64,000 nucleotides of DNA, taken from positions 2,046,001 through 2,110,000 of the forward strand of contig NZ_CP025682.1 of the NCBI RefSeq assembly GCF_002872475.1. Direction: 5' to 3'. Shown here piece after piece: positions 1-64,000 of the stretch; positions within the stretch are counted from its first letter, which is position 1, and each line of letters begins with the position of its first letter. The stretch is from Pseudazoarcus pumilus. Its GTDB lineage: Bacteria; Pseudomonadota; Gammaproteobacteria; Burkholderiales; Rhodocyclaceae. Made by a program: the position numbers and the translations under genes. A model generated the notes under the pieces. That model saw only the letters and a program-made list of their open reading frames with translations, was not told the origin of the DNA and made no database searches.

Positions 1-163
1 TGCCAGGCACCAGCGGCTGCGTGACGAAGGTCAGCGCGACGGCGAACATCACGTGCACGGGCACGGCCGCGATGAGATTCATCGGCGTACCCCAGGCCAT
101 CCAGATCTGGAATACCGACCAACCGAGCGCAATCAGCGCCGCCGGATTCAGGAATGACTTCAT
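1..163 (-). CDS. TRAP-type transporter permease, N-terminal fragment
   Basis: Only the first 54 codons lie in the window; the rest runs off the left edge. The ATG at 163 is preceded by a GGAG ribosome site. The visible protein is hydrophobic, with two likely membrane helices, and resembles the start of the fused 4TM/12TM permease of TRAP (TAXI-type) transporters, which import organic acids using a periplasmic binding protein. It is transcribed away from the ubiD-family gene at 509 and shares a control region with it, so a role in uptake of the cluster's substrate is plausible. The family call rests on a short stretch and is moderate. Confidence 0.55.
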   Translation of the reverse strand, partial: MKSFLNPAALIALGWSVFQIWMAWGTPMNLIAAVPVHVMFAVALTFVTQPLVPG

Positions 164-353
164 CGACTCCTCTTTGCGGACGAGCTTGCCGCTCAGGACA
201 ATCGTGGACGCGCCACCATCAGGACCTCTTCAGCCGGCAGGCTAGCGCCCGGAACGCGCCGGCGCTTACCCTGGAATCCGAATGTTCGCCCTACCCCTGC
301 GCAAGCCCGGACGATCCTCAAGCGTAATTTATGCGCAGCGTCGGCCGCGCGCG

Positions 354-391
354 TTACCGGTGGATCGCGCCAATTACCAATGAGTCTGATT
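354..391 (+). promoter_or_regulatory. Candidate AraC-type operator, copy 1
   Basis: Two TTACC half-sites start 20 bp apart (354 and 374). The second is followed by AAT and then GAGTCTGAT. This matches the copies at 452-413 and 11554-11591 in half-site, spacing and the GAGTC extension. Direct repeats at about two helical turns are typical of AraC/XylS-family sites. Confidence 0.6.
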
Positions 392-412
392 GTGCGGGGC
401 GTCCCGTACAGC

Positions 413-452
413 GCGATCCGACTCCAGGGTAAACACCGGGATCGCAGGGTAA
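413..452 (-). promoter_or_regulatory. Candidate AraC-type operator, copy 2
   Basis: On the minus strand, TTACC occurs at 452-448 and again at 432-428, 20 bp apart. The second is followed by CTG and GAGTCGGATC. It lies 57 bp upstream of the ATG at 509, close to the expected promoter of the ubiD-like gene. Confidence 0.6.
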
Positions 453-508
453 GCGCACGCGTGGCACGGCGACGTATATTCGGCTAAACACGCTCACGGG
501 GGAGCTCC

Positions 509-1963
509 ATGACTACCGATCCGACACCGTGGCGCGATCTGCGCGCCTGGCTGCGTCACCTTGCCGCGACCGACCGCCTGGCCGCGATCCGCAAGCCGGT
601 CTCGCTCGAACACGAACTGGCCGCCATCGCCAAGCGACTCGACGGACGGCAGGCCGCACTGTTTCTGGCGCCGGGCGATCATGCCATGCCGGTGGTGTCG
701 GGCTTCATGTCACGGCGCGAATGGATTGCCGAGGCCATGGGCGTGGCGGGCAGTGAATTGCTCGCACGCTTTCGCCATGCTGCCGACAACCCCTTGCCGT
801 GGCGGGAAGTCGACAGCGCGGCGGCGCCGTGCAGGCAGGTCGTGCACGATTTTCGCAACGGCGGGCTCGACATCCTCGATCTGCTGCCGATCCCTACGCA
901 CAGCGAACACGACTACGGCCCCTACATCTCGGCCGGTCTGGTGATCGCGCGCAATCCGCGCACCGGCGTGCAGAACGTGTCGATCAACCGCATCCAGATC
1001 AGCGGACCGGACCGGCTCGGCATCCTGATCCTGCCGCGGCACCTGTTTGCCTTCTTCCAGACGGCCGAAGCGGCCGGCGACGCTCTGGAGGTCGCCATCG
1101 CGATCGGCGTCGACCCGCTCACGGCGCTGTCCTCGCAGGCCATCGCCCCGCTCGACTTCGACGAACTCGAGATCGCCGGCGCGCTGCATGGCCAGCCGCT
1201 GCCGGTGGCCAAGTGCGTCACCAACGAGGTGCGCGTACCGGCCGAGGCCGAGATCGTCATCGAAGGCCGCCTGCTGCCCGGCGAGCGCAGCCCGGAAGGC
1301 CCCTTCGGCGAGTTTCCCAAGTACTACAGCGCGCGCGAAGAGCGCGAGGTCATCGCCATCGACGCCGTCACGCACCGCCACGACCCGATCTTCCACACCA
1401 TCATCCCGGCCGAGATGGAGCACCTGTTGCTTGGCGCCATCCCGCGCGAGGCCACGCTGCTGGCCCATCTGCAGCGCAGCTTCCCGAACGTGACCGACGT
1501 GCATCTGTCGATCGGCGGCGTGGGGCGCTATCACCTCTTCGTGCAGATGAAGAAGAACCGCGAGGGCCAGGCCAAGAACGTCATCCTCGGCGCCTTCGGC
1601 GGCCACTATGACCTCAAGCAGGTGATCGTGGTCGACGACGACGTCGACGTGCACAACCCGCTCGAAGTCGAATGGGCGGTCGCCACGCGATTCCAGGCCG
1701 ACCGCGACCTGGTCGTCGTGGCCGGCGCCCAGGGCTCGGCACTCGATCCGTCCACTACGGTCGCGTTCGATGGCAACAAGCCGCCGCCCCACTGGCAGGG
1801 CTTCGGCGCCAAGATGGGACTGGATGCGACCAAGCCACTGACCTCGTCCGAGCACGTGTTCACACGCGTGCGCATCCCCGGCGAGTTCGAGGTCGACCTC
1901 GACGAAGTCGTCTCGGCCACCGGCACCGACGCGCTGACCGGCACGCCACTGGCCGAGCGATGA
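509..1963 (+). CDS. UbiD-family prenyl-FMN-dependent decarboxylase
   Basis: A 484-residue protein of the UbiD family, which reversibly decarboxylates aromatic or unsaturated acids using prenylated FMN. The likely catalytic Arg-Glu-Glu triad is R161, E263 and E268; the two glutamates lie five apart in SPEGPFGEF, as in Fdc1/UbiD. The ATG at 509 follows a strong GGGGGAG site. The gene overlaps the aldehyde dehydrogenase by ATGA, so the two are translationally coupled. A UbiX flavin prenyltransferase at the far end of the cluster would provide the cofactor. Because the cluster also encodes an acyl-CoA ligase and a molybdenum hydroxylase, this is more likely a catabolic decarboxylase than the ubiquinone enzyme. 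The substrate is unknown. Confidence 0.88.
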   Translation: MTTDPTPWRDLRAWLRHLAATDRLAAIRKPVSLEHELAAIAKRLDGRQAALFLAPGDHAMPVVSGFMSRREWIAEAMGVAGSELLARFRHAADNPLPWREVDSAAAPCRQVVHDFRNGGLDILDLLPIPTHSEHDYGPYISAGLVIARNPRTGVQNVSINRIQISGPDRLGILILPRHLFAFFQTAEAAGDALEVAIAIGVDPLTALSSQAIAPLDFDELEIAGALHGQPLPVAKCVTNEVRVPAEAEIVIEGRLLPGERSPEGPFGEFPKYYSAREEREVIAIDAVTHRHDPIFHTIIPAEMEHLLLGAIPREATLLAHLQRSFPNVTDVHLSIGGVGRYHLFVQMKKNREGQAKNVILGAFGGHYDLKQVIVVDDDVDVHNPLEVEWAVATRFQADRDLVVVAGAQGSALDPSTTVAFDGNKPPPHWQGFGAKMGLDATKPLTSSEHVFTRVRIPGEFEVDLDEVVSATGTDALTGTPLAER

Positions 1964-3420
1964 TCAGCGAGGCGCTCAACCACATCGACGGCCACTGGCA
2001 GGCGGCATCCGCGGGACGATTCGCCGACGCCCGCGACCCCGCGCGCGCCACCCTCATCGGCCGCTTCGCCGATTCAGACAAGACCGACGCCGAGGCTGCC
2101 ATCGCCGCCGCCCGACGCGCCTTCGAGCGACCGGACTGGGCGCAGGCCCCGCGCCTGCGTCAAGCCGTTCTGCTGGCCTGGGCCGACCGGCTGGAGGCAC
2201 GCACGGACGCGCTCGCGCGACTGCTGACGTTGGAGAACGGCAAGGTACTGGCGCAGTCACGCGGCGAGATCGCCGGCGCGATCTCCGAAGTACGTTATTA
2301 CGCGGGTCTGGCGCGTCACCTGCCCGGACACGTACTGGAAGTCGAACCCGGCGCGTACTCGACCCTGTTGCGCGAACCGGCCGGCGTGGCCGGCATCATC
2401 GTGCCGTGGAACGCGCCGGTGGTGCTGCTGGTGCGCTCGCTCGCGCCGGCGCTGGCCTGCGGCTGTACCGCGGTAGTCAAGCCCGCGCCGCAGACCGCGC
2501 TGATCACCGCCGCCATCGTGGCCGAACTGACGGCCGTCGACACGTTGCCGCCCGGCGTCATGAATCTCGTCAGCGAAACGGGGCATGCGGTCGCGCAGAC
2601 CCTGGTCGCATCACCCGAAGTCGACGTACTCAGCTTCACCGGCTCGAACGCGGTCGGCCAGCGCATCATGGCCGACGCCGCACCGACGATGAAGAAGCTC
2701 TCGCTCGAGTTGGGCGGAAAATCCGCCTGTCTGGTCTTCGAGGATGCCGACATCCTCGATGTCGCGCCGAAACTGGCCGCCGCGGCGACCATCATTTCCG
2801 GCCAGCAGTGCACGGCGGCACGGCGCGTGCTGGTGCACGCGGCACGTCTCGGCGAGATGAAGGTCGCGCTGGGTAGCGCATTGCGTTCGCTGCGCATCGC
2901 GCCGGGCGAGAGCGAGGGCGCGCACATCGGTCCGCTCATCGACGCGGCCGCGCATGCCCATGTAGGCGAGCGCGTCGCCGCTGCGCTCGATGCGGCCGAC
3001 GAAGTGCTGCTGTCCGGCGGGCGTCCCGCCGACGCGCCGGCGACGGGTCACTTCATGGCGCCGTCGCTGGTCTTCCACCGCGACACCTCGGCCTTCTTCG
3101 TGCAGGACGAGATCTTCGGCCCCTTTCTTGTGCTGGAGAGCTTCGAAGACGAGCGCGACGCGGTCGCGCGCGCCAACCACAGCGAGTTCGGCCTGTCGGC
3201 CAGTGTATGGACGCACGACGGCGCGCGTGCGATGCGCGTGGCCCGCGCGCTGCGCAACGGCACGGTGTGGATCAACGACCACAACAAGCTCTTCGCCGAG
3301 GCCGAAACGGGCGGTTACCGTCGCAGCGGCCTGGGGCGGCTGCACGGCTACGACGCCATCCACGACTTCACCGAGGTGAAGCACATCTATCAGAACGTCG
3401 GGGTCGTGCCCACAGCCTGA
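1960..3420 (+). CDS. NAD(P)-dependent aldehyde dehydrogenase
   Basis: A 486-residue aldehyde dehydrogenase that oxidises an aldehyde to a carboxylic acid. The expected residues are present: N151 in PWNAP, general-base E250 in LELGGKS and nucleophile C284 in GQQC. The start ATG at 1960 overlaps the upstream stop by four bases. A longer upstream reading frame exists but would run through the ubiD-like gene in another frame. Its partnership with the decarboxylase suggests that an aldehyde intermediate or substrate enters the same pathway. Aldehyde specificity cannot be told from the sequence. Confidence 0.9.
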   Translation: MISEALNHIDGHWQAASAGRFADARDPARATLIGRFADSDKTDAEAAIAAARRAFERPDWAQAPRLRQAVLLAWADRLEARTDALARLLTLENGKVLAQSRGEIAGAISEVRYYAGLARHLPGHVLEVEPGAYSTLLREPAGVAGIIVPWNAPVVLLVRSLAPALACGCTAVVKPAPQTALITAAIVAELTAVDTLPPGVMNLVSETGHAVAQTLVASPEVDVLSFTGSNAVGQRIMADAAPTMKKLSLELGGKSACLVFEDADILDVAPKLAAAATIISGQQCTAARRVLVHAARLGEMKVALGSALRSLRIAPGESEGAHIGPLIDAAAHAHVGERVAAALDAADEVLLSGGRPADAPATGHFMAPSLVFHRDTSAFFVQDEIFGPFLVLESFEDERDAVARANHSEFGLSASVWTHDGARAMRVARALRNGTVWINDHNKLFAEAETGGYRRSGLGRLHGYDAIHDFTEVKHIYQNVGVVPTA

Positions 3421-3490
3421 CCACAGCCGCCATGAACACGCTGTTTACCCCATTCAGGAAACGCTGATTCGATGAATACGCGGGTTTCAG

Positions 3491-3575
3491 AGCGTAGGGC
3501 GCCAATAAGCGAAGCGCATTGCGCCGTATTGGCCATCCATACGGCGGATTACGCTCCGCTGATCCGCCCTACGCC
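3491..3575. repeat. Imperfect palindromic intergenic repeat
   Basis: A left arm starting GTAGGGCGCCAATAAGCGAA and a right arm ending GCTGATCCGCCCTAC form an imperfect inverted repeat of about 36 bp per arm around a TGGCCATCC centre. A related shorter GTAGGCGGG...CCGACCTAC piece follows at about 3581-3630. It resembles the dispersed GTAGGGCGGAT-type REP/MITE repeats common in proteobacterial intergenic DNA. It sits between the convergent aldehyde dehydrogenase and xdhC-like genes and may act as a bidirectional terminator. Confidence 0.6.
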
Positions 3576-3625
3576 ATTGTCGTAGGCGGGATGGGCGAAG
3601 CGAATTCCGACACACTCCGCCCGAC

Positions 3626-4738
3626 CTACGAAGCCACCGTGCGTGCGCGGCGCACACTGCCGGTGGCCGCCTCGGCACGGCCGGCGAAATGCGCGCGGAT
3701 CTCGGCGACGATGGCCAGCGCGATCTCCTCGGGGTTGTCGGCGCCGATGTCCAGCCCCACCGGGTAATGCAGACCATCGGTGTACAGCGGTGCGCCGCCC
3801 GCGTCACGGATCTCGCACAGCATGCGCTCGGTGCGCTCCATCGGGCCGAGTTGGCCGACATAGGACCGCGGGGTGGCGAGCAGGCGCGCGAGCAGTGCGC
3901 GGTCCTGCTCGATGCTGTGCGTCATCACCACCACCGCCGCCTGGGGCGTCACGCCGCACTGCTCCAGCGTCGTGTCGGGACCCATCGAGGTGACGCGATC
4001 GGCCGCGGGGAAACGCGCGCGACGTGCGTACTGCGCGCGAGCGTCGGCGACCGACACGTGCCAGCCCAGCGCCTTGGCGAAGGAGACCAGCGGCACCGCG
4101 TCGTGACCGGCGCCGAACACCACCAGACGCTGCGGTGGCATCATCCGCTCGCAGGCCACCTCCACGCTGCCCGCGCCACAGGCCAGGCGTCGGTAGCGCG
4201 GCCAACGGCCGTCCTCACGCAGCATGGCGGCCATCCGATCCGCCAGCGCAGGATCTTCCACGCGCGATGCGAGCGTGCCGTCGGGCATCAAGAGCAGCCG
4301 CTCGCCCACCTGCGCGCCGCCGCCCGCGTCGGCGGCGATCACGACCGCCGTGGCCGCCGGGCGCATGGTCTCGCGCACCGCGCACAGCGCGTCGAACGCC
4401 TCGCGCGCATGGTGCGCACCGACGCGCTCGAGCAGGACGTGCACCTCGCCGTTGCAGCCCAGACCGAAGGACCATTGCGCGTCCTCGTCCGCGCGCGTGT
4501 CAAAGCGGCACAGCACGGCACCCTCTTCCGTCAGCCACCACGCGCGTTCGACAAGATGGCGCTCGAGGCAGCCGCCGCTGACCGTGCCGATGTTGCGCCC
4601 GTCGGACGTGATCAGCATGCGTGCGCCGGGCTTGCGGTAGGACGAGCCGGCGATGCGCACGACGGTGGCCAGCACCGCCTCGTCGCCGGCATCCAGCGCA
4701 CGCTTCCAGGCATCGAGGATGAGCGGGACTTCCTTCAT
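3626..4738 (-). CDS. XdhC-family molybdenum-enzyme maturation protein
   Basis: A 370-residue XdhC/CoxI-family protein. Members bind molybdenum cofactor and insert its sulfurated form into xanthine-dehydrogenase-type hydroxylases. The N-terminal domain (GSSYRKPGARM, GTVSGGCLE) is followed by a C-terminal Rossmann domain (VVFGAGHDAVPLV near residues 225-240). It is the last gene of the operon starting at 11477, nine bases after the enoyl-CoA hydratase stop, so it probably serves the hydroxylase encoded upstream. The 3' end abuts the palindromic repeat. Confidence 0.88.
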   Translation of the reverse strand: MKEVPLILDAWKRALDAGDEAVLATVVRIAGSSYRKPGARMLITSDGRNIGTVSGGCLERHLVERAWWLTEEGAVLCRFDTRADEDAQWSFGLGCNGEVHVLLERVGAHHAREAFDALCAVRETMRPAATAVVIAADAGGGAQVGERLLLMPDGTLASRVEDPALADRMAAMLREDGRWPRYRRLACGAGSVEVACERMMPPQRLVVFGAGHDAVPLVSFAKALGWHVSVADARAQYARRARFPAADRVTSMGPDTTLEQCGVTPQAAVVVMTHSIEQDRALLARLLATPRSYVGQLGPMERTERMLCEIRDAGGAPLYTDGLHYPVGLDIGADNPEEIALAIVAEIRAHFAGRAEAATGSVRRARTVAS

Positions 4739-4747
4739 GACAACGCT

Positions 4748-5554
4748 TCAGCGTCCGGTGAACTTCGGCTTGCGTTTGGCGTGGAAGGCCTCGACGCCCT
4801 CTCGGAAGTCATCCGAGGTGCGCAGGCGGCTGTAGCAGTGACCCTCAAGTTCGATCGCGATGGCCAGCGGTGCGTCCTCGGTGTCGTTGAGCAGCTTCTT
4901 TGCGGTGCGCTGCGCGATCGGCGAGAAACCACGCAACTCGTCGACCAGCGCATCGGTGGCGGCCTCGAGCTGGCGATCGGGCACACAGTCCACGGCAATA
5001 CCCCAGTCGAGCGCCTGCTGACCCGAGATGCGGCGCGAGCGCATCACGATGTCCTTGGTGCGACCGATGCCGACCATCTTCTGCAGCCGCGCCGAGCCGC
5101 CCGAGCCGGGAATCTGCCCGAGGCGCTGCTCGGGCAACGCGTAGAGCGTGGTGTCGGTGGCGATGCGGAAGTCGCAGGCCAGCGACAGCTCGAAGCCGAC
5201 GCCAAAGCAGTAACCGCGGTTGGCCGCGATCACCGGCTTCTCGGCACGCGCCGGCGCGGCGATGTTCCAGGCCAGCTTGGACACGTGTTCGGGTTCGGCC
5301 TCGAGAAAGCCCTTGATGTCGCCGCCGCTGGAAAAATGCTCGCCCACCGAGCGCAACACGATCACGCGCACGCGCTCGTCGACGTCGAGCGCCTCGAAGA
5401 TCAGACGCAGCTGGTCGCGCTGGGCCATGCTGACGATGTTGAAGGGCGGACGGTCGAGGATGATGTCGGCGCGCTCGCGCTCGGCGTCGATGGCGACACG
5501 GAAGCCATCGAGTTCGTCGAGCAGATGATGGGCAGGATGGTCGAGTCGGGACAT
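4748..5554 (-). CDS. Enoyl-CoA hydratase/isomerase family protein
   Basis: A 268-residue crotonase-fold protein. It has the oxyanion-hole segments HFSSGGDIKGF and GYCFGVGFEL and both glutamates usual in hydratases (GFELSLACDF and LPEQRLGQIPG). The ATG at 5554 is chosen because AGGAA lies eight bases upstream; a TTG at 5581 is also in frame but lacks a good site. It follows the acyl-CoA ligase in one operon, so it probably hydrates or isomerises the CoA thioester that the ligase makes. The exact reaction is not known. Confidence 0.85.
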   Translation of the reverse strand: MSRLDHPAHHLLDELDGFRVAIDAERERADIILDRPPFNIVSMAQRDQLRLIFEALDVDERVRVIVLRSVGEHFSSGGDIKGFLEAEPEHVSKLAWNIAAPARAEKPVIAANRGYCFGVGFELSLACDFRIATDTTLYALPEQRLGQIPGSGGSARLQKMVGIGRTKDIVMRSRRISGQQALDWGIAVDCVPDRQLEAATDALVDELRGFSPIAQRTAKKLLNDTEDAPLAIAIELEGHCYSRLRTSDDFREGVEAFHAKRKPKFTGR

Positions 5555-5577
5555 GGCGATGGTTCCTGTGAATGGGT

Positions 5578-7128
5578 TCAAAGGGATTCGGAAGCGGTCT
5601 CGGCCTCGTACTCGCCGGCAACGAGCTTGCGGCGCAGGATCTTCCCGACCGGCGACTTGGGTACCTCGGCGACGAAGACGTATTCGCGCGGGCGCTTGAA
5701 GTTGGCCAGATCGGTCGAGCGGCAGTACGCGTCGAGCGCGTCGGCATCGACCGCCGTGCCGGAACGGCGGCGCACGAAGGCCACCACGCGCTGACCCCAG
5801 CGTTCATCCTCGAGCCCCGCCACGGCGACCTCGTCCACGTCCGGGTGCAGCGACAGCACCGATTCGATGTCCACGGGCGAGATGTTCTCGCCGCCGCTGA
5901 TGATCATGTCGTCGACGCGCCCGGTCACGAACAGCTCGCCACGCTCATCGAAATAGCCGGTGTCGCCGGTGAAGTACCAGCCGCCGCGCAGGGCCTTGGC
6001 GTCGGCATCGGCACGCTTCCAGTAGCCGTCGAAGGCCTCGTCGCCTGCGAGATCGGCGATGATCTGCCCTTCCTCGCCAACCGCCGCGATCCCGTCGGGG
6101 CCTTCGGCGTCCAGGCGCACGACGCGCAGCCGCGCGTTGATGCCGGCACGCCCGGCGCTGCCCGGACGCGCACGTGCATCCTGGTTGATCGAAAAGGTAT
6201 AGACCTCGGAACTGCCGTAGTGGTTGACGAACAGTTCCGGCCGGAAGGCCTGCTCGAGTCGCAGCAGAAGCCCGTCGGGCATCGGTGCGCCGGCGAAGCC
6301 GAGCTTGCGCACGCTGGAGATGTCACGCGTGGCGAAGTCTGCATGGGCCAGCAGGTCATGATAGAGGGTCGGCACCAGGTACAGATTGGTCACGCCCTCG
6401 GCCTCGATCAGCGACAGCGCACGTGCCGCGTCGAAGCGCGGCATGCACACGAACACCCCGTCGATGAGCGCCATCGCGAGCAGCGAGCGCACGCCCATGG
6501 TGTGATACAGGGGCATCACGCCGAGCGTGCGCTCGCCGCTGCGGTACAGGTTCTGCGCCACATGGGCGAGCGCGGCGGCGCGCTCGTGGCGATGGCGGCG
6601 CGGCACGCCCTTGGGCTTGCCGGTGGTGCCCGAGGTGTAGAGCATCAGCGACACGTCGTCGGCACCCGCGCCCGGCCCACCGGTCAGCGCCGGACCGTCG
6701 TACAGCGACGCGAAGGCGACCGTGGCGACATCGCCGACGCCCTCACCCACGCCGATGCGCACGCAGCCCTGCGCGGTCTGCGAGCCGGCCACGGCCTCGG
6801 CCGCGACGGCCTCGAACACCAGCACGCGCGCGCCCGAGTCCGCCAGACAGTACTCCACCTCGTCGGGTTTGGCGCGCCAGTTCAGCGGCGTGATGATGAC
6901 GCCGAGAAACTGGCAGGCCCAGTGCAGCGTCGCCATCTCGACCCGGTTCTGCAGGATTGCCAGCAGATGGTCGCCGTGGCGCAGGCCCAGGCGTTCCAGA
7001 CCGCCGGCCACTGCGAGGATGCGCTCGCCCCAATCGCCGTAGGTCAGGCGCGTATTGCCGTCGACGACGGCCAGCGCCTGCGGGCTGCGTTCCACGCTTT
7101 GCAGGAAGGTGCGACCGAGATCAAGCAT
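5578..7128 (-). CDS. AMP-forming acyl-CoA (aryl-CoA) ligase
   Basis: A 516-residue ANL-superfamily enzyme that activates a carboxylic acid with ATP and joins it to coenzyme A. Visible motifs are the P-loop YTSGTTGKPKG, A5 motif NHYGSSEVYT, A7 WYFTGDTGYFD, A8 hinge GRVDDMIISGGENISP and the C-terminal A10 lysine in PKSPVGKILRRKL. The gene overlaps the 2Fe-2S subunit by eight bases. Position in the cluster and general similarity suggest an aromatic or alicyclic acid substrate such as a benzoate derivative, but that is inference. Confidence 0.88.
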   Translation of the reverse strand: MLDLGRTFLQSVERSPQALAVVDGNTRLTYGDWGERILAVAGGLERLGLRHGDHLLAILQNRVEMATLHWACQFLGVIITPLNWRAKPDEVEYCLADSGARVLVFEAVAAEAVAGSQTAQGCVRIGVGEGVGDVATVAFASLYDGPALTGGPGAGADDVSLMLYTSGTTGKPKGVPRRHRHERAAALAHVAQNLYRSGERTLGVMPLYHTMGVRSLLAMALIDGVFVCMPRFDAARALSLIEAEGVTNLYLVPTLYHDLLAHADFATRDISSVRKLGFAGAPMPDGLLLRLEQAFRPELFVNHYGSSEVYTFSINQDARARPGSAGRAGINARLRVVRLDAEGPDGIAAVGEEGQIIADLAGDEAFDGYWKRADADAKALRGGWYFTGDTGYFDERGELFVTGRVDDMIISGGENISPVDIESVLSLHPDVDEVAVAGLEDERWGQRVVAFVRRRSGTAVDADALDAYCRSTDLANFKRPREYVFVAEVPKSPVGKILRRKLVAGEYEAETASESL

Positions 7129-7639
7129 CGCGGGTCTCCTCGTCTGTTTGTCGACGTGCCGCGGCGACTTCGAGCACCGCAGCGACGATGGGGGTGTATC
7201 CGGTGCAACGGCACAGATGGCCGGAGAGCATCTCGCGCACGGCGCCCTCGTCCGGCTGTGTCACGCGGCGCAGGAAGTCCGCGCACGACATCAGGATGCC
7301 GGCCGTGCAGAAACCACACTGCAGCGCGTGATGGCGGCGGAAGGCCTGTTGCAGTTCGTCGAGCGTGCCGTCGGCTGCGGCCAGTCCCTCGACGGTGTCG
7401 ACGCGCAGCCCCTCGGCCTGCACGGCCAGCGTCAGGCAGGCACGCACGGCCACGCCGTCGATGCGCACCGTGCACGCGCCGCATACGCCATGCTCACAGC
7501 CCACATGGGTACCGGTCGCACCCAGGCCATTCCGCAGGAAGTCCGACAGCAGGGTGCGCGGCTCGGCCAATGCCGAGCATTCGCGCCCATTGAGCACCAA
7601 GGTGACCGGCTCGCGGCTTCCGGCGTCGATTCGCTTCAT
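7121..7639 (-). CDS. Molybdenum hydroxylase, 2Fe-2S small subunit
   Basis: A 172-residue small subunit of a xanthine-dehydrogenase-family hydroxylase. The N-terminal plant-type ferredoxin domain has C48, C53, C56 and C68; the C-terminal helical domain holds the second cluster with C108, C111, C143 and C145. These pass electrons from the molybdenum site toward FAD. The ATG at 7639 overlaps the end of the FAD-subunit gene by four bases. A longer frame to 7885 has no extra homology and is not used. Confidence 0.92.
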   Translation of the reverse strand: MKRIDAGSREPVTLVLNGRECSALAEPRTLLSDFLRNGLGATGTHVGCEHGVCGACTVRIDGVAVRACLTLAVQAEGLRVDTVEGLAAADGTLDELQQAFRRHHALQCGFCTAGILMSCADFLRRVTQPDEGAVREMLSGHLCRCTGYTPIVAAVLEVAAARRQTDEETRDA

Positions 7640-8475
7640 TCCTGTTCTCCCGCACGGAGCGCCTCGGCCGCCGCGATCACGCGCGGTGCGAGACGACGCA
7701 CCAGATGACGGCGATAGGCCGCGCTCGCGTGCGCGTCGTCCTGCGCCTGCAGACTCCAGGCGAAATCGTTGATGGCGTCGGCCAACGCGTCGCCTTCGAG
7801 CCGTTCCCACTCGACCACGCAGGGCCGGTCGGCCACCCCTCCGACGGCCAGCCGCAGTCGCTCGGCCGTGACCTCGGCCGCGCACGCGACGATGGCGAAG
7901 TCGCCGTGGCGCATCGCAAACTCGTCGAAGGCGTAGCCGGCGCCCTCGCGCGCGAGCGGAAAGCGCACCGCTTCCACCAGTTCATCGTCGCGCCGCGCAG
8001 TGGTGAGCATGCCGCGGAAGAAGTCCGCGGCCGCAAGCACGCGTCGGCGCTTGCGCGAGCGCAGCACCACTTCGCCGCCGAGCAGCGCCAGACACAGCGG
8101 CAGCTCGGCGCTCGGATCGGCATGCGCGACCGAGCCGCAGACCGTGCCGCGATTGCGCACCTGGAAATGCGAGATGTGCGGGAAGGCCTGCGCCAGCAAG
8201 GGCACCTCTGTGGCCAGATGCGCGCGCCACTCGACCGCCGCCTGCGTGGCCGCGGCGCCGATGGTGAGCATGCCGTTGTCGCTGCGCACGTGATCGAGCG
8301 GCGCGCAGCGCGAGATGTCGAGCAGCACGCGCGGCTGGGCCAGACGCATGTTGAGCACCGCCATCAGCGATTGCCCGCCCGCGAGGATGCGTGCGTCGCC
8401 ACCGTATTCGGCGAGCAGCGCGCAGGCCTCCTCGACGGCGTCGATGCGCACCCAGTCGAAGGCCGCCGGCTTCAT
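7636..8475 (-). CDS. Molybdenum hydroxylase, FAD-binding medium subunit
   Basis: A 279-residue CoxM/CutM-type FAD subunit. The FAD-binding motifs are LAGGQSLMAVLNMRLA near residues 31-46 and RNRGTVCGSVAHADPSAE near 108-125. It shuttles electrons between the iron-sulfur subunit and the acceptor. It overlaps the large subunit upstream by ATGA at 8472-8475 and the small subunit downstream by four bases, so all three are translationally coupled. Confidence 0.92.
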   Translation of the reverse strand: MKPAAFDWVRIDAVEEACALLAEYGGDARILAGGQSLMAVLNMRLAQPRVLLDISRCAPLDHVRSDNGMLTIGAAATQAAVEWRAHLATEVPLLAQAFPHISHFQVRNRGTVCGSVAHADPSAELPLCLALLGGEVVLRSRKRRRVLAAADFFRGMLTTARRDDELVEAVRFPLAREGAGYAFDEFAMRHGDFAIVACAAEVTAERLRLAVGGVADRPCVVEWERLEGDALADAINDFAWSLQAQDDAHASAAYRRHLVRRLAPRVIAAAEALRAGEQE

Positions 8476-11400
8476 CGCCCCACCCCCAGCATGCGCAGCA
8501 GTCGCGCCCACAGCGAGCGCCGACGGACACTGCCGCCGCCAGCCTGCTGACCGAGCTGTTCGAACAGTTCGGCCAGCACGATCTTCGCCGCGCCTTCGAG
8601 CATGCGTCCGCCCACCGCGGCGACCTTGCCGCTGACTTCGGCGCGATAGTCGTAGGCGAGCCGCGTGCCGCCCTCGCTTGGCTCCAGCGTCACGCGGCCG
8701 CTGCCGCGCGCCGCTCCCAGCGAGGACAGCCCGCTGCCGGCGAGACGCAGGCTGCGCGGCGGATCAAGTTCGGACAATTCGATCTCGGCCGCGTAGCGCG
8801 CGCGCACCAGGCCGACGCCGACCGTGACGTCGGCGCGATACCGATGCTCGCCAATGGTTTCGAGCGCATGGCAGCCCGGAATCACGCGCGCCAGGGCAAC
8901 CGGGTCCAGCAGCACCGCGAACACCGCCTCGGGCGACGCCGCGATGTCGGTGGTGCCGCTCGCGGCCAGCGCGCGCCCGCCGCCGGCCGCCGGCTCGCTG
9001 CGCGCGGCCTCCAGCGGCGTGCTCGGCGGCGGGTCGTCGAAACCGATCAGCGACAGCACCCGGTTGGGTGTGAGCGGAAGGCGCAGATCGTCGATCTCGC
9101 CGTGCGGCGCGAGCGCGTCGGCCACGGCGTTGGCGATGCACACCGGCGTGCTCATATTGTTTCCCTCGCCCAGCCCCTTGGCGCCCAGCGGCGTGAACGG
9201 CGACGGTGTTTCCATGTGCAGGATCAGCGGATCGGGCACCTCGCAGGTGGTCGGCACCAGATAGTCGGCGAAGGTGCCCGACTGGAAGCCGCCGTCGTCG
9301 GCGTAGCGCAGCTCTTCCATCAGCGCCGCGCCCAGTCCCTGGGCGAAGGCGCCGCGAATCTGACCGTCGGCCAAGGCGGGGTTCAGGATGCGGCCGGCGT
9401 CATGGGTGGTCACGTAGCGGTCGATGCGCACCCGACCGGTGTCGCGCTCGATCTCGACGCCGCACAGGTCGAAGACGAAGCCGTAGGCGGCCGAAGTGTT
9501 GATGCGATCGCTCGCGTCGGGCGCCTCGAGCGGCGCCGGGCTCCAGAAACGCGTCACGCGCAGGCCCAGCGTCTCACCTTCGGGCAGCAAGGCGGGCGCC
9601 CAGTGCGCACTGCTTGCCGCACGCGCGAACGGCAGTGCGCGCTCGGGCACGTCGCGCGGGCCCACACGACCGTCGCGAAACTCGACCGCGTCGGCCGCGC
9701 ATCCGAACTGACGCGCGGCGATGCGTGCCAGACGCTCGCGCAGTTCGACCGCCGCCAGATGCACGGTGCCGGCCACGGCGCCGGCGAAGCGGCTCGAATA
9801 GTTGCCGGCGGCCACCGACCAGGCGTCCTTGAGGGTGTCGACCTCGACGTTGACGGCGATGTCCCCGGGCGCGAGCCCGAACACGTCGGCCACGACCTGG
9901 GCGCACACCGTCATGTGCCCCTGCCCTGCGGGGGCCGAGGCGATGACGACGCTCACGCCACCGAGCAGATCGATGTTGACGGTGGCGCTGGCGATGCCGC
10001 CGTTCTTGTGCCCGGCGCGCTCGCGCTGCGCGTGGGTCAGCGCAGTCGAGATGTAGCCCATGTTCGAGATCGACGGCTCGACCACGGCCGCGTAGCCGAT
10101 GCCGTACAAGCGGCCCTCGGAGCGCGCTTCGTCGCGGCGACGCAGCAGCTCGTCGTGGTCGCCGTCGCGCAGGGCCAGTTCCAGCGCCGCGGCGTAGTCG
10201 CCCGAATCGAGCAGCGCGCCGGCCGGCGCGCGATAGGGAAAGGCGTCGACGGCGACGAAATTGCGCCGATAGACGTCGAGCACGTCCACACCCAGTTCGA
10301 CCGCGATGCGCCGCACCAAACGCTCCAGCGCGAAGTACACCTGCGGACCGCCAAAGCCGCGTACCAGTCCGGTGGGCGTGGCATTGGTCAGCACCGCGCG
10401 GCAGCGCACGGCCAGATGCTCGATCGCATAGGCCCCGGTGAGGCAGCCATGCATGCGAAACAGCGTGGCCGGTTCGGGCGCGCGCAGATAGGCGCCGATG
10501 TCGTCGGTCTGGTCGATGCGCAATGCGGTGATGCGCCCGTCGGCCTCCACCGCGGCCTCGATGTGCGCCAGCCGCGCCGTGGCCGAAGTTGCAGCGACCA
10601 GATGCTCGAGGCGGTCCTCGACCCATTTGACCGGGGCGCCGGCCTTGCGCGCGGCCAGGCACATCAGCACCACATACGGAAACACCGCCTGCTTGACGCC
10701 GAAACTGCCGCCCGAATCGCGCGGTGTTCGGTGACGCAGGCGGTTGCCGGGCACGCGCAGCGCCATCGCCATGACCGCGTGCAGCGAGAACGGGCCCATG
10801 AAATTCGACAATACTTCGTAGCCCTCGTCACCGGCCAGATGCTCGGCCACCACTACCGCGCCCTCGATCGGTGTGCACGAATTGCGCGGGTAATGCACGG
10901 TCAGCGCGATGCGATGGGCCGCTCCGGCGAAAGCCGCGTCCGGGTCGCCGTAGCGGTAGTCGCGATCGACGACGACATTGCTGCCCGCCGCCTCGTGCAC
11001 CATTGGAGCGCCATCGGCCAGCGCCGCCTCGATGCCGACGACCGGATCGAGCGGTGCGTATTCGGCGCGGATCAACTCGGCCGCATCCTCGGCCAGATAA
11101 CGGTCGCGCGCGACGACCACGGCCACCGGCTCGCCGACATGGCGCACGCGATCGACCGCCAGCGCCCAGTGCTGCACGGGCACCCGCACGCCGGCAATGA
11201 AGGGGTCGGACCAGCGCTGCACGTCCTCGCCGGTGAGCACGGCGACCACGCCGGGCGCGGCCTCGGCGCTCGCCACGTCGAGCGCGAGGATGCGTGCATG
11301 CGCATGCGGCGAACGCAGCACGGCCGCGTGCAAGGCCCCCGGTCGCGCGCCCAGATCGTCGGCGAAGCTGCCGCGGCCGGTGAGCAGGGCCTCATCCTCG

Positions 11401-11477
11401 ACGCGCTCGACGCGACGCCCGACATATCGCTCGGGTGACTCGGCATGCGAAGCTTGGGCGCCCGCGTTGCTGGGCAT
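8472..11477 (-). CDS. Molybdenum hydroxylase large subunit fused to a CoxG-like SRPBCC domain
   Basis: A 1001-residue protein. Residues 1 to about 790 are a molybdopterin-binding large subunit, with the Moco loops GGSFGVKQ, LVRGFGGPQ and APAGQGHMT and the catalytic glutamate loop GAKGLGEGNN. The CO-dehydrogenase-specific VAYRCSFR loop is absent, so it should hydroxylate an organic substrate. From about residue 840 the chain continues into a CoxG-like domain (TTDIAASPEAVFAVL), which in CO dehydrogenase clusters is a separate protein used in assembly or membrane anchoring. It is the first gene of the operon; the AraC-type operator lies 77-114 bases upstream of its ATG. Substrate unknown. Confidence 0.88.
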   Translation of the reverse strand: MPSNAGAQASHAESPERYVGRRVERVEDEALLTGRGSFADDLGARPGALHAAVLRSPHAHARILALDVASAEAAPGVVAVLTGEDVQRWSDPFIAGVRVPVQHWALAVDRVRHVGEPVAVVVARDRYLAEDAAELIRAEYAPLDPVVGIEAALADGAPMVHEAAGSNVVVDRDYRYGDPDAAFAGAAHRIALTVHYPRNSCTPIEGAVVVAEHLAGDEGYEVLSNFMGPFSLHAVMAMALRVPGNRLRHRTPRDSGGSFGVKQAVFPYVVLMCLAARKAGAPVKWVEDRLEHLVAATSATARLAHIEAAVEADGRITALRIDQTDDIGAYLRAPEPATLFRMHGCLTGAYAIEHLAVRCRAVLTNATPTGLVRGFGGPQVYFALERLVRRIAVELGVDVLDVYRRNFVAVDAFPYRAPAGALLDSGDYAAALELALRDGDHDELLRRRDEARSEGRLYGIGYAAVVEPSISNMGYISTALTHAQRERAGHKNGGIASATVNIDLLGGVSVVIASAPAGQGHMTVCAQVVADVFGLAPGDIAVNVEVDTLKDAWSVAAGNYSSRFAGAVAGTVHLAAVELRERLARIAARQFGCAADAVEFRDGRVGPRDVPERALPFARAASSAHWAPALLPEGETLGLRVTRFWSPAPLEAPDASDRINTSAAYGFVFDLCGVEIERDTGRVRIDRYVTTHDAGRILNPALADGQIRGAFAQGLGAALMEELRYADDGGFQSGTFADYLVPTTCEVPDPLILHMETPSPFTPLGAKGLGEGNNMSTPVCIANAVADALAPHGEIDDLRLPLTPNRVLSLIGFDDPPPSTPLEAARSEPAAGGGRALAASGTTDIAASPEAVFAVLLDPVALARVIPGCHALETIGEHRYRADVTVGVGLVRARYAAEIELSELDPPRSLRLAGSGLSSLGAARGSGRVTLEPSEGGTRLAYDYRAEVSGKVAAVGGRMLEGAAKIVLAELFEQLGQQAGGGSVRRRSLWARLLRMLGVGR

Positions 11478-11553
11478 GGGCTGGGTCCTCGTTCAGGGAT
11501 GCACGCACTGCGCGCGCTGCAATGCATGGTAAGAACGAAGGCCACGGGCGGCT

Positions 11554-11591
11554 TTACCGCCTCGTAAGACGGTTTACCCTGGAGTCTGAAT
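11554..11591 (+). promoter_or_regulatory. Candidate AraC-type operator, copy 3
   Basis: TTACC at 11554 and 11574, 20 bp apart, the second followed by CTG and GAGTCTGAAT. This is the same arrangement as the two full copies in 354-452. It lies between the stop of the AraC gene (11603) and the start of the hydroxylase large subunit (11477), upstream of the latter. Confidence 0.6.
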
Positions 11592-11602
11592 ATCTGGCCG
11601 AT

Positions 11603-12472
11603 TCATTCGGCCAGTGCCGCGCGCTCCTCGACGATGCTGACCACCCGTCGGTATTCGCTGGGCGTGATGCCGAGCTGGTCACGGAAAAAACGCGTGAAAT
11701 GTCCCGGCGCGGAGAAACCGACGTCGTAGCCGATGTCGGCGATCGAATTCACGCTGCCGGACAGCTCGTGGATCGCCGCCTCCATGCGCAGCACGTTGGC
11801 GTAGACGGCAGGCGTGAGCCGCGTGCAGCGCCGGAACAGCGCGAAGAAGTGCGCGCGCGACAGGCCGCACTCGGCTGCGAGCCGGTCCATGTCCTGCCCG
11901 ACGCCGACGTTGTCGCGCATCATCACGATGGCACGCCGGATGCGCGCATCCATCGAACACGCGGGCATGCTGCGCAGCAGCGCACCGAAATTGCGCCACT
12001 CGGAGTTGCGGTCGATGATCGCGATGATCAGGTCGAACAGCCGCTCCTCGAGTTGCTGCGGCTCGATGCCCTCGGGCAACAGCATGTCTGCCGCGAGCCG
12101 GTCGGCAAGCTGTCGCGCATGATCGGACATCGCCACACAGGACTGGGGGAAGAAGTGCGGATGGCTGCTGACCGCCAGCGCGCGCTGAATGTCGGCCAGC
12201 CAGGCCGGTTCGATGTACATCGCCAGCAGCACGCTGGGCATGCCCGCCTCGTCGTGATGCGCGTAGGCGTGCGGCTCCCAGGCGTTGACCACGACGGCGT
12301 TGCGGTCGGTCAGGGGCTGCACACGCTCGCGCACGATGAAGCGCGTATCCGCCCCGCTGAGTTTGATCAGCAGATGGCAGTGATGATGGGCATGCGCCAC
12401 CAGGTGCTTGTCCATGCACAGCAGCGCCACGCGCCCGAAGGCGCCTTGCAGGATCTTGATCGCGGTGGACAT
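11603..12472 (-). CDS. AraC-family transcriptional regulator
   Basis: A 289-residue regulator with an N-terminal ligand-sensing region (histidine-rich HAHHHCHLLIKLSG near residue 25) and a C-terminal AraC double helix-turn-helix (CGLSRAHFFALFRRC, then IADIGYDVGFSAPGHFTRFFR). The ATG at 12472 is set by GGAGGAG six bases upstream; a longer frame begins in the preceding gene. It lies 20 bases behind the MocA-like gene and just ahead of the hydroxylase operon. It is inferred to bind the three TTACC-repeat operators and to activate uptake, decarboxylation and hydroxylation genes in response to the substrate. Confidence 0.88.
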   Translation of the reverse strand: MSTAIKILQGAFGRVALLCMDKHLVAHAHHHCHLLIKLSGADTRFIVRERVQPLTDRNAVVVNAWEPHAYAHHDEAGMPSVLLAMYIEPAWLADIQRALAVSSHPHFFPQSCVAMSDHARQLADRLAADMLLPEGIEPQQLEERLFDLIIAIIDRNSEWRNFGALLRSMPACSMDARIRRAIVMMRDNVGVGQDMDRLAAECGLSRAHFFALFRRCTRLTPAVYANVLRMEAAIHELSGSVNSIADIGYDVGFSAPGHFTRFFRDQLGITPSEYRRVVSIVEERAALAE

Positions 12473-12492
12473 TACAGTCTCCTCCGGTCGGT

Positions 12493-13104
12493 TCAGCCGG
12501 CACCGTGCACCGCCAGGGCGGTGGCGAGATCGGCCGGCGTATCGATGTCGGCAAGAACTCCGGCATCGTCGCAATGGATCGGAACGAGGTCGCGACGGTG
12601 ACGCGCGACCACGCTGCGCGCGCCCTCGTCACCGCCCAGGGTCAGCAACTCGTCGCGCAGGTCGGCCGAGAAGCCCACCGGGTGTCCGCGCCGCCCTGCA
12701 TGCATCGGGGCAGCGATGCGCGCACCGTCGGACAGCGCGGCGGCGACCGCAGCCACGGTCTCGGTGCGCACGAAGGGCATGTCACCGAGCGCGATCAGCC
12801 AGCCAGCGGCATCGTCCGTTGCGCGGACGCCGCGGGCCAGCGACGCCCCCATCCCGCTGTCCGCATCCGCGCATTCGACACATTCGATTCCGTCCGCTTC
12901 GAATTCACCGCGCAGATTGGTCTCGCCGAAACGAACCACGGCAAGCACGCGGCCCGGCAGCGCGGCGCGCAGCGCGCGGGCGCTGGCCAACCCGATGGGC
13001 GTGCCGTCGGGCAACGCCCGGCGCAGCTTGTCACCACCGAAGCGGCGGCCACGCCCGGCGGCCAGCACGATGCCGACAATGTCGCGTGCAGCATGCGCGC
13101 TCAT
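12493..13104 (-). CDS. MocA-like molybdenum cofactor nucleotidyltransferase
   Basis: A 203-residue MobA-like NTP transferase with the signature IVGIVLAAGRGRRFGGDK at the N-terminus, the metal site LIALGDMPFV and RRGHPVGF. MocA-type members add CMP to molybdopterin, the cofactor form used by xanthine-dehydrogenase-family hydroxylases. The enzyme's place between ubiX and araC, next to a molybdenum hydroxylase operon, supports this over MobA or an unrelated sugar nucleotidyltransferase. The ATG at 13104 is 13 bases after the ubiX stop. Confidence 0.82.
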   Translation of the reverse strand: MSAHAARDIVGIVLAAGRGRRFGGDKLRRALPDGTPIGLASARALRAALPGRVLAVVRFGETNLRGEFEADGIECVECADADSGMGASLARGVRATDDAAGWLIALGDMPFVRTETVAAVAAALSDGARIAAPMHAGRRGHPVGFSADLRDELLTLGGDEGARSVVARHRRDLVPIHCDDAGVLADIDTPADLATALAVHGAG

Positions 13105-13117
13105 GACCGCGTCCACC

Positions 13118-13723
13118 TCAGCCGCGCGCGAGCGCACGCGGTGAGCGACGCGGGCCCTCGCCCCAGCGTTCGACCACGCCGGCATCGATGTCGAACAGGT
13201 CGAGCACGCGCCCGAGCGAGTGATCGACCAGATCCTCGATGGTCTCCGGCCGGCCGTAGAAGGCCGGCACCGGCGGCGCGACGATCGCGCCCATCTCGGC
13301 CAGTTGCGTCATCGTGCGCAAATGCCCCAGGTGCAGCGGGGTCTCGCGCACCATCAGCACCAGGCGCCGACGATCCTTGAGCACCACGTCGGCCGCGCGC
13401 GTGAGCAGGCTGGTGGTCGTACCGTGGGCAATCTCGGACATGCTGCGGATCGAGCACGGCGCGACGATCATGCCGGCCGTGCGGAACGAACCCGAAGAGA
13501 TCGCCGCCGCGATATCGTGCGGCGCGTGCACGACGCTGGCCAGCGCGTGCACATCGGCGACCTTGTAGGTGGTTTCGTGCGCCAGCGTGATTTCGGCCGA
13601 ACGCGACATCACCAGATGCGTCTCCATCCCGAGTTCACGCAGGATCTCGAGCAGGCGAATGCCGAACACCGCGCCGGAGGCGCCGCTGATACCAACGATG
13701 ATGCGCTGCCCCGCGCGACTCAC
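13118..13723 (-). CDS. ubiX: UbiX-family flavin prenyltransferase
   Basis: A protein of about 201 residues that prenylates FMN to make the cofactor of UbiD enzymes. Motifs include the N-terminal flavin loop IIVGISGASGAVFGIRLLE, VAPCSIRSMSEIAHG and the late P-A-F-Y-x-R-P segment. A GTG at 13723 is preferred because GGGAG lies seven to eight bases upstream; another GTG at 13741 would add six residues. It heads the ubiX-mocA-araC group and is presumably dedicated to the UbiD-like enzyme at 509. The organism may have another ubiX for ubiquinone synthesis elsewhere. Confidence 0.88.
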   Translation of the reverse strand: MSRAGQRIIVGISGASGAVFGIRLLEILRELGMETHLVMSRSAEITLAHETTYKVADVHALASVVHAPHDIAAAISSGSFRTAGMIVAPCSIRSMSEIAHGTTTSLLTRAADVVLKDRRRLVLMVRETPLHLGHLRTMTQLAEMGAIVAPPVPAFYGRPETIEDLVDHSLGRVLDLFDIDAGVVERWGEGPRRSPRALARG

Positions 13724-13897
13724 CGGACTGCTCCCGGACACGAAGGGGCGACGCTGGCTCGATGCGCCATGACTGTCTCCTCGTCGGGGTCATTGCCGAG
13801 CATGACCCTCGTTCTGTGGGAGAAAGTCTATGGAAGGGATGGCATCAGCGCCAATAATCAATCAAGATCGGTCCGATCTGATTTACTGATACCCGCC

Positions 13898-14827
13898 ATG
13901 GACATTCGCCAGATCCAGTACTTCGTGTGCCTGTACGAGGAAGGCAACGTCACGCGCGCGGCGCGGCGACTGAACGTCGTGCAGTCGGCCTTGAGCATGC
14001 AGCTCGCGCGGCTCGAGGCCGAGACCGGGCAGAAACTGTTCGAGCGCACCTCGCGCGGCATGGTGCCCACGCAGGCCGGACGCACGCTGTTCGGACTGTT
14101 CCTGCCCATCCTGCGCGACATCGCCAACGCCCGCGAGGAGATCGCCCGGCTCGGAGAGGACGTATCGGGCGAGCTGCGCGTGGGCTTTCTGGAATCGACC
14201 ACCGGCGTGCTCTCGCGCGCGCTCGCCGAGTACACCGAGCGCCACCCGCGCGTCGTGGTACGCGCGATCAACGGCTACTCGTCCTTCTTCATAGACCAGG
14301 TCACCGCCGGTCAGCTCGACATCGCGCTCATCAACCGACCGCGGCAGCGCCTGGCGCTCAATGCCACGCCGGTCCATGACGAGGAGATGGTGGTGGTCGC
14401 CGCAGCCGGCAACGACCTCGGCCTGGGGCGCGAGATCGGCATGCGCGACCTGGCCGCCTACCCGCTGGTCGTGCCCTCGCGCCAGCACGGCCTGCGCGGC
14501 GTGATCGACCGTCACGCCAACCTCGCCGGCATCGAACTCGACCCGCGGCTGGAAATCGACGCGTTGTCGGCCATCGTCGAACTGGTGACCCACGGCCGCT
14601 GGGTCACCATCCTTCCGCTGATCACCGTGCACCATGGACTCGAAAGCGGCGCCCTGCGCGCCTATCGGCTAGACGCTCCACACGTGACCCGCAGCCTGAC
14701 CTGGATCCACCACCCGCGTCGTGCCCTGGGCACGGCCGCCGCCCGTTTCATGGAGATCTTCGGCCAGCATCTGGTCGAAACCGCCCGCGCGGCTGCCGGA
14801 CTCGCGCACAACGGCCGCGGCAAGTGA
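13898..14827 (+). CDS. LysR-family transcriptional regulator
   Basis: A 309-residue LysR-type regulator: winged helix-turn-helix over residues 1-60 (VTRAARRLNVVQSALSMQLARLE) and a LysR substrate-binding domain from about residue 90. It is divergent from ubiX with 174 bases between them. The ATG at 13898 starts the canonical MDIRQIQYF; the long in-frame upstream extension runs antisense through ubiX and is rejected. It may control its own gene and the ubiX-mocA-araC group, but its ligand is unknown. Confidence 0.9.
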   Translation: MDIRQIQYFVCLYEEGNVTRAARRLNVVQSALSMQLARLEAETGQKLFERTSRGMVPTQAGRTLFGLFLPILRDIANAREEIARLGEDVSGELRVGFLESTTGVLSRALAEYTERHPRVVVRAINGYSSFFIDQVTAGQLDIALINRPRQRLALNATPVHDEEMVVVAAAGNDLGLGREIGMRDLAAYPLVVPSRQHGLRGVIDRHANLAGIELDPRLEIDALSAIVELVTHGRWVTILPLITVHHGLESGALRAYRLDAPHVTRSLTWIHHPRRALGTAAARFMEIFGQHLVETARAAAGLAHNGRGK

Positions 14828-14932
14828 CGGCTCAGCCGCGAGGACTTCCTGCAGCATCAAAGGAAAGCCCGAGGGCATCCGCCGAGTACCGGGACATTCG
14901 CACACGGAAGGCGCAAATGGCCCCGGGCGAAT

Positions 14933-15574
14933 TCACTGCTGCAGGGTCGCGATGAAGCGGTCGGCCTCGGCGATGGCCTCGTCCATGTCGCGCACCAGGC
15001 GGTCGACGTTGACCTGCACCCTGGCCAGTTCGCCACTCAGGCCGGCGATGGCGCGGGCGTTGAGGTTGTGCTTCATGAACAGGACCTGATCCCGCAACGG
15101 CACGAGGACCGGCTCGAGCTTCTCCTCGGCGGCCTGCATCGATGCAATCAGGCGCGCGTAGCGCACCCGTGTGGCGTCGTACTTGCGCTGGCTCTCGGCG
15201 CGCAGATGGTCGCTGGAGTACTGCTCGAGTTCCGTGCGCCATTCATCGAACAATGCCTCGGACACCGCCTCGACCGCATCGATGCGCTCGCGCACCTCGG
15301 CCGCGCCGCGCTCGCTGCGCTGCAGCGTCGCGTCCAGGCGCAGATACTCGCGCTCCAGATCACCGCCGGAAAAATCGACCACCTGGCGGAATTGCTCCAT
15401 CGCCGTCAGGAACTGCTCCTTGGTCTCGCTTTGCGTGTCGCGCGCGGCCTCGACCCGATCCACCAGGATGTCACGCTTGTGAACGCCGACCTTTTCCATG
15501 GCGTCGTAATACACGTTGCTACACGCTCCCAAAGTCAGCGCGAGCGCAACGAGGATGAGCGAGCGGATGTGCAT
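14933..15574 (-). CDS. DUF2959 lipoprotein
   Basis: A 213-residue protein starting MHIRSLILVALALTLGAC: a lipoprotein signal with the lipobox cysteine at 18, so it is probably anchored in the outer membrane. The rest is almost entirely charged helix and likely coiled coil, matching the DUF2959 family. Function is unknown. It stands alone, with no gene in the 218 bases upstream. Confidence 0.8.
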   Translation of the reverse strand: MHIRSLILVALALTLGACSNVYYDAMEKVGVHKRDILVDRVEAARDTQSETKEQFLTAMEQFRQVVDFSGGDLEREYLRLDATLQRSERGAAEVRERIDAVEAVSEALFDEWRTELEQYSSDHLRAESQRKYDATRVRYARLIASMQAAEEKLEPVLVPLRDQVLFMKHNLNARAIAGLSGELARVQVNVDRLVRDMDEAIAEADRFIATLQQ

Positions 15575-15792
15575 GGTGCCTCCCGTGCGTGGTCGTGGTG
15601 CGATTGTGCCATTGCATACAGGCCAGCAACGCGTGTGCGGCGAATCGACTGGGGTGCCCGCGAATCGGGCATCGGGCGCGAAGCGTTCCCGCTCAGTGGC
15701 TTGGACCGCCCATACACATCTATCCACAGACTTGCCCACGCCAACTGGGGAAAAGCCGGCGAGGCGCGACTGGCCCGGCGCCAACGCGAACG

Positions 15793-16647
15793 TCAGGGGT
15801 TCCCGGCCGCGTGTCTGCCGGCCTGGCGGGCGTCCTCTTCCTCGCGCGCCGCCTCGATGACCTGCATCACCTCGGCGACGTCTGCGGGCGCTTGTTCCGC
15901 CACGAACACGCCGGTGAGTGCCGTGTCGGGTTGAAGCTTGCCCGATTCGTACACGGACCAGATCTCCTTGCCGTAATCGGTATCGCGCAACTCGGGGGCG
16001 AACTGGCCGAAGTAGGCGGCCAGATTGTCCACATCGCGTTCGAGCATGGAGCGGGCGTTGTTGTTGGCCGCAGCGTCGACCGCCTGCGGCAGGTCGATGA
16101 TCACCGGGCCGTCGGGATCGACGAGCACGTTGTATTCCGACAAGTCCCCGTGAACGATGCCCGCACAGAGCATGCGCACCACCTGGCGCACCAGATCGGC
16201 GTGGAAGCGCCGCGCGTCGTCCTCGCCCAGCACGACGTCGTTCAGTCGGGGAGCGGGCTCGCCGTCTTCGTCGGTGACCAGCTCCATCAGCAGCACGCCT
16301 TCGTGAAAGTCGTACGGCGTCGGCACGCGCACGCCTGCCGCGGCGAGCCGACGCAGGGCATCGACCTCGGCATGCTGCCAGGCCGCCTCCTCTTCCTGCC
16401 GGCCGTAGCGCGAGCGCTTGGCCATCGCCCGCGCCTGGCGGCTGTTCTTGATCTTGCGCCCCTCGGTGTAGTCCACAGCCTTGTGGAAGCCGCGCTTGTT
16501 GGCCTCCTTGTACACCTTGGCGCACCGCAACTCGTCGCCACACTGCACGACATAGACGGTGGCTTCCTTGCCGCTCATGAGTTGCCGCATGACGTGGTCG
16601 ACGAGACCGTCGGCGACCAGCGGCTCGAGTCTGCTCGGCGTCTTCAT
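15793..16647 (-). CDS. RIO-type serine/threonine protein kinase
   Basis: A 284-residue RIO1-like kinase. Visible are the nucleotide loop [10 protein letters not shown] near residue 25, the family-specific segment around [15 protein letters not shown], the catalytic loop [11 protein letters not shown] with Asp, and the metal site IIDLPQAVD in place of DFG. RIO kinases in bacteria are poorly characterised. The ATG at 16647 overlaps the stop of the VF530-like gene by four bases, so the two are coupled. Confidence 0.88.
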
Positions 16648-16886
16648 TGGTCGCCTTTCCCGGAGGCAGCACGGAGCGTATCCAGATACAGGACTTCGAC
16701 CTGCGCTCGCGCCCATGGGGTACGCCGCAGGAACTTGAGGCTCGACGGAATGCTGGGCTCGTGGATGAAGCAGCGAATGTTCAGCCGCCGCCCCAGTTCC
16801 TCCCAGCCGTGACGCGCCACAAGCTCGTTGAGAATCTTCTCCAGCGTCAGGCCATGCAGCGGGTTGTTGCGTTGGGGACTGCTCAT
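16644..16886 (-). CDS. VF530-like small DNA-binding protein (DUF2132)
   Basis: An 80-residue protein ([20 protein letters not shown]...) of the VF530/DUF2132 family, whose typical features are the LHGxTLExIL start and the RCFxxxPSIxSSLKFLRxTPWAR segment. Family members have a four-helix fold thought to bind DNA. It is the first gene of a two-gene operon with the RIO kinase. Role unknown. Confidence 0.85.
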
Positions 16887-17102
16887 CGTGTTCTCGCAAG
16901 TGCGCACTGCGGCGTGCGCGGTTCCAAGGCCCGCCCGGCGACGCTTGCCACCGCGGCCGGTCCCGAATGATAGTGGACGGAGCGAAACGCCGGTCCAGCA
17001 TCGGCACCAGCGACGAGCAGTGACAAAACTTGCGCAAAAATGGGTGGCAAAAAGGCCGCGCGCATTCACCGGGGCCAATTCGTGCCCAGTCGGCTCGGGC
17101 AA

Positions 17103-17138
17103 CAAAAAAGCCAACCACCGTCAAGTGATTGGCTTTCA
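17103..17138 (-). terminator. Duplicated tRNA terminator hairpin
   Basis: Minus-strand hairpin AGCCAATCAC / GTGGTTGGCT followed by a T-run, identical to the terminator of the intact tRNA at 21425-21459. It is part of the left copy of the islet repeat. Confidence 0.6.
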
Positions 17139-17149
17139 AGTTTTGTGTC

Positions 17150-17192
<43 letters not shown>

Positions 17193-17650
17193 ATCGAAAG
17201 AATCGCTCGGCAACGGGAGCAATCTGTTGCGTCTCAATCGGCACAAAACGCCCCAACCCTGCAATTCCGCCATTTTCGGAAGCCCACTGTGTGACACATC
17301 GGAAAGACGGCATTTCTCAACAAGCATCGTCTGTCACACCGAGTTCGCAAAAAAGTTGCACCAGCGTCTGCGAGAGACTCTAACAGGAATCGTCACCGCT
17401 GACCTTCGGTCACCCGATTTCGGACCGTTCTTCGCGGTGCTGGACAGCACTGCCCAGGTCACGCTCATCACTCCGGGGCGGCGGATGCTCCCCCTGCTCT
17501 GACGTCTGTCCGGGACGATGTGTTCGTACCCTGCCGTTGTGGAGCTCGCCAAGCCCTGCTGCCCGGTGTCCGGTCGCCTCGATCGACAAGGTCGGATTTC
17601 TGACAGCGGCGTGACCGCGTGCGCTCGCGGTGCGCACGGCAACGCGCATG
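17193..17650. other. Intergenic stretch without a recognisable gene
   Basis: About 460 bases of islet DNA. Short frames exist on both strands but have no recognisable motif or good ribosome site. An 8-bp inverted pair (GTGTGACA at 17289, TGTCACAC at 17332) is the only structure seen. Confidence 0.4.
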
Positions 17651-17693
17651 ACAATGCATCCGCATTGCCATAACAATGCATTCGCATTACCAT
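17651..17693. promoter_or_regulatory. Two tandem palindromic operators before prlF
   Basis: Two 21-bp direct repeats (17651-17671 and 17673-17693) begin 22 bp apart, each holding the dyad AATGC-N4-GCATT. They end 33 bp before the ATG of the AbrB-type antitoxin gene. Autoregulation by antitoxin or complex is usual for type II toxin-antitoxin loci, so these are likely its operators. Confidence 0.6.
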
Positions 17694-17726
17694 CTGCGCA
17701 TCACCTCAGATCTGCAGGAAGCTGTC

Positions 17727-18056
17727 ATGACCGCACCCCTCGAAGTCGAATCTACCCTCACCGATCGCTACCAGACGACGGTACCCGAAACCGTTCGCCG
17801 CGCCCTCAAACTGGGCAAGCGCGACAGGATTCACTACGCCATTCGCCCGAACGGAGAGGTCGTCTTGACGCGTGCAGTAGCGCCCGGGGATGACGATCCA
17901 GTGCTCGGCCAGTTCCTCGGGTTTCTGGCGGCCGACATCACGCGCCATCCAGAGCGGTTGCAATCCCTGGATTCCGCTCTGGTCGATCGACTCCAGTCCC
18001 TGGTTGGCGATATCGATGTCGATCTGGATGCAGTTCTTTCAGCGGACGATGAATGA
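17727..18056 (+). CDS. prlF: PrlF-type antitoxin (AbrB/SpoVT fold)
   Basis: A 109-residue protein with an N-terminal swapped-hairpin AbrB domain (STLTDRYQTTVPETVRRAL, residues 9-27) and an acidic C-terminus likely to wrap the toxin. The ATG at 17727 follows AGGAAG; a longer start at 17676 would cross the operators. It overlaps the YhaV-like toxin gene by four bases. The pair matches PrlF-YhaV, in which PrlF neutralises the YhaV ribonuclease and represses the operon. Confidence 0.85.
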   Translation: MTAPLEVESTLTDRYQTTVPETVRRALKLGKRDRIHYAIRPNGEVVLTRAVAPGDDDPVLGQFLGFLAADITRHPERLQSLDSALVDRLQSLVGDIDVDLDAVLSADDE

Positions 18057-18568
18057 GCGCCACAGAACCCGAACCCTTGGTCATTCATGGATGGACCGTC
18101 TTCGCTCATCCGCTCTTCCTTGAACAGGTCGATGCGCTGGCGCGACAGGTCGAGGTGCTCGCACGCAAAGACCCGGTCGGTTACGTCAGGAAAAACGCCA
18201 GCAAGAGACTGGCAGCCATCACCCGGCTCGCATTCGATGTCATCCCGCAGGATCCGACTCGTCGCGAGTACCGCCAGGGCGGCACGCTGGGTGACGATCA
18301 CAAACATTGGTTCCGGGCCAAGTTCTTCCAGCAGTATCGGCTCTTCTTCCGCTATCACGCCTCGAGCAAAGTGATCGTATATGCCTGGGTGAACGACGAA
18401 GACACCAAGCGGGCCTTTGAAAGCAACGACGACGCCTACCGGGTTTTCAGCAAGATGCTCGCGAGCGGGCGTCCGCCGGACGATTGGAATCAACTGCTGA
18501 CGCAGGCGCGCGAAGAGTCAGCGCGGATGCGCGAGTCGTTCGAGAGAACCGGAGCGATAAGACGATAA
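18053..18568 (+). CDS. yhaV: YhaV-type toxin (RelE-superfamily ribonuclease)
   Basis: A 171-residue YhaV-family toxin, an RNA-cleaving RelE-fold protein. Recognisable segments are INGWT-like IHGWTVFAHPLF at the N-terminus, the RREYRQGGTLGDDHKHWFRAKFFQQYRLFFRY core and YAWVNDEDTKRAFES, all typical of the family. Full length compared with E. coli YhaV (154 residues) plus a short tail. Coupled to the antitoxin by ATGA overlap. Confidence 0.87.
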   Translation: MSATEPEPLVIHGWTVFAHPLFLEQVDALARQVEVLARKDPVGYVRKNASKRLAAITRLAFDVIPQDPTRREYRQGGTLGDDHKHWFRAKFFQQYRLFFRYHASSKVIVYAWVNDEDTKRAFESNDDAYRVFSKMLASGRPPDDWNQLLTQAREESARMRESFERTGAIRR

Positions 18569-18598
18569 CGCACACTGCAATGCGCGTTCGGCGAACTG

Positions 18599-18692
18599 CA
18601 TCGCGTCCGGTGTGATCAACGTTCGATCGAACGCCCAGTGCATGCCAGACGTCAATGCCAGTCCGTTGCGCGGTTCGTCGTGCCCGGCTTCG
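18599..18692 (-). pseudogene. Fragment of an HNH endonuclease gene
   Basis: On the minus strand this reads EAGHDEPRNGLALTSGMHWA followed by FDRTLITPDA, closely matching residues around the HNH core of the intact gene at 19738-20691 (its 19898-19986 segment). The flanking sequence no longer matches and no open frame is kept. It is a decayed second copy or a relic of a duplication in the islet. Confidence 0.75.
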
Positions 18693-18862
18693 CGGTAGTG
18701 CCTGCGGACTCACCTGCCAGCCCTCCACGCCCGTTACGGCAGGTGCCACTGCCAATCGCCAATCACGCCGTTGCTGATGGGTGACCCGACCACGGATATC
18801 GCCGAGCGCACCTCGTGCCGTTACGCTTCCGCGGATTACCTGAACAGGTATAAACTTCCGGC

Positions 18863-19240
18863 ATGCCCGAAAAGGAAAAACCGCTCCAATGGATCGGAAG
18901 CAGCTACAAGGATCTGTTGGCGCTGCCCCCTGACGTGCGTCGACGTTTCGGTTACGCACTGTCACTGGCTCAGATGGGCGACCAGGACGACGCTGCGAAG
19001 GCGCTCAAGGGCTTCGGCGGTGCAGGCGTGCTGGAAGTCGTCGAAGACAATGTCGGCGGCACCTACCGGGCGGTCTACACGGTAAAGTTTGCGGAATCAG
19101 TGTTCGTGCTGCACTGCTTTCAGAAGAAGAGCAAGAGCGGGATCGCCACGCCCAAAGCGGACATGGACATCATTCGTACTCGGCTGAAGGTGGCCGAGTC
19201 GTTGGCACAGGAGCTACGAAATGCAAAGACGAATCGTTGA
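18863..19240 (+). CDS. HigB-like toxin (phage Gp49/RelE superfamily)
   Basis: A 125-residue protein of the phage-derived Gp49-like HigB group. It has the KPLQWIGSSYKDLLALPPDVRRRFGYALS opening in outline and the core YRAVYTVKFAESVFVLHCFQ followed by KKSKSGIATP, which is the typical basic patch. Toxins of this type cleave mRNA on the ribosome. The toxin gene precedes its antitoxin, the order usual for higBA, and overlaps it by 20 bases. Confidence 0.87.
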   Translation: MPEKEKPLQWIGSSYKDLLALPPDVRRRFGYALSLAQMGDQDDAAKALKGFGGAGVLEVVEDNVGGTYRAVYTVKFAESVFVLHCFQKKSKSGIATPKADMDIIRTRLKVAESLAQELRNAKTNR

Positions 19241-19559
19241 CGGCATCGAGGTTCAACACAGCTCGGGCAACGTGTTCGCCGACCTGAAGCTGCCCGATGC
19301 CGAGAAACTGAAAGTCAAGACCGGGCTGGTGGTCGAGATCAGGAAGGCGATACGCGCTCTGGGGCTGACACAACAAGCGGCGGCCAAGCGCATGGGCATC
19401 CCGCAACCGAAGGTATCGGGCATGATGCGAGGTGACTTTACGAATCTGTCCGAGCGCAAGCTGATGGACTGTTTGAACCGTCTTGGCTACGACATCGAAA
19501 TCAAGGTGCGGCCTGCAGCCGAGCCAGTCGGGCATCTGACGCTCGCAACCACCACCTGA
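19221..19559 (+). CDS. HigA-like antitoxin (XRE family)
   Basis: A 112-residue antitoxin with a helix-turn-helix domain at about residues 45-85 (LGLTQQAAAKRMGIPQPKVSGMMRG) followed by FTNLSERKLMDCLNRLGYDIEI, a segment typical of HigA proteins paired with Gp49-like toxins. It binds the toxin and represses the shared promoter. Its start lies inside the toxin gene, so translation is coupled. Confidence 0.88.
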   Translation: MQRRIVDGIEVQHSSGNVFADLKLPDAEKLKVKTGLVVEIRKAIRALGLTQQAAAKRMGIPQPKVSGMMRGDFTNLSERKLMDCLNRLGYDIEIKVRPAAEPVGHLTLATTT

Positions 19560-19737
19560 CCAGGAGCGTCACGACGGGCGAACCGCCTTCGCCTCAAGGC
19601 CTATCCGTCGCAGCGTCCATCGCTGTACTGCGGCAGTCGGTCACGCGGTCAGGACCCGCAAATGCGTCTTCAGCGCGTTGCGGCTAGCCTTGGTGAACGG
19701 CGACGAATCCATCATCACCGACCCGGGCCGGGGTGAA

Positions 19738-20691
19738 TCAACTCGCCAACCTCGCCAGGCGCCACTCGATGGCGTCCCGCTTCGGATAGAGACGTGCCTC
19801 ACGCGGGAGAAACAACGGCTTGCCATCGAGTTCAGCCAGTGTGCGGTGATCGGGTACGCGCGAGTCCAGCACTTTGCTGACCCGCCAACGGTATTCGGCA
19901 TCCGGCGTGATCAGGTTCCGATCGAACGCCCAATGCATGTCAGGCGTCAATGCCAGACCGTTGCGCGGGTCGTCGTCCCCGGCTTCGCTGAACGGATGAA
20001 TATGGGCCGCCTCCACCAGCGCCGAGCCGTCGAGCAGAACGAGCCGCAGTCCCGTTGCCGCACAACGGAAATCGTAGCTCTCCGTGACCACACGCCTGAA
20101 GGCCGGATTGCGCACATAGCCTGGCAGCACCTCGGATGCCATACGGCCATCTCGATCCAGACGACGTAGCTCACGCTCGTAACGGCTGATCTCGCCACCG
20201 CGGCTGACAACCGAGGCCAGATCCTGCAAGCCCCGATCGAACCACGTTTGCGACAACGCCTCGCTCAGGACATCGATCGCGACCGGATCCTGCAGCAGCG
20301 CGAACAGTTCGGGGTCGAGGCTCGCGTAGTCGATGTTGTCCGTCACCTGCCGAACCGAGCGTGCCGTGCTCATGTTCGCGACGATGGCTTCCCGCCCTGC
20401 CCTCGGGTGCAGGTGCCAAAAGCCGTCGGCACCCCCGCGCAGCCTGCCCGCCAGGTGAAAGAAGGGGAAATGCGGATTCGGATGGTCGCCCTCGCGCCTG
20501 ACCGCATCGAAGTACAGCGCATAGCGTTCGAGCAGAGGTGGCGCAAAATCGATCCGATTCCCGGTCAACGCCCCGCTTCGCGCCAGATCCAGAACGGCGA
20601 GCAGCATGCAGACCTTGTGCGGGCTCGCACGCCCGTGCCGGACATTGACGTTCAACCGCGCCAACCGCTCACGATAGTCAGACAAGGTCAT
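19738..20691 (-). CDS. HNH endonuclease, COG3440-like putative restriction enzyme
   Basis: A 317-residue protein. The N-terminal part (ASPHKVCMLLAVLDLARSG near residue 24) is typical of predicted restriction endonucleases of the COG3440 group. The C-terminal HNH nuclease runs from about residue 205 (FRCAATGLRL) through EAAHIHPFSEAGDDDPRNG to LTPDMHWAFDRNLI. Relatives include enzymes that cut modified, for example phosphorothioated, DNA, but no modification genes are in the window. It begins three bases after the HIT gene stop, so the two probably form an operon. A degraded partial copy lies at 18599-18692. Confidence 0.78.
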   Translation of the reverse strand: MTLSDYRERLARLNVNVRHGRASPHKVCMLLAVLDLARSGALTGNRIDFAPPLLERYALYFDAVRREGDHPNPHFPFFHLAGRLRGGADGFWHLHPRAGREAIVANMSTARSVRQVTDNIDYASLDPELFALLQDPVAIDVLSEALSQTWFDRGLQDLASVVSRGGEISRYERELRRLDRDGRMASEVLPGYVRNPAFRRVVTESYDFRCAATGLRLVLLDGSALVEAAHIHPFSEAGDDDPRNGLALTPDMHWAFDRNLITPDAEYRWRVSKVLDSRVPDHRTLAELDGKPLFLPREARLYPKRDAIEWRLARLAS

Positions 20692-20694
20692 CGC

Positions 20695-21078
20695 TCAATC
20701 CCAGTACCTGGCCTTGGCGGGAATCACCCATCGCACGCCCCCGCGCGGGTCCGCGACATCCCCCACGAAGCGCGGTATCAGATGCATGTGGACGTGCATC
20801 ACCGTCTGTCCGGCTGCCCGACCGTCGTTGATGCCGATGTTGAAGCCGTCCACAGCGAAGGTCGCTGCGAGTTCATGCCGTGCCAAATCGAGCAGCGCGA
20901 ACATCGCCTCGCGCTCTGCCGGCTTCACGTCCGCATAAGAGGCTACATGCCGTCGCGGAATCACCAGCGTGTGGCCCGGCGACACCGGATATGCGTCGCG
21001 GAGGACAAACGCCAGATCGTTCGCGAGGACGACTCGCGAGTCCGGCAGATCGCAAAACGGGCATACGACATCACGCAT
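20695..21078 (-). CDS. HIT-family nucleotide hydrolase/transferase
   Basis: A 127-residue HIT protein with the N-terminal CPFCDL, LVIPRRHVASYADV and the catalytic histidine triad TVMHVHMHLIPR. HIT proteins hydrolyse nucleoside phosphoramidates or dinucleoside polyphosphates. The ATG at 21078 starts the domain directly; a start at 21153 adds 25 non-conserved residues. It is upstream of, and nearly touches, the HNH endonuclease gene. Whether it works with the nuclease is unknown. Confidence 0.85.
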   Translation of the reverse strand: MRDVVCPFCDLPDSRVVLANDLAFVLRDAYPVSPGHTLVIPRRHVASYADVKPAEREAMFALLDLARHELAATFAVDGFNIGINDGRAAGQTVMHVHMHLIPRFVGDVADPRGGVRWVIPAKARYWD

Positions 21079-21424
21079 AGATCTGACGGGCAAACATCTG
21101 TACGTCCTGATTTTTTCAATCCTTGGGACCGACACACGCAGAACTCCGATCATCAGACCAGGATCGACGCGCGAAAAGAGCTCTTTCGATCAAAAAATGC
21201 GTGTTACCAAGAATAACCCCTCAGAGCGGTTTTTTTTGAACGGGGTAACACCCGCGCGACCACGCACGTCTGATGGCTGAGCGGACAATCCAGGATGGGC
21301 ACACACGGGAAATGAACCGAAGGTCCATTCCCATGATCTTGCGGCCGACTCGCCACTCGCAATGGGCACGGCGTGGGCACGAAATGGGCACAGAAGCCGG
21401 CTCGTGCCCATTCAGGCTCGGGAA

Positions 21425-21459
21425 ACAAAAAAGCCAACCACCGTCAAGTGATTGGCTTT
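21425..21459 (-). terminator. Rho-independent terminator of tRNA-fMet
   Basis: Minus-strand stem AGCCAATCAC / GTGGTTGGCT followed by six T residues, 14 bases beyond the tRNA 3' end. Confidence 0.7.
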
Positions 21460-21472
21460 CAAGTTTTGTGTC

Positions 21473-21549
<77 letters not shown>

Positions 21550-21562
21550 TCTGGAGAACGAA

Positions 21563-21591
21563 ACTATATCCGGATGACTGCTGCGTGTCAA
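21563..21591 (-). promoter_or_regulatory. Strong promoter of tRNA-fMet
   Basis: On the minus strand TTGACA (21591-21586) and TATAGT (21568-21563) are separated by exactly 17 bases, a near-consensus sigma-70 promoter starting about 14 bases before the mature tRNA. Confidence 0.8.
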
Positions 21592-21696
21592 TCATGTTCG
21601 TGATTTCTGCCTTCGACGAATGACGCGTCGGCTTGGGGCCGGGCTTGGGCGCGGGGCGCGCGGTATAGTCGGCAAGAGTGTCTGAACGGGGCGCAT

Positions 21697-23253
21697 ATGG
21701 TGGGCAAGCAGATGTCGGCAGCCGACGCGGTGGCGCTGATCCGCAGCGGTGACACGGTGTGCACCTCGGGTTTCGTCGGCATCGGCGTACCGGAGGAGTT
21801 GCTGATCGCACTGGAGCAACGCTTTCTCGACACAGGCGAGCCGCGCGATCTGGGGCTGATGTTCGCGGCCGGTCAGGGGGACGGGCGCGAGCGCGGGCTC
21901 AACCGGCTGGGGCATGCGGGCCTGGTGCGGCGCGCGATCGGCGGGCACTGGGGGCTTGTGCCGAAACTCGGGCGGCTCGCGCTGGACGGGCGGATCGAGG
22001 CGTGGAACCTGCCTCAGGGCGTGATCTCGCACCTGTATCGCGACATCGCGGCCGGGCGGCCGGGCGCGGTGACGCGCATCGGGCTGGGTACCTTTGTCGA
22101 TCCGCGCATCGAGGGCGGGCGCATCAACGCACGCAGCACCGACGACGTGGTGGCGCTGATCGAACTGGCCGGCGAGGAATTCCTGTTCTACAAACGCTTC
22201 CCGATCCACGTCGCGCTGATCCGCGCGACCACGGCCGACACCCGCGGCAACCTGACGATGGAACGCGAGGCGCTCACGCTCGACAGCCTGGCGATGGCGA
22301 GCGCTGCGCGCAATTGCGGCGGCCGCGTCATCGCGCAGGTCGAGCGTGTGGTCGAGGCCGGCACGCTGAACTCACGCGACGTGGTGGTACCGGCGGCCCT
22401 GGTCGATGTCGTCGTCGTGGCGCGGCCCGAGAACCACCACCAGACCTTCGCCACCGGCTATTCGCCCTACTTCGCCGGCGCGGCACGCATGGACGCGGGC
22501 GAGGCCCCGCTGCCGCTCGACATACGCAAGGTCATCGCGCGTCGCTGTGCGCTGGAGCTTCCCTCCGGCGGCGTCGTGAATCTGGGCATCGGCATGCCGG
22601 AGGGCGTGGCCACGGTGGCCGACGAGGAAGGCGTGCTCGATCGCGTCACGCTCACCGCCGAACCCGGCGTAATCGGCGGGCGTCCGGCGGGCGGGCTGGA
22701 CTTCGGCGCGGCGGTCAATACCGACGCCATCGTCGCGCAGAACCAGCAGTTCGACTTCTACGACGGCGGCGGACTGGATCTGGCGGTGCTCGGCATGGCC
22801 GAGGCGGATGCGGTCGGCAACGTCAATGTGAGCCGCTTCGGCGACCGCCTGGCCGGCGCGGGCGGCTTCATCAACATCAGTCAGAGCGCGCGCACGGTAG
22901 TATTCGCCGGTACCTTCACGGCGGGCGGACTCGAAGTGGAGATCGGCGAGGGACGGCTCGCCATCGTGCATGAAGGTCGCGCGCGCAAGTTCATCGAGCA
23001 CGTGGGCCAGATCACGTTCAGCGCGGCACAGGCCATCGCAAGCGGGCGTCGCGTGCTCTACGTGACCGAACGCGCGGTCTTCCGTCTCGGGGCCGACGGC
23101 CTCGAACTGGCCGAGGTCGCGCCCGGCATCGACGTGGAGCGGGACGTACTCGCGCAGATGGGCTTTCGTCCGTGCATGCACGAAGTGCGCACAATGGACC
23201 CGGCGCTGTTCCGCGACGCGCCGATCGGGCTGGCCGCGCGCATCGGCGGCTGA
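21697..23253 (+). CDS. Family I acyl-CoA:carboxylate CoA-transferase (fused alpha-beta)
   Basis: A 518-residue protein with the alpha-type half first ([19 protein letters not shown], residues 17-35) and the beta-type half from about residue 270 ([14 protein letters not shown]). The presumed catalytic glutamate is in [10 protein letters not shown]. Such enzymes move CoA between short-chain or keto acids, as in propionate or acetate CoA-transferases. It has its own promoter region and is convergent with cydC. Substrate pair unknown. Confidence 0.85.
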
Positions 23254-23266
23254 AGAATCGTCGCGC

Positions 23267-24886
23267 TCAGCGACGTTCGATACGCGGCCAGTGCGCCGGA
23301 AAGCATTCCGGCTCGTGCGTGGCGATGACCGCGCAGCGGCGCACGAGCCACGGCTCGAGTGCGCTCATCGCGCGCTCGCGCGCGGCCTCGTCCAGTCCGG
23401 AAAACGGCTCGTCGAGCAGGGCCAGCGCGGGATCGCGCAGCAGCAGCCAGGCCAGCAGCACGCGCCGCGCCTGACCGCCGGACAGGTTCGCGGCGCCCTC
23501 GCCTACGCGGGTGCGCAGGCCGCGTGTGCCGCCGTCGGCGAACTCGTCCAGTCCGACCGCGAGCAGCAGCCGCGAGGCCTCGTGCGCGTCCACGTCGGGT
23601 CGAGCGAGCCGCAGGTTGGCGAACACGCTGGCGTCGAGCAGTACCGTGTCCTGCGCCAGCAGCGCCACGTCCGAAGCGCCACATTCGGCCAGGGCCCGAT
23701 CGCCGATACGGACCTGGCCTGCCAGCGGGTCGAGCTCGCCGGCCAGCGTGGCGAGCAGCGCGGACTTGCCACTGCCGCTGGGCCCGCACACGAGCAAGGG
23801 CACCCCGGGCTCCAGGTCGAGATCGAGTCCGTGCCACAACGGGCGCCGCGCATCGAATCCGACCACGAGCGCGCGCGCCGTGATCGCCGCCCCCGCATCG
23901 CCGCGCGGCTGCACATCGTCCGCGAGCACAGCGCCGCCGAAGTCCAGCCGCGCGGCCGCAGCCAGGCTCTCGCCCAGCCGCCAGCCCGCCCCCGGCAGGC
24001 TCGCCAGCGCCTCGCCCAGTCCCAGCACCATCAGCGCCAGCAATACCGCGACCGGCCCGGAGATGCTGCCGTCGACATGCGCGGACAGCGCGAGCGCGAG
24101 CATCGCCAGCGTCCCCAGCCCGACGAGTGCCTGCACCGCGTGCTCGGCAAGCGCCGCCACGGCGCTCTGGCCGTCGAGGCGGCGCGAATGCGTACGCGCG
24201 AGTTCGGCGAGTGTCGCGCGACTCGCATCGAGCCGGCCATACACGGCCAGTTCGGCCATGCCGTCGACGTGATCGAGCAGCGCGATGCGCTCGCGCGCAC
24301 GCCCCGCCACCAGCGCCTCACCGCAGCGACGGCCGGCACGCCCGGCGAACATTGCGGCGCAGAGCACCGCGACGGCGACCCCGATCACCAGCGTCGCGGC
24401 CGTCCAGCCCGCCAGCCAGCCGGCCAGCGCGGCCGCGAATCCGGTCGAGGCCAGCGCTGCAAGCGTCGGTGCAATCACGCGCAGCGGCACGGCGTCGAGC
24501 GTGTCGATATCGGCCACCAGCCGCGTCTGCCAGTCGCCGCTTCGCAGCCGGCGCTGCGCGACCGGGGGCAGCGAGGCGATGCGTTCGAAGGCATCGCAGC
24601 GCAGTTCGGCCAGGCGGCGCAGCACCGCCTCGTGGCCGACCACACGCTCACCGTAGCGCGCTACCGTGCGCAGCAACGCCGCCGCGCGGATCCCCGCGGC
24701 CGGGGTGAAGATGTTCAGGCCGGCCAGCGCACCCAGCCCGGCCAGTGCACTGGCGGTGACGAACCAGCCCGACAGGGCCAGCAGCGCGACGCCCGCCACC
24801 CAGGTCAGCGCGAGCAGCGCGGCAGTCGCGGCCAGCCAGCGACGACCACCGACCAGCAGAACGTGCAGCGGATCAGACCGGCGCAT
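23267..24886 (-). CDS. cydC: CydC subunit of the CydDC thiol ABC exporter
   Basis: A 539-residue half-ABC transporter: six-helix membrane domain (residues about 15-300) and ATPase domain with Walker A CGPSGSGKSALL, signature NLSGGQARRV and Walker B LALLDEP. With CydD it exports glutathione/cysteine to the periplasm and is needed to assemble cytochrome bd. The ATG at 24886 follows GAGGAGG and overlaps the cydD end by 14 bases. Last gene of the cydABDC operon. Confidence 0.88.
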   Translation of the reverse strand: MRRSDPLHVLLVGGRRWLAATAALLALTWVAGVALLALSGWFVTASALAGLGALAGLNIFTPAAGIRAAALLRTVARYGERVVGHEAVLRRLAELRCDAFERIASLPPVAQRRLRSGDWQTRLVADIDTLDAVPLRVIAPTLAALASTGFAAALAGWLAGWTAATLVIGVAVAVLCAAMFAGRAGRRCGEALVAGRARERIALLDHVDGMAELAVYGRLDASRATLAELARTHSRRLDGQSAVAALAEHAVQALVGLGTLAMLALALSAHVDGSISGPVAVLLALMVLGLGEALASLPGAGWRLGESLAAAARLDFGGAVLADDVQPRGDAGAAITARALVVGFDARRPLWHGLDLDLEPGVPLLVCGPSGSGKSALLATLAGELDPLAGQVRIGDRALAECGASDVALLAQDTVLLDASVFANLRLARPDVDAHEASRLLLAVGLDEFADGGTRGLRTRVGEGAANLSGGQARRVLLAWLLLRDPALALLDEPFSGLDEAARERAMSALEPWLVRRCAVIATHEPECFPAHWPRIERR

Positions 24887-26528
24887 CGACGACCTCCTCG
24901 AGACGCGCGTTCGCCAGATGCAGCACGCGGCCGGCGCGTGCGATGGCCCGTACATCGTGGGTGGCGACCAGCAAGCCGGCGCCACGCTCGCGCGCCATCG
25001 TCATGAGGCTGGACCACAAGGCCTCGGCGGTTTCATCGTCGAGTCCGCGCGTGGGCTCGTCGAGCAGCCAAAGGCGCGCGCCCGACAGCCACGCACGGGC
25101 CAGCGCAACGCGCTGCGCCTGCCCGCCGGACAGACCGCGCCGGCCTTCTCCGATTGCGGTGTCCAGCCCGTCGGGCAGCGCCGAATCATCCACCGCAAGG
25201 CCGGCCGCTGCGAGCGCCTCGCCAAGCCGCGCGTCGTCCGCATCCGGTGCCGCCAGCCGCAGGTTGTCACGCAGCGTGCCGTGGAACAGATGCCCTGCCT
25301 GGGCCAGCCAGGCAATGTCGGCCACGCGCTCGAGCCGGCCTGCGCGTGGCGCGATGAAGCCGGCGCAGACGGCCAGCAGCGTCGACTTGCCGGCACCGCT
25401 GGCGCCGGTCAGCACGACGATCTCGCCCGAACTCACGCGCAGCGCGACCGCCTCGACGACGGACGGCGCGTCTGCGGCAGGCGAGACGCTCAGTGCGTCC
25501 GCGACAAGCAGTGCATCGCCGCGCGGCGCAGGCGGTGCCGCAGCCGGTGCGACGCGCATACCGTCGATCGCCGTGGCGAGCGCGCGCGCCGCCGACAGCG
25601 CGCCGGCACGGTCGTGCCAGCCCTGCGCGAAGGCGCGCAACGGCGCGAAGAACTCGGGCGCGAGCAGCAATACGAACAGGCCGGCAAAGGGCGTGATGCC
25701 CGGCGTGTCGCCGCCGCCGAGCAGCGCGAAGCCGACGTGGATGGCGACCAGTCCGATCGCGATGGCAGAGAACAGCTCCATCACCGCCGAGGACAGAAAG
25801 GCCACGCGCAGCACGCGCATCGACATCTGCCGGTAACGATCTGCCGCCGCAAACACCTCGCGCGCGCTGCGTTGGAGCGCACCGCTGCGCCGGATCAGGT
25901 CGAGCGCGCGCAGACGGTCGAGAAAATGCGCCTCCATGCGACCTTGCTCGTGCTGCTGGCGGGCGTGCACGCGCGCGCTGCGCAAACCGGTGAGCACCAT
26001 GAAGGCGAGGATCAGCGGGGCCGAGGCGGCGAGCAGAAACGCCGCAAAAACGTCCTGGCTTGCGGCGGCGAACAGTACCAGCGGTGGCACGATGCAGGCC
26101 GCGTCACGCGCGGGGGCATAGCGCGCCGGCCACGCCGACAAGGCGTCCACATCGTTGTGATAGCGCGCGGCCCACGCCGCCCCGCCCTCGCGCGCCAGCG
26201 CATGCGGTCCCAGGGCATCCATGCGCCGGCGCAGGCGCTCGCGCACGTCATCGCGCACGGCGCGCGCAGCACACAAGGCGACCGTCTCGCGCACTACCGC
26301 ACACGCGAATCGCAGCATCACGGCGCCAATCGCCAGCAGCCATATCCACCCGGCGGGAAATTCGCCGCGGAATACCGTCGCGTCGATTGCCAGCGCGATG
26401 GCCGCGGCCTGCGCGACGACCGCCAGACCCACGGCGACGGATGCCGCGCGTCCGGCCTGCTGCCCGCGGCCCGCCGGCCCCAGCAGCTGCGCCAGCCGCG
26501 CGCGCTCAGTGATATCCGTCGCCGGCAC
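24873..26528 (-). CDS. cydD: CydD subunit of the CydDC thiol ABC exporter
   Basis: A 551-residue half-ABC transporter with an N-terminal membrane domain and an ATPase domain (TGASGAGKSTLL, LSGGQAQRVALARAW, LWLLDEP). It begins with GTG at 26528, overlapping the end of cydB by 23 bases. Partner of CydC in export of reduced thiols needed for heme-containing cytochrome bd assembly. Confidence 0.87.
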   Translation of the reverse strand: MPATDITERARLAQLLGPAGRGQQAGRAASVAVGLAVVAQAAAIALAIDATVFRGEFPAGWIWLLAIGAVMLRFACAVVRETVALCAARAVRDDVRERLRRRMDALGPHALAREGGAAWAARYHNDVDALSAWPARYAPARDAACIVPPLVLFAAASQDVFAAFLLAASAPLILAFMVLTGLRSARVHARQQHEQGRMEAHFLDRLRALDLIRRSGALQRSAREVFAAADRYRQMSMRVLRVAFLSSAVMELFSAIAIGLVAIHVGFALLGGGDTPGITPFAGLFVLLLAPEFFAPLRAFAQGWHDRAGALSAARALATAIDGMRVAPAAAPPAPRGDALLVADALSVSPAADAPSVVEAVALRVSSGEIVVLTGASGAGKSTLLAVCAGFIAPRAGRLERVADIAWLAQAGHLFHGTLRDNLRLAAPDADDARLGEALAAAGLAVDDSALPDGLDTAIGEGRRGLSGGQAQRVALARAWLSGARLWLLDEPTRGLDDETAEALWSSLMTMARERGAGLLVATHDVRAIARAGRVLHLANARLEEVVDAPV

Positions 26529-27504
26529 GCACCTTGCCGCGGAACACGTAGTAGGTCCAGGCGGTGTACATCAGCACGAACGGAATCACGAAGAGCACGC
26601 CGACGAGCAGGAAGAGCTGGCTCTCCGGCGCGGAAGCGGCATCGTGGAAGGTGTAGCTGGGCGGCACGACGTAAGGCCACTTGGACAGCAGCAGGCCGCC
26701 GTAGAACAGCATGAACAGCACGATGGTGGCGATGAACGGCGTGGCGTCGTGGCCGAGCTTGAGGAAGCGCCACAACGCGAACGCGACCGCCGCGGTGAGC
26801 ACCGGGAAGATCCACAGCCAGGTCACGAAGTCGAACCAGCGACCGCGCACATAGTCGTCGACCAGCGGCGTCCATACGCTGATGATCAAGAAGAACAACA
26901 TGACCGCCTTGAGCAGGCGCAGCGCGAACTCGCGCACGCGCGCCTGCAACGGCCCTTCCGTCTTGAGCACCAGCCAGCATGCACCGATCAGTGCGTAGCC
27001 GAACACCAGCGCGAAGCCGGTCATCACGGTGAAGGGCGTGAGCCAGTCCATCGCACCACCGACGTAACGCCCATCCACGGTCTCGAAGCCCTCGATGAAG
27101 GTGCCGACCACCGCGCCCTGGGCGAAGGCGGCGACCAGCGAACCAAGGAAGAAGGCCGCGTTCCAGAAGCGGCGCCGCCCCGACGGCGCCTTGAAGCGGA
27201 ACTCGAAGGCGATGCCGCGAAAGATCAGCCCGCCGAGCATCAGGAACACGCCGATGTAGAGCGCCGGCAGGAACACCGTGTAGACCAGCGGAAAGGCCGC
27301 CAGCAGGCCTGCGCCGCCGAGCACCAGCCAGGTCTCGTTGCCGTCCCACACCGGCGCGACCGAGTTCATCATCACATCGCGCTCGGCGTCGTCGCGCGCA
27401 AACGGAAAGAGAATCCCCACCCCGAGGTCGAAGCCGTCGGCGAGCACGTACATCAGCACACCGAAGCCGATCAGCACGATCCAGACATAGACGAGATCGA
27501 TCAT
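26506..27504 (-). CDS. cydB: Cytochrome bd-type ubiquinol oxidase subunit II
   Basis: A 332-residue integral membrane protein with about eight helices. It has the family start WIVLIGFGVLMYVLADGFDL and the conserved WDGNETWLVLGGAGLLAAFP. It forms the bd oxidase with CydA and reduces oxygen at low concentration. It overlaps cydA by four bases (27501-27504). Confidence 0.92.
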   Translation of the reverse strand: MIDLVYVWIVLIGFGVLMYVLADGFDLGVGILFPFARDDAERDVMMNSVAPVWDGNETWLVLGGAGLLAAFPLVYTVFLPALYIGVFLMLGGLIFRGIAFEFRFKAPSGRRRFWNAAFFLGSLVAAFAQGAVVGTFIEGFETVDGRYVGGAMDWLTPFTVMTGFALVFGYALIGACWLVLKTEGPLQARVREFALRLLKAVMLFFLIISVWTPLVDDYVRGRWFDFVTWLWIFPVLTAAVAFALWRFLKLGHDATPFIATIVLFMLFYGGLLLSKWPYVVPPSYTFHDAASAPESQLFLLVGVLFVIPFVLMYTAWTYYVFRGKVRAGDGYH

Positions 27505-28940
27505 CGAGCACCTCCTGTGGCCGGAGTCTGCGCGTCGGCCGGCGGCTCGTCACCGACGTCGAGTTCGACATCAGCGACCGACAGCGGGCGCTTGGGCCGC
27601 ATGTAGATCTCGTCGATTCCCTCGGGCTCATCCGACATTCCCTTGCGCACCACGCGGGTCAGGTAATACACGCCGGCCGAGAACACCACCGCGTAGATCG
27701 CCATGTAGCCGATCAGCGAGAACAGCGCCATGCCGCCGGTGAGGCTGGGGGTGAGGCCATCGGCGACGCTGATCTCCTGCCACAGCATCCACGGCTGGCG
27801 CCCGACCTCGGTGACGATCCAGCCGGCCAGCACCGCGATGAAGGGCATCGGCGTCATCAGTCGCAGCACCTGCAGATAGGCCGGGCTGTCAGCCAGCCGC
27901 CCGCGCCACATCAGCACCACGCCCCAGGCGGCGACCGCGATCATCGCCAGGCCGATGGCGATCATCACGCGGAAGGCCCAGAACACGATGAACACATTGG
28001 GACGCTCCTCCGGCGACCATTCCTCCAGGCCGCGTACCTCGCCGTCCCACTCGTGCGTGAGGATCAGGCTGGCGAGCTTCGGGATGGCGATCTCTGCATG
28101 GTTGGTGGCGGCATCCTGGTCGGGCCACGCGAAGAGCAGCAGCGGCAGGCCCCGCTGCGTCTCCCAGGCGCCTTCCATCGCAGCGACCTTGGAAGGCTGG
28201 TGCGCGAGCGTATTGAGCCCGTGCAGGTCACCGACGAAGGCCTGCAGCGGCGCGATGCACACCAGCATCACCAGACACATGCGCAGCGCCTTCATGCTTG
28301 GCCCCACCGCATGGCGGCGCAGCACGTAGTAGGCCGATACGCCGGCAACGACGAAGCCACCGGTCAGGAACGAGGCCAGCGCCATGTGCGTGAAGCGATA
28401 CGGGAAGGACGGATTGAACAACGCTGCCGACCAGTCGACCACATGCACGATGCCATCACGCATCTCGTAGCCGGCCGGCGTGTGCATCCACGAATTGGTC
28501 GCGAGAATCCAGAACGACGAGATGAAGGTGCCGACCGCCACCATGATCGCGGCGAACAGGTGCAGTCCTGGCGGCACGCGGCCACGTCCGAAAAGCAGCA
28601 CACCGAGGAAGGACGCCTCCAGGAAGAAGGCCGTGACGACCTCGTAGGAGAGCGTCGGGCCGATGAAATTGGCCGTGCGGTAGGAGAACTCGCTCCAGTT
28701 GGTGCCGAACTGGAAGGCCATCACCAGCCCGGACACCACCCCCATGCCGAACACCACCGCGAAGATCTTGATCCAGAACTGCGACAGTCGCGCCCATTCG
28801 GGCGAGCGCGTGCGGAATGCGATGGTCTCGAGAACCGCGACGTAGGTCGCCAGCCCGATCGTGAACACCGGAAAGATGGCGTGAAAGGACACCACGAAGG
28901 CAAACTGGATGCGGGACAGCAGCAGCGGATCGAGTTCCAC
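27501..28940 (-). CDS. cydA: Cytochrome bd-type ubiquinol oxidase subunit I (short Q-loop, CioA-like)
   Basis: A 479-residue subunit carrying the hemes. The heme-ligand histidine region FVVSFHAIFPVFTIG and motif GRQPW are present, and the quinol loop segment PSKVAAMEGAWET keeps the key Lys and Glu. The Q-loop is short, as in cyanide-insensitive (Cio) oxidases, and total length is below that of E. coli CydA (522). The GTG at 28940 is chosen because GGAGGTGAC lies just upstream; a longer frame into 29027 has no support. First gene of cydABDC. Confidence 0.92.
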   Translation of the reverse strand: MELDPLLLSRIQFAFVVSFHAIFPVFTIGLATYVAVLETIAFRTRSPEWARLSQFWIKIFAVVFGMGVVSGLVMAFQFGTNWSEFSYRTANFIGPTLSYEVVTAFFLEASFLGVLLFGRGRVPPGLHLFAAIMVAVGTFISSFWILATNSWMHTPAGYEMRDGIVHVVDWSAALFNPSFPYRFTHMALASFLTGGFVVAGVSAYYVLRRHAVGPSMKALRMCLVMLVCIAPLQAFVGDLHGLNTLAHQPSKVAAMEGAWETQRGLPLLLFAWPDQDAATNHAEIAIPKLASLILTHEWDGEVRGLEEWSPEERPNVFIVFWAFRVMIAIGLAMIAVAAWGVVLMWRGRLADSPAYLQVLRLMTPMPFIAVLAGWIVTEVGRQPWMLWQEISVADGLTPSLTGGMALFSLIGYMAIYAVVFSAGVYYLTRVVRKGMSDEPEGIDEIYMRPKRPLSVADVELDVGDEPPADAQTPATGGAR

Positions 28941-29024
28941 GTCACCTCCTCGGGCAGCACACGACCCAGTATAGAAGCCGTACGCGTATCGCCAAGTTCC
29001 CGCACGCGCGAACTTCAGCCACCG

Positions 29025-29064
29025 CAAACGAAAACGCGGCCGCCGGCGTCCCGGCGACCGCGCT
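29025..29064 (-). terminator. Rho-independent terminator of the small basic gene
   Basis: A minus-strand hairpin with 12-base arms (one mismatch) around a GACG loop, CGCGG...CCGG pairing with CCGG...CCGCG, followed by TTTTCGTTT. It lies about 30 bases beyond the stop at 29092. Confidence 0.7.
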
Positions 29065-29091
29065 GCACGGACCGAAGCAATGCGGCCCGGC

Positions 29092-29220
29092 TCATTTCTT
29101 CATGAGTGCCGGCGGTGCATCCCCGGCACGCTTCTTTTCCTGTTTGTCCTTGCGCTTTTCCTTGGCGTTCTTGAGCGGCTTCTTCTTGTCTTCCCGACTG
29201 CTGCTGCGTTCCTTGCTCAT
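29092..29220 (-). CDS. Small lysine-rich hypothetical protein
   Basis: A 42-residue basic protein, MSKERSSSREDKKKPLKNAK and onward, ending PPALMKK. The ATG at 29220 is preceded by AGGAG, and a clear terminator follows the stop, so it is a real single-gene unit. Similar short Lys-rich proteins starting MSKERS are found in other proteobacteria; no function is known. Confidence 0.65.
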   Translation of the reverse strand: MSKERSSSREDKKKPLKNAKEKRKDKQEKKRAGDAPPALMKK

Positions 29221-29319
29221 GGCTGTTGCTCCTGAAGGGCACCGATCCGTGATCAATGCTCGTCCAGTATAGAGCGCGCCGATCGCCGCGGTGCACTGAC
29301 GCAAGACTGAATTTTCGTC

Positions 29320-30411
29320 TCACGCGAAAGCCGCGCGCGAGCGTCCGCGCAGACGGCGGTCGATCGCGCGCGCCAGCGCCGCCACCGCTCCCAGCACCAA
29401 GGCCAGCGGCCGCAACAGGAACTGCGCGAGCCACAACAATGGAAACAGCACCAGCGCCCAGCCGCCGAACTGCGCGGCCCACACCGGCCAGCCGAACGTC
29501 TCGGCCACACGGGCGAAGGCGGCGTTGAGCACCGACGGATGACGCAGCGCGATGTAGCCCAGCGCGAGCGGCGCGCCGAATTTGGCCACGCGCAGCCCGA
29601 TCGCGCTGCCGCGCAGCAGGCCGGCACCGAGCGCGGCGTTGCGCTCGGCAAAGCCGACGCGCGCCGCGCCGCCCGCACCGCGCCCCAGGCGCAGCACCTT
29701 GAGCGCGCTGATGCCGATCGCCACATCCACCGCCGCCCAGCCCAGGTCGGCCAGGCGCACCGCCTCGTCGCTGCGCACGCGCGTCTCCAGCCCGCGGATA
29801 CCGCCTGCGAAGAAGCTGGCCAGCCCTTCGAGCGCGCGCTCGGTCTGGATCCAGCTCACAAGGCCATCCTCGGCAACCTCGAACTGGCCGAGAAAGCCAT
29901 GACCGTCGGTGGCGATGAAATCGATCGCATAACGCCCCCGTTCGACGGGCGTCAGGTCGGTCGGAGGCGGCGCCGGAATCGCCTCACCGTTCCAGCGCCA
30001 GCGCAGCGCGTCGATCGCGTCCGAGGTGCGCTTGCGCAGGGTCAGCGTCCCGATGTCGTGATCCATGAAGTAGCGAATCGGCGGCAGCACCGCCTCGCCA
30101 TGGCGACGCAGGATGTCGCGAAACAGCGGATCATCGCCATATAGCGGCAGGATGGTGCGCGCCATGTCGGGATAACGGCGCAGCGCCAGCCAGGCCTTGG
30201 TCGCGAGCACCGCGTCTTCGGCACCGGCATAATCGACGAACACCGCCTGCACTTCGAGCGCCTCGTCGAGCAGTTCGCCGGCCTGCGCCGGCATCAGGCG
30301 CTCGACCTGTACCGCCAGCACGCGCTGCTCGACCGTCTGCGGTACCCACAGCCACGCCAGCAGGGCCGCCAGCGCGAGCGCCATGAACGCGGGAAAGAGC
30401 AGTCTTCGCAT
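29320..30411 (-). CDS. Hypothetical membrane-anchored protein
   Basis: A 363-residue protein that I do not recognise. A signal-anchor helix occupies residues 5-23; the middle is soluble with a WRWNGEAIP segment; the C-terminal third has two or three hydrophobic stretches, ending in an arginine-rich tail. The ATG at 30411 follows GGAGG. It stands alone between the small basic gene and a divergent DUF4124 gene. Confidence 0.65.
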   Translation of the reverse strand: MRRLLFPAFMALALAALLAWLWVPQTVEQRVLAVQVERLMPAQAGELLDEALEVQAVFVDYAGAEDAVLATKAWLALRRYPDMARTILPLYGDDPLFRDILRRHGEAVLPPIRYFMDHDIGTLTLRKRTSDAIDALRWRWNGEAIPAPPPTDLTPVERGRYAIDFIATDGHGFLGQFEVAEDGLVSWIQTERALEGLASFFAGGIRGLETRVRSDEAVRLADLGWAAVDVAIGISALKVLRLGRGAGGAARVGFAERNAALGAGLLRGSAIGLRVAKFGAPLALGYIALRHPSVLNAAFARVAETFGWPVWAAQFGGWALVLFPLLWLAQFLLRPLALVLGAVAALARAIDRRLRGRSRAAFA

Positions 30412-30520
30412 CGATGGGCCTCCGGTAGCGATTTCCGGGATAGTACGCCCGTCTTTCGCGGTCACAGGAACGTGTCCCTGCTCCACCGGACTATGATGGA
30501 GTGATCGCACGGAGGCCCGC

Positions 30521-31027
30521 ATGAACCGCTTCATCCTCACTCTCGCGCTCGCTCTGGCGCTTGCCACGAGCGCGCAGGCACAGATCTTCCGCTGTGACGA
30601 CGGCAAGGGTGGCACGCTGTACACCCAGCAACCCTGCGAAGACGGCGCACAGGTGGTCGACCCCGGCCCCAACGCCGAACTCGCCGAGGGCGCGCGCGAG
30701 GCTGCGCTACGCCGCGAGATCGAGCAATTGCGCGAGGACATCCGCCGCCTCGAGGAACAACGCGCGGCGGCGCCCTACGACGGCCCCGACTACGGCCGCA
30801 GCGAATCGGACCTGCGCGCCGATCAGGCCAGTTCCTACGCCTGCAAGCAGGCCATGCGCTCATACGAGATCAGCGCCAACTCGATCAAGCGTGCCGACGT
30901 CGAACAAAAGCGCGTGGCGATGTACGCCGCCTGCGGCATGCGCGAACCCGACCGCCACATCGACCCCTACGACGATCGCTACCGAGACCCCTATCGCCGT
31001 GGCGGCACGACGGTGATCGTGCGCTGA
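30521..31027 (+). CDS. DUF4124 periplasmic protein
   Basis: A 168-residue protein with a signal peptide (MNRFILTLALALALATSAQA, cut near residue 20) and the DUF4124 core IFRCDDGKGGTLYTQQPCEDG. A charged coiled-coil stretch (residues 60-85) and a Tyr/Arg/Asp-rich C-terminus follow. Ribosome site ACGGAGG. DUF4124 proteins are exported and of unknown function. A paralogue lies at 58134-58679. Confidence 0.8.
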   Translation: MNRFILTLALALALATSAQAQIFRCDDGKGGTLYTQQPCEDGAQVVDPGPNAELAEGAREAALRREIEQLREDIRRLEEQRAAAPYDGPDYGRSESDLRADQASSYACKQAMRSYEISANSIKRADVEQKRVAMYAACGMREPDRHIDPYDDRYRDPYRRGGTTVIVR

Positions 31028-31078
31028 AGCTGCGTTTGCGGAGTGCCCGCAAGGCGTTGGCGTCGGGCCTGCAGGCGC

Positions 31079-31816
31079 TCAGCGATCTCGGTTGCGGGCG
31101 GCGAGGTCGTCCAGAAAGGCACGGATGCGCGCGGCATTGACGCCCAGGTCGCTGCGCCCCAGGCGCGAGCGTGAGCGCATGTCCACGCGCGTGCCGTCGG
31201 GTGTTGCGGCGATGCGCAGCACGACTTCGTCCACGAAACCGAACAGCCGGCTCTTGTCGGTGGCCTCGATGCGCAGATCGACCTCGTCCGCGGCCACCAC
31301 GCTCCAGCCGCGCTCATCGACCAGCGCGCGTGCGTGCTCGAAGACCTGCTGCGCCGGTGCGGCGAGCATCAGCGGCACAATGTCGGGATAGGCCTCGCGC
31401 TGTTTGGCGGCGAAGGACTCGCCGGGGTGGTCGGTGGGGTTGGGCATGTCCCTGAACACCGGAGGGTCGTCGAGATCGGTACTGATGTCGTTGATGACCG
31501 GGTAGGTGCGCGCCGCATGCACCCAGTAGCCTGCCGTGGCGATCACCGGCAGCGTCGCCAGCACGCCGACCAGCGCCAGCGGAAAGCCGCGCTTGCGCGC
31601 CGCATCAGGCCAGGTGAGCACCGCTGCGAGCAGCGACACCGCCAGTGCCACCAGCGCGCCATACACGCCCCACTCCGCGAGTTTCAGGCCCGACGTGAAG
31701 TGCCACCAGCCGGCGCGATGCCCCAATCCGCCGGCCAACAGCGCAGCCGCCGCGCCGAACGCGAGCACCAGCCCGATGACCGCCAGCCGGCTGACCGGTC
31801 GTTGCACTTGATTCAT
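31079..31816 (-). CDS. DUF1499 membrane protein
   Basis: A 245-residue protein with about three membrane helices in the first 105 residues and then a soluble DUF1499 domain, TYPVINDISTDLDDPPVF through RIEATDKSRLFGFVDEVVLRI and RSRSRLGRSDLGVNAARI. Function unknown. It overlaps the sterol-desaturase-like gene by four bases (31813-31816) and is cotranscribed with it. Confidence 0.82.
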   Translation of the reverse strand: MNQVQRPVSRLAVIGLVLAFGAAAALLAGGLGHRAGWWHFTSGLKLAEWGVYGALVALAVSLLAAVLTWPDAARKRGFPLALVGVLATLPVIATAGYWVHAARTYPVINDISTDLDDPPVFRDMPNPTDHPGESFAAKQREAYPDIVPLMLAAPAQQVFEHARALVDERGWSVVAADEVDLRIEATDKSRLFGFVDEVVLRIAATPDGTRVDMRSRSRLGRSDLGVNAARIRAFLDDLAARNRDR

Positions 31817-32685
31817 GGGTTTTCCTTGTCGTCGGGCGCGGCGAAGCTGCGCCGGTTGATGGTGTAACCGTCGATCTGGCCGCGGAACGGAATCATCAGC
31901 ATGCCCGGCAAGCGATCGGACTGACGCGGGTCGCGCAGGTCGGACAGGCCGATGGTCATGCCCTCGTGTCCATCGCGCGGTTGCGCGCGGTAGGTACCGA
32001 AGAGCCGATCCCACCAGGGCAGGTTGAAGCCGAAGTTGGAGTTGGTCTCGTCCTCATGCACCGAGTGATGCACACGGTGCATGTCGGGCGTCACGACGAA
32101 CAGGCGCAACATGCGGTCGACGCGCGCGGGCAGGCGGATGTTGCCGTGATTGAACATCGAGGTTGCGTTGAGCACGACCTCGAAGATCACCACCGCGACC
32201 ACTGGCGCACCCAGCACGACGATGGTCGCGAACTTGATCAGCATCGACAGCACGATCTCCAGCGGGTGAAAGCGCGCGCCGGTGGTCAGGTCGTAGTCGA
32301 GGTCGGCGTGATGCACGCGATGCAAGCGCCACAAGGCCGGTATGGCATGGACCATGACGTGCTGCAGCCAGATCACGAAGTCCATCGCAATCACCGCCAG
32401 CGGCACGGCCAGCCATGGCGACACTGCGTAGTGGTTGAGCAGGCCCCAGCCATTGGCGGCGCAAAACGCCGCCACGCCCACCGCCGCGGCCGGGAACAAC
32501 ACGCGCACGACCAGCGTGTTGAGCGCGACCAGCCCAATGTTCGACGCCCAGCGCATGGCGCGTCCGAGGGTCAACGCGCGACGTGGCGCCAGCACTTCCC
32601 ACAGCGCGACGAGCACGAACACGCCGAGGAAGAAGCCCAGCCGGATCGCCGGCTCGTTGTCGATAATCAGTTGTTCCAGATTCAC
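31813..32685 (-). CDS. Fatty acid hydroxylase/sterol desaturase family protein
   Basis: A 290-residue membrane di-iron oxygenase. The histidine boxes are HVMVHAIPALWRLHRVHHAD and HRVHHSVHEDE, with membrane helices at the N-terminus. Such enzymes hydroxylate or desaturate lipids; the bacterial substrates are mostly unknown. The start is a GTG at 32685 with GGAG about ten bases upstream; a longer frame extends to 32739 without support. Coupled to the DUF1499 gene. Confidence 0.85.
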   Translation of the reverse strand: MNLEQLIIDNEPAIRLGFFLGVFVLVALWEVLAPRRALTLGRAMRWASNIGLVALNTLVVRVLFPAAAVGVAAFCAANGWGLLNHYAVSPWLAVPLAVIAMDFVIWLQHVMVHAIPALWRLHRVHHADLDYDLTTGARFHPLEIVLSMLIKFATIVVLGAPVVAVVIFEVVLNATSMFNHGNIRLPARVDRMLRLFVVTPDMHRVHHSVHEDETNSNFGFNLPWWDRLFGTYRAQPRDGHEGMTIGLSDLRDPRQSDRLPGMLMIPFRGQIDGYTINRRSFAAPDDKENP

Positions 32686-32744
32686 CCGGCCATTCTCCCG
32701 AGGCCCCGACCACCGGCTGGCATCGGCATTAACGACCACACTCT

Positions 32745-32926
32745 AGTATTCGTTGGAGTAATCACGCAAGCAAATACTCCATTCTTCGCTGCGCCCTTCA
32801 GTACCGCAGCAGAGAGCACTTTTTTTGGCGAGGAAGAATGCGTCATCAATGAAGTTCCAGTGTGCGCAAAACCCTAAAACCGCGCTTGACCGGGCAACCA
32901 TCTAACATTTCTTGGAGTATTATCCG
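32745..32926. promoter_or_regulatory. Repeated GGAGTATT-type motif upstream of MFS-ArsR operon
   Basis: TTGGAGTAAT at 32753-32762, TTGGAGTATT at 32912-32921 and the inverted form AATACTCC at 32773-32780 share one motif in a 267-bp divergent intergenic region. The region is more AT-rich than its neighbours. These may be binding sites for the ArsR-rhodanese regulator encoded downstream; this is inferred from position only. Confidence 0.4.
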
Positions 32927-32952
32927 ATCAATCCAAGCCCGGACTTGCCCCT

Positions 32953-34164
32953 ATGACCCCGATCGCGACCGAAAGACTCAACGTGGCCATCCTGGTGATC
33001 GGCCAGACGCTGTTCATGGTGGCCTCGATCACCGTGATGACGCTCAGCGGACTGGTCGGACGCGCGCTCGGGCCGGACCCGGGCCTGGCGACGCTGCCGA
33101 TCGCGATGATGATGCTCGGCACGGTGATTTCCACGCTGCCGGCCTCGCTCTACATGAAGCGCGTCGGGCGTCGCGCGGGTTTCATCACCGGCGCGGGCAT
33201 CGGCGGCATCGGCGGCGGACTGCTGGCCTTTGGCGCGGTGGTGCTGGGATCGTTCTGGCTGTTCTGTCTGGGCAACCTGTTGCTCGGCCTGTACCAGGGC
33301 TTCGCGATGTACTACCGCTTCGCTGCGGCCGACGTCGCCAGCCCGGCCTGGCGACCGCGCGCCATGTCGTTCGTCATGGCCGGCGGCGTGGTCGCGGCCT
33401 TCCTCGGCCCGTGGAACGCCAACGCCGCCTCGGACTGGATCGCGGCCGCGCCATCCAGTGGTCCGTATCTGGTGATCGCGCTGCTGGCACTGCTGTCCGT
33501 CGGCCTGCTCGCCTTCCTGCGTGTGCCCACCTCGGGCGAACCGCGCGTCGGCGACCCGCAGCGACCAATGGCAGAGATCGCGCGCAGCCGCCGCTTCATC
33601 GTCGCAGCGCTGGCCGCGGCCAGCGGCTACGCGATCATGATCGTGGTGATGACCGCCACCCCGCTGGCCATGCGCGGCGTCGGCTTCGAACTCGGTGACG
33701 TGGCTCTCGTCATGCAGTGGCACGTGCTGGGCATGTTTGCACCCTCGTTCTTCACCGGTGGCCTGATCGCACGCTTCGGCCATGCCCGCATTCTGCTCGC
33801 CGGCTGCGCGCTGCTCGGCGCATCGGCGCTCACCGCCGCGCAGGGCGACACGCTGATGCTGTTCTGGAGCGCGCTGGTGCTGCTCGGCATCGGCTGGAAC
33901 TTTCTCTTCATCGGCGGCAGCGCCCTGCTCACCACCGCCCACTCCGAGGCCGAACGCGGCAAGGTGCAGGGCATCAACGACCTGCTGATCTTCGCGCTGG
34001 TCACGCTCGGCGCGCTGCTCGCCGGCAAGCTGCTGCATCTGGTCGGATGGGCCACGCTGAATCTGGCCATGCTGCCGCTGATCCTGCTGGTCGCGCTGGC
34101 GGCACTGTGGCTGGGGGGGCCGGTCACGCCGCGCGCGGCCAGCGCCGTGGGAGACGCCAAATGA
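32953..34164 (+). CDS. Major facilitator superfamily transporter
   Basis: A 403-residue permease with about 12 membrane helices and the MFS loop ASLYMKRVGRRAGF between helices 2 and 3. It overlaps the ArsR-rhodanese regulator gene by four bases. The pairing suggests a role in export linked to a metalloid, sulfur or thiol signal, but the substrate cannot be named. Confidence 0.8.
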   Translation: MTPIATERLNVAILVIGQTLFMVASITVMTLSGLVGRALGPDPGLATLPIAMMMLGTVISTLPASLYMKRVGRRAGFITGAGIGGIGGGLLAFGAVVLGSFWLFCLGNLLLGLYQGFAMYYRFAAADVASPAWRPRAMSFVMAGGVVAAFLGPWNANAASDWIAAAPSSGPYLVIALLALLSVGLLAFLRVPTSGEPRVGDPQRPMAEIARSRRFIVAALAAASGYAIMIVVMTATPLAMRGVGFELGDVALVMQWHVLGMFAPSFFTGGLIARFGHARILLAGCALLGASALTAAQGDTLMLFWSALVLLGIGWNFLFIGGSALLTTAHSEAERGKVQGINDLLIFALVTLGALLAGKLLHLVGWATLNLAMLPLILLVALAALWLGGPVTPRAASAVGDAK

Positions 34165-34832
34165 CTGCACGCACGACCAAGGATCTGCTGTACGAACAGG
34201 TCGCGCGCATCGGCAAGGCGGTGTCCAGCCCCAGGCGCCTGGAGATGCTCGAAATGCTCGCTCAGGGCGAGAAGAGCGTGGACTCGCTGGCGCTGGAACT
34301 GGGCATCACGATGAAGCTCGCCAGCGCACACCTGAAGGCCTTGCGCGACGCGCGCCTGGTGCTGGCGCGTCGCGACGGCAAGCACGTTTTCTACCGGCTC
34401 AGCGGCGAGGATGTGGCCGGCCTGACGGTGAAACTGCGCGAGGTCGCAGGCGAGCATCTGGTCGAACTGCGCATGGCACTCGGCCAGATGATGGCCGCAC
34501 CCGACACGCTGCAGCACTTCGGCCGCTCCGAACTGCTCGAGCGCGCACGGCGCGGTGACGTAGTGGTGATCGACGTGCGCCCGCAGAGCGAATACCAGGC
34601 CGCCCATCTGCCCTTCGCGCGCTCGATGCCGCTGGCGGAACTGAAACGCCGCGTGCATGAACTGCCTCGCGAGCGCGACATCGTGGCCTATTGCCGCGGA
34701 CCCTTCTGCCTGCTCTCCGACGAAGCCGTGGCCATGCTTGCCGCACACGGCTACCGCGTGCGCAAGATCCGCGACGGCGTGGCCGAATGGCAGGCCGCCG
34801 GCCTGCCGGTCGAGCGCGGCACCCCGGCCTGA
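34161..34832 (+). CDS. ArsR-family regulator fused to a rhodanese domain
   Basis: A 223-residue protein: winged-helix ArsR domain (residues about 8-95, with SLALELGITMKLASAHLKAL) followed by a rhodanese domain (about 115-215) with VIDVRPQSEYQAAHLPFA and the active-site cysteine in AYCRGPFCLLSDEA. Fusions of this type are linked to sulfur-transfer or thiol sensing. Translationally coupled to the MFS gene and likely its regulator. Its stop is directly adjacent to the stop of the convergent MFS gene at 34833. Confidence 0.87.
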   Translation: MTARTTKDLLYEQVARIGKAVSSPRRLEMLEMLAQGEKSVDSLALELGITMKLASAHLKALRDARLVLARRDGKHVFYRLSGEDVAGLTVKLREVAGEHLVELRMALGQMMAAPDTLQHFGRSELLERARRGDVVVIDVRPQSEYQAAHLPFARSMPLAELKRRVHELPRERDIVAYCRGPFCLLSDEAVAMLAAHGYRVRKIRDGVAEWQAAGLPVERGTPA

Positions 34833-36188
34833 TCAGCCCTCGGACACTTCGCGCAGATTCCGCCCGATGACCGCGCCGATCAGCCCCGCCAGACCCAGCA
34901 GCGCGACCGTGGCCTCGACCGAGAAGGTCGCGGCGATCGCGCCGACCACGCCGGTGGCGAGCAGCAGCAGGCCGATCACGCTGTTGCTCACCGCCACGTA
35001 GTCGGTGCGCAGATTGCCCTCGGCCATGTCGACCAGATAGGTCTTGCGACCCAGTCGCACGCCGGCATGTGCCACGCCCAGCCCGAAGAAGGCCAGCGGA
35101 TAGAACCACTGCGCGGCCGCCATCGGCAGATCCGCCCATGACCACGCCGCGACCACGATCGACAGCACGCCGGCCAGCGCGCATGCGGCCGAAAACACCA
35201 GACGGCTGGAGCGATCCGACCAGCGTCCCCAGATGGGCGAGCTGACCAGCGCCGCCAGGCCCTCGACGGCGATGAAGATGCCCAGCAGCAGCGCCGCGCT
35301 GCCCAGTTCATCACGCGCCAGCGCGACATAGAACGGCGCGGCCAGCCCCGAGCCCATGGCCAGTGCACGCGCCACGACGAAACGCCGAAACAGCGCGTCG
35401 TCGCGCAGCAACGAGAGCCTGGCCATGGCCTCGGTGAAGCCGTTGGCACCGCCTTCGGTCGCACCGGGATATTCGACGATGCGCGAATACGCTCCGGCAG
35501 CGGCCAGCCACAGCCCGGCCGCGACCAGCAGCAGGCCGGCGTACAGCCCCAGACCTCCGGAATCGGGCAACAGCGTCAGCACACCGCCGGTGGCCATGGT
35601 CGCGAAGCCGGCGAAGGAGGAGATCCAGCCCGACAGCCGGCCACGCCGCGTCTTGGGGATGGTCTTGCCAAGCACGTCCTTGTAGGCCACCGAACAGGCG
35701 CCGCGCGCGAGGCTGAACAGCGTCAGCAGCGCGAGAATGGCCAGCCCGGCCGCGAGCCCTTCGAGGCTCAGCGCGACGACCGCCATCGCCGCCAGACAGG
35801 CCGCCTGCACCGTCCCGCCGGCCACCCACACGCCCTTGCGCACGGCGCGTGCGCGCACCGCCGCGCCAATGAACATCTGCGGCAGCATCGAGCCCGACTC
35901 GCGGATCGGCACCAGCAGGCTCAGACACCAGGCCGGCGCGCCGAGCGCACCGAGAATCCACGGCAGCGTGGTCTTGGCGCTGGCGATGCGGTCCGACACG
36001 TTCGACAATGCGTTGGCCACCAGCGTGCGCACGAAGTTGCCCGGCGATTCGCGACAGGCCTCGTCGCTGATGGCCTTGCACACGCGACCCTCGTCATCCT
36101 CGGCGAGACGCTCGTAGAGCGATTCCATCCACACGGGATGATGCGGGGAATCGCTCGCGGCGAAGGACTTTCGCTCGGTATCGGACAT
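34833..36188 (-). CDS. Major facilitator superfamily transporter
   Basis: A 451-residue permease with an unusual hydrophilic N-terminus of about 70 residues before the first of about 12 helices. It keeps the intracellular motifs GKTIPKTRRGRLSGW and GRWSDRSSR. No substrate is evident. The start ATG at 36188 opens MSDTERKSF. It is tail-to-tail with the ArsR-rhodanese gene. Confidence 0.78.
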   Translation of the reverse strand: MSDTERKSFAASDSPHHPVWMESLYERLAEDDEGRVCKAISDEACRESPGNFVRTLVANALSNVSDRIASAKTTLPWILGALGAPAWCLSLLVPIRESGSMLPQMFIGAAVRARAVRKGVWVAGGTVQAACLAAMAVVALSLEGLAAGLAILALLTLFSLARGACSVAYKDVLGKTIPKTRRGRLSGWISSFAGFATMATGGVLTLLPDSGGLGLYAGLLLVAAGLWLAAAGAYSRIVEYPGATEGGANGFTEAMARLSLLRDDALFRRFVVARALAMGSGLAAPFYVALARDELGSAALLLGIFIAVEGLAALVSSPIWGRWSDRSSRLVFSAACALAGVLSIVVAAWSWADLPMAAAQWFYPLAFFGLGVAHAGVRLGRKTYLVDMAEGNLRTDYVAVSNSVIGLLLLATGVVGAIAATFSVEATVALLGLAGLIGAVIGRNLREVSEG

Positions 36189-36320
36189 GAACTACCCGGC
36201 TGTTCCAAAAAATGACCGGCCGATCTTACCCGTACGCACCGAAACACGCAGAAAACAAGCCGAATTGACCGCGGGGTCGCATGCCACCAGAATCAACGCT
36301 CGACCTTACGGAGAGCACTC

Positions 36321-36476
36321 ATGAACGTGAACATTGCGCTGGCGCCGCTCGTCGCCCTGATCGCCGGCATCCTGATCCTGGTGATGCCCCGCCTGCTCAA
36401 CTTCATCGTGGCGCTCTACCTGATCCTGGTCGGCGTAATGGGCCTGTTCGGCATCGGCAGCATCCACATGCGATAG
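36321..36476 (+). CDS. Small membrane protein, DUF3096 family
   Basis: A 51-residue hydrophobic protein, MNVNIALAPLVALIAGILIL followed by VMPRLLNFIVALYLILVGVMGLFG. It matches the DUF3096 family of tiny two-helix membrane proteins. GGAGAG lies nine bases upstream of the ATG. Function unknown. Its stop is three bases from the stop of the convergent gene at 36480. Confidence 0.75.
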   Translation: MNVNIALAPLVALIAGILILVMPRLLNFIVALYLILVGVMGLFGIGSIHMR

Positions 36477-36479
36477 ACC

Positions 36480-37397
36480 TCACCGAGCGCCTTGTCCGAA
36501 CTCCCCGTGTCGGTACGCGGGGAAGTACTGCGTCGCGGGCACGGCACGAGAAAGCTGTGCGTACCGTCCCGCGTCGAGGATCGCGCCCAGCAGCCAGGAG
36601 TCGACCGAGTCGTTCGACCAGCCGGCCTTGAAGGCGGCGAGACCGTCGTCTGCGGCGTCCGGCGCACCAACGCCGCCACCCCAGTCGATGCGGCTCACCC
36701 GCGACAAGAAGTGTTCGATCGCCGAACGGCTCAGCGCATGCGCAGCGTCACAGCGATAGCCTTCGCGCGAATAGGCCGCGAGATGAAAGTAGGCATCATC
36801 CGCCTGCCGCATGAACAGCTGGAATCCGACACTGCATCCGTCAGCGCTGGCCCCGAACATGACGAGGTCGTCCATCGCGAGCTGCTGGCGAAACGATTCG
36901 CGACCGAACACGCGCAGGTCGTCGGTACCCTTGCGCAGCAAAAGCTCCTGATACAGCTCGACCCAGTCATCGAGGCGGCTCAACGGCTTGGCCACCTGTT
37001 CGACCTCGACCCGCCGCAAGCCGCGACGTGCGTTGCGCAGGTGGTGTGGTGTCGCAATCTGTTCCACATCGCCCCCCAGCCGCGCGACGAAATGACGTTT
37101 GAACGGTCGCGCCAGATCGAAGCACCCGGTCACGCCGGCCGCCGTCAGTGGCGCGAACGGATCGGCCACCAGCGTGAGCGAGACCAGGCCGCTGCGCTTG
37201 AGCGCTGCGAGGTCCTCGCCGAGACGGCTCCAGTCCCGGCAGGCAAAGAGCGGATACGGCCCCATCGCATCGAAGTACGGCGTGCCGGGGATGGCGCGGC
37301 GCAGCACCCAGCCGCCACAGGCGGGCAGATGCAGGGGCTCGCCGGCGAAAGCCAGTGAGCGTGCGTAGGCCTCTGAAGCGTAGCCGACGAAGCTCAT
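36480..37397 (-). CDS. GNAT/FemAB-like acetyltransferase family protein
   Basis: A 305-residue protein whose central part (FKRHFVARLGGDVEQIATPH, RNARRGLRRVEVE, WVELYQELLLRKG, then GFQLFMRQADDAYFHLAAYS) has the character of a GNAT_6/FemAB-like acyltransferase domain. The ATG at 37397 overlaps the stop of the TPR/O-GlcNAc-transferase-like gene by four bases, so the two are coupled and may modify the same target. A longer frame to 38426 is antisense or out of frame to that gene and is rejected. Specificity unknown. Confidence 0.65.
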   Translation of the reverse strand: MSFVGYASEAYARSLAFAGEPLHLPACGGWVLRRAIPGTPYFDAMGPYPLFACRDWSRLGEDLAALKRSGLVSLTLVADPFAPLTAAGVTGCFDLARPFKRHFVARLGGDVEQIATPHHLRNARRGLRRVEVEQVAKPLSRLDDWVELYQELLLRKGTDDLRVFGRESFRQQLAMDDLVMFGASADGCSVGFQLFMRQADDAYFHLAAYSREGYRCDAAHALSRSAIEHFLSRVSRIDWGGGVGAPDAADDGLAAFKAGWSNDSVDSWLLGAILDAGRYAQLSRAVPATQYFPAYRHGEFGQGAR

Positions 37398-39373
37398 CGC
37401 GGCGCCTCGAACACGTCGCCGGCACACCAGGCACGCCACATGCGGCGCAGGATGACGGGCAGCTCGTCGTCGCGCGACTGGCGCGTACGCAAGGCCAGCA
37501 TTCGCGCGCGCAAGCCGTGGCGCAACGCCTCCAGCGCGGGCAGATCGGCGCTGGCGCGCACGGCACACTCGACGAAGGCCTCGCGCCCACCCGCAATCCA
37601 TTCGGGCAGGCCGGCTTCGGCCAGCATGCCGGCGCCGTGGCGCTGATGCAGCGGCGCGCCTGGCGGCGCGAAGGCGATGGTCGGCACGCCCATCCACAGT
37701 CCGTAGCTCACCGAAGTGCCGCCCGAATACGGCGTGGTGTCGAGCAGCACGTCGACATCGGCATGCGCCCGCAGGTAATCGTCGCGAGACAGGCGCGGGC
37801 GCAATTCGATGCGCGTCGCAGGCACGCCTTCGCCCTCGAAGAGCGCGGCGATGCGATCGCGCACACCGGCCTCGTCCATACCGCCGACGATCATGCGCGA
37901 TTCCGGCAGCGCCCGCAGCACGGCGCTCCACAGCGCGATCGTCGCCGGCGTGACCTTGCCTGCACGGGCGAAGCTGCCGAAGCTCACCGCACCATTTCTG
38001 CGCGCCGGCAGCGGCGTGACCGCCGGCAAGTCCGCCGGCGGCTCGAAGGCATTGGCCAGACGCAGCCGGATCAGCCGTTCGGTAAACCAGGCGTCGCCCT
38101 CGTCTGGCGGAAGTGCATGTGCATTGACCAGGCGGTAGTCGATCGCATCCAGCCCGGTCGTCGCCGGATAGCCCATCCACGAGATCTGCACCGGCGCGGG
38201 TCGCCGCGCGAACACCGGCAGGCGGTTGTATGCGGTGTGGCCCGACAGGTCGAAGAGAATGTCGATCGCATCGGCCTCGACGAGGTGCGCCAGTGCGCCG
38301 TCGTCCAGGGCGTGCACCGACTCCCACCCATCGGTCAGTGCGCGCAACTCGCCCGAGACACCATCCTCGAATGGTGCGGTGTGATAGGCGACGATATCGA
38401 AGCCTGCCGCGCGCAGCAATCGCCATACCGGCGCGATGAAACGCGCCACCGGATGCTCGCGCAGATCCCCGGAGACGAAGCCGATGCGCAGGCGCCGCTG
38501 CGGATCGCGCGACAGATGCTCATGGCGTCGCGAGCGCGCGGATATGCGCGCGAAATGCTGGCCGAAGCGTCGGTGCGCGGCGAACACTTCTTCCGGCGCA
38601 CAGTCGTCGCAATGCGTCAGCGCGAACAGCCACGCGCTCCACGCCGCGGCGTTGTCCGGGTCCTGGCCGACGGCCGCGCGGTACAGGTCCAGCGCCGCAC
38701 GCACGCGCCCGGCGCGGTAATGGACGAGCGCGAGATTGAACCGTGCGTCGGCCTGTTCGGGATGAGTGACGAGCAGGTCCTGGAGCATTTCGACGGCTTC
38801 GTCGCCGCGTCCGCACTCCGACCACGCCATGGCCAGACTGCTGCGCTCGGCCGGGCCGGCACCGGGCAGGGCCACGGCACGCTCCAGGCAGAGCGCGGCC
38901 TCGCGCGGGCGCGCCAGCGCGAGCAAGGCATTGCCCTTGGCGAGCCACGCGGGAGCCAGACCATCGTCGAGTTCGAGCGCACGCTCGGCGCAACGCAAGG
39001 CCTCGGCATACAGGCCGCCGTCGAAGGCGTTGGACGCGGCGTTGGACCACGTCGTCGCGACACCGGCGGCGAGCGTCAGACTGCGCTCAAACGCGTCTCG
39101 CGCCTGGCCGTGACGGCGCTGGTGATGCAGCGCCACGCCGAGGTGATCCCAGGCCTGCGCTTTACCGCCATCCTGGGCGAGAACAACGCGCAGTGCTGTC
39201 TCGGCCTCACCCCAGTCGCTCATGCTCAGACAGGCCGTCGCATACAGATGACGCAGCCGGGCGGATCCCGGATGGGAAGTGAGCGCGCGCCCGGCCAGGC
39301 GACGGGCATCGGCCGGTCTGCCCGCGAGCAGGAACTGCCGGCATGAATCGGTTACGACACAGAGTTCGTCCAT
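37394..39373 (-). CDS. TPR-repeat O-GlcNAc-transferase-like glycosyltransferase
   Basis: A 659-residue protein. The first 250 residues are tetratricopeptide repeats (for example ALRCAERALELDDGLAPAWL and RFNLALVHYRAGRVRAALDL). From about 285 it continues into the SPINDLY/OGT GT41 domain: RLRIGFVSGDLREHPVARF, DILFDLSGHTAYNRL, PVQISWMGYPATTGL and LLDTTPYSGGTSVSYGLWMG. Bacterial members glycosylate proteins. The ATG at 39373 follows GGAG; a GTG at 39391 is also possible. It is the last chromosomal gene before the guaA island. Confidence 0.85.
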   Translation of the reverse strand: MDELCVVTDSCRQFLLAGRPADARRLAGRALTSHPGSARLRHLYATACLSMSDWGEAETALRVVLAQDGGKAQAWDHLGVALHHQRRHGQARDAFERSLTLAAGVATTWSNAASNAFDGGLYAEALRCAERALELDDGLAPAWLAKGNALLALARPREAALCLERAVALPGAGPAERSSLAMAWSECGRGDEAVEMLQDLLVTHPEQADARFNLALVHYRAGRVRAALDLYRAAVGQDPDNAAAWSAWLFALTHCDDCAPEEVFAAHRRFGQHFARISARSRRHEHLSRDPQRRLRIGFVSGDLREHPVARFIAPVWRLLRAAGFDIVAYHTAPFEDGVSGELRALTDGWESVHALDDGALAHLVEADAIDILFDLSGHTAYNRLPVFARRPAPVQISWMGYPATTGLDAIDYRLVNAHALPPDEGDAWFTERLIRLRLANAFEPPADLPAVTPLPARRNGAVSFGSFARAGKVTPATIALWSAVLRALPESRMIVGGMDEAGVRDRIAALFEGEGVPATRIELRPRLSRDDYLRAHADVDVLLDTTPYSGGTSVSYGLWMGVPTIAFAPPGAPLHQRHGAGMLAEAGLPEWIAGGREAFVECAVRASADLPALEALRHGLRARMLALRTRQSRDDELPVILRRMWRAWCAGDVFEAPR

Positions 39374-39794
39374 CGCCACTCCGGGAGCCACTCGCGAGAG
39401 TGTGCCATCGACACGCGCCGACTGCGCCCCGACTTACATGTCACAACGCAATCCTTTCGATTCACGGGGCATGAAGCGCCCTGCGAGTCACTCCCACTCT
39501 ATTGTAAACAAGACATTTTTATCTTTTATATTCAATGGCTTATTTTCCTGCTAATTGGTAATACCATGAAAAATACCATGCTCAGAAAAGGCTTAACAAT
39601 ATTTTGAAAAATTGCCTACTGAGCGCTGCCGCACAGCTCCATAGGCCGCTTTCCTGGCTTTGCTTCCAGATGTATGCTCTTCTGCTCCTGCAGCTAATGG
39701 ATCACCGCAAACAGGTTACTCGCCTGGGGATTCCCTTTCGACCCGAGCATCCGTATGAGACTCATGCTCGATTATTATTATTATAGAAGCCCCC
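39374..39794. other. Island left-junction region without a gene
   Basis: Chromosome up to about 39487, then the left att core (39488-39502) and about 290 bases of AT-rich element DNA up to sul2. It contains two ATACCATG boxes 12 bp apart (39561 and 39573) and an ATT-repeat tract (39772-39784) just before the sul2 ATG. No coding frame is supported. Confidence 0.6.
39488..39502. repeat. Left att core of the guaA island (attL)
   Basis: TCACTCCCACTCTAT, matching the guaA 3'-end core TCATTCCCACTCGAT at 54948-54962 in 13 of 15 positions, with the central TCCCACTC identical. GC content falls sharply to its right. Confidence 0.75.
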
Positions 39795-40610
39795 ATGAAT
39801 AAATCGCTCATCATTTTCGGCATCGTCAACATAACCTCGGACAGTTTCTCCGATGGAGGCCGGTATCTGGCGCCAGACGCAGCCATTGCGCAGGCGCGTA
39901 AGCTGATGGCCGAGGGGGCAGATGTGATCGACCTCGGTCCGGCATCCAGCAATCCCGACGCCGCGCCTGTTTCGTCCGACACAGAAATCGCGCGTATCGC
40001 GCCGGTGCTGGACGCGCTCAAGGCAGATGGCATTCCCGTCTCGCTCGACAGTTATCAACCCGCGACGCAAGCCTATGCCTTGTCGCGTGGTGTGGCCTAT
40101 CTCAATGATATTCGCGGTTTTCCAGACGCTGCGTTCTATCCGCAATTGGCGAAATCATCTGCCAAACTCGTCGTTATGCATTCGGTGCAAGACGGGCAGG
40201 CAGATCGGCGCGAGGCACCCGCTGGCGACATCATGGATCACATTGCGGCGTTCTTTGACGCGCGCATCGCGGCGCTGACGGGTGCCGGTATCAAACGCAA
40301 CCGCCTTGTCCTTGATCCCGGCATGGGGTTTTTTCTGGGGGCTGCTCCCGAAACCTCGCTCTCGGTGCTGGCGCGGTTCGATGAATTGCGGCTGCGCTTC
40401 GATTTGCCGGTGCTTCTGTCTGTTTCGCGCAAATCCTTTCTGCGCGCGCTCACAGGCCGTGGTCCGGGGGATGTCGGGGCCGCGACACTCGCTGCAGAGC
40501 TTGCCGCCGCCGCAGGTGGAGCTGACTTCATCCGCACACACGAGCCGCGCCCCTTGCGCGACGGGCTGGCGGTATTGGCGGCGCTGAAAGAAACCGCAAG
40601 AATTCGTTAA
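39795..40610 (+). CDS. sul2: Sulfonamide-resistant dihydropteroate synthase Sul2
   Basis: A 271-residue dihydropteroate synthase beginning MNKSLIIFGIVNITSDSFSD and ending LAALKETARIR, which I recognise as Sul2. It makes dihydropteroate in folate synthesis but discriminates against sulfonamides, giving resistance. Motifs: pterin-binding VNITSDSFSDGG, LDPGMGFFLG and SRKSFLRAL. The adjoining truncated glmM is the usual sul2 companion, a trace of the chromosomal folP-glmM pair from which it came. Full length, no visible change. Confidence 0.97.
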   Translation: MNKSLIIFGIVNITSDSFSDGGRYLAPDAAIAQARKLMAEGADVIDLGPASSNPDAAPVSSDTEIARIAPVLDALKADGIPVSLDSYQPATQAYALSRGVAYLNDIRGFPDAAFYPQLAKSSAKLVVMHSVQDGQADRREAPAGDIMDHIAAFFDARIAALTGAGIKRNRLVLDPGMGFFLGAAPETSLSVLARFDELRLRFDLPVLLSVSRKSFLRALTGRGPGDVGAATLAAELAAAAGGADFIRTHEPRPLRDGLAVLAALKETARIR

Positions 40611-40696
40611 CTGCACATTCGGGATATTTCTCTATATTCGCGGTTCAGCAGGCATGTCCCCTTTGAGGGCGACCCGACGACAGGATAATCGACCTT

Positions 40697-40940
40697 ATGG
40701 TGCGCAAATATTTCGGCACAGACGGTATTCGTGGCAAAGCCAACGAAGGCGCGATGACGGCGGAAACCGCCTTGCGCGTCGGCATGGCGGCTGGCCGTGT
40801 CTTTCGTCGCGGTGACCACCGCCATCGTGTCGTGATCGGCAAGGATACGCGCCTGTCGGGCTATATGCTTGAACCCGCGCTCACAGCCGGTTTCACCTCG
40901 ATGGGCATGGACGTGTTCCTTTTTGGCCCGCTGCCGACAA
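40697..40940 (+). pseudogene. glmM: Truncated phosphoglucosamine mutase gene
   Basis: The first 81 codons of glmM ([20 protein letters not shown] ... FLFGPLPT) are kept; homology ends at about 40940 where ISCR2 sequence begins. Translation continues into 19 unrelated residues to a stop at 40999. The rest of the enzyme, including its active-site serine loop, is missing, so it is non-functional. Confidence 0.92.
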
Positions 40941-42779
40941 CGTATAGGAAGAATAAACGCCCTTTTCACCCAAGTCCAACAGCTTTGGACCGCAGTTGAC
41001 TCTTTCGACACCCCTGCGATGCAACCCAATCCGGCTGACGGGGAGCCAGCAACGCTGAAAATTTACCCTCCTCTTTCCCACTAGCGGCTCCTTTTCCGAC
41101 AACCAGCACGGCGGATCCCTGCCGCGGCGCTGTGAACGCAGCATTTTGATTGGTATCGTTGGCCTTCAGGCTCGTCAGTCAAACAGACCCAGGAGCAGCT
41201 CAGCCGGTGGCGCCCGGCTTTCGGGTAACGCCCTGGTCCCGCTGGTTTCGGCTTTGTGCTTCAGGTGATCAAGGATCTGCTTGATCACTATAGGGTCTTC
41301 AATGCAGGCGATGACTTTCATGGCGCCGCCGCAGCCGCTGCAGGTCTCGATGTCGATATTGAAAACACGCTTGAGCCGTTGCGCCCATGTCATCGACGCT
41401 CGCCGTTGTGCTGGTGTTGCCGGTTCATCAGCCACCCTGACCTTGTTGCCCCTGCCCCGTTTTGCCGGCGTGACCAACGCCCGGTGCCGACTGTTGGGTG
41501 CGAACACCCCGTGGAAGCGGGTTAGGTTGACTCTGGGCTTCGGTACCAGGGCGGCCAGCCTTGCAATGAAATCCAATGGTTCGAAAATGACGTGCGTGGT
41601 GCCGTCCCGGTACGGCGTCTTGAGCTGGTAGCGCACGTTGCCGCCTCGTGTTAACGACAGCCGCTTCTCGGATACCGCCGGGCGGCTGATGTACCGGCAC
41701 AGCCGTTCGAGCTTCTTGCGTTCATCGGCCCTGGCCGCCACGCCGGCGTGCAGGCTGGACCCGGCTACCTTGCCAATCCCGTCACCGAACGGATCACCAC
41801 TGGTCGGCAGAGTTTGCAAAGTGAACACCTTTCGCCCCGCCTGTGAACCGACAGCGATACGGTAAGTGATCGAGTGCCCCAGCAGGGGTGTCATCGGGTC
41901 GTCATCCACCGCATCCGAGGCCAGATAGCTGTTTTCGACATCCCGTTCCAGCAGGCCTTGCCGTTCCAGATAGCGACCCACCCGGTGGGCGATGGTGTGC
42001 GTCAGCTGGGTGAGCTCTGGGCTGGTCGGCGCCTTGACCCAGCGGAAACGCGCTGAGCCGTGGGATTGCTCGACATACACACCGTCGAGAAACAGCATGT
42101 GGAAGTGAACATTCAGATTGAGCGCCGATCCAAAACGCTGGATCAGGGTGACCGCGCCCGTCTTGGCCACTTGGTGGGTATGGCCCGCTTTCTTGACCAG
42201 GTGCGTGGCAATGACGCGGTAAACGATGCCCAGCACCCACCCCATGATCTCGGGCCGGCTGGCAAACAGGAAACGCAGCTGAAACGGGAAGCTCAACACC
42301 CACTGACGCATGGGTTGTTCAGGCAGTACTTCATCAACCAGCAAGGCGGCACTTTCGGCCATCCGCCGCGCCCCACAGCTCGGGCAGAAACCGCGACGCT
42401 TACAGCTGAAAGCGACCAGGTGCTCGGCGTGGCAAGACTCGCAGCGAACCCGTAGAAAGCCATGCTCCAGCCGCCCGCATTGGAGAAATTCTTCAAATTC
42501 CCGTTGCACATAGCCCGGCAATTCCTTTCCCTGCTCTGCCATAAGCGCAGCGAATGCCGGGTAATACTCGTCAACGATCTGATAGAGAAGGGTTTGCTCG
42601 GGTCGGTGGCTCTGGTAACGACCAGTATCCCGATCCCGGCTGGCCGTCCTGGCCGCCACATGAGGCATGTTCCGCGTCCTTGCAATACTGTGTTTACATA
42701 CAGTCTATCGCTTAGCGGAAAGTTCTTTTACCCTCAGCCGAAATGCCTGCCGTTGCTAGACATTGCCAGCCAGTGCCCG
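40940..42779 (-). mobile_element. ISCR2 (CR2) element
   Basis: About 1.84 kb from the glmM break point to the sequence just before the internal att-like copy at 42780, close to the known ISCR2 length. It holds the IS91-like transposase gene on the minus strand. The oriIS end should lie between the transposase stop (41175) and glmM; the terIS end lies near 42779. ISCR elements transpose by rolling-circle replication and can carry adjacent DNA. Confidence 0.85.
41175..42668 (-). CDS. rcr2: ISCR2 IS91-like rolling-circle transposase
   Basis: A 497-residue Rep-type transposase. The N-terminal zinc-binding region is RVRCESCHAEH to FCPSCGARRM (residues about 73-102); the HUH motif is in NVHFHMLFLDG, and the presumed catalytic tyrosine is in LCRYISRPAVSEK. 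A second cysteine pair CSGCGGAMK lies near the C-terminus. Length and sequence agree with Rcr2 of ISCR2. It appears intact. Confidence 0.92.
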   Translation of the reverse strand: MPHVAARTASRDRDTGRYQSHRPEQTLLYQIVDEYYPAFAALMAEQGKELPGYVQREFEEFLQCGRLEHGFLRVRCESCHAEHLVAFSCKRRGFCPSCGARRMAESAALLVDEVLPEQPMRQWVLSFPFQLRFLFASRPEIMGWVLGIVYRVIATHLVKKAGHTHQVAKTGAVTLIQRFGSALNLNVHFHMLFLDGVYVEQSHGSARFRWVKAPTSPELTQLTHTIAHRVGRYLERQGLLERDVENSYLASDAVDDDPMTPLLGHSITYRIAVGSQAGRKVFTLQTLPTSGDPFGDGIGKVAGSSLHAGVAARADERKKLERLCRYISRPAVSEKRLSLTRGGNVRYQLKTPYRDGTTHVIFEPLDFIARLAALVPKPRVNLTRFHGVFAPNSRHRALVTPAKRGRGNKVRVADEPATPAQRRASMTWAQRLKRVFNIDIETCSGCGGAMKVIACIEDPIVIKQILDHLKHKAETSGTRALPESRAPPAELLLGLFD

Positions 42780-42794
42780 TCACTCCCACTCGAT
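42780..42794. repeat. Internal third copy of the att core
   Basis: TCACTCCCACTCGAT differs from the guaA core at one base. Both this site and attL continue TTGTAAACAAG on the right, then diverge, then share a CCATG-AAAAATACCATG pair about 60-75 bases further on. The segment from here to guaA is therefore itself shaped like a complete element. Confidence 0.75.
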
Positions 42795-42878
42795 TGTAAA
42801 CAAGCACACAAAACCCTTTAGTGACAACAATTTGCAAGAACTATCAGGCTCAGTGCCATGAAAAATACCATGACCAGA

Positions 42879-43103
42879 TCATGAGGTTGAACACGGCTTG
42901 CGCCGGCAGCGTTCACGCTCCTGGTCGGCGATCTCGCCCGGCTGCAATGCTAGCTCAGCATCGGTCATGCGCTCCAGCACGTCGCGTAGGCGGATGGTGC
43001 AAGGAATGGGCGGCAGCTCGAACTCATAGCCGCCGGCGATCATTTCGGCCGCAATCTCCTCGGTGATGAAAAACGGCTCGTCGTCTTGGTTCGGCTTCTT
43101 CAT
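42879..43103 (-). CDS. Small hypothetical protein coupled to the resolvase
   Basis: A 74-residue acidic protein (MKKPNQDDEPFFITEEIAAE...) with no recognised domain. Its ATG overlaps the resolvase stop (ATGA at 43100-43103), and the resolvase 3' end supplies a GGAAAGG site, so it is translated with the resolvase. Possibly an accessory of the recombinase. Confidence 0.6.
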   Translation of the reverse strand: MKKPNQDDEPFFITEEIAAEMIAGGYEFELPPIPCTIRLRDVLERMTDAELALQPGEIADQERERCRRKPCSTS

Positions 43104-43837
43104 GCCCTTTCCTCCTGGCGCTCATCCTGGCCGACAGCGGCCAGGGCATCGGCTTCCGTCAATGCGTCCTCCACGAACGCGCCGTGCTGCTTCGCTTCGG
43201 CCTGGCTGACCTCGGCCCATATCCGTTTCACCTGGGCCGCACTGTACCCGGCCAGCTCGGCGGTCTTGTTGATGCTGTAGCCGGACTTGCGCAGCGCGAC
43301 AACTTGGGCGCGGCGCTTCGGATCAGCACGGCGGCCCTTGTACCGCCCGGCCTGGCGGGCCAACTCAATGCCTTGGCGCTGGCGTTCGCGCCTGTCCTCG
43401 TAGTCGTCGCGGGCCATCTGCAAGGCCAGGCGAAAAAGCATGATCTGCACGGCTTCCAGCACGATCTTGGCGACGCCCTGGGCCTCGGCCGCCAGGTCGG
43501 ATAGATCGACCACGCCAGGGACGGCCAGGCGTGCGCCTTTGGCCTGTATCGAGGCCACCAGGCGCTCGGCCTCGGGCAAAGGTAGGCGGCTGATGCGGTC
43601 GATCTTCTCGGCAATGACCACCTCGCCGGGCTGTAGGTCGCCGATCATGCGCAGCAGCTCAGGCCGGTCGGCGCGTGCGCCGGATGCCTTCTCACGGTAG
43701 ATGCCGGCGACGTAGTAGCCGGCGGCCTTCGCGGCCGTAGTGATCGCCTCTTGGCGTTCCAAGTCCTGCGCGTCGGTGCTGACGCGCAGATAGACCCGCG
43801 CCACCATCGGCGCGGCTACTGGCTTCGTCCTGCGCAT
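43100..43837 (-). CDS. resG: Serine recombinase/resolvase (ResG)
   Basis: A 245-residue resolvase-type serine recombinase. The N-terminal catalytic domain has YLRVSTDAQDLERQ with the nucleophilic serine (residue 20), ADRPELLRMIGDLQPGEVVIAEKIDRISR and the long E-helix; the C-terminal helix-turn-helix is YSINKTAELAGYSAAQVKRIW. The ATG at 43837 has AGGAG nine bases upstream. It probably resolves multimers or cointegrates of the excised element; ResG is the name I recall for this gene in GIsul2. Confidence 0.85.
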   Translation of the reverse strand: MRRTKPVAAPMVARVYLRVSTDAQDLERQEAITTAAKAAGYYVAGIYREKASGARADRPELLRMIGDLQPGEVVIAEKIDRISRLPLPEAERLVASIQAKGARLAVPGVVDLSDLAAEAQGVAKIVLEAVQIMLFRLALQMARDDYEDRRERQRQGIELARQAGRYKGRRADPKRRAQVVALRKSGYSINKTAELAGYSAAQVKRIWAEVSQAEAKQHGAFVEDALTEADALAAVGQDERQEERA

Positions 43838-43920
43838 ACTTGCGGGCTCCTTTGGGCATACTCAAATGCACCCATCTTAAACTGGCAGGCCAATTTATCA
43901 CATATCGATCTAAATGCGCC

Positions 43921-43949
43921 TAGCTCATTTTTACAGCTTAAATGAGCTA
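43921..43949. promoter_or_regulatory. Perfect inverted repeat between resG and arsR
   Basis: TAGCTCATTT and AAATGAGCTA, a perfect 10-bp dyad with a nine-base spacer, centred about 50 bases before the arsR start and about 100 before resG. It is a likely operator for ArsR or a res subsite for the resolvase; the sequence does not decide which. Confidence 0.5.
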
Positions 43950-43984
43950 TTGAGCACACTCCATATTTCGACTATTATTGAAAC

Positions 43985-44317
43985 ATGGAAACGATAAATG
44001 CTGTAGCCGCCCTGGCGGCCATCGCTCAAGAATCGCGCCTCGCGGTGTTCCGGCTTCTCGTCCAGGCCGGCCCCGCCGGCATGGCCGCCGGAAAAATCAG
44101 CGAAGCGGCCGGCATCCCGCCGTCTTCGCTATCCTTCCACCTGAAAGAGCTGGCACACGCCGGCATGGTCACGTCGCGGCAAGAAGGCCGATTTGTGATC
44201 TACGAGGCGAACTTTTCGACGGCCACTAACCTGGTGGCCTTTCTCACGGAAAACTGCTGCGGCGGCCAGGTGTGCAACCTGTCTTGCACCACGGAAGCCG
44301 GGAAGGTGTTGGCATGA
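43985..44317 (+). CDS. arsR: ArsR arsenite-responsive repressor
   Basis: A 110-residue winged-helix repressor ([20 protein letters not shown], residues 47-66). Arsenite-binding cysteines are near the C-terminus (C91, C92, C97 and C101), as in the Acidithiobacillus type, and not in the DNA-binding helix. It starts the arsR-arsH-arsC-acr3 operon, all joined by four-base overlaps, and is derepressed by As(III). Confidence 0.92.
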
Positions 44318-45081
44318 GACTTCGCCATCTTTCCGACCCCGATTCTTTGCCCGCTTTGGACAAATCCTTTGCCATCGAGCGCCCGGCGCTCGGGCTGGCA
44401 CCCGACGCCCCGCCGGTGCGTATCCTGCTGCTGTATGGCTCGCTGCGCGCCCGCTCGTTCTCACGGCTGGCCGTCGAGGAAGCGGCCCGGCTGCTGCAAT
44501 TCTTTGGCGCAGAAACACGCATCTTCGACCCGTCCGATTTGCCGTTGCCCGATCAAGTGCAAAGCGACGATCACCCGGCCGTCAAGGAGCTGCGCGCCCT
44601 GTCCGAGTGGTCAGAGGGACAAGTCTGGTGCAGCCCGGAACGCCACGGTCAGATTACCAGTGTCATGAAGGCGCAGATTGACCATCTGCCGCTTGAAATG
44701 GCCGGCATCCGGCCGACCCAAGGCCGCACCCTGGCCGTGATGCAGGTATCCGGCGGCTCGCAGAGCTTCAACGCCGTGAACACCTTGCGTCTGCTCGGCC
44801 GCTGGATGCGAATGTTCACCATTCCGAACCAGTCGAGTATCGCCAAAGCGTTCCAAGAGTTCGACGCGGCGGGCCGCATGAAGCCCTCGCCGTACTACGA
44901 CCGAATAGCCGATGTGATGGAAGAACTGGTGCGCTTCACGGCGCTGGTACGGCCGCACCGTGAAGCACTGACAGACCGCTATTCCGAACGGAAAGCGGCC
45001 GGCCACGTCATCGACGAGGCCACCGATCTTTCATCCATCGCCATTGCTCCCCAGCCACTACCAGAAAGCGAAACATCATGA
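44314..45081 (+). CDS. arsH: ArsH NADPH-dependent flavin oxidoreductase
   Basis: A 255-residue flavodoxin-like protein with the ArsH motifs [14 protein letters not shown] and [20 protein letters not shown], and [16 protein letters not shown]. ArsH oxidises trivalent organoarsenicals to less toxic pentavalent forms and reduces quinones. The ATG at 44314 overlaps the arsR stop; an in-frame ATG at 44272 lies inside arsR. Confidence 0.92.
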
Positions 45082-45584
45082 CCGAAAGAATCTATAACGT
45101 CCTCATCCTCTGCACCGGCAATTCGGCGCGCAGCATCATGGCCGAAGCTCTCATCAACACGATGGGGCAAGGGCGCTTCCGCGCCTACAGCGCCGGCAGT
45201 CACCCAACCGGCAAGGTCAATCCCTTCGCCGTCGAAAAGGTGGAGTCGGTGAATTACCCGACCGAGAATCTGCGCAGCAAGAGCTGGGACGAGTACGCCA
45301 CGCCCGACGCACCGAAGATGGACTTCATCATCACCGTCTGCGACAACGCCGCCGGCGAAATGTGTCCGGTGTGGCCTGGTCAGCCGATCTCGGCGCATTG
45401 GGGATTTGAAGATCCGGCCGCCGTCGAAGGCACTGACGCCGAGAAGCGCCGGGCCTTCGAACAAACCTTCCGGCACATGATGAACCGCGTCCGCCTGTTC
45501 GTGAATCTGCCTCTCAAAATGCTTGACCAGACGGCCATCAAGCGCGAGCTGGCGAACATCGGCAAGACCGAGCAGGAAGCATGA
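45078..45584 (+). CDS. arsC: ArsC arsenate reductase (LMW phosphatase fold)
   Basis: A 168-residue arsenate reductase with the P-loop C-X5-R (C12-TGNSA-R18) and further cysteines in [15 protein letters not shown]. It reduces As(V) to As(III) for export by the efflux pump encoded next. Overlaps arsH and acr3 by four bases each. Confidence 0.92.
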
Positions 45585-53440: not shown

Positions 53441-54643
53441 TCAACCCTTACTGCCTCCCGAAGTCCACTCATCAATCATATCGGCCCAATCCTGCAACAT
53501 CGCCGCCCGCTGCTCGCGGTACTCAGCCTTGTTGTAGACAGCCCTCACGCCCTTCTGCTCGTGCGCCAGGCACTTCTCGATCCAGTCGGTGTTGTAGCCG
53601 GCCTCATGCAACAGCGTGCTGGCTGTGCGCCGCAAATCATGCGGTCCGAACTTGGTAAGTGACTTCCCATCTTTCTGCGCCGCCTTGTAAGTCAGCGTCA
53701 GCACCTGGTTAAGTGTGGCAGCGCTCATCGGCGCATCCGAGTCGTACCGTGATGGCAAAACGAAGTCGGAACCACCGGCAAAGGTTTTCATGGCAATGAA
53801 AATATCCAGAGCCTGCTGGGACAGAAATACCAGGTGCGGGTTACGGCGTTTCATCCGCTCCTTTGGAATCGTCCACAACGCTTCGCTGAAATTGATCTCG
53901 CTCCAGGTCGCATTGGTCAGCTCGCTCTTGCGCACCATCGTCAGCAATAACAGCTTGGCCGCCGCACGGTTTGTTGGGCTTGTGCCCACTCGCTCCATGT
54001 ACTGGTACATCAGCCCAATTTCTTCTGGCGTCAACGCTCGGTCACGTGGCTCGAATCGAGCGATGCTTGTTGGGCGCACCAGTTCTGCCGGGTTTTCGAC
54101 CTTCTGCCCACGCTCGATGGCCCAGCGAAATACCTGCAACACGATTTCACGCACATGAACGGCGGTGGCCGGTGCGCCTCGCTCAACAATGGCATCAGCC
54201 AGCGCCCGCAAGTCTTCGTGGGTGATCTCCACCAGCTTCTGATTGCTGAATTTCGGCTTCAGCTCACGCTCATAAACCGAGCGGCGCATATCGCGGGTGG
54301 AGTCGGCCATCTGGTAGCCACGCAGCCACTTCTCCGCCCAGGCACCGAACGTCTCTGCATCTTTCACCCGCGCCTTGTCTCGGGCTTTCTCCTTGGCCGG
54401 CGACTTGCCCGCCGCAACCATCTTCTTGGCGTCACCCAACAGCTCGCGGGCTTCGGCCAGGGTGATGCCACCGACACCATAACGCCCAAAGGTGATGGTC
54501 TCCTGCCGACCGTTGATTGAGTAGTTGTAACGGAACGAGATGGAGCCGGCTGGAGTCACTGCCACATAGAGACCTTCCCGGTCATTCACTTTGTAGAGTT
54601 TGTCCCTGGGCTTGAGATTGCGCAGCTTGGTATCGGTCAGCAT
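53441..54643 (-). CDS. int: P4-type tyrosine recombinase (guaA integrase)
   Basis: A 400-residue integrase with an N-terminal DUF4102 arm-binding domain (LTDTKLRNLKPRDKLYKVND), core-binding domain, and catalytic domain from about residue 210: Arg in MVRKSELTNATW, HDLRRTASTLLHEAG, and His and Tyr in CLAHEQKGVRAVYNK. The ATG at 54643 starts the canonical MLTDTK; a longer frame to 54748 reads through arm-site DNA. It lies beside attR, the usual place for enzymes that insert into the guaA 3' end. Confidence 0.93.
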   Translation of the reverse strand: MLTDTKLRNLKPRDKLYKVNDREGLYVAVTPAGSISFRYNYSINGRQETITFGRYGVGGITLAEARELLGDAKKMVAAGKSPAKEKARDKARVKDAETFGAWAEKWLRGYQMADSTRDMRRSVYERELKPKFSNQKLVEITHEDLRALADAIVERGAPATAVHVREIVLQVFRWAIERGQKVENPAELVRPTSIARFEPRDRALTPEEIGLMYQYMERVGTSPTNRAAAKLLLLTMVRKSELTNATWSEINFSEALWTIPKERMKRRNPHLVFLSQQALDIFIAMKTFAGGSDFVLPSRYDSDAPMSAATLNQVLTLTYKAAQKDGKSLTKFGPHDLRRTASTLLHEAGYNTDWIEKCLAHEQKGVRAVYNKAEYREQRAAMLQDWADMIDEWTSGGSKG

Positions 54644-54947
54644 GTACCTTGTCCTTCTTCGTCTCCGATACCATGCTGAAAAAATCTCGAATTTATCGTA
54701 TTTTTTCTTACGAAACAGTAACTTATAGAATATTAATACCATGAACACACAAAAGAACGCAGCATGGTATCGGCATCAATCATGGCATCGCCAAACCATA
54801 ATACCAGCTTTAATGCCATGCTCAAACGGTGCTTGGCGCTTCCTCCCGTTGCCAGATCGTGCCAAACACAAACAAAAAAAAGCCCGCAATTACGCGGGCT
54901 TAGCGGCATTTCATGCCATCAGGTGCCTGGCTGTGCCAGACGCGGAA
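54644..54947. other. Island right-end region with arm-type repeats
   Basis: About 300 bases without a gene. It holds CCATG-type boxes on both strands (54668, 54736, 54763 minus, 54781 minus, 54813) and the guaA terminator supplied by the element at 54876-54902. The boxes probably bind Int or AlpA during excision. Confidence 0.6.
54876..54902 (-). terminator. Rho-independent terminator downstream of guaA
   Basis: Minus-strand stem AAGCCCGC / GCGGGCTT with loop GTAATT and a run of eight T residues. It lies inside the element, 46 bases past the guaA stop, so the insertion brings its own terminator for guaA. Confidence 0.8.
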
Positions 54948-56513
<1,566 letters not shown>

Positions 56514-56532
56514 GCGGGTACTCGGAAAGAAG

Positions 56533-56553
56533 AAAGGCGGCCGAAGCCGCCCG
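56533..56553 (-). terminator. Hairpin between guaB and guaA
   Basis: Minus-strand GGGCGGC-TTCG-GCCGCCTTTC: six to seven paired bases, a UUCG tetraloop and a short pyrimidine run. It may attenuate guaA transcription from guaB. Confidence 0.5.
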
Positions 56554-56571
56554 GACGACGCCCAGTGCGCG

Positions 56572-58679
<2,108 letters not shown>

Positions 58680-58688
58680 GCGCGCGCC

Positions 58689-59012
58689 TCAGCCCGCGTC
58701 GGCTTCGCCGCCGCCCTTCTTCATCGCCTTGCCTTCCTCGGCGCGCTTCTTGCGCACGGCCTTGGGGTCGGCGATGAGCGGGCGGTAGATCTCGACCCGG
58801 TCCCGATCACGCAATTCGGCATCGGGTTTGGTGAGCTTGGCGTAGATGCCGACCTTGTTGGCACCGTCCAGATCGATCTCGGGATGCTTCTCGAGCAGCC
58901 CCGAGGCCTTGACCGCATCCCCGACGGTCGAACACTGCGGCAGCACGAGCTTGACGATCTCGTGACTGTGCGGCAGCGCGTAGGCGACCTCCACGTTGAT
59001 CACGTCGCTCAT
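58689..59012 (-). CDS. rnfH: RnfH-family ubiquitin-like protein
   Basis: A 107-residue beta-grasp protein: VEVAYALPHSHEIVKLVLPQ, then VGIYAKLTKPDAELRDRDRV and EIYRPLIADPKAVRKKRAEE, typical of RnfH. The role is unsettled. It overlaps ratA by four bases; this pairing opposite smpB is conserved in many proteobacteria. Confidence 0.92.
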   Translation of the reverse strand: MSDVINVEVAYALPHSHEIVKLVLPQCSTVGDAVKASGLLEKHPEIDLDGANKVGIYAKLTKPDAELRDRDRVEIYRPLIADPKAVRKKRAEEGKAMKKGGGEADAG

Positions 59013-59452
59013 CGCGTCTCTCCCTGATAGACCTGCGCAGCACGCTTGACGAAGGAATCGACGAAGGTGTTGGCGATGTGGCTGAACACCGGGCCGAAAG
59101 CCTTCTCGAAGAGCTTGTGCTCGAACTCGTAGTGCAGGCGGAACTCGATCTTGCACGCCGTATCGCCCAGCGGCTTGAAGAACCAGCCGCCCTCGAGATG
59201 CCGGAACGGGCCGTCGCGCAGGCGCAGATGCATCTCGGTCGGTCGCGTCTTGAGATTCTCGGTGGTGAAGTGGGTCTTGAGGCCATGATAATTGACACGC
59301 ACCGTCGCCACCGTGCGCTCCTCGTCGCGCTCGTGCACCTCGGCCCCGCCACACCACGGCAGGAACTGCGGATAGTCTTCGCATCGGTCGACGAGTTCGA
59401 ACATCTGCTCGGGCGTGAATTCGATCAGAACGGTCTTGCTGACTTCGGCCAT
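59009..59452 (-). CDS. ratA: RatA/Coq10-like START-domain protein
   Basis: A 147-residue SRPBCC protein, MAEVSKTVLIEFTPEQMFEL with VDRCEDYPQFLPWCGGAEV and FEKAFGPVFSHIANTFVDSF. E. coli RatA was described as blocking 70S ribosome formation; relatives (Coq10) bind ubiquinone and aid respiration. Coupled to rnfH. Confidence 0.9.
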   Translation of the reverse strand: MAEVSKTVLIEFTPEQMFELVDRCEDYPQFLPWCGGAEVHERDEERTVATVRVNYHGLKTHFTTENLKTRPTEMHLRLRDGPFRHLEGGWFFKPLGDTACKIEFRLHYEFEHKLFEKAFGPVFSHIANTFVDSFVKRAAQVYQGETR

Positions 59453-59531
59453 GAACGGGGCGCGGCTGCGGGCGAACTGTTAAGATCATCGATTCTACCG
59501 CAAGCACCGACGCCACCACCGAAAGCAGCCC

Positions 59532-59978
59532 ATGAGCATCATCGACAACCGCAAGGCCTTCCACGACTACTTCATCGAGGAGCGCTTCGAAGCCGGCATG
59601 GTCCTCGAGGGCTGGGAGGTCAAGGGCATCCGCGCCGGGCGCGCCAACATCAAGGAAGCTTACGTCGTCGTGCGCGGCGGCGAGATCTTCCTGCTCGGCA
59701 TGCACATCACGCCGCTGGCCTCGGCCTCGACCCACGTCAAGCCGGACCCGACGCGCACGCGCAAGCTGCTGCTGCATGCGCGCGAGATCGACAAGCTCAT
59801 CGGCAAGGTCGAGCGTGCCGGCTACGCCCTGGTGCCGCTCGACCTGCACTTCTCGAAGGGGCGGATCAAGGCCACCATCGGCCTGGCCAAGGGCAAGAAG
59901 CAGTTCGACAAGCGCGAGACCGAAAAGCAGCGCGACTGGGAACGCGACAAGGCGCGGCTGATGCGCGTCAAGGTGTGA
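59532..59978 (+). CDS. smpB: SsrA-binding protein SmpB
   Basis: A 148-residue SmpB: N-terminal [20 protein letters not shown], then [19 protein letters not shown], and the basic C-terminal tail [18 protein letters not shown]. It brings tmRNA to stalled ribosomes. Divergent from ratA. The tmRNA gene itself is not in this window. Confidence 0.96.
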
Positions 59979-60018
59979 TGCCGCGCGCGCACCACGCCCT
60001 CCATCGGAGACCGAACCC

Positions 60019-60597
60019 ATGATCCTGCTGATCCTCGGCCTTTGGCTGTTCCTCGGAATGCACTCGGTGCGCATGCTCGCGCCGCAAATGCGCGAGCGAT
60101 ACGTCTATCGGTTCGGCCCGTCGAACTGGCGGCTGATCTACGCGGGCGTCTCGGTGGTCGGCCTGGTGCTGATCGTGCTCGGCTATAGCGACACCCACAT
60201 GAACCCGGTGCATCTGTGGTCGCCGCCGCTGTGGACGCGGCACCTGGCCGCCCTGCTGACGCTGCCCGCCTTCGTGCTGCTGGCCGCGACCTATGTGCCG
60301 GGCACCTGCATGCGTGCGCGCATCGGCCACCCGATGCTCGCCGCCACCAAGCTGTGGGCGCTGGCCCATGTGATCGCCAACGGCACGCTCGGCGACGTGC
60401 TGCTCTTCGGCAGTTTCCTGGTGTGGGCCGCCATGGGCTTCTCGGCCTCGCGCCGGCTCGATCGCGCCGAGGGCGTGACACGCGTACCCGGCCACTGGAC
60501 CCGCGACCTGATCGCCGTGGTCGTCGGCCTCGTGATGTGGTTCCTGTTCGCGCGCCATCTGCACGTCGTGCTGTTCGGAGTGAGGCCCTTCGGCTGA
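60019..60597 (+). CDS. NnrU-family membrane protein
   Basis: A 192-residue protein with five to six membrane helices and the NnrU motifs GMHSVRMLAPQMRERYV and HPMLAATKLWALAHVIANGT. NnrU is linked to denitrification and related to the NnrU/MSR family; exact role unknown. Forty bases downstream of smpB. Confidence 0.87.
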   Translation: MILLILGLWLFLGMHSVRMLAPQMRERYVYRFGPSNWRLIYAGVSVVGLVLIVLGYSDTHMNPVHLWSPPLWTRHLAALLTLPAFVLLAATYVPGTCMRARIGHPMLAATKLWALAHVIANGTLGDVLLFGSFLVWAAMGFSASRRLDRAEGVTRVPGHWTRDLIAVVVGLVMWFLFARHLHVVLFGVRPFG

Positions 60598-60649
60598 TTC
60601 TCGGGGAAAAAGCGCCTGACATGCGCTCATTGCAAGAACCGGAGCGTCG

Positions 60650-62209
<1,560 letters not shown>

Positions 62210-62305
62210 TCGTTCATCCTGTCGTCAGTTGGCCGCGCCAAGCTGCGGAGCGTGGCGGGCCTTCGGCTATAATCCGCCGATCGTAATCAAGGAGCCATGC
62301 GAACC

Positions 62306-63097
62306 ATGGGTTTTCTCGCCGGCAAAAAGATCCTCATCACGGGCCTGCTGAGTAATCGCTCGATCGCCTATGGCATCGCACGTGCGATGCACCGCGAGGG
62401 CGCCGAACTGGCCTTCACCTTCCAGAACGAGCGCTTCAAGGATCGCGTCGCCAAGCTCGCGTCGGAGTTCGACAGCATGCTGTTGTTCCCGCTCGACGTG
62501 CAGGACGATGCGCAGGTCGAAGCGCTGTTCGACGGCTTGCAGCAGGCCTGGGGCGGTCTCGACGGTCTCGTGCATTCGATCGCCTACGCACCCACCGACG
62601 CACTCGAAGGCGACTTTCTCGACGGCTTCTCGCGCGAGGCCTTCCGTCTGTCGCAGGAAGTCAGCGCGGGCAGCTTCCCGATCCTCGCCAAGGGCGCGCG
62701 GCCGCTGATGCGCGGGCGCAACGGTGCGCTGCTGACCCTGTCGTATCTGGGCGCGGTGCGCACCATGCCCAACTACAACATCATGGGCATGGCCAAGGCC
62801 AGCCTGGAGGCGGCAGTGCGTTACATGGCCGTCACCTTGGGCCCTGAAGGCACGCGCGTCAACGCCGTCTCGGCCGGACCGATCAAGACCCTCGCTGCCT
62901 CGGGCATCGGCAGCTTCGGCAAACTGCTCTCGTTCAACGAGCGCAACGCCCCGCTGCGCCGCAACGTCACCATCGAGGAAGTCGGCAATGCCGCCGCCTT
63001 CCTGTGCTCGGATCTGGCCAGTGGCGTCACCGGCGAGATCATGTACGTCGACGGCGGCTTCAACACCACCGCGCTGGGCAACGCCGACCAGGGCTGA
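62306..63097 (+). CDS. fabI: Enoyl-[acyl-carrier-protein] reductase (NADH)
   Basis: A 263-residue short-chain dehydrogenase that does the last reduction in fatty acid elongation. FabI features: [40 protein letters not shown] with the Tyr-x6-Lys pair. The ATG at 62306 is preferred over 62297 because AGGAG lies 11 bases upstream of it and only two before the other. Confidence 0.95.
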
Positions 63098-63112
63098 GAC
63101 CGATTTCACGCA

Positions 63113-63144
63113 GAAAAAAGCCCGGCCGTCGGCCGGGCTTTTTG
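63113..63144. terminator. Bidirectional terminator between fabI and ppiD
   Basis: AAAAAAGCCCGGCCG / CGGCCGGGCTTTTT-type perfect stem with T-runs on both strands, serving the convergent fabI and ppiD genes. Confidence 0.92.
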
Positions 63145-63158
63145 TCTGGTGTGCCCGA

Positions 63159-64000
63159 TCAGTTCTCCGGCGGCTCCAGCGCCGCGACGCGGATCTCGAC
63201 GCCGTACTGCTCGCGCAGTGCCGCCACGAAGGCCGCGAACTCCTGCTCGGCCACCAGCCGGTCGTACTGCAGGGCGAAGGCCTGCACCTGCGGGTCATCC
63301 AGGCCGATCTCGGGATGGATCACCTCTTCGATGCGGAACACGCCGTATTCCCCGCCCGACAGGGGCGCACCCACGTAGGCCGGCAACGCCTCGACCGATG
63401 CCGTAAATACCGCGCGCGCGGCCTGCGCGGGCAGTTCCGGGTTGCCGCGCGGCATCGCCACGGGCTCGCTCCATTCCTGCCCGGCGCTCTGCCCGTCGCG
63501 CAGCTCGGCCAGCACCTCCTCGCCGCGCACCTGGGCCAGCCTGGCCGCTTCCGCGGCACGCAGCTCGGCGACAATGTCCTCGCGCACCTCTTCGAGCGGC
63601 AACTGGCGGGCGTCCTCGAATTCCACGACGCGCGCCGAGATGAGCGTGCCGCGCTCGACCTCGATGGCTTCGATGTTCTCGTCCAGCGCACGCGTCTGCG
63701 CATCGAACAGGGCGTCGAGCAACTGCGGCTCCCGGTAACCCGCGATGCTGCCGTCGGCGCGGCTGATCCAGTCGCTCGTCTGCACCTCCAGCCCCATCGC
63801 GTCGGCGGCCGGCTGCAGGCTGTCGGGCTGCTCGTAGACGGTGTTGGCAAACTGCTCGGCGAGCACCGGGAAGCGGCGCGACGCTTCCTGGCGACGCAGT
63901 TCGTCCTCGATCTGCGCGCGCACTTCCTCGAAGGGGCGCACCGACGAGGGCTTGACCTCGGTGACCTCGATCACGTGATAGCCGAAGCCGGTCTCGACGA
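63159..64000 (-). CDS. ppiD: Periplasmic folding chaperone PpiD, C-terminal part
   Basis: The last 280 or so residues of a SurA/PpiD-type protein; the start lies beyond the right edge. The first visible segment, VETGFGYHVIEVTEVKPSSV, is the end of a parvulin rotamase domain. The rest is the helical C-terminal chaperone part (VRAQIEDELRRQEASRRFPV and on to ALREQYGVEIRVAALEPPEN). PpiD is anchored in the inner membrane and aids folding near the Sec channel. Convergence with fabI is usual in Rhodocyclales as I recall. Confidence 0.88.
   Translation of the reverse strand, partial: VETGFGYHVIEVTEVKPSSVRPFEEVRAQIEDELRRQEASRRFPVLAEQFANTVYEQPDSLQPAADAMGLEVQTSDWISRADGSIAGYREPQLLDALFDAQTRALDENIEAIEVERGTLISARVVEFEDARQLPLEEVREDIVAELRAAEAARLAQVRGEEVLAELRDGQSAGQEWSEPVAMPRGNPELPAQAARAVFTASVEALPAYVGAPLSGGEYGVFRIEEVIHPEIGLDDPQVQAFALQYDRLVAEQEFAAFVAALREQYGVEIRVAALEPPEN

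Follow-up and report, generated by a model that had tools for sequence, protein, structure and literature searches.

Tandem direct repeats as probable operators of an AraC/XylS-type regulator of furan-acid degradation genes in Pseudazoarcus pumilus

Three copies of a tandem direct repeat stand before the uptake, decarboxylation and molybdenum-hydroxylase genes of one cluster in the 64,000-nucleotide stretch of Pseudazoarcus pumilus DNA analysed here (the window). With a probability of roughly 0.85, we propose that these sites are the operators of the AraC/XylS-type regulator encoded in the same cluster, which would activate uptake, decarboxylation and furoyl-CoA oxidation together. The repeat itself is very probably the binding site of this neighbouring activator, as judged from its anatomy, its position relative to predicted promoters and its co-occurrence with the regulator gene in related bacteria.

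Results

A candidate furan-acid degradation cluster

The UbiD-family protein scored 429 bits against 6h6v and 216 bits against the next-best enzyme, which places it with the HmfF type; we take 6h6v to be the HmfF of Pelotomaculum, three names that do occur together in the literature. The molybdenum, FAD and iron-sulphur subunits, the CoA synthetase and the crotonase (Table 1) have the content and order of hmfABCDE, described together with the furoate pathway and its factor PsfD (PMC6678421). UbiX, an aldehyde dehydrogenase, a MobA-like protein and a TRAP system round off the cluster. Overall the cluster appears to specify the hmf (furoate/FDCA) pathway, and its three gene groups together look able to degrade furan acids from plant biomass.

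The TRAP permease gene extends beyond the left edge of the window. There (L066, 5548-8180) the permease is followed by an NMT1-like binding protein of the TAXI type and a thiamine-diphosphate (TPP) enzyme, and the three genes likely form one operon. Elsewhere in the window (17676-19559), two adjacent gene pairs resemble type II toxin-antitoxin modules by their translations alone, the first PrlF/YhaV-like and the second HigB-like with Xre.

Table 1. Positions of genes, repeat sites and putative promoter elements in the window
Feature	Position	Strand	Remarks
TRAP permease (DctM), gene start	1..163	-	gene runs on beyond the window
Site 4, single half-site GATTCCAGGGTAA	266..278	-	between operator-1 promoter and TRAP start; role uncertain
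Putative -10, TAAATT	326..331	-	starts 22 bp after operator 1
Operator 1	354..391	-	GACTCATTGGTAA-N7-GATCCACCGGTAA; points left to TRAP permease; unchanged in sister species
Operator 2	413..452 (repeats 420-452)	+	GACTCCAGGGTAA-N7-GATCGCAGGGTAA; points right to ubiD; unchanged in sister species
Putative -10, TATATT	475..480	+	starts 22 bp after operator 2
UbiD-family decarboxylase, HmfF-like	509..1963	+	
Aldehyde dehydrogenase	1960..3420	+	
XdhC-type molybdenum-enzyme maturation factor (PsfD-like)	3626..4738	-	
Crotonase-family protein, hmfE position	4748..5581	-	
Acyl-CoA synthetase, hmfD position	5578..7128	-	
Iron-sulphur subunit, hmfC position	7121..7648	-	
FAD subunit, hmfB position	7636..8511	-	
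Molybdopterin subunit, hmfA position	8472..11477	-	C-terminal CoxG (SRPBCC) domain fused in frame
Putative -10, TACCAT	11526..11531	-	starts 22 bp after operator 3
Operator 3	11554..11591	-	GACTCCAGGGTAA-N7-TACGAGGCGGTAA; between araC and hmfA, points left to hmfA
AraC/XylS-family regulator	11603..12472	-	likely binder
MobA-like nucleotidyltransferase	12493..13185	-	
UbiX flavin prenyltransferase	13118..13741	-	
LysR-family regulator	13835..14827	+	divergent from ubiX

Anatomy, orientation and rarity of the sites

An earlier note on this DNA had described three sites of the form TTACC-N15-TTACC-N3-GAGTC, each followed by N-GA, and all three are present as described (354-386, plus strand; 420-452, minus strand; 11554-11586, plus strand). 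The 20-bp spacing of the TTACC elements is real but captures just part of the element. When the opposite strand is read, each site is a head-to-tail pair of 13-bp repeats, GACTC-N3-GGTAA, with a period of 20 bp, and the orientation is therefore the reverse of that first assigned. The second copies keep GGTAA, and the first box in them reads GATCC, GATCG or TACGA at the three sites. In this orientation every operator aims at the gene downstream of it, namely the TRAP permease, the UbiD-aldehyde dehydrogenase pair or the molybdenum-hydroxylase operon.

No match to TTACC-N15-TTACC-N3-GAGTC arose when the window was shuffled 100 times with its dinucleotides preserved, and the chance expectation is about zero. 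The 3.2-Mb genome contains exactly these three matches, both at zero mismatches and when up to one is allowed, so the expectation that the sites would be confined to this cluster held at that threshold. These genome-wide tests were pattern searches; as a control, the same pattern read backwards was searched in 101 genomes with up to one mismatch allowed and gave seven matches, which puts the background near 0.07 for each genome. One-mismatch matches in L004-L008, L010, L011, L013 and L014 were taken as background, their number being close to that of the control pattern.

The partial fourth site is likewise genuine. At up to one mismatch its half-site occurs three times in the genome, every time in this cluster. 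Site 4 was rejected as a full operator, given that a second repeat at +20 is absent and that it scores only 8.4 bits. It shows no changes relative to the sister species G001, a result that is not significant on its own (P=0.28). The surrounding segment (251-292) is near-identical in the sister species, which again is not significant alone, and within it GCGCCCGG...CCGGCGC could form a hairpin in the leader of the TRAP mRNA.

Neither a matrix scan nor inspection of positions 13700-13960 revealed an operator upstream of the araC-mobA-ubiX genes or of the LysR gene; autoregulation is thus not seen. The ubiX-mobA-araC genes may instead be controlled by the divergent LysR gene.

Promoter geometry and proposed mechanism

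At all three window operators a -10-like hexamer begins exactly 22 bp past the second GGTAA, which means that the end of the second repeat falls near the expected start of a -35 box. When the window and its relatives are taken together, all 21 promoters have NANNNT between +21 and +23, and 16 of them have it at +22; these offsets depend, at loci with three repeat copies, on a last repeat picked by eye. At any offset outside this range the motif occurs in at most 2 of the 21. By this spacing of 21-23 bp in 21/21 promoters, the promoter-proximal repeat lies at or overlaps the predicted -35, as is typical of AraC/XylS-type operators, and the spacing is likewise shared by the operators of about 20 related clusters.

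This layout suggests how the sites might work. Because the repeats are 20 bp apart, two AraC monomers could occupy the same face of the DNA, one on each 13-bp repeat. The promoter-proximal GGTAA would abut or overlap the -35 element, since the -10 follows it by 22 bp, and from that position activation would most likely proceed by contact with RNA polymerase, as for XylS at Pm (PMC5481539). A furan acid, or the CoA thioester of one, is the most likely inducer. The genes activated together would be those for TRAP uptake, those for the HmfF-like decarboxylase and the aldehyde dehydrogenase, and the hmfABCDE-xdhC operon, whose products are predicted to convert furoate to 2-oxoglutarate.

A repeat that overlaps or abuts the presumed -35 is also placed where a repressor could use it, and site 4 is found downstream of the promoter at operator 1. 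We nevertheless consider it improbable that the AraC protein binds these sites mainly to repress, for example by blocking the -35, with a ligand relieving the repression. The -35 sequences are weak, suggesting that an activator is needed, and tandem repeats at such a spacing upstream of a -10 are the layout of the XylS activator (PMC5481539). Furthermore, the Pseudomonas counterpart acts as an activator, as indicated by the fact that loss of its gene abolishes growth on furfural (PMC6678421).

The AraC protein and its pairing with the site

The protein encoded beside operator 3 matches HTH_18 (75 bits), HTH_AraC (40 bits) and AraC_binding (26 bits), with the double helix-turn-helix (HTH) at its C terminus. 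Its residue 261, within the matching HTH, is arginine. In the P. pseudoalcaligenes regulator, the change L261R permitted growth on furfural and inactivation abolished it (PMC6678421). Locus context and residue 261 are the grounds on which we regard the two proteins as probable orthologues.

Among aligned AraC relatives the first HTH has a near-constant SRAHFF core, and the GAC(T) box is near-invariant. Both the second HTH (SAPGHF, SVPAHF, SEQGHF) and the second box (GGTAA, GGATA, GGTAT, GGCAA) differ among lineages. This parallel between recognition helix and box is only suggestive.

Relatives of the cluster were collected in two ways: by the AraC gene, from named genomes and plasmids, and by the hmfA protein regardless of AraC. 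Fourteen genomes were chosen by hmfA alone. Seven of these have both the AraC gene and a site at hmfA, six have neither, and one (G897) has the AraC gene with a site that has moved. In G897 the AraC gene precedes an hmfD-like gene rather than hmfA, and those two genes flank the best site (11.9 bits). The six genomes with hmfA and no AraC match (G702, G696, G1006, G1155, G998 and G935) carry no site at their hmf loci, where the best background match reaches at most 10.7 bits and none precedes hmfA; three of the six belong to one genus, so that the number of independent cases in this small sample is smaller. Two genomes fetched after the matrix had been built, G1124 and G1122, have the AraC gene and a site where predicted, between it and hmfA (28.6 and 30.3 bits), with TACACT at +22 in both. 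The earlier proposal of a regulon defined by a regulator-site pair is thus supported, in that the site accompanies the AraC gene and is absent from hmf clusters that do not have it.

The same comparison bears on the divergent LysR-family regulator as the protein that binds the sites. Its gene belongs to this cluster, several hmf clusters have LysR genes at their flanks, and work on P. umsongensis assigns the lower pathway to araC and the upper pathway to a LysR gene (PMC12064950). However, the repeats here are direct and recur every 20 bp, whereas LysR sites are inverted repeats of the form T-N11-A (PMC6449761), a pattern that the window sites do not have. In addition, hmf clusters with LysR and without AraC (L053, L054) have no site, and many clusters that bear the site have no LysR homologue nearby. 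On these grounds the sites were rejected as LysR operators, and we regard binding by the LysR protein as very unlikely.

Conservation of the operator in related clusters

Operator 3, the predicted AraC-bound element before hmfA, is kept in orthologous clusters, as the earlier note required of a true regulon: about 20 further clusters from Alpha-, Beta- and Gammaproteobacteria have it, with two or three copies and a period of 20 bp. At every AraC-then-hmfA locus that was fetched, the gap contains a GACT/GGTAA-like repeat that recurs 20 bp further along; the second box is most drifted in Methylibium (L019). When anchored on the best repeat copy at each of 17 loci, the mean match was 6.4 of 10 at +20, compared with 1.1-3.5 for every other offset between 14 and 33 downstream. 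These 17 loci thus share tandem direct repeats spaced by some two helical turns, as in AraC/XylS systems. In leave-one-out matrix scans the operator was the top match in every locus, at 7.8-45 bits with only L019 below 15, and the next independent match was usually below 10 bits.

Three serial copies are present in Acidovorax, Hydrogenophaga, Methylibium and G693, and also in L052, L056, L057 and L058, whose AraC gene is found downstream or at another place. In L020, L023, L019, L055 and the last four loci, the three repeats in series are always 20 bp apart.

The extent of the predicted regulon varies. Caballeronia has a separate hmfE gene with its own second site upstream, a case elsewhere in which the regulon prediction appears to have worked. 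In Dinoroseobacter (L048) the site was found at the hmfA promoter only, with none at ubiD or TRAP, so that the wider regulon is specific to some lineages.

Between the window and its sister species G001, none of the 78 bases in operators 1 and 2 has changed, compared with 23 changes in the 345-bp region (P=0.002). Together with the chance expectation of zero, the lack of copies elsewhere in the genome and a geometry fixed across three proteobacterial groups, this effectively refutes the view that the repeats are a dispersed element or a chance similarity without regulatory function, in favour of which we found no point.

Discussion

The earlier note had not recognised the system from any described one. 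Its components prove to be familiar: the architecture is that of an ordinary AraC/XylS operator and the pathway is the known hmf (furoate/FDCA) route, and both the tandem operator type and AraC control of the hmf pathway were known already. Within the part of the literature that was searched, no description of GACTC-N3-GGTAA with a period of 20 bp was found; an earlier one may exist. We consider it reasonably likely that this element, in two to three copies, is an undescribed and widely conserved code for a furoate AraC regulon across proteobacteria, and that in the lineage of the window this regulon has extended to include the FDCA decarboxylase and a TRAP importer, giving one activator for uptake and for the upper and lower pathways.

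If so, a likely DNA target can be assigned to a regulator that, in the literature searched, is known only from genetics. The furoate/HMF regulon would become readable from genome sequence, even where the AraC gene lies elsewhere, and the TRAP transporter becomes a candidate importer of furan acids. Furan-acid biosensors and FDCA-producing strains could also draw on the sites as a defined promoter-operator.

Comparison with known systems

XylS acts at Pm through 15-bp repeats separated by a 6-bp gap. The window sites resemble those of XylS at Pm and of BenR in having two direct repeats, each of two boxes one helical turn apart with a GG-T-A-like second box, in the location of the proximal repeat at -35 and in their presumed recognition by a protein that switches on an aromatic-acid pathway (PMC5481539, PMC6449761). 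They differ in the spacing between boxes, in a period of 20 rather than 21 bp and in the first box. The XylS/BenR consensus TGCA-N6-GGNTA does not describe them, the first box being GACTC rather than TGCA in 3/3 sites, while every relative has GAC(T/C/G) in its distal copy. Unlike XylS/BenR operators, those of the window type carry three repeats in some lineages.

Clusters of the Cupriavidus basilensis type, which have LysR (for example L054), share the hmfABCDE enzymes, UbiD and UbiX; their genomes contain no AraC match, and the clusters no such operator. A further likeness is to P. pseudoalcaligenes CECT 5344 (BN5_2307) and P. putida Fu1, where an hmfABCDE locus contains both an AraC-family gene and an XdhC/PsfD factor, and R261 in the HTH of the window protein is the residue of the active BN5_2307 allele (PMC6678421). 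In Pseudomonas the lower hmf pathway is ascribed to an AraC regulator (PMC6678421, PMC12064950). PMC6678421 reports no binding site for it, and the sites in the window additionally cover the ubiD-aldehyde dehydrogenase genes and the TRAP permease.
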